From: a virus
Strand: one strand, 5' to 3'
DNA length: 23,610 nt
Virus record (IMG/VR): IMGVR_UViG_3300025099_003282
Location: 1-23,610 of that record
Part shown: piece after piece, positions 1 through 23,610 of the stretch
Position numbering within the stretch: the first letter of the stretch is position 1
Layout: every line of letters starts with the position of its first letter
Translations under genes and position numbers: made by a program
The notes under the pieces: generated by a model
Told to the model about the DNA's origin: nothing
The model's database searches: none
Seen by the model: the letters and a program-made list of their open reading frames with translations, nothing else

Positions 1-155
1 ATGTATTTAACGTTCTTGATGATGTTTACGTTCAAGACGCTGTTGACAATAGTAAGTATAATGGGTTTGGTGACAAAGTTCACGCTGCTCATAACGCTGA
101 AGTATTTCTTGGTTCTCCAAGAAGTTTCAACTTAGGACTTGCTGTCAATTTCTAA
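1..155 (+). CDS. C-terminal end of a TonB-dependent-receptor-like outer-membrane beta-barrel (5' cut by window edge)
   Basis: The frame beginning at base 3 is open from the window edge to a TAA at 153-155 and gives 50 residues. The peptide begins VFNVLDDVYVQDA and ends SPRSFNLGLAVNF. TonB-dependent receptors typically end with a segment of the type NLFD.xY, followed by FxGxPRxxxLGxxxxF, and this matches closely. The last ten residues show the outer-membrane beta-signal: terminal F, with hydrophobic residues at -3, -5, -7 and -9. A strong terminator follows 13 bases after the stop. Such receptors normally take up siderophores, vitamins or glycans across a Gram-negative outer membrane. What is unusual is the neighbour, a phage replication operon. 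It could be a phage-carried receptor, a host gene at a prophage or assembly junction, or another barrel protein. Only the tail is visible, so the substrate is unknown. Confidence 0.72.
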   Translation, partial: VFNVLDDVYVQDAVDNSKYNGFGDKVHAAHNAEVFLGSPRSFNLGLAVNF

Positions 156-168
156 AATGGTAAAAAAT

Positions 169-192
169 GGGGGAGTTCAATCTCCCCCTTTT
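169..192 (+). terminator. Intrinsic terminator after the receptor gene
   Basis: A perfect 7-bp stem GGGGGAG (169-175) and CTCCCCC (182-188) encloses a TTCAAT loop and runs into TTTT. A run of A residues lies just before the stem, so it could also stop transcription arriving from the other side. It separates the receptor fragment from promoter P1 and the polymerase operon. Confidence 0.9.
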
Positions 193-204
193 ATCAAAAT
201 AAAC

Positions 205-235
205 CTTGACTTATGTAAGGTTTTAGTTGTATATT
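205..235 (+). promoter_or_regulatory. Promoter P1, sigma-70-like, driving the replication operon
   Basis: TTGACT (206-211) and TATATT (230-235) are separated by 18 bases. The flanks CTTGACTTAT and TGTATATT are identical to those of a second promoter at 6619-6649, with the same spacing, while the middle of the spacer differs. A small inverted repeat, CTTA-TG-TAAG (210-219), overlaps the -35 side and may be an operator. Transcription would start near base 242 and leave a leader of about 26 bases before the polymerase. Confidence 0.78.
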
Positions 236-267
236 AACGTATCGAAAATGGGGATATTATAACCTAA

Positions 268-2763
268 ATGTATCAAAATATTTATTACGACAATAAAACA
301 CAAACAGTTCATATTTGGGATGATGAAACAGGCTACTACACTTTACCATATAAGAAATATGCTTACGTAAGAGACAGGGTTGGTACTCATATATCTTTGT
401 ACGGAGATAAGTTAAAGAAAGTATATAGATTCGATCCTGAAACACCAAACCTATGGGAATCAGATGTACCACCTGAAACTCGTGTATTGGTGGACAACTA
501 TACGGATTCAGAAGAACTATCAAATGGTCATCGTATTATGACAATCGATATAGAGGTTGAAGTAACAGATGGCTTTCCGTATCCAGAGGACTCCAAAGAC
601 AAGATAACTGCTATCGCAGTTCATAACTCAGAAGAAGATGAGTATTATTGTTTAGTATTAGATGATAAAAAGAAACTCACTTTAGAATCAAAAGATAATG
701 TGATTATCGAATCTTTTGAAAATGAGTTTGATTTACTACAAAGATTTTTTCTATTATATTTAGATTGGAAACCAACCATCATTACAGGTTGGAACTCTGA
801 TTCATTTGATATGCCTTACATTTACAATAGAGCTTGTAAGATTGTTGGTTCTGATATAGCTAAACTAATATCACCCATAAGAGAAGTTAAGTGGAACAAA
901 CATCGTAAGAGGTTTATGTTTGCTGGTGTTAGTTGTTTAGATTACTTAGCTCTATACAAACTATTCACATACACTCAACTATCCTCTTACAGATTAGATG
1001 CTGTAGCTGAACACGAACTTAGTGAAAAGAAGGTTGAGTATAGTGGAACACTCAATGATTTATATGAAAACAATATAGATAAGTTTGTGGAGTATAACAT
1101 TCATGATGTTAGACTTGTAAAGAGATTACATGATAAGTTAGACTTTATCGATATGGCTCGTGGTGTATGTCATGTAGGTCATGTTCCTTATGAGGATGTG
1201 TATTTCTCTTCACGTTATTTAGAAGGTGCTATATTGGTATATCTAAAAAACTTAGGTATAGTTGCTCCAAACAAACCTCCAAGAGTGATAAAAAATGATG
1301 ATGAAAAGTTTACAGGTGCTTATGTACAATCGCCACAAAGAGGTAAACACGATTGGGTATTTGATTTGGATATTACATCTATGTATCCATCGGTTATTAT
1401 GTCTCTTAATATCTCGCCCGAAACAAAGATGGGTAAGCTAAAAGGTTGGGATGTAGAGGAGTTTATGAAAGGAACTAAGAAGACATACACTCTTATACAG
1501 AATGATAAAGAGATGGGTAGACTTACTGAAACAGAACTGAAAGATTTCTTTGATAAAAACAAAGTTTCAGTATCTTCTAATGGTGTTCTATATCGTAGTG
1601 ATAAGAAAGGATTGATTCCAGCTCTATTAGAAAAATGGTTCGATACTCGTGTGGAGTATAGAAAGTTGATGAAGAAGTTTGGTGACGCTGGAGATAATGA
1701 AAAATACACATACTTTAAAAGTCGTCAGCTAATACAAAAGGTTGTACTAAACTCTCTCTATGGTGTATTGGGTTTACCTGTATTCCGTTTCTATGACTTA
1801 GATAATGCTGAGGCTACTACACTCACAGGTCAAGAACTGATTAAGTTTACTAAGAAGATTGGTAATCATTTCTACAACAAAGAGTTAGGAGATGACAAAG
1901 ACTATTGTATTTATATAGATACAGACTCAGTATTTTATTCAGCTCTTCCATTAATTAAAAATAGATTTCCTACTATGGACTTTGAAAGTGAAACTCTAAT
2001 GAGTAAGAGGATATTAGATGTAGCTGATGAGATGCAGGGGTTTTTAAATAAGTCTTATGATTACTTTGCTAGTAAGTTTTTAAACTTAGATGTACATAGG
2101 TTTGAGATAAAGCAGGAGTTGATAGCTAAATCAGGTTTGTTCATCGTTAAGAAACGATATGGTATGAAGATTATCAACGACAATGGGGTAAAGGTAAACA
2201 AACTTCATGTAAAAGGTTTGGACTTAGTTCGTAGTAACTTTCCAAAAGCTATGGGTGAGTTACTGAAGAGTGTGTTGGAAGATATTCTGGCTACTGTACC
2301 AAAGGATAAGATAGATGAAAGAATTATAAACTTTAAAGAATCTATGAAACTATTGGACTTTGATAGGATAGCGATGCCAACAGGTATAAATAACCTAAAG
2401 AAGTACACAGATGGTAAGGCTGGTAAGTTTACAAAGTTTGCTAAGGGTGCGCCCGCTCATATCAAAGCAGCTCTTACTTATAACGATTTACTAAGACACT
2501 TCGGAGTCGGTAATAAATATGAGAAGATAAGTAACTCTGAAAAGATAAGATGGGTTTATCTTAAACAGAATGATTTGGGATTATTGTCTTGTGGATATAA
2601 AGGTTATGAAGACCCACCAGAAATAATTAATTTTATTAAGACTAATATAGATTATAAAAAGATGTATGCTCAGATGTTAGAGAAAAAGATAATGATGTTC
2701 TATGAATCTCTAAAATGGAATGAGCCAGTAAATAAAAAGACATCTATAGAAAGATTTTTTTGA
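268..2763 (+). CDS. 43: Family B DNA polymerase with 3'-5' exonuclease, T4 gp43-like
   Basis: This is the replicative phage DNA polymerase, 831 residues against about 900 in T4. The proofreading domain comes first. Exo I has D94 and E96 in MTIDIEVE, Exo II has D181 in GWNSDSFDMPY, and Exo III has Y276 and D280 in YNIHD. The polymerase domain follows: motif A FDLDITSMYPS with catalytic D368, motif B around KVVLNSLYG (491-499), motif C YIDTDSVF with D551 and D553, and KKRYG (628-632). All catalytic residues are present, so it should both polymerise and proofread. The C terminus, KTSIERFF, resembles a clamp-binding peptide, as in T4 gp43. The start is the first ATG after P1; the ribosome site (GGGGA, 250-254) is weak and 13 bases away. 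It is the first gene of the operon, whereas in T4 gene 43 comes last. Confidence 0.97.
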   Translation: MYQNIYYDNKTQTVHIWDDETGYYTLPYKKYAYVRDRVGTHISLYGDKLKKVYRFDPETPNLWESDVPPETRVLVDNYTDSEELSNGHRIMTIDIEVEVTDGFPYPEDSKDKITAIAVHNSEEDEYYCLVLDDKKKLTLESKDNVIIESFENEFDLLQRFFLLYLDWKPTIITGWNSDSFDMPYIYNRACKIVGSDIAKLISPIREVKWNKHRKRFMFAGVSCLDYLALYKLFTYTQLSSYRLDAVAEHELSEKKVEYSGTLNDLYENNIDKFVEYNIHDVRLVKRLHDKLDFIDMARGVCHVGHVPYEDVYFSSRYLEGAILVYLKNLGIVAPNKPPRVIKNDDEKFTGAYVQSPQRGKHDWVFDLDITSMYPSVIMSLNISPETKMGKLKGWDVEEFMKGTKKTYTLIQNDKEMGRLTETELKDFFDKNKVSVSSNGVLYRSDKKGLIPALLEKWFDTRVEYRKLMKKFGDAGDNEKYTYFKSRQLIQKVVLNSLYGVLGLPVFRFYDLDNAEATTLTGQELIKFTKKIGNHFYNKELGDDKDYCIYIDTDSVFYSALPLIKNRFPTMDFESETLMSKRILDVADEMQGFLNKSYDYFASKFLNLDVHRFEIKQELIAKSGLFIVKKRYGMKIINDNGVKVNKLHVKGLDLVRSNFPKAMGELLKSVLEDILATVPKDKIDERIINFKESMKLLDFDRIAMPTGINNLKKYTDGKAGKFTKFAKGAPAHIKAALTYNDLLRHFGVGNKYEKISNSEKIRWVYLKQNDLGLLSCGYKGYEDPPEIINFIKTNIDYKKMYAQMLEKKIMMFYESLKWNEPVNKKTSIERFF

Positions 2764-2780
2764 TTTTCACAAATAACTTT

Positions 2781-2798
2781 GATATATATGTATATATC
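2781..2798. promoter_or_regulatory. Perfect AT-rich palindrome upstream of the clamp gene, possible operator
   Basis: GATATATA (2781-2788), a TG centre, then TATATATC (2791-2798) form an exact inverted repeat in the 59-base gap between polymerase and clamp genes. The inner 14 bases (2783-2796) are the exact reverse complement of 8912-8925, upstream of a putative ribbon-helix-helix gene. A TTGATA (2779-2784) at its left edge could be part of a weak promoter, but no well-spaced -10 box is clear. A role as repressor site or translational hairpin is inferred. Confidence 0.45.
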
Positions 2799-2822
2799 AT
2801 ATTAACAAATAAGGAGTAAAAA

Positions 2823-3539
2823 ATGAATAAACATTCATTAAAACGTTTTATCGATAAGTACCATCTTGGTGGGAACTGCTCATCAGTTGTGATTAATAGT
2901 AAGGGTGATAAACTTTCTACTAGATTTATAACAGGTGATAAGAACCTTCTTGGAGAACTTCATATGACAGGTTGGAAATTTGATGAGGCTGATTTAGGTG
3001 TGTATAACACAGAGCAGCTTGTTTCACTACTCTCTGTTCTATCAGAGAATATATCGATGAATCTAACTAAAGCTGGGGATAAAGCTGTATCTATAAAGAT
3101 ATCAGATACAAAATCTGATGTCAACTATATGCTTTCAGATTTATCGGTTATAAGTTCACCACCTAATCTAAAATCTATACCTGATTTTGAGGTAAAGATT
3201 AAAGTTGATAAAACTTTTATGAGCAAATTTATTGCTGGTAAAGGTGCTTTAGCAGATACAGATAACTTTACAGTTATTACTGCTGATGATGGAGTAAAGG
3301 TTGTGATAGGTTACGCTGAGATTAATACTAATCGTGTTACCTTGCCTGTAGAAACTGAGTCTTATGATAAGATTGAGAACGTTTCTTTTAGTGCTAACCT
3401 ATTCAGAGATGTATTGGTTGCAAATAAAGAATGTGAAAGTGCTACATTGGAAGTAAGTTCAGGCGGATTGGCTCGTATCAATTTTAAGATTGATGAGTAT
3501 GATGCTACCTACTACTTAGTTGCAGATACTGATGTGTAA
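2823..3539 (+). CDS. 45: Sliding clamp, T4 gp45-like
   Basis: The 238-residue protein is close to the 228 residues of T4 gp45, which trimerises into a ring that tethers the polymerase to DNA. Recognition rests on overall pattern: alternating beta and alpha segments in two similar halves, a C-terminal segment RINFKIDEYDATYYLVA typical of gp45 proteins, and position directly between polymerase and clamp-loader genes. It starts at ATG 2823, six bases after a good AAGGAG site (2811-2816). The stop overlaps the next gene by one base (TAATG). In T4 the clamp also activates late transcription; whether that holds here cannot be seen. The AT-rich palindrome in front of it may allow expression separate from the polymerase. 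Confidence 0.9.
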   Translation: MNKHSLKRFIDKYHLGGNCSSVVINSKGDKLSTRFITGDKNLLGELHMTGWKFDEADLGVYNTEQLVSLLSVLSENISMNLTKAGDKAVSIKISDTKSDVNYMLSDLSVISSPPNLKSIPDFEVKIKVDKTFMSKFIAGKGALADTDNFTVITADDGVKVVIGYAEINTNRVTLPVETESYDKIENVSFSANLFRDVLVANKECESATLEVSSGGLARINFKIDEYDATYYLVADTDV

Positions 3540-4306
3540 TGGAAACAACGTATGTAGATAAATCAAGAGTAACTATTAGACCAATATATAAACCATTGGC
3601 TAAAGATATGATTGAGAAAAATCACTACAGCGGAAGATTGTCGTCTTGTAGATATCCATTAGGAGTTTTCTACAAGACAGACAACCCTCATCAATTCTTC
3701 GATGAAACTGAAGAGAAACTAATAGGTGTAGCTTGTTACGGATTTCCAGTTGGTAGAAGAGTTGTTGGTTCTATATTCAAAGAAGAGATTATAGAAAACA
3801 AAAATGTATTAGAACTAACTAGATTGTTTATACACGATGGTTATGGTAAGAATATAGAGTCGCATGTTATTTCAGCCTCATTCAAATGGATGAAACAATA
3901 CGCTAAAGACATAAAGGTTTTAATATCATATGCAGATCCTGAACAAAGTCATGATGGTGCTATCTATCAGGCTACCAATTGGATATACCAAGGTTGTGGG
4001 GATTTTCAATTAGCACCAACCTTTTCACTTAGGATAAATGAAGAAGACGATTGGATGCATAGTCGAAGTGTGTATTCAAAGTATGGTTCAGCTGCTCCTA
4101 AGAACTTAATCAAAGCCATAGGACAAACCTTTTGGTTAAAGAAAGAAGCTAGTAAACATAGATACATTTATTTTCTTGGTAACAAAAAAGAGAATAGACT
4201 TTTTAAAAAAACGATGAAACATCCTATGATGGATTATCCTAAGAATTATCAACACGATGTTGAAATAACAAAAATAGAGGTTGAAAACAACAAATGGAAA
4301 AATTAG
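3539..4306 (+). CDS. Mom-like DNA-modification protein 1 (GNAT-like fold)
   Basis: The 255-residue protein resembles the phage Mu Mom family, GNAT-fold enzymes that convert adenine in DNA to an N6-carbamoylmethyl form and so block restriction. Family-like features are NHYSG (28-32), LELTRLFIHD (91-100) and the long block SYADPEQSHDGAIYQATNW (130-148) followed by YQG. It shares a second conserved patch, HSRSVYSKYG, and a C-terminal KHRYIYFLGNKK with the Mom-like protein at 5992-6636, so the two are paralogues. It starts on TAATG coupled to the clamp stop and overlaps the clamp-loader ATPase gene by 13 bases. This coupling suggests it is made with the replisome. Modification of phage DNA during replication is inferred; the actual acyl donor and product are unknown, and another GNAT activity is possible. 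Confidence 0.72.
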   Translation: METTYVDKSRVTIRPIYKPLAKDMIEKNHYSGRLSSCRYPLGVFYKTDNPHQFFDETEEKLIGVACYGFPVGRRVVGSIFKEEIIENKNVLELTRLFIHDGYGKNIESHVISASFKWMKQYAKDIKVLISYADPEQSHDGAIYQATNWIYQGCGDFQLAPTFSLRINEEDDWMHSRSVYSKYGSAAPKNLIKAIGQTFWLKKEASKHRYIYFLGNKKENRLFKKTMKHPMMDYPKNYQHDVEITKIEVENNKWKN

Positions 4307-5217
4307 AACATAGTTTATGGGTTGAGAAATACCGGCCTACATCATTGGATACTTACATTGGGAATGAACATCTCAAAAGTAAAGTATCTGTATATCTTGA
4401 GAGTGGAGACTTACCACACCTTTTATTATATGGGAAAGCCGGTACAGGTAAAACCACTCTCGCTAAAATATTAGTCAATAACATAGAATGTGACTATATG
4501 TATATTAACGCCTCTGATGAGAATAGTGTGGATACGGTTCGTACTAAAGTTCGTGGGTTCGCTTCTACGATGGGGTTCAAAGATTATAAGATTATAATCT
4601 TAGATGAGTGTGATTATATCACACCTAACGCTCAAGCTGCTTTACGTAACCTTATGGAGACTTTTTCTAAACATTGTAGGTTTATCCTGACTTGTAACTT
4701 TGTAGAAAGAATAATTGACCCGATACAATCTCGTTGTCAATCATTTCAGGTAATACCACCATCAAAGAAAGAAGTTGCTATTCATATGACTAACATCTTA
4801 AAAGAAGAGGGTGTTGCTTCTAAGATGGATGATATAGCTGGGTTGGTAAATGCTGGTTATCCTGATATTCGTAGAGTTATAAACTCCTGTCAGAGACAAG
4901 TTGTAGATGGGTTATTAGTTGTAGACAAACAATCTTTGGTTGAGAGTGACTATAAGATGAAGTTGTTAGAAATAATCAAAAAGGAAAGTAAGAAGGATGC
5001 TTTTAAAAGTGTAAGAAAGTTATTGGCTGATAGTCAGGTAACAGATTTTGCTGAACTGTATAAGTTAATGTACGATGAGGTAGATTCATATGGTACAGGA
5101 CATATAGCGGAATGTATTTTGATAATCGCTAAGTATCAGCTATCAGATGGCCAGGTAGTTGATAAAGAGATAAATGCTATGGCTATGGTAATAGAATTAT
5201 TAGGAGTAATAAGATGA
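4294..5217 (+). CDS. 44: Clamp loader large subunit, AAA+ ATPase, T4 gp44-like (RFC small-subunit type)
   Basis: This 307-residue ATPase would open and load the clamp ring. It begins with the RFC-type signature LWVEKYRP. It carries Walker A GKAGTGKT (47-54), Walker B ILDECD (102-107) where RFC has DEAD and T4 has DEFD, sensor 1 near TCNF (133-136) and an SRC arginine-finger motif (146-148). The C-terminal third is helical, as expected for the collar domain. The start overlaps the Mom-like gene by 13 bases; no strong ribosome site lies at the ideal distance, so translation is probably coupled. The stop overlaps the following zinc-ribbon gene by four bases (ATGA). Confidence 0.95.
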   Translation: MEKLEHSLWVEKYRPTSLDTYIGNEHLKSKVSVYLESGDLPHLLLYGKAGTGKTTLAKILVNNIECDYMYINASDENSVDTVRTKVRGFASTMGFKDYKIIILDECDYITPNAQAALRNLMETFSKHCRFILTCNFVERIIDPIQSRCQSFQVIPPSKKEVAIHMTNILKEEGVASKMDDIAGLVNAGYPDIRRVINSCQRQVVDGLLVVDKQSLVESDYKMKLLEIIKKESKKDAFKSVRKLLADSQVTDFAELYKLMYDEVDSYGTGHIAECILIIAKYQLSDGQVVDKEINAMAMVIELLGVIR

Positions 5218-5462
5218 GTACAAAACCAATAAAACCGATAAAGGGTGGACAACCACCACAAACGCAAGTAGACATTAATGATACAGAAATGGTAAAGTGT
5301 GATGATTGTGGAAACGCATCTTTCATTCAAGCTTTCTTTCTAAGAAGGTTATCGGCTTTGATGTCACCAACAGGACAAGAAGCTATGATTCCAGTTCAGA
5401 TATACAGTTGTGGTAACTGTGGTAAAGTTCCAGATAAGCTGATGCCAACGGGTAATGAGTAA
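5214..5462 (+). CDS. Small zinc-ribbon protein of unknown role
   Basis: The 82-residue protein has two cysteine pairs, C29-X2-C32 (KCDDCGN) and C66-X2-C69 (SCGNCGK), spaced as in a zinc ribbon. The N terminus is rich in lysine and proline and probably disordered. AGGAG (5202-5206) lies seven bases before the ATG, and the gene overlaps the clamp-loader ATPase by ATGA. Its place between the two clamp-loader subunits suggests a replication or DNA-binding accessory role, but no specific function is recognised. Confidence 0.85.
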   Translation: MSTKPIKPIKGGQPPQTQVDINDTEMVKCDDCGNASFIQAFFLRRLSALMSPTGQEAMIPVQIYSCGNCGKVPDKLMPTGNE

Positions 5463-5607
5463 GAAAGATACTGGAGCTGGTAAGGGTGATAAACTAAGAA
5501 GGGGAATAACTCAGAATGAGTGGAACAAAAAGTGGGAAAAAATCTTTGGTAAAAAAGAAGAGTCTGTTCGACCACATAAGTCAGATAACAGCGGTTCAAA
5601 ATCCTAA
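5455..5607 (+). CDS. Tiny basic phage protein overlapping the start of the gp62-like gene
   Basis: The ATG at 5455 opens a 50-codon frame ending in TAA 5605-5607. It starts inside the end of the zinc-ribbon gene and runs through the first 92 bases of the next gene in another frame. The peptide has GAGKGDKLRR (8-16 region) and EWNKKWEKIFGKK (22-34). That pattern, a GKGDK.R start followed by a W..IFG segment, is familiar from very small proteins in many tailed phages, whose function I do not know. The ribosome site is weak, so coupling to the upstream stop is likely. The family resemblance is the main reason to call it. Confidence 0.62.
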   Translation: MSKKDTGAGKGDKLRRGITQNEWNKKWEKIFGKKEESVRPHKSDNSGSKS

Positions 5608-5992
5608 TTATTGGGAAGATATTTCAGACGAAGATAAGAAGAGCTGGTCTAATTATATGGTTAATAGATTTTTATCTATGAAGCCTGATTGGATTGATTT
5701 AGTAAATGAGATTCAAAAGTATCCGTTAGAACCAAAGCAATTATATAAATTTTACACAAGCATCTTACCAAAAAGAAAAGAATGGTTAAGATATATCAAA
5801 GGAGACAAAAAGATGAAGTATCCAAAATGGCTTTACGAAATCGTAGTTAAAGAATTACAATGTAGTATGAAAGAGGCTAGTGATGCTGTAGATATGTATG
5901 AAATATCTGCCGGTGGTCAATCAGAGTTAGCTGATATGTTATTTAAGTATGGTATTGAAGAAAAAGAAGTTAGAAAGCTCGGACTTATATAG
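5516..5992 (+). CDS. 62: Clamp loader small subunit, T4 gp62-like
   Basis: The 158-residue protein (T4 gp62 has 187) would complete the clamp-loader pentamer with gp44. Features in keeping with gp62-like proteins of divergent T4-type phages are SLFDHI near the N terminus (16-21), a central YKFYTSILPKRKEWLRYIK block, a helical region around ELQCSMKEASDA, and a basic C-terminal end KEVRKLGLI. Sequence conservation in this family is low, so position next to the clamp and ATPase genes carries weight. The first 15 residues are lysine-rich and overlap the tiny gene before it; AAGGGG (5499-5504) is 11 bases upstream of ATG 5516. An alternative TTG start at 5546 would give a shorter N terminus. Confidence 0.8.
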   Translation: MSGTKSGKKSLVKKKSLFDHISQITAVQNPNYWEDISDEDKKSWSNYMVNRFLSMKPDWIDLVNEIQKYPLEPKQLYKFYTSILPKRKEWLRYIKGDKKMKYPKWLYEIVVKELQCSMKEASDAVDMYEISAGGQSELADMLFKYGIEEKEVRKLGLI

Positions 5993-6636
5993 TGTCTGTT
6001 ACTAATTTCTTAGTTGAAGAAATATTAAGAAAGCCAGCTTCTGAATTTATAGAAAAATACCATTATTCTCACAGTACAAATGGTGTTCAGTCTATAATTC
6101 ATTATGGTTTATATAAACCCGATGAAGATGGTTCTAGATTTGGTGTACCAAAACAGATTGGAGCTGCTATGTATGCTTGGCCATCAATGCCAAATACGAG
6201 AGGTAAGTATAATCCAATCAATCCAACTAAGTGTTTAGAACTTAGAAGATTAGCGTGTGTAGACGACACACCTAAGAACACAGAAAGCTATTTTATCTCA
6301 CAAACAATAAAGTTACTGAAGAAGACTACGGATATGGAAGTTATAGTTTCGTTTGCTGATGGACACCAAGGACACACAGGAGTAATATACAAAGCTAGTA
6401 ACTTTGATTACTTAGGTGAAACCGGAGGCGGTAGGATACTGATGGTAGATGGTAAAGAAACACATAGTAGGTCTCTAAATCAGTTGGACAGGCCTTATGG
6501 TAGAGAACTTAATCGTAGATATAAAGCTGGTGACGAGAATATATTTTGGAAGAAGACAAAGCCAAAGCATATCTATGTATACTACCTCAATAAAAAAATT
6601 AAAAGACAAATAAAAAAGCTTGACTTATATACATAA
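5992..6636 (+). CDS. Mom-like DNA-modification protein 2 (GNAT-like fold)
   Basis: This second Mom-like protein, 214 residues, starts with GTG in a TAGTG overlap with the gp62-like stop; the first in-frame ATG is at codon 60, too late to keep the conserved N-terminal motif. It has YHYSH (23-27), LELRRLACVDDTPKN (82-96) and SFADGHQGHTGVIYKASNF (120-138) with YLG after it. These fit the Mom pattern better than the paralogue at 3539-4306. The shared HSRS patch (GKETHSRSLNQLDRPYG) and the C-terminal KHIYVYYLNKK tie the two together. Its 3' end contains the -35 box of promoter P2. It may modify phage DNA, perhaps in another sequence context or together with the first copy; that division of labour is a guess. 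Confidence 0.78.
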   Translation: MSVTNFLVEEILRKPASEFIEKYHYSHSTNGVQSIIHYGLYKPDEDGSRFGVPKQIGAAMYAWPSMPNTRGKYNPINPTKCLELRRLACVDDTPKNTESYFISQTIKLLKKTTDMEVIVSFADGHQGHTGVIYKASNFDYLGETGGGRILMVDGKETHSRSLNQLDRPYGRELNRRYKAGDENIFWKKTKPKHIYVYYLNKKIKRQIKKLDLYT

Positions 6637-6649
6637 AATTGTGTATATT
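6620..6649 (+). promoter_or_regulatory. Promoter P2, copy of the P1 promoter type
   Basis: TTGACT (6620-6625), 18 bases, then TATATT (6644-6649). The ten bases at 6619-6628 and the eight at 6642-6649 are identical to the same parts of P1. The -35 box lies inside the end of the Mom-like gene, so this promoter restarts transcription for the Nmad1-like gene onwards. TTATATACAT (6625-6634) just after the -35 box also occurs at 8911-8920. Confidence 0.8.
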
Positions 6650-6672
6650 TAGTTGTTAGATTGGGAGACTAT

Positions 6673-7104
6673 ATGAGTAATATAAAAGAAACATCAAAAT
6701 ACGAATCAGTAACAGAATCGGTAATGGGTGATTATGCACCACAAAAACCCACACCAGTAAAATCTGATAACATTGTAGCTCAGATGGAGAAAGAGTGGCC
6801 GGAGATGACGAAAGAGTTTAGGAGATTACAGAAGGAACAATACGAATTGTTTCTACATAAGCAGCATGACTACGGTCCTGGTAATATAAGTGTCGGAACT
6901 CAGTTACAAACTGAAGAGGAAATACATCTATCTCTTACAGGTTTATGGTTTAGGATGAATGATAAGATACAAAGATTAAAAACCCTATTGATGGGCAATA
7001 AACAAAACGCAGTAGATGGTGAACCAATGGAAGATGCTTACTTAGATGTGAGTAACTATGGTATTATGGCTACTATTGTAAAGAATGGTAAGTGGGGTAA
7101 ATAG
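6673..7104 (+). CDS. Nmad1-like (DUF1599) nucleotide-modification-associated protein
   Basis: I start the gene at ATG 6673 because GGGAG (6663-6667) sits five bases before it; a TTG at 6661 would overlap that ribosome site. The 143-residue protein has a low-complexity N terminus and then the family pattern: HKQHDYGPGNIS, a LTGLWFRMNDKIQRLKTLL helix, and ED.YLDVSNYGIMATI. This fits the family called nucleotide modification associated domain 1, reported by comparative genomics to occur near phage base-modification genes. The conserved E and D residues on helices recall all-alpha nucleotide pyrophosphohydrolases, which might remove or process a nucleotide, but activity is not established here. 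Following two Mom-like genes, it strengthens a DNA-modification theme. Confidence 0.7.
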   Translation: MSNIKETSKYESVTESVMGDYAPQKPTPVKSDNIVAQMEKEWPEMTKEFRRLQKEQYELFLHKQHDYGPGNISVGTQLQTEEEIHLSLTGLWFRMNDKIQRLKTLLMGNKQNAVDGEPMEDAYLDVSNYGIMATIVKNGKWGK

Positions 7105-7223
7105 TGTACATTTATATTTGCAAAGCTGGTGTCTATGAATCAGATACCTTAGTTGGCTTGATATGGGAAATGTTTACACATAGATTATACCATTTAATTA
7201 ATCACGGGAAGTGGACAGACTAA
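7104..7223 (+). CDS. Tiny conserved-looking phage protein, 39 residues
   Basis: A GTG start overlaps the preceding TAG (TAGTG), the same arrangement as at 5992, and the TAA at 7221-7223 overlaps the next ATG (TAATG). AGTGGGG (7091-7097) is six bases upstream. The product is rich in aromatic residues: MYIYICKAGVYESDT at the start and an end of HLINHGKWTD. The pattern ..GVYES..L..L.WE.FTHR...HGKW.D is of a kind I associate with short phage proteins of unknown function. It fills what would otherwise be an unusual 100-base gap between tightly packed genes. Confidence 0.62.
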   Translation: MYIYICKAGVYESDTLVGLIWEMFTHRLYHLINHGKWTD

Positions 7224-8089
7224 TGAAGAAAATAAGTTATAGTCAGTATTCAATGTGGGCTCAATGTCCATTCAGATGGAAGACTGCATATATAGAAGGT
7301 AATAGAGAGTTTACGGAAAGTATTCATACTCTCTTTGGAACATCAATGCATGAGGTGATACAAACATTCTTAACTGTAATGTATGAGGATACTGCTAAAC
7401 AGGCAGAGGCTCTCCCGTTAGATGATATGTTAAGAATCAGAATGAAGAAGAACTACGAAAACGCTATGACTAAGAATGGTGGTGTTGAGTTCTGTACACA
7501 AGCTGATATGGTAGAGTTTTATGAACACGGACTATTGATATTAGACTTCCTTAAAAAGAAGAGAGCTCAATACTTCAGTAAGAAAGGCTACGAACTTATC
7601 GGTATAGAAGTTCCACTTGACTATGACTTGCCTAATGGTATTAAGTTTATAGGTTATTTGGATGTAGTTATAAGAGATACAGTTAGAGATGTGATTAAGA
7701 TATATGATATCAAAACATCTACTATGGGTTGGAACAAATGGCAGAAGGCTGATAAACTAAAGAGTGACCAATTGTTATTATATAAACAATTCTACTCAAA
7801 ACAATTCAATCACCCGTTAGATAAGATAGAAGTCGAATACTTTATTGTGAAACGAAAGTTGTATGAGAACTTAGACTTTCCACAGAAGAGGGTTCAGAAG
7901 TTTATACCAGCCAATGGTAAACCATCAATCAATCAAGTAACAAACAGATTGAATGAGTTTATGAAAGAATGCTTTGATAAAGATGGAGAATACAATACTG
8001 AACATACTTATAGTAAAGTGGCATCTAAGAAAAATTGCAGGTATTGTGATTTCAATCAAACAGAATTTTGTGACGCAGGAGTAAAGTAA
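7223..8089 (+). CDS. PD-(D/E)XK exonuclease with probable iron-sulphur cluster (RecB/Cas4-like)
   Basis: The 288-residue protein has the RecB-type nuclease order: a conserved H43 in GTSMHE, E129, D147 in GYLDVV, D162-I-K164 in YDIKTS, and Q183 in the QLLLYK helix. C15 near the N terminus (QCPFRW) and the C-terminal C272-X2-C275-X7-C283 match the cysteine arrangement that holds a 4Fe-4S cluster in AddB and Cas4 nucleases. It probably degrades or processes DNA ends, in recombination, replication or host DNA breakdown. ATG 7223 is chosen because it couples to the previous stop (TAATG); a GTG at 7211 would add only four residues. AGGAG before the next gene lies inside its 3' end. Confidence 0.85.
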   Translation: MKKISYSQYSMWAQCPFRWKTAYIEGNREFTESIHTLFGTSMHEVIQTFLTVMYEDTAKQAEALPLDDMLRIRMKKNYENAMTKNGGVEFCTQADMVEFYEHGLLILDFLKKKRAQYFSKKGYELIGIEVPLDYDLPNGIKFIGYLDVVIRDTVRDVIKIYDIKTSTMGWNKWQKADKLKSDQLLLYKQFYSKQFNHPLDKIEVEYFIVKRKLYENLDFPQKRVQKFIPANGKPSINQVTNRLNEFMKECFDKDGEYNTEHTYSKVASKKNCRYCDFNQTEFCDAGVK

Positions 8090-8523
8090 TGGTTAAAATA
8101 ACTTTAAGACTAAACCTATCTGATTTTTTAAATAAATCTCATGAAGAGGAAGTGATAAATAAGTTAGAAGAAATACACAATGATTCTATAACATACTATT
8201 TAACTCTATGGTATGAGAAAGGCTCTATATCATCAGAAGATTTAAAGAGATTCTTAATAGACTATGAATCAAGATTACATTTTAAGACAACCATAAAGGT
8301 TGGTGATGAACTTAAAAAGAATGATTTTGTATGGTACGATATTATTAGCAAAAAAGATGTTAATATGTCTGATAGGATTCGGTTTCAATATACTTATAGT
8401 AGTGAGGAACATATAGTAGAGGGTTTAAATGAGTTTCACAGATGTGCTGTATTTTGCACATCGGAGAAGCCAGCTAAAAAGCAGAAGAGGAATGACTATG
8501 AGAGTAGCTATAGTAGGAAGTAG
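8089..8523 (+). CDS. Hypothetical protein, 144 residues
   Basis: No family is recognised. The first half is charged and predicted helical (NKSHEEEVINKLEEIHND), the middle is beta-rich (FKTTIKVGDEL, RIRFQYTYSS), and the last 20 residues are lysine and serine rich. There is no signal peptide or membrane segment. AGGAG (8077-8081) sits seven bases before the ATG and the start overlaps the nuclease stop by one base. Its last 26 bases overlap the start of the SLOG-domain gene. It is probably co-translated with the nuclease, but no role can be given. Confidence 0.85.
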   Translation: MVKITLRLNLSDFLNKSHEEEVINKLEEIHNDSITYYLTLWYEKGSISSEDLKRFLIDYESRLHFKTTIKVGDELKKNDFVWYDIISKKDVNMSDRIRFQYTYSSEEHIVEGLNEFHRCAVFCTSEKPAKKQKRNDYESSYSRK

Positions 8524-8899
8524 AAGGTATACAAACAAAAGGCGTATACAGGAGTTCATCTTTAAACTGAAACAAAAGTATGGCGAAGAGTTAGAGATAG
8601 TAAGTGGCGGACAAAAAGAAGGTGCTGATGGATACGCTAAAAAGTATGCTTTAGAGTTCGATGTAAAATACTCAGAGTTTCCACCTGTTCACTATGTATA
8701 CAACCAACATTGTGTTCTTGAAAGTTTTAAATACGGAAGACCTTACGCTGCATGGCATTATCACGATAGAAATAAAGAAATAGCAGAATACACAGACGTG
8801 ATGGCTGCCTTTATTCCCAAAGACACCACATCCAAAGGAACAGAAAGCGCTTTGAAACAGGCAATAAAAAAAGAAAAAAAATATTGTATAATAAGTTAG
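8498..8899 (+). CDS. SLOG-superfamily (DUF2493-like) nucleotide-binding protein
   Basis: The 133-residue protein opens with MRVAIVGSRRYTN, a Rossmann-like strand and glycine turn, and has SGGQKEGAD (36-44) followed by FPP (61-63). This is the pattern of DUF2493/YspA-like members of the SLOG superfamily, whose relatives bind nucleotides or nucleotide-like signals, as in LOG and DprA-type folds. Several SLOG families occur in phage and defence contexts, but the ligand here is unknown. ATG 8498 is preferred: AGAGG (8486-8490) is seven bases away and the conserved domain begins at once. ATG 8492 is possible; ATG 8429 would add 23 unrelated residues. Confidence 0.78.
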   Translation: MRVAIVGSRRYTNKRRIQEFIFKLKQKYGEELEIVSGGQKEGADGYAKKYALEFDVKYSEFPPVHYVYNQHCVLESFKYGRPYAAWHYHDRNKEIAEYTDVMAAFIPKDTTSKGTESALKQAIKKEKKYCIIS

Positions 8900-8911
8900 T
8901 TCTTATATACT
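8884..8911 (+). promoter_or_regulatory. Possible weak promoter before the ribbon-helix-helix gene
   Basis: TTGTAT (8884-8889) and TATACT (8906-8911) are 16 bases apart. The -10 box falls inside the tandem repeat at 8903-8926, so a protein bound there would cover it. The match is weaker than P1 and P2 and could be chance in AT-rich DNA. Confidence 0.35.
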
Positions 8912-8926
8912 TATATACATATATAC
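8903..8926. repeat. Tandem 8-base AT-rich repeats, possible operator
   Basis: Three consecutive octamers, TTATATAC (8903-8910), TTATATAC (8911-8918) and ATATATAC (8919-8926), end one base before the GGAGG ribosome site of the next gene. The 14 bases 8912-8925 are the exact reverse complement of 2783-2796 before the clamp gene, and TTATATACAT is also in promoter P2. Direct repeats of this size are typical of sites bound by ribbon-helix-helix repressors; the link is inferred. Confidence 0.55.
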
Positions 8927-8938
8927 GGAGGAAATGTT

Positions 8939-9127
8939 ATGTTAAAGCTAACATCCGTAAAGTTATTAGACAATCTATATAAAAAGTTCAAGATAAGCAA
9001 CTTAGATGATAACTTTACATTACAAAAACTAATCAATCGTTCAATGGATTTGTATGTTCATGATGACAATTTTAGAAAACAAATTAACGAATGGCAAAAT
9101 CTTAAACCAAGCGGGAGTGCATTATGA
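8939..9127 (+). CDS. Small putative ribbon-helix-helix protein
   Basis: The 62-residue protein starts at ATG 8939, seven bases after a strong GGAGG (8927-8931). It begins MLKLTSVKLLDNLYKKFK, a short strand then a helix, followed by FTLQKLINRSMDLYVHDDNF, a second helix. This strand-helix-helix order and size fit Arc/MetJ-type DNA-binding proteins, and similar short proteins (KLTSVKv...L...FK...F..QKLvNRam.LY) are common in T4-type phages. It might bind the tandem repeats immediately upstream and regulate itself. The fold is inferred from the pattern alone. The stop overlaps the next gene by ATGA. Confidence 0.68.
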   Translation: MLKLTSVKLLDNLYKKFKISNLDDNFTLQKLINRSMDLYVHDDNFRKQINEWQNLKPSGSAL

Positions 9128-9357
9128 GAACTGATTTAATTAAAGCTAGTGAACTACACTTTAAAGCACATATTGAAAAACATAGAATAAATGTAGAAAA
9201 TTTATTAGAAAATGGTGTGGGTGTTGCTGAACATGCAGATATTATGGATACGATAGAAAAAGAGTTAGAGATTATGGCTGAATATGATGATAAGCTATCT
9301 ATCTTAAATAAATACTTCACTATTAATGATGGTTCTAAAGGGGTTTTAAATGGCTAA
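9124..9357 (+). CDS. Small helical phage protein, conserved-looking
   Basis: The 77-residue protein appears to be all helix: a first helix around LIKASELHFKAHIEKHRINVENLL, then a loop with GVGVAEHADIMDTIEKELEIMAEYDDKL. Such proteins with a V.NVE.L......GV.EH.dI..TIE.EL pattern are familiar from T4-type marine phages, but their role is unknown to me. It starts in an ATGA overlap with the ribbon-helix-helix gene and its last eight bases overlap the first glycosyltransferase gene. Translation is therefore coupled through the junction between regulatory and glycan genes. Confidence 0.8.
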   Translation: MRTDLIKASELHFKAHIEKHRINVENLLENGVGVAEHADIMDTIEKELEIMAEYDDKLSILNKYFTINDGSKGVLNG

Positions 9358-10747
9358 GAAAAAGATTTTATTATTATCAGATGATTTAAGAATGTCATCT
9401 GGCGTAGGTACGATGTCTCGTGAATTTGTTATGGGAACATTGAAAGAATACGATTGGGTTCAGGTTGGTGGTGCTATTAAACATCCTGATGAAGGTAAGA
9501 TAGTAGACATGAATGATGCTGTTCGTAAAGAAACTGGTATTGAAGATGCTTATCTTAAAATATATCCAGTCAGCGGATATGGTAGTCCTGATATAGTCAA
9601 ACAGGTTATTGGACTAGAAAACGGAGTCGATGCTGTACTACATTATACAGACCCTAGATTTTGGGGATGGTTATATCAGATGGAGCATGAGCTAAGACAG
9701 ACTATTCCAATATTCTATTATAATATTTGGGATGATTTACCTTACCCAAGATGGAATGAGCCATTCTATGAGTCTTGTGATTTAATTATGAACATATCCA
9801 AACAAACAGTCAATATAGTAGATAATGTTTGCCAGATAAAACCAAGAACAGATTGGGATAATACCTATATTCCACATGGTATAGATGAGAAGAAGTATTA
9901 TCCAATTACACCACTAAACACAAAAGAGTGGGGTGACTTACTACAATTTAGAAGAAATATGACGCAGGGTAAAGATTACGAATTTATAGTATTTTGGAAC
10001 AATAGAAACATCAGAAGAAAGTTACCAGGCGATGTGATAATGGCTTACAAACAATTCTGTGATATGTTACCAAAAGAACAATCTGATAAATGTGCTCTTG
10101 TAATGCATACTCAACCACGTGACGAAAATGGAACAGATTTACCTGAAGTTGTTAGAGAGCTTTGTCCTGATTATGATGTTATATTTTCACATAAAAAATT
10201 AGATGATAAAGAATTATGTTATCTATATAATATAGCAGATGTCGGTATGAATATGGCTTCCAATGAAGGATTTGGATTAGGAACTTGTGAAGCTCTTATG
10301 TGTGGAACACCAATATCAGTCAATGTCACAGGCGGTTTACAAGACCAAGTTGGTTTTAAGTACAAAGATAAGTTCATAACTTACAAAGATTACAGTTGGA
10401 TTCATTCACTACATGATGATAAAAAGTGGAAAGATAATGAAGATTTGACTTGGGGAGATTGGTGTAAACCAGTTTGGCCATCTAATAGAAGTTTGCAGGG
10501 TTCAATACCTACACCATACATCTATGATGACAGGCCTCGCTCTTCAGACTTTGCTGATGTCATCAAAGAATGGTATGATGTGGGCAAAGAAAAAAGAGAA
10601 GAGTGTGGTAGGTTAGGTCATGAATTTGTTATGAGTGACGATTCTATGATGTCAGCTACTGCTATGTCTAATAACTTTGTAAGTCATATGAACACAGCAT
10701 TTGATAAATGGACACCACGTAAACGATTTACAATGCACGAAGTATAG
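9350..10747 (+). CDS. Glycosyltransferase, GT-B fold, family 4-like (A)
   Basis: The 465-residue protein has an N-terminal Rossmann start (KKILLLSDDLRMSSGVGTMS), a linker near IPHGID (174-179), and the C-terminal nucleotide-sugar domain with the E-X7-E motif of retaining GT4 enzymes, E306 to E314 in NEGFGLGTCEALMCGTP. TGGLQDQVG follows, as expected. It would transfer a sugar from an NDP-sugar to an acceptor in the cytoplasm; neither substrate can be read. AAGGGG lies about seven bases before the ATG. This is the first gene of the glycan operon and overlaps the preceding gene by eight bases. Confidence 0.88.
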   Translation: MAKKKILLLSDDLRMSSGVGTMSREFVMGTLKEYDWVQVGGAIKHPDEGKIVDMNDAVRKETGIEDAYLKIYPVSGYGSPDIVKQVIGLENGVDAVLHYTDPRFWGWLYQMEHELRQTIPIFYYNIWDDLPYPRWNEPFYESCDLIMNISKQTVNIVDNVCQIKPRTDWDNTYIPHGIDEKKYYPITPLNTKEWGDLLQFRRNMTQGKDYEFIVFWNNRNIRRKLPGDVIMAYKQFCDMLPKEQSDKCALVMHTQPRDENGTDLPEVVRELCPDYDVIFSHKKLDDKELCYLYNIADVGMNMASNEGFGLGTCEALMCGTPISVNVTGGLQDQVGFKYKDKFITYKDYSWIHSLHDDKKWKDNEDLTWGDWCKPVWPSNRSLQGSIPTPYIYDDRPRSSDFADVIKEWYDVGKEKREECGRLGHEFVMSDDSMMSATAMSNNFVSHMNTAFDKWTPRKRFTMHEV

Positions 10748-10756
10748 GAGAAGATT

Positions 10757-10891
10757 ATGCCAGTAAGAAATAAAACTAAAAGAACATATCGTAGAAGAAA
10801 TATAGTTGGAAACTTTAGAGGTTCTGAAGATATTTTTATGAGAAAAGTCCGTGATGGATTTGTTGAATTTTTAAAAAGCCCATTTAACTAA
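10757..10891 (+). CDS. Tiny very basic protein between two glycosyltransferases
   Basis: ATG 10757 follows a GGAG (10747-10750) by six bases and opens a 44-codon frame ending at TAA 10889-10891. The N terminus is strongly basic (MPVRNKTKRTYRRRN) and the C-terminal half has an amphipathic segment ending VEFLKSPFN. It fills most of the 153-base gap between the two GT4-like genes. No family is recognised. Nucleic-acid binding or membrane-surface binding would both fit the charge, but neither is shown. Confidence 0.6.
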   Translation: MPVRNKTKRTYRRRNIVGNFRGSEDIFMRKVRDGFVEFLKSPFN

Positions 10892-10900
10892 GAGGTAAAG

Positions 10901-12235
10901 ATGAAACCATTAATGTTAATTACAGGACCTGTTGCTACCAGAAGTGGATATGGTTCTCATAGTAGAGATTTAGTTAGAAGTTTAATATCTATGGATAAAT
11001 TTGACATTCAAGTCAACTCACTTCGTTGGGGAAACTGTCCAATGAATGCGCTTGATGATAAAAATCCAAATGATAAAGTAATAATTGATAGGATTATTAC
11101 TGATAATAAGTTAGAAAGACAACCTGATATCCATCTACATATCAGCGTACCAAACGAATTTAGTGCATTGGGAAAGTATAACATAGGAATTACTGCCGGT
11201 ATCGAAAATACTGCTCCAAAGGTAGAGTGGATTCAAGGTATGAACAGAATGAATATGAATATTGTTCCATCCAAGTTCGTAAAAGAGATATTTGAAAGAG
11301 TGTCTTATGAAGAAATAAATGAACAAACAAAGCAGAAGACTGGTGAGTTAAAAGTAACATCACCGATAGAAGTTTTATTTGAAGGTGCTGACACAAATAT
11401 TTATAAGAAGACAAAAGAAATATCAGATAGTCTTAAAGCTGAAATGGGTAATGTCAAAGAAAGATTTGCATTTCTTTATACTGGACATTGGTTACAAGGT
11501 AACTTAGGAGAGGATAGAAAAGATACCGGTATGTTGCTGAAGACATTCTTAGAAACTTTCAAAAACAAACCCAATCCACCAGCACTAATAATGAAAACAA
11601 GTGGTGCTACGTTTTCTATAATAGATAGAAATGAAGTAAAGAAGAAGATAAAAGATATTAAAGATACTGTAAGTGGTAAACTTCCTCCTGTTTATTTACT
11701 GCACGGAGATTTAACTGATGAGGAGATGAACCAGATGTACAATCATCCAAAAGTAAAGGCTCATGTTAGCTTTACGCATGGTGAGGGTTTCGGTCGTCCT
11801 TTATTAGAGGCTAGTTTATCAGAGAAGATAGTTATTGCTCCTGATTGGAGTGGACATAAAGATTTTCTTAATAAGAATAACTCAGTTCTTTTGCCAGGTT
11901 CATTGACTAAAGTACACCCATCAGCTCTACCAAAAGAAATATTCGTTGAAGGTGCTGAATGGTTTACCACTAACTACCAATACGCTTCACAAGTTTTGAT
12001 GGATGTATTTAAAAAGAACAGAGAATATACAATGAAAGCCAAAAGACAGTCTATGCATAATAGAGTTAATTTTACTATGGATAAAATGACTACTGAGTTT
12101 GCTAGGATGCTAGATAATCATCTACCTAAATTTGAAGAACAACCGAAGTCGGTTAGCTTAAAGTTGCCAAAGTTGAAGAAAGTATCTAGTGCCAAGCCAA
12201 CTGAGATGAAATTACCAAAACTAAAGAAGGTTTAA
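10901..12235 (+). CDS. Glycosyltransferase, GT-B fold, family 4-like (B), with repeated basic tail
   Basis: The 444-residue protein has the GT4 layout: N-terminal glycine-rich start (TGPVATRSGYGSHSRDL), a hinge near VLFEGADTNIY (158-168), and E295 to E303 in HGEGFGRPLLEAS, the E-X7-E donor-binding motif. The core resembles the protein encoded at 9350-10747 only in fold. The C terminus is unusual: KLPKLKKV occurs twice (421-428 and 437-444), the second copy at the very end. A GAGG site (10892-10895) lies five bases before the ATG. It probably adds a sugar in the same glycan pathway; donor and acceptor are unknown. Confidence 0.87.
   Translation: MKPLMLITGPVATRSGYGSHSRDLVRSLISMDKFDIQVNSLRWGNCPMNALDDKNPNDKVIIDRIITDNKLERQPDIHLHISVPNEFSALGKYNIGITAGIENTAPKVEWIQGMNRMNMNIVPSKFVKEIFERVSYEEINEQTKQKTGELKVTSPIEVLFEGADTNIYKKTKEISDSLKAEMGNVKERFAFLYTGHWLQGNLGEDRKDTGMLLKTFLETFKNKPNPPALIMKTSGATFSIIDRNEVKKKIKDIKDTVSGKLPPVYLLHGDLTDEEMNQMYNHPKVKAHVSFTHGEGFGRPLLEASLSEKIVIAPDWSGHKDFLNKNNSVLLPGSLTKVHPSALPKEIFVEGAEWFTTNYQYASQVLMDVFKKNREYTMKAKRQSMHNRVNFTMDKMTTEFARMLDNHLPKFEEQPKSVSLKLPKLKKVSSAKPTEMKLPKLKKV
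12161..12232 (+). repeat. Coding repeat: two KLPKLKKV peptides at the end of glycosyltransferase B
   Basis: Bases 12161-12184 and 12209-12232 both encode KLPKLKKV, but with different codons for leucine, lysine and proline. Identity at protein rather than DNA level suggests the peptide is kept by selection or is old. It could be a docking or membrane-surface peptide. Confidence 0.8.
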
Positions 12236-12236
12236 T

Positions 12237-12692
12237 ATGGAAGAAAAAACAAATTGCCCTTTGTGTAAAGATTTGCACAGTAATTGCTTTGTAGAGAAAA
12301 CAGAAGTAGAAGGTAAGCCTTTTGAATCTTATATCTGTTTCTCTTGTGGTATGACATCTAATTCTTATCTTGCTTTTGATAGTGAAAAATTAGAAGAATA
12401 TACAGAGAGTCATAGTCAATTGATGAACGACTTAAAAATATTTGATAAGGAACGGGATATCGTTTGGTTTCCATCTGTGATTAATATGGGAGAAAAGGGT
12501 ATAATATATCCTGAAGGAACTGCCAGCAACTGGCATTGGTATTATGCTGGTGTAGTAGAAATACCAAAAAAAGATAGAAAAAAATATGATGGTCATGAAA
12601 GAAGATTAGATGTTGAGAATGCACAAAAGTTTGGTCAGTTTGAATTTATGGATGCTTGTCAAGCTATGGGAGTTATAAAAGACAATGGCTAA
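12237..12692 (+). CDS. Zinc-ribbon protein of unknown function
   Basis: The 151-residue protein has C7-X2-C10 (CPLC) and C34-X2-C37 (CFSCG), a classic zinc-ribbon pair, followed by an acidic helix and a tryptophan-rich stretch (ASNWHWYYAGVVEIP). The C-terminal part (KFGQFEFMDACQAMG) looks globular. Similar proteins occur in marine T4-type phages, but I know no function. It starts one base after the glycosyltransferase stop and overlaps the next gene by eight bases. Its presence among glycan genes does not by itself imply a role in sugar chemistry. Confidence 0.83.
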   Translation: MEEKTNCPLCKDLHSNCFVEKTEVEGKPFESYICFSCGMTSNSYLAFDSEKLEEYTESHSQLMNDLKIFDKERDIVWFPSVINMGEKGIIYPEGTASNWHWYYAGVVEIPKKDRKKYDGHERRLDVENAQKFGQFEFMDACQAMGVIKDNG

Positions 12693-13125
12693 ACTACCTT
12701 ACAGTTGGAATAAAGTAAGTCCTGGTGATATAGTATCTTTCGTCTATGAAAATAGAGATGGTAGAAAACTTCGTAGAACTATATTAGTGTTAGACCCAAA
12801 GTTAAGAAACAGAGCTAAGAATAAATCGAGTCAGTATTTAGTCCATGGTATTCAGCTAGAGGTATCTAATAAACCAACACTCGTACAAATGAAAACCCTA
12901 TTAGAACAAGCAGGTACAACTGAAATAGTAGATGAGAAGAAAAAGATATACAGAGTTCAATTGGATGGTACTGCTAAACAACTTTACAAAAAGATGAGAA
13001 CTATAATAAACAAATATGGTATTTACAGAAGTTATAATTACGATAAGGCTAGAAAGAGTTCAGTAACATTAGAAGATTTAAGGTTACCAACACAATTTGT
13101 GCAAGAGTTAAAGAATGAAAATTAG
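12685..13125 (+). CDS. Conserved-looking phage protein of unknown function, beta-rich N terminus
   Basis: The 146-residue protein opens with KLPYSWNKVSPGDIVSFVY and RRTILVLDPKLRNR, strands and turns that look like a small beta-barrel. A basic region follows and then a C-terminal IYRSYNYDKARKSSVTLEDLRL segment. The pattern PGDI.SF.Y followed by TiLVL.PKL recalls a short family in marine phages with no known role, possibly a structural or assembly protein. It overlaps its neighbours by eight and eleven bases. A phage-structural role would make it an outsider in the glycan operon. Confidence 0.8.
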   Translation: MAKLPYSWNKVSPGDIVSFVYENRDGRKLRRTILVLDPKLRNRAKNKSSQYLVHGIQLEVSNKPTLVQMKTLLEQAGTTEIVDEKKKIYRVQLDGTAKQLYKKMRTIINKYGIYRSYNYDKARKSSVTLEDLRLPTQFVQELKNEN

Positions 13126-13753
13126 TTATGGTATTACAGTTCACAACGAAGCTGAGGAACTACAAAAGTTATTAGATGTACTAAACAAAAGCATAGATAA
13201 AGAAGATGAGATAGTTGTTTGTGTAGATGGTGATGATGAAAAGGTAGAGGCTGTATTGGGTGAATATCTATCTGAAAACAAAGCTATAGTTTACAAAAGA
13301 AAACTTGATGGTAATTTTTCAGACCAAAAAAATTCAGTTATAGAAAAGGCAAGTGGTGATTATATCTTTCATATAGATGCAGATGAATACCCAAACGAAA
13401 TATTAATACAACAATTAAAAGAAATATTAAAGATAAACGAAGTTGATTTGATTTGGATACCAAGAGTAAATACGATTGAAGGTATGAAAGAAGAACATAT
13501 ACAGAGATGGGGTTGGAGAGTTACAGAGAATAGTTGGGTAAACTATCCTGATTATCAAGCTCGTGTATTTAGAAGAGATGAGTCTATAAGATGGACAAGA
13601 CCACTTCATGAATACATATCAGGTTGTAAGACATATTCACATTTACCACCACAAGAAGAATTGAGCTTGTATCATCCAAAAACTATAGAGAAGCAAGAGA
13701 AACAGAATATGTTTTATAATAAGAATTTCAGTAAAGAAATGAATGTGAGGTAG
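13115..13753 (+). CDS. Glycosyltransferase, GT-A fold, family 2-like
   Basis: The 212-residue protein begins with the GT2 pattern ISYGITVHNEAEEL, has an acidic DGDD at 38-41 for nucleotide binding, and the metal-binding D-A-D at 88-90 in YIFHIDADEYP. The later W-rich part (RWGWRVTENSW) and FRRDESIRWTRPLHE fit the acceptor side of WaaE/KdtX-type GT2 proteins. It should invert and transfer a sugar from an NDP-sugar in the cytoplasm. Length is short but complete for this subfamily. It overlaps the previous gene by 11 bases and its ribosome site is weak. Confidence 0.87.
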   Translation: MKISYGITVHNEAEELQKLLDVLNKSIDKEDEIVVCVDGDDEKVEAVLGEYLSENKAIVYKRKLDGNFSDQKNSVIEKASGDYIFHIDADEYPNEILIQQLKEILKINEVDLIWIPRVNTIEGMKEEHIQRWGWRVTENSWVNYPDYQARVFRRDESIRWTRPLHEYISGCKTYSHLPPQEELSLYHPKTIEKQEKQNMFYNKNFSKEMNVR

Positions 13754-13755
13754 TT

Positions 13756-15210
13756 GTGGTAGAACCAATGGTATTTTTTAGAATTGTCGATAATATATTG
13801 TATAAAGCTGGAGATGTTGATGTTTTAGGTTTTGAAGAATCAGAAGGGTTACGAATACCTGATGAATATCTTGACAATAGAATATTTGTAGTTATGAGAA
13901 TGTGTTTGGGTATTGGAGATTGGGGTGTAGTGTCTGCTATGCCAAGATTACTCAAACAAAAATATCCTGATTGTAAAGTTTATGTACCAACAGCAAAATT
14001 ACAAGAGAAAATATGTGGAGATATTGGAGACGAATGGAGTAGTTGGAAAAATCCATTCAAAAATGGTGTAAATGTCTTTAAGAATAATCCGTATGTTGAT
14101 GGTTTTGTAAACAGCGTTAAGGGAGAAATATTTCACGATCATTATAGAATATATAACAAAGATAATCCAAATATCCCAATGTTAGAACAGATGTTGAAGT
14201 TTTGGCAGCTTGAAGAAGATGAATACAAAGACTCTGCGCCTGAATTGTATTTTAGTGATGAAGAAAAAAAGTTAGGTGATAGTATTATAAAAGAGTACAT
14301 CGGTGAAGAAGAATATGGTTGCTTACTACTATCAGATAGATATGATTATACTATGGATAGATTAATGTTGGATGTTATAAATCCTAAATTAAAACACTTC
14401 TATTGGACAGAAAGACCAATTGAACAGACATCATTTAACTTTATAGACAAAGCATTAGATATGAGACACGTGCCAGTTAGGATACAACTTTACATTAGGT
14501 CTAAAGCTAAATACAACGTTGGTAACCAATGTGGAACTACACAGTTAACAACCAGATACTCTGATACATATACAGTTCAAAGGCAATTCCCTATAGCACA
14601 CAACTTCGTACGTGGTGAAATATACCTAACAGATGATAAGGTAAGAAATTTACTTAAAGGTTTGCCTGATAAAACAGAATCAAAGACTACAACGAGTTTG
14701 AAATTTAAAGCTGACTTTATAGACTTCTTTGATAAAGAGGAATATAAAGATATGAAAGTACTAGAAGTTGGTTCTTCATTAGGTCATAGTACAGGAATGT
14801 TAAGTTATTTGTTCAAAAAAGTTATAGCTTTAGACAACTTATATGAAAGGCATGAGCAATCAAAAAAGTTAAATAGTAATAGTGATAATATTGAATATGT
14901 TGTAATGGATGTTTACAATCAACCTTGGAACTTTGAACATATGGATATCGTATTCATAGATTGTGTTCACGATTATCTTCACGTAAAAAGTGATATAGAT
15001 AATTCTCTCAATAGTTTTGGTAAAGGAACAATAATTGCTTTCGATGACTATGGTTTATTTCCTGAATTAAAGCAAGCTATAGATGAGTACGTTGATAGAG
15101 GACAATTTAAGGTTTTGAAGAAGATAGGTCAGTTAAAGGATACCTATTTTCCAACAACACAATTTAAAGTGCTAAAGGATTATGAGGGTATAATATGTCA
15201 AAGCGTGTAA
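13756..15210 (+). CDS. Fusion: GT9-like (heptosyltransferase-type) domain plus SAM-dependent methyltransferase
   Basis: The 484-residue protein seems to hold two enzymes. Residues about 42-295 look like a GT-B protein of the heptosyltransferase (GT9) type: MRMCLGIGDWGVVSAMPRL, with LLKQKYPDCKVYV, matches the first strand-helix of that family, and GNQCGTTQLT (257-266) is where these enzymes bind the nucleotide sugar. Residues about 318-484 are a class I methyltransferase: VLEVGSSLGHSTG (335-347), the acidic D360 after strand 2 and VFIDCVHDYLH (399-409). It could add a sugar and then methylate it, or methylate a neighbouring group. GTG 13756 is preferred to ATG 13768 because TGAGG lies close upstream. 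The GT9 half is less certain than the methyltransferase half. Confidence 0.75.
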   Translation: MVEPMVFFRIVDNILYKAGDVDVLGFEESEGLRIPDEYLDNRIFVVMRMCLGIGDWGVVSAMPRLLKQKYPDCKVYVPTAKLQEKICGDIGDEWSSWKNPFKNGVNVFKNNPYVDGFVNSVKGEIFHDHYRIYNKDNPNIPMLEQMLKFWQLEEDEYKDSAPELYFSDEEKKLGDSIIKEYIGEEEYGCLLLSDRYDYTMDRLMLDVINPKLKHFYWTERPIEQTSFNFIDKALDMRHVPVRIQLYIRSKAKYNVGNQCGTTQLTTRYSDTYTVQRQFPIAHNFVRGEIYLTDDKVRNLLKGLPDKTESKTTTSLKFKADFIDFFDKEEYKDMKVLEVGSSLGHSTGMLSYLFKKVIALDNLYERHEQSKKLNSNSDNIEYVVMDVYNQPWNFEHMDIVFIDCVHDYLHVKSDIDNSLNSFGKGTIIAFDDYGLFPELKQAIDEYVDRGQFKVLKKIGQLKDTYFPTTQFKVLKDYEGIICQSV

Positions 15211-15881
15211 TTTACACTTCAGTATTTGGTGGGTATGATAAAGTTACAAAACAGAGCTCAGATGGTTGGGATTGGAAATGCTTTAGTGAGAAAAATAGTA
15301 TATCATTGTATGATGACAATAATAGAAATGCTAAAAGGTTTAAGGTACTACCACACAAATATTTACAGAACTATGAGTATAGTATTTTTATAGATGGTAA
15401 TATGGATGTAAGAGGAAACTTAGATGAACTTATTGATAAATATTTGAGTGATTCAAATGTTGCATTCTTTAGTCATAAAAATAATAAGTTGGATTCTAGA
15501 GATTGTGCATACGCTGAAGCTCAAACTATACTTGATTTAGGTTCTAAGAATATGAAACTCACTCCTGAAAGAGGTATGTTGAATTATAAAGATAATCCAA
15601 AAACTATAGTTAATCAATTTGACAAGTATGCTAAATTAGGTTATCCAGAAAATAATGGTTTGATAACAGGTATGGTTATATTGAGAAGACACAATGAGAA
15701 AGATTGTATTGAAACTATGGAAGACTGGTGGAAGGAAATAAAGTATGGTAGTAAAAGAGACCAATTGAGTTTCAATTATTGTGCTTGGAAGAATGGCTTG
15801 AAGTTCAATTATATGGATGGAGATTCTAGAGACAATGAATATTTTTACAGAAGTACTAACGCTCACATAGGAAAGAAATGA
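15195..15881 (+). CDS. Glycosyltransferase-like protein, DUF616 (TOD1/MUCI70) type
   Basis: The 228-residue protein fits the DUF616 glycosyltransferase-like family: it opens RVIYTSVFGGYD, has RFKVLPHKYLQNYEYSIFIDGNM (48-70), where D67-G-N-M-D71 replaces the usual DXD, and later KRDQLSFNYCAWKNGL, typical of the family. A mid-protein segment with RDCAYAEA is also shared. Many members decorate polysaccharides, but few have been tested. It overlaps the preceding fusion gene by 16 bases and the next gene by ATGA. The substrate cannot be read. Confidence 0.8.
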   Translation: MSKRVIYTSVFGGYDKVTKQSSDGWDWKCFSEKNSISLYDDNNRNAKRFKVLPHKYLQNYEYSIFIDGNMDVRGNLDELIDKYLSDSNVAFFSHKNNKLDSRDCAYAEAQTILDLGSKNMKLTPERGMLNYKDNPKTIVNQFDKYAKLGYPENNGLITGMVILRRHNEKDCIETMEDWWKEIKYGSKRDQLSFNYCAWKNGLKFNYMDGDSRDNEYFYRSTNAHIGKK

Positions 15882-16681
15882 AGAATATAATTTTTATACC
15901 TTATATCAAAAGAGAAAAAGATTTAACTGGCGCATCAAGTATTGGTCATTCAAACAGACATCAAGGTTATGAATGGGGAATAAAGTCTTGGAAAGCTTGG
16001 GCTAAAAAGAATGGTCACGAAGTATATGTTATGTCAGACCTACTTTGTCCTGAATCTGAAATGTTAATAACCTGGCAGAGATGGCAGGTTCTAAATATAT
16101 TAGAACACAATGACATAGAATACAACCAAGTATTAGTTGTCGATGCTGATTCAGTAGTTCATCCTGATTGTCCTAACTTTTTTGAGATGACAGATGGTAA
16201 ATTTACAAGTGTTTTAACTGATGGGGATTTTGAGTGGATGAACAGAGCTATAAATGGTTACTCTAAAATGTTTTGGAACAAAGAGTTTTGCATACCATCT
16301 TTTGAGTTCTTTCAAACTGGCTTTGTTATTATCAATAAAGAACACAAAAAGTTCTTTGATAAGGTGTTTAATTTTTATGAGAAGAACAAACAAAAGATTA
16401 TTGATTCATATGATATATTATTGACTGGTAGTGATATAACATTGATGAATTGTATGAGAAAAGAATTTGGCTTAGAACTAAATCTACTACCAAGACAATT
16501 TGGTATGATGGACATGGTTAGAAAGCAGTTATTCTATTTTCACGAGAGTTGTTATTGGGAAGATAGTTTAACTAACCTATATAACTCAGGTTGGGTATAT
16601 CAATTTAATGCTATACCACCAAGTAATATGGGAAGAGATAGAACTTACTGGATGAAAAGAGTATACGAGGAGTTATTTTGA
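15878..16681 (+). CDS. Glycosyltransferase-like protein, GT-A fold with DXD
   Basis: The 267-residue protein begins with a strand (KNIIFIPYI) and has WQRWQVLNIL and then VLVVDADSVVHP (86-96), where D89-A-D91 is the metal-binding motif of GT-A enzymes. FFQTGFVIIN and GSDITLMNCMRKEFG follow, as in enzymes resembling families 8 and 32, where a D and an N line the active site. It probably transfers a sugar with retention, but family placement is by pattern only. Start overlaps the DUF616 gene (ATGA); the stop overlaps the next TTG start. Confidence 0.75.
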   Translation: MKNIIFIPYIKREKDLTGASSIGHSNRHQGYEWGIKSWKAWAKKNGHEVYVMSDLLCPESEMLITWQRWQVLNILEHNDIEYNQVLVVDADSVVHPDCPNFFEMTDGKFTSVLTDGDFEWMNRAINGYSKMFWNKEFCIPSFEFFQTGFVIINKEHKKFFDKVFNFYEKNKQKIIDSYDILLTGSDITLMNCMRKEFGLELNLLPRQFGMMDMVRKQLFYFHESCYWEDSLTNLYNSGWVYQFNAIPPSNMGRDRTYWMKRVYEELF

Positions 16682-17103
16682 GAAAGATAGTAGGATTTAC
16701 GAGCGGCTATTTTGATATTATGCATCCAGGTCATGTATTGATGTTGAAAGAATGTAAGAGGTATTGTGATTATCTAATAGTTGCAGTCAATGAATACAGA
16801 ACTAAGACTAAACAGCCAGATGGTAGAGAAAAGAATGAACCTATATGGACACCAAAGGAAAGGTTGATGATGGTTGAAGCTTGTAAGTTTGTAGATGAGG
16901 CTTTTCTTTACGATGGTGAAAAAGCTTTATATGATTATCTATTTAATAGTGGTGATAGAATAGATGTTCGTATATTAGGAGATGACCACAGAGATAAACC
17001 ATTTACAGGAGATGATTTAGAAATTGATATAATATTTAATAGTAGAAATCATAATTACAGCACCACTAACACCATAACAAAAATAATTAAGGAGAGAACT
17101 TAA
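16678..17103 (+). CDS. Cytidylyltransferase-like nucleotidyltransferase (TagD/RfaE-C type)
   Basis: The 141-residue protein starts with TTG in a TTGA overlap, five bases after GAGGAG (16667-16672). It has the full HxGH nucleotidyltransferase signature HPGH (16-19) after GYFDIMHPG, and STT (128-130) near the end, the site of the ISTT motif in glycerol-3-phosphate cytidylyltransferases. It should join a nucleotide triphosphate to a sugar- or polyol-phosphate to make an activated donor for the glycosyltransferases around it. The length matches the family (about 130-150). An insert with REKNEPIWTPKERLMMV matches the usual substrate loop. The exact phosphate substrate, glycerol, heptose or another, is open. 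Confidence 0.85.
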   Translation: MRKIVGFTSGYFDIMHPGHVLMLKECKRYCDYLIVAVNEYRTKTKQPDGREKNEPIWTPKERLMMVEACKFVDEAFLYDGEKALYDYLFNSGDRIDVRILGDDHRDKPFTGDDLEIDIIFNSRNHNYSTTNTITKIIKERT

Positions 17104-17852
17104 TGAATATAGAATTTATATTTTCAGAATTTGGTTCTAGATCTACTGCTAATCAACCAGATAGTTTTACAGATGAGTTTAGATTAGACCCAACATATTC
17201 TTCTGTAAAGAAGTTTTTTCCAAAGGCAAAATTAACACTTTACACCGATATGCCTGAGTTAGGAAAAAACTACTCTGATGTAGAAGTTAGGATAATTGAT
17301 GTAGAAGAAAGCCCATTCTCAAAGTCAAATCATCGTTGGGGTTGGCATTGCTGTGATTATTATGAGGCTAAGGGTTTGTTAGAATCTACGGCTGATGTGG
17401 CTATATCAGTAGATTCTGATTTGATGTTTGTATCTGATGAGGTTAGAACAATTTTACCGATAACTAAAAAATTTGGAATTTGTGTTCCAACTAATGAGAG
17501 ACAGATGGTTAAGGTAGATGGAATCTATACTCGTGGGAATGATGGCGATTATCATTTAGATGAAGACGAAAGTAGGGGTAATCTATTAACTTACGATTTG
17601 TGGTGGTGTAGTTTTCATACAGAAGACAACAGAGGTAGGTCTTGGTTAAGTGAGTTCTGTAGATTAATGGAAACCAATCCTAAGAGAGCTCCATTACAAA
17701 TGAGTAGAGCTAGTTGGAATACTGGTATACACCCATACTCAATGCCACAACAATGGGGAGTTGGTAGTGGTTACATAGGCTGTGGTAATGAAATAATTTT
17801 ACACGTTGGTCACGAAAATGTTCAAGACCATTACTTAGAAAGGAGAATATAA
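17103..17852 (+). CDS. Probable GT-A-like glycosyltransferase of unclear family
   Basis: The 249-residue protein has a strand (MNIEFIFSEFG), a conserved-looking RWGWHCCDYYEAKGL segment, and ADVAISVDSDLMFV, where D104-S-D106 looks like a metal-binding DXD. The C-terminal part carries WNTGIHPYS and GVGSGYIGCGN, with small glycines and a histidine at the end (HVGHENV). The fold looks like a GT-A sugar transferase but no numbered family is certain. It begins in a TAATG overlap and ends in TAATG with the carbamoyltransferase, which has its own GGAG site. Confidence 0.65.
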   Translation: MNIEFIFSEFGSRSTANQPDSFTDEFRLDPTYSSVKKFFPKAKLTLYTDMPELGKNYSDVEVRIIDVEESPFSKSNHRWGWHCCDYYEAKGLLESTADVAISVDSDLMFVSDEVRTILPITKKFGICVPTNERQMVKVDGIYTRGNDGDYHLDEDESRGNLLTYDLWWCSFHTEDNRGRSWLSEFCRLMETNPKRAPLQMSRASWNTGIHPYSMPQQWGVGSGYIGCGNEIILHVGHENVQDHYLERRI

Positions 17853-19492
17853 TGAAAATAGTAGGATTCCACAGCGGACATGATTCAGCTTACAGTATAT
17901 TAGAAAATGGGATTCCAATTATACACAACGAATTGGAAAGATTTAACAGGAGAAAAAATTCAGTTGCTAATTCTATTCAATTATTTTTAGATAATGAGGA
18001 AAACTTAGATGATATAATTCATATGACAACCCATCGCACTGGTGGAATGGTAGATAACAATTATATGGATTCTTTTAATAAATGTGAATCTGTAATTGAA
18101 AAGAATGGTGGTAAATTGTACATAGTAGGACACCACCAGTCTCACGCTGCTAATGCTTTTTTTACTAGTAATTTTGAAGAAGCACTAATAGTTACAATCG
18201 ATGGTGGTGGCATTGACAATCCAAATGGGTTATTGCATGATAAATCTGATATAGATACTGCTAAAAATTCTTTCGTAACCTGCACTACTTTTTGGAGTGG
18301 TAAAGGAAATAAAATAAATCCAATACATATGATTTCAAATAAAATGTTAAATTTAGGGAAGGATTGGTCTATGTGTACGAGCAAAATATTTGGTCTTGGT
18401 ACTTGGAGAGATCCAAGAGGAGACCAAGCTGGTACTGTAATGGGTATGGCTGCTTTAGGAGATTCAGAAAAGTATATGTCTTACTTCGAAAATAAATTGA
18501 CTGTTGGTTTATTTGATAACGATGGTAATGGCTCGATAGATTTTGACTATTTAAAAGGGGAAGCTGATAAAGAAGAGCAAAACAGATTTGATATATCTGC
18601 TTCATTACAAAAAGAAACAGAGAGAGTTATCAGAGCTATATTAACACCGTATATTGAAGAATATAAACCAAAAAATCTATGTTTATCAGGAGGTGTGAGT
18701 TTAAACTGTGTTTCGATAGGTAAGATGTTAGATTGGTTTCCTGGCATAAATATTTTTGTAGACCCAATACCATATGATGCTGGGTTATCGTTGGGTTCTT
18801 CTAGATATGTTTGGCACCATATATTAGATAATCCAAGAATATATAATAATTCGCAAAATCAAAGCCCATATTTAGGCTACACATACACAGAAGATGAAGT
18901 TGGAAAAGCTTTAGATGAGAGAAGTGATGAGATAGAAGTTATAGGTGCTGATGATGATTACGTTGTACAGACTATGATTAACAAAAAAATTATATCAGTA
19001 TTTGGCGGTGGTTCTGAATCTGGTAGAAGAGCTTTGGGTAATAGGAGTATACTAGCAGATCCTACACACGCAGAAACAAAAGATATAGTTAATGAAAGGG
19101 TAAAGCACAGACAATGGTTTAGACCATTTGCACCATCGATACTTAGAGAATATGTAAAGGATTGGTTTGTTCACGATGCTGATAGCCCTTACATGAATAT
19201 TGCTATGAAATTTAAAGAAGGTATGTCTAAAAAAGTTCCAGCAGTAGTTCACTTTGATGATACTGCTAGATTACAATCTGTTAGTAAAGAAGACAATGAA
19301 TGGTATTATAGTTTTATAGATAATTTTAAGAAGAGAACTGGTGTTCCAATAGTACTTAATACTAGTTTTAATGATAGAGAACCAATAGTAGAGACTCCAC
19401 AACACGCTTTGGATTGTTTTTTAAGAACCAATATAGATTATCTGTACTTCAGAGACTATGGTATTTTAGTGAGTAAAGCATGGAAAAAGTAG
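17852..19492 (+). CDS. Carbamoyltransferase, NodU/CmcH/TobZ family
   Basis: The 546-residue protein matches the family throughout. The N-terminal kinase-like region has MKIVGFHSGHDSAY and the metal-binding VGHHQSHAANAF (92-103), then VTIDGGG (114-120). SGGVSLNC (279-286) and ESGRRALGNRSILADP (389-404) follow, and the YrdC-like region has FRPFAPSIL (423-431) and VPIVLNTSFNDREP (498-511). Carbamoyl phosphate and ATP give carbamoyl-adenylate, and the carbamoyl group then goes to a hydroxyl. Known targets are sugars, antibiotics and, in some phages, 5-hydroxymethyl pyrimidines in DNA. Surrounding glycosyltransferases favour a sugar here. GGAG lies about eight bases before the ATG. Confidence 0.93.
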   Translation: MKIVGFHSGHDSAYSILENGIPIIHNELERFNRRKNSVANSIQLFLDNEENLDDIIHMTTHRTGGMVDNNYMDSFNKCESVIEKNGGKLYIVGHHQSHAANAFFTSNFEEALIVTIDGGGIDNPNGLLHDKSDIDTAKNSFVTCTTFWSGKGNKINPIHMISNKMLNLGKDWSMCTSKIFGLGTWRDPRGDQAGTVMGMAALGDSEKYMSYFENKLTVGLFDNDGNGSIDFDYLKGEADKEEQNRFDISASLQKETERVIRAILTPYIEEYKPKNLCLSGGVSLNCVSIGKMLDWFPGINIFVDPIPYDAGLSLGSSRYVWHHILDNPRIYNNSQNQSPYLGYTYTEDEVGKALDERSDEIEVIGADDDYVVQTMINKKIISVFGGGSESGRRALGNRSILADPTHAETKDIVNERVKHRQWFRPFAPSILREYVKDWFVHDADSPYMNIAMKFKEGMSKKVPAVVHFDDTARLQSVSKEDNEWYYSFIDNFKKRTGVPIVLNTSFNDREPIVETPQHALDCFLRTNIDYLYFRDYGILVSKAWKK

Positions 19493-20220
19493 CAGTAATA
19501 GTAGAAACTAGAGAACACGATGCTTTACCATTTGTTCTTAATAATGTTATGTCGATTTTACCAGAGGACTATAGTTTACAGATATTTCATGGAACATCTA
19601 ATTATGATTACGTTTGTGATTCTGTTGAAAATAATATGATGTTGCTTGATAAAAAAGTCAAGTTCACAAATTTGGGAATAGATTCAATATCAGCCGATGC
19701 CTCTAGCTTAGAGATTATGTTGACAGAAGATTTTTGGAATCAGATAATTGCTGAAACTGTTTTATACTTTGAGTGTGATTCTATGTTGTGTCCTAATTCA
19801 GAGTACAAAGTTGAAGACTTCGAACACTTTGATTATATTGGCGGATGGTGGGGTAAATCTTTCTATCCAAAATCTCTTGATGAATCATATGATAGAGTTA
19901 TGAATGGTGGCATATCTCTCAGAAAGAAAAGTTTCATGTTAGATATTATAAATAACGAATTGAAACCATATTTACAAAGAGGTGGAAATCCTTGTGAAGA
20001 TTATTTTGTAACAGATAGAATAAGAAATAAACCAAAGGTAAGAGATGTGTTGAACTTCTCAATAGATAATGGTTATATGTATCCGTTGAATGATAAAGCA
20101 CCATTTGGATTACACAAGCCGTGGGGTGTAAATCCGGCAAAAGGTCATGGTAGATACTATGAAGATATTATAAGAGTTTGTGAACAAGTTAAAGAATTGG
20201 AGAGATTAAATGGCGTATAG
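19480..20220 (+). CDS. DUF5672-like glycosyltransferase-type protein
   Basis: The 246-residue protein has the DUF5672 arrangement: VETREHDALPFVLNNVM (8-24) at the start, LQIFHGTSN, FECDSML (97-103), YIGGWWG, the family signature NGGISLRKK (142-150) and CEDYF (172-176), whose E and D may be catalytic or metal ligands. Proteins of this type are thought to be GT-A glycosyltransferases, and several lie in O-antigen and capsule loci. The first 13 bases overlap the carbamoyltransferase. The stop lies 11 bases inside the FkbM gene. Confidence 0.8.
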   Translation: MEKVAVIVETREHDALPFVLNNVMSILPEDYSLQIFHGTSNYDYVCDSVENNMMLLDKKVKFTNLGIDSISADASSLEIMLTEDFWNQIIAETVLYFECDSMLCPNSEYKVEDFEHFDYIGGWWGKSFYPKSLDESYDRVMNGGISLRKKSFMLDIINNELKPYLQRGGNPCEDYFVTDRIRNKPKVRDVLNFSIDNGYMYPLNDKAPFGLHKPWGVNPAKGHGRYYEDIIRVCEQVKELERLNGV

Positions 20221-20863
20221 AGCTGGTGAAACAATGAGGCTTGAAGAGATTAAGGATATGGGTATTAATCCAAATGCTATATTAGATATAGGAGCTCACA
20301 CAGGACAATTTCATAGTTGGTCTAAAAGAGTTTGGCCTGATGTTGGTGTCTTTATGATAGAGGCTAATCCATTACATGAGAGTACTTTAGATAGGTTAGC
20401 TATGATGAATGGTGATAAGTATCTAATAGCTGCTATGGGTGATGAAGAAAGAGAAGTTACTTTTTATACCCGAAGCGACAAACCACACACAGAAGGTAAT
20501 TCATATTACAAAGAACATAACTATTGGGATATACCACAATTGGTGCAAGAAAGTAAAGTTAAACTGAAAAAATTAGACGATATTTTTGAAGATGATGCGG
20601 TGTTTGAGTTAATTAAAATAGATACGCAAGGTTCTGAGTTAGATATTCTAAAAGGGGGTGTAAAATTAATCAGCAAATCATCTGTAATTGTATTGGAAAT
20701 AGCTTACACAGAATATAATGAAGGCGCTCCTACTGCTAAAGATATTATTAACTATATGAATAGTATAGGATTTGAGAAAAAAATGAGTATCGGAGAACAC
20801 TATGAAGATGATGATGTAATTCAAAAGGATTTTGTATTTTTAAATAAGGAGTTAGTTAAATGA
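20210..20863 (+). CDS. FkbM-family SAM-dependent methyltransferase
   Basis: The 217-residue protein has SAM motif I ILDIGAHTGQF (24-34), the acidic residue in FMIEANP (E52 region), and the FkbM signature LIKIDTQGSELDILKGG in the middle, with VLEIAY later. These enzymes O-methylate hydroxyls, often on sugars of surface glycans. ATG 20210 follows a GGAGAG-like site by about seven bases; ATG 20234 is possible and would leave motif I intact. It overlaps the next gene by ATGA, suggesting translation coupling with the C-methyltransferase. Confidence 0.9.
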   Translation: MAYRAGETMRLEEIKDMGINPNAILDIGAHTGQFHSWSKRVWPDVGVFMIEANPLHESTLDRLAMMNGDKYLIAAMGDEEREVTFYTRSDKPHTEGNSYYKEHNYWDIPQLVQESKVKLKKLDDIFEDDAVFELIKIDTQGSELDILKGGVKLISKSSVIVLEIAYTEYNEGAPTAKDIINYMNSIGFEKKMSIGEHYEDDDVIQKDFVFLNKELVK

Positions 20864-22038
20864 AGAAAGAGTTTTTAGATTTAGGTAGACAACCTATAGC
20901 AAATAAGTTTTTAAAAGAGGATGAGATTAGTGATGAGTTCTTCTTTGATTTAAAGGTAGTTTTTGATGAGGATACTAAATTAGTTTCTATGAAAGACTTT
21001 GTAAAGCCAGAGTTGATGTTCAATGAAGATTACAAGTACAATACATCGTTGTCCACACCAATGGTTAATCATTTCAAAGAAACGGCAGAGATGTTAAGGA
21101 TGAAGTTTCAGCCTAAGAAAGTTTTGGAGATAGGTTCTAATGATGGTCCTTTCATAAGCAATTTTGATAAGGATAGTTCCATATGTGTGGAACCTTGTGA
21201 TAACTTTGCAAAGATTACAGCAGATATGGGATACAAAACTAGCACAGAGTTTTGGACTACTGATTTATCTGAGAAGATTGTGAAACAAAATGGTTATATG
21301 GATTTAATTTACTCTGCTAATTGTGTATGTCACATTCAAGATTTAGATGACGCATTCAAAGCAGTTAAAAATCTACTATCTCCTAGCGGAGTATTTGTAT
21401 TTGAAGACCCATCGCTTCTTCGTATGTTAGAGAGAGGTTCTTATGACCAAATATATGACGAACATGCGCATGTATTTTCTGTAACCGCTCTAAATAATAT
21501 ACTGAGAAGAAATGGACTACAGATTTTTAGTGTAGATAATCTATCAGTTCATGGTGGTTCTAATAGAATTTACGCTTGTCATATGGATAGTTGTATATCA
21601 GGAGATAGCGTTGGAGAAAACCTAAAAGAAGAAAAAGACTTCGGTATCAATAACTTTGAAACCTATGAGATATTTGCTAAAAGGGTAAAGGAATCAAAAG
21701 ATGAATTGGTTAGATGTTTAAGTAATCTCAAACATAATGGTAAATCGATAATCAGTATTGGTGCTACATCAAAGTCTACTACTGTATTTAATTATTGTGG
21801 TATTGATAGTTCTTTGATTGATTGTATCACAGATACAACACCCGATAAACAGAACTTGCTTGCTCCTGGCAGCCATATACCTGTTGTAGATAGAGAGTCG
21901 GTAGACTTAAATGATTACGACTATGCTTTCTTAGGTGCTTGGAACTTCAAAAGTGTTATAGCAAATAAAGAGAGTGAGTTTGTTAAAAATGGTGGACAAT
22001 TCATAACGCATGTACCAAAAATAATGACATTTTCATAA
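20860..22038 (+). CDS. Sugar C-methyltransferase, TylC3/TcaB9-like, lacking the zinc-finger start
   Basis: The 392-residue protein has the three-part layout of NDP-hexose 3-C-methyltransferases. The N-terminal portion begins directly with FLDLGRQPIANKFL and lacks the preceding CxxC; the second cysteine pair, normally before GLVQL, is also absent. The SAM domain follows, with VLEIGSNDG (88-96), and then YDEH (199-202) matching the catalytic Y.EH of TcaB9, and HGGS (231-234). The C-terminal domain has IGATSKSTTVFNYCGI and PGSHIPVVD. It probably methylates a keto-deoxysugar nucleotide. Its partners would be the epimerase and ketoisomerase just downstream. The missing zinc ligands are the odd point. 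Confidence 0.87.
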   Translation: MKKEFLDLGRQPIANKFLKEDEISDEFFFDLKVVFDEDTKLVSMKDFVKPELMFNEDYKYNTSLSTPMVNHFKETAEMLRMKFQPKKVLEIGSNDGPFISNFDKDSSICVEPCDNFAKITADMGYKTSTEFWTTDLSEKIVKQNGYMDLIYSANCVCHIQDLDDAFKAVKNLLSPSGVFVFEDPSLLRMLERGSYDQIYDEHAHVFSVTALNNILRRNGLQIFSVDNLSVHGGSNRIYACHMDSCISGDSVGENLKEEKDFGINNFETYEIFAKRVKESKDELVRCLSNLKHNGKSIISIGATSKSTTVFNYCGIDSSLIDCITDTTPDKQNLLAPGSHIPVVDRESVDLNDYDYAFLGAWNFKSVIANKESEFVKNGGQFITHVPKIMTFS

Positions 22039-22049
22039 AGGAGATTGAT

Positions 22050-22433
22050 ATGTATTACAATGAGGATGATAGAGCTCAAAGGTTATTAGATGTTTTTGAA
22101 GTTTTAGACGGACAAATAAATGTTTCATATGTTAATAGTACAGAACACATTGTCGCTTGGCACAAACACGATATACAATCGGATTACTGGACCTGTATAA
22201 AAGGTTCTTTTAAAGTGGGAATGGCTACGGAAGAAGATGGTTGTGAATTTGTATATCTTTCAGATAAGAATCCACAAGTGATTGAGATGAAGCCAGGTGT
22301 GTATCACGGATACAAAGCATTAGAGCCTGGCTCTATATTGTTGTATTATTTAACAGAAAAATACAATCCAAATGATGAGTTTAGAGCACCAGTTGGACAT
22401 TTCGGAGAAGAATGGGAAAGAGAAAATAAATGA
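22050..22433 (+). CDS. RmlC-like cupin, probable sugar epimerase or isomerase
   Basis: The 127-residue protein is a single cupin: the first conserved block has WHKHDIQSDYW with H38, H40 and Q43, a turn KGSFKVGM, and the second block has PGVYHGYKA with H86 and ends with LLYYLTEKYNP. RmlC-type enzymes use histidine and tyrosine to epimerise dTDP-4-keto-deoxysugars; the block around YLTEKYNP is like theirs. It is shorter than full-length RmlC (about 180). A good AAAGGAG (22037-22043) lies six bases before the ATG, and the gene is separated from its neighbour by 11 bases. Confidence 0.82.
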   Translation: MYYNEDDRAQRLLDVFEVLDGQINVSYVNSTEHIVAWHKHDIQSDYWTCIKGSFKVGMATEEDGCEFVYLSDKNPQVIEMKPGVYHGYKALEPGSILLYYLTEKYNPNDEFRAPVGHFGEEWERENK

Positions 22434-23293
22434 AAAATTATTTAGAAGAGTATATGGATTTTTATTCTAAAAAGAATAATTTAGATAGAAATTTGGTTGG
22501 GAAGGTTTTTAAACAATCTATGGCTGTTTTTGAAGATGGTAGAGGTTGGAATGGTGGGGGTATGCTAGAGCTTACAGACATTATGGCAGAGGTTATGCAG
22601 TGGAAATACATTTCAAAAGAAAAGGAAAGTAGTTTTTATAATGACGATAATGTAGATTTTGAAAAAATGTATGCTTATATGCAAGATTTAGATTTAATGA
22701 GAATGTTATCATATAGCATTTCATTGAATAATTCAGTCATGAAAAATCATGTGCAAATATTTGTTGAAAATTTGATTGATAAATATGAAAATGATAATGA
22801 AATAGATGAAATAAGTGTGGTTGATTATGGTTGTGGATTGGCGTATTGGACTATAGCAATTTGTGAATCTTTAATTGAAAAAAATATACCAGTTAAATTA
22901 ACGTTAATTGACCTTTACAGAGAATCTTTTGTTGAATTTTTAGACTATCTTTGTAAAAAAAGAAATATTAATTATGAGTTTGTGGAAGTCAAACATAATA
23001 AATTAGTGCCTGAACTACCTAAATTTGATTACGCACATCTCATGGCAGTTTTAGAACACACTTCAGAACCTGAAGAGATTGTTAAAGAATTAGTTGAAAA
23101 GGCAAGACATGGTGCTGTTATATTTGGAACATTTTACGATGATCCTTTTGATGACTTTGAACATATATCATATGATTTAAGTGGTTGTAGAGAAATATTA
23201 GAGAACAACAAAAAATGGGATATTACAAACCTTGGTTCTTATTGGAATGATGAAACAACTGTTTATCAGATTTTAAAACCTAATGAGGTGTGA
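22430..23293 (+). CDS. Class I SAM-dependent methyltransferase, unknown substrate
   Basis: The 287-residue protein has a helical N-terminal region of about 120 residues of no recognised family and then a methyltransferase core: VVDYGCGLAYW (130-140), acidic D161 after strand 2 (LTLIDL), and a FDYAHLMAVLEH segment typical of motif IV. It starts in an ATGA overlap with the cupin gene. Placement between a RmlC-like cupin and an FdtA-like isomerase points to a sugar or sugar nucleotide as the target, but the sequence does not show which. It is distinct from the FkbM and C-methyltransferase types upstream. Confidence 0.82.
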   Translation: MKNYLEEYMDFYSKKNNLDRNLVGKVFKQSMAVFEDGRGWNGGGMLELTDIMAEVMQWKYISKEKESSFYNDDNVDFEKMYAYMQDLDLMRMLSYSISLNNSVMKNHVQIFVENLIDKYENDNEIDEISVVDYGCGLAYWTIAICESLIEKNIPVKLTLIDLYRESFVEFLDYLCKKRNINYEFVEVKHNKLVPELPKFDYAHLMAVLEHTSEPEEIVKELVEKARHGAVIFGTFYDDPFDDFEHISYDLSGCREILENNKKWDITNLGSYWNDETTVYQILKPNEV

Positions 23294-23299
23294 AATTAG

Positions 23300-23610
23300 A
23301 TGACAACAATTGATGATGTAAAAAGATTTAATCTAAAATTCTTTGACGAATCTGATGGTAGATTGGCTCCAATTGAATTTGATAAAGATGTTCCATTTAA
23401 AGTAAAAAGAATGTTTTATGTATTTGGTGTACATAATCAGAACGACAGAGGAAAGCACAGCCACCATAAAACAGAGCAGTTATTGATTTCTATAAATGGT
23501 GTCATTGATGTGAAGTGTGATGATGGTATGGGTGGTGTTAGGACTTGGAAACTTGATAAACCTTGGAAAGCTTTATATATTCCTGAGATGATATGGGATG
23601 AACAGGTTTA
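23300..23610 (+). CDS. FdtA-like sugar 3,4-ketoisomerase, cut by right edge
   Basis: ATG 23300 follows GAGGTG (23285-23290) by nine bases, and the frame stays open for 103 codons to the edge. The protein begins with a short helix and has DGRLAPIEF (19-27), VKRMFYVFGV (35-44), and RGKHSHHKTEQLLISING (50-67). H53 and H55/H56 match the histidine pair of FdtA/WxcM-type cupins, and YIPEMIWDEQ (93-102) is typical of the second half. These enzymes convert dTDP-4-keto-6-deoxyglucose to the 3-keto form, the entry step to 3-amino-deoxysugars such as Fucp3NAc. A transaminase and acyltransferase would be expected beyond the window. Confidence 0.88.
   Translation, partial: MTTIDDVKRFNLKFFDESDGRLAPIEFDKDVPFKVKRMFYVFGVHNQNDRGKHSHHKTEQLLISINGVIDVKCDDGMGGVRTWKLDKPWKALYIPEMIWDEQV

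Follow-up and report, generated by a model that had tools for sequence, protein, structure and literature searches.

The window analysed here is the whole of a virus record of 23,610 bases. It contains a replication module with a family-B polymerase and a clamp-loader-like AAA ATPase, after which comes a long series of glycosyltransferase, methyltransferase and sugar-modifying genes. The features relevant to this work are the following:

9350..10747, + strand: GT465, the upstream paralogous glycosyltransferase, 465 aa; starts MAKKKILLLSDD, without the peptide in the window
10901..12235, + strand: GT444, the tail-bearing GT-B (GT4-like) glycosyltransferase, 444 aa; assigned by phrog_2170, AlphaFold2 and Foldseek
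12152..12184, + strand: peptide copy 1, V-S-L-K-L-P-K-L-K-K-V, residues 418-428 of GT444; the near-universal copy
12185..12208, + strand: variable linker SSAKPTEM; low conservation, many non-synonymous differences
12209..12232, + strand: peptide copy 2, K-L-P-K-L-K-K-V, residues 437-444, at the C-terminus; no non-synonymous differences in eight close sequences
12237..12692, + strand: Z151, a 151-aa protein with CPxC...CFxCG; downstream neighbour in most relatives and rival candidate receptor
12685..13125, + strand: 146-aa protein, often part of the cassette by its gene neighbourhood
13115..13753, + strand: GT2-family glycosyltransferase (GT2), 212 aa, PF00535 at E 2.4e-15; best candidate receptor

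From GT2 onward, a long glycan island occupies positions 13115-23608. Besides GT2, it encodes a TOD1/MUCI70-like transferase, a cytidylyltransferase-like protein, a carbamoyltransferase, a DUF5672 protein, FkbM and C-methyltransferases, and a weak, below-cut-off match to a dTDP-sugar isomerase. The replication module carries two separate members of the Mom family (PF25680, a DNA adenine modification family), at 3539-4306 (E 6e-44) and 5992-6636 (E 6e-42).

The tail-bearing enzyme and its repeat

The body of GT444 scores 22.3 bits against Glycos_transf_1 (PF00534), short of the Pfam cut-off of 26.4, and matches phrog_2170 at E 2.6e-18. An AlphaFold2 model based on an alignment of 111 relatives has a mean pLDDT of 92 and a pTM of 0.87; Foldseek places it among GT-B enzymes, with 3oy2 as the best match (E 4e-16, 13% identity). 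The same entry is the sole match at E 0.001 in a sequence search of the PDB (E 2.3e-4). It is the B736L protein of chlorovirus NY2A: like GT444, a virus-encoded GT-B enzyme, and the closest solved fold, although the identity is low. GT-B retaining GT4-like glycosyltransferases carry an E-x7-E motif in the C-domain; in GT444, E295 is invariant and E303 is kept in at least 90% of the 111 relatives. As the Pfam cut-off is missed, we file GT444 by its fold, as GT-B and GT4-like, and not as a member of the curated family.

The C-terminal end of the 444-aa open reading frame reads ...VSLKLPKLKKVSSAKPTEMKLPKLKKV. KLPKLKKV occurs in it twice, at residues 421-428 (12161-12184) and 437-444 (12209-12232). 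An earlier note, made from the sequence of the window alone, had pointed out this duplication, and it is real: shuffling the last 33 residues 20,000 times never produced a repeated 8-mer of any kind. As the note had also said, the copies are identical in protein and use different codons; six of eight codons differ, and 17 of 24 nucleotides match.

It had proposed further that the peptide itself is conserved, and this holds as well, for the protein and not for the DNA. In 28 pairs formed by eight close sequences (the window, L001 and L003-L008), non-synonymous differences per codon pair amount to 0.00 in copy 2 (residues 437-444) and 0.086 in copy 1 (418-427), against 0.144 for residues 1-400 (the body) and 0.446 for residues 428-435 (the linker). 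Synonymous differences are alike in all four regions, between 0.25 and 0.40. With few or no amino-acid changes in the copies, many in the linker and similar synonymous change throughout, purifying selection acts on the peptide and not on the linker.

From residue 411 onward, the blocks of the model fall to mean pLDDT values of 42-56, while the remaining blocks stand at 87-99; the tail is thus predicted to be disordered in the monomer. Since it is placed with low confidence in an otherwise confident model, the own fold of GT444 does not explain why the peptide is conserved. One could still imagine that the tail docks on a second GT444 molecule to form a homo-oligomer, or that it controls the active site of the enzyme it belongs to, given that the copy-1 blocks reach 56 and 50 and not lower. 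We hold such self-association to be very improbable: the tail has no confident docking in the monomer, and the presence of the same peptide on GT465 (see below) would be left unexplained.

Conservation of the peptide and its second carrier

An initial search gave 53 loci, profile searches of viral contigs at least 80 loci each, and genome contigs 16; one scan of viral contigs confirmed at least 593 stretches of the GT444 family. Contigs duplicated under several locus identifiers were removed by identical protein ends (372 ORFs reduced to 227) or by identity thresholds, the set of 227 admitting an ORF only if it lay on the + strand, had a stop and a near-complete start, and reached 350 bits.

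In 111 non-redundant enzymes, copy 1 follows the consensus [VI]-x-[LI]-x-[LI]-P-x-L-x-K. P423 is kept in 111 of 111 and position 422 is L or I in just as many; L425 is leucine in 103, K427 is kept in 101 and V418 in 96. All 380 ORFs with a residue in the proline column, duplicates included, have the proline. The number of copies per tail varies, mostly from one to three. By a loose pattern, which may score spacer matches as a copy, 178 of the 227 distinct enzymes have at least two copies and 48 have one; in the last, L367, the form is degenerate and escapes the pattern.

The earlier note had named a tail absent or scrambled in orthologues as what would refute its reading; within the family this did not occur, apart from a degenerate tail in Microcystis phage Mel-JY01, and a far relative in Rhodothermus phage RM378 has none. 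Mel-JY01 and four Flavobacterium immuto records are the only named phages with GT444, five of 50,697 records. Sixteen further loci (L388-L403) come from GTDB species genomes, all of them MAGs, assigned to Flavobacteriales, Pelagibacter, Euryarchaeota, Woesearchaeota and others; they probably stem from phages whose contigs were binned together with these genomes.

The peptide has one other carrier. In many relatives the N-terminus of GT465 begins with it, as MDLPKLKKV, MSEIKLPKLKS, MQKIELPKLKKIDPNK and similar forms; we looked for this N-tag in GT465 of the window and found none. Across 404 loci, the strict pattern LPxL[KR]x lies within 60 residues of the C-terminus in 182 of 236 GT444 ORFs and just behind the ATG in 52 of 251 ORFs of the GT465 family. 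Near an end of other ORFs of at least 80 aa it occurs in 2 of 5,111, a number that includes 1,794 minus-strand ORFs, mostly not genes. The count of N-tags depends on the pattern: the loose one finds them in 61 of the 182 relatives with a readable end (the GT465 N-terminus is unreadable in 45 of the 227 loci). All 54 distinct N-tags directly follow an ATG, and their codons vary; by a loose pattern, without a shuffle control, each has a tetramer resembling a Shine-Dalgarno sequence at most 22 nt upstream. As the peptide sits at opposite ends of the two paralogues, the gene duplication behind them probably did not carry it along.

The idea of a shared sorting or docking tag thus stands in part. 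The search for similar ends that the note had proposed does yield a second protein, if at the N-terminus, and this occurrence on two enzymes favours a docking tag. A general sorting tag ending many unrelated phage proteins was rejected: across the 404 loci, the strict peptide occurs near an end of no more than two ORFs apart from these enzymes, and the relative G001 (164.8 kb) has the LPxLK core at an end of no ORF of at least 50 aa other than GT444, and just one antisense 60-aa ORF with a looser match, KIPVLR.

GT465 itself is in two pieces in L312 (1-2210), L056 (18498-19989), L154, L140 and L178. Between the two pieces of L312 lies an ORF (403-1059) whose cysteines are zinc-finger-like; it may be an intron-borne homing endonuclease.

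We followed gains and losses on a 137-enzyme tree computed with the tail left out (137 of the 177 rows that have calls for both the GT465 N-terminus and Z151). Counting the fewest changes, the second C-terminal copy changed state at least 20 times, the presence of at least two copies in all at least 12 times, and the N-tag at least 7 times. A compensation between the N-tag of GT465 and the second copy of GT444 was considered and found no support in independent pairs on this tree.

The note had also called the tail basic and amphipathic, and such a tail might bind acidic membrane lipids, as in peripheral glycosyltransferases. It is indeed lysine-rich, short, repeated and terminal. The description fits only by half: conservation falls on the leucines, the proline and the final lysine, whereas K421 and K424 are replaced in about 30% of the 111 relatives. 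Spacing and proline are kept more strictly than most lysines. An invariant proline in the middle of the peptide, the fixed spacing, and acidic residues directly before the core in several N-tags (MDLPKLKK, MELPKLKK) speak against the membrane, and we regard this explanation as improbable.

Three resemblances to known motifs were considered. A sliding-clamp-binding peptide is disfavoured, as the polymerase of the window ends in SIERFF, which by eye does not resemble the repeat. Mimicry of the C-terminal peptide of FtsZ has no support: none of the FtsZ ends read in six of seven MAGs has LPxLKK (three from Flavobacteriales have FLHDNVD and one ends otherwise, while a gammaproteobacterium and Pelagibacter have IPAFLRRQ plus two residues). 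Lastly, the capsid-targeting sequence of T4 is N-terminal, and the prohead protease cuts it behind a glutamate; the C-terminal position on GT444 argues against a sequence of that type.

Gene neighbourhood and candidate receptors

The order of the cassette is GT465, GT444, often Z151, often the 146-aa protein, and GT2. Where the sequence reaches far enough (213 loci), GT465 lies upstream of GT444 in 210; in the remaining three it stands behind inserted genes. Of the 178 loci that extend beyond 3 kb on the downstream side, 177 have GT2 within that distance. The exception, L277, has no GT2 match in 3.98 kb of downstream sequence although its tail has two copies; this counts mildly against GT2 as the receptor, and GT2 may lie elsewhere, as the record has 5,632 bases.

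Z151, a zinc-ribbon-like putative adaptor encoded right beside the tail, could itself be what the peptide docks on. It starts with CPxC...CFxCG and has a conserved WFPSxxNMGxxGxIYPEG segment; the protein belongs to no Pfam family and has only weak PHROG matches, and the copy of the window has no Pfam or PHROG match at E 0.01. The gap between GT444 and Z151, a few nucleotides in most relatives, is about 210-240 nt in L019, L020, L079, L081, L195 and L209. In the first loci, two or more copies with enough downstream DNA went with Z151 and a single copy, by pattern, with its absence. The rule that two copies occur if and only if Z151 lies downstream was abandoned with the wider set, in which some one-copy tails have Z151 and some two-copy tails lack it. 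Z151 is found downstream in 192 of the 227 loci and undecided in 5; in the other 30 (of 222 with a call) it was not found, and all 30 keep copy 1, 14 of them with at least two C-terminal copies. Its presence changes three times on the 137-taxon tree, too few to assess an association. Docking on Z151 is therefore quite improbable.

As copy 1 is kept without Z151, the receptor should be something common to nearly all loci: GT465, GT2, GT444 itself, or a protein outside the cassette. The tag occurs on both GT4-type enzymes, which is most simply read as binding to a third protein. Apart from these two enzymes, no neighbour but GT2 is near-constant. The near-constant presence of GT2 also fits mere co-transfer.

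The arrangement in L257, where the stop of GT444 is in frame with a GT2 that starts a few codons later, allowed us to model the two enzymes as a pseudo-complex. The stop was read as glycine (666 residues in all), and 44 of the 51 alignment rows were such read-throughs. The model has a mean pLDDT of 89.4 and a pTM of 0.79; for two independently placed domains we would expect a pTM of about 0.6, our own estimate from the pTM formula. Residues 411-420 (AVEKKIVLPK), which include the first part of copy 1, reach a mean pLDDT of 85, compared with 56 for the same block in GT444 of the window alone, modelled with a different sequence and alignment. From 423 to 445 pLDDT stays below 50, and copy 2 remains loose. 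The model suggests an association of GT444 with GT2 in which copy 1 takes on order; as it is uncontrolled, the ordering could instead mean that copy 1 docks on the enzyme that carries it, or could come from the particular sequence and alignment.

Alternatively, a virion or host protein outside the cassette may recruit the tagged glycosyltransferases, so that the particle or the host surface is glycosylated on site. A tag on two enzymes and almost nothing else is what one expects of recruitment to a third protein, although no tag-binding virion or host protein was found. In Pontimonas phage phiPsal1 (L412:2456-6043), a distant GT4 gene (46 bits with the GT465 profile) lies directly behind the major capsid gene and is followed by a methyltransferase gene and an annotated GT2 gene, which hints at virion glycosylation; this annotated GT2, however, does not match our GT2 profile. 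The closest solved fold, mentioned above, belongs to a chlorovirus, and according to PMC4691112 chloroviruses make their own glycans. On balance, we consider a receptor outside the cassette rather unlikely.

The position of the cassette behind the replication genes raises yet another possibility, docking to the replisome or to DNA for base glycosylation. The α-glucosyltransferase of T4 docks to the sliding clamp gp45 for that purpose. Against this stand the dissimilar end of the window polymerase and the absence of any match to PF00303 (thymidylate synthase/dCMP hydroxymethylase) in G001, a record of 164.8 kb that is possibly incomplete; two of the seven records searched have such a match. DNA glycosylation is thus unlikely in G001, as far as the record goes, and we find this explanation barely credible. 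The anchoring of the tail to DNA, which the earlier note had listed as an option, is disfavoured.

Far outside the family, RM378 has a GT465-like gene (178.7 bits) adjoining one that is weakly GT444-like (28.9 bits); on the far side of a ribonucleotide reductase gene follows a GT2-like one (67.8 bits). None of the three has such a tail. An enzyme group of this kind without the tail means that the enzymes can do without the peptide.

A putative docking peptide

We consider it about even odds that the repeat acts as a short linear docking motif which gathers the enzymes of the cassette. The short linear motifs of multi-enzyme complexes have few fixed positions, a disordered terminus and repeats, and they occur on different proteins and ends with changing copy number. 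The peptide is similar: it lies in a region modelled as disordered, has few conserved positions between variable flanks, recurs in GT465 at another position, and was often gained, lost and duplicated. Two enzymes, opposite ends and a changing copy number are, at the level of sequence, what one expects of a docking motif that is portable and multivalent.

We infer that the peptide binds a protein. The hydrophobic core V/I-x-L-x-L-P-x-L and the closing lysine would fit a groove on the partner, and additional copies on the disordered tail of GT444 would raise avidity. Because relatives carry the same peptide on the N-terminus of GT465, it most likely brings both GT4-type enzymes together on a single receptor. 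GT2, nearly always co-encoded in the cassette, is the best candidate for this role, an assignment that we make tentatively and, taken alone, at less than even odds. Sugars would then be added in sequence, and the product is presumably a glycan for the virion or the cell surface.

Among known systems, GtfA-GtfB and SdgA-SdgB are similar to GT465 and GT444 in being pairs of related GT-B enzymes that act together. According to PMC8561734, SdgB binds SdgA, and GtfA and GtfB share a heterodimeric interface; the contact described there is made through an inserted folded domain (DUF1975) and not through a terminal peptide. Pelagimyophages, T4-like marine phages with many glycosyltransferases, are proposed to modify the host O-chain (PMC7029224); the excerpt of that paper gives GT8 as their main family, unlike the GT4-like GT444, and mentions no tail peptide. 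The open-licence literature that we searched held no description of this peptide and no mention of LPKLKK; for four variants of it, nothing on phages or glycosyltransferases was found by titles. For the GT444 family, our search found no substrate or partner.

Altogether, a portable peptide, placed at either end in one to several copies, might build a three-glycosyltransferase machine, either with GT2 as its scaffold or directly on the virion. It would then be a phage-specific docking code for the glycan coat of the particle or the host, a generalization that we offer as a possibility short of even odds. Should the peptide work as a portable tag, it might also serve to assemble enzymes. In any case, a single peptide of 8-11 residues provides a simple, testable handle on the organisation of phage-encoded glycosyltransferases. 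Naming its receptor would show where the glycan is destined: to the virion, the host surface or elsewhere.
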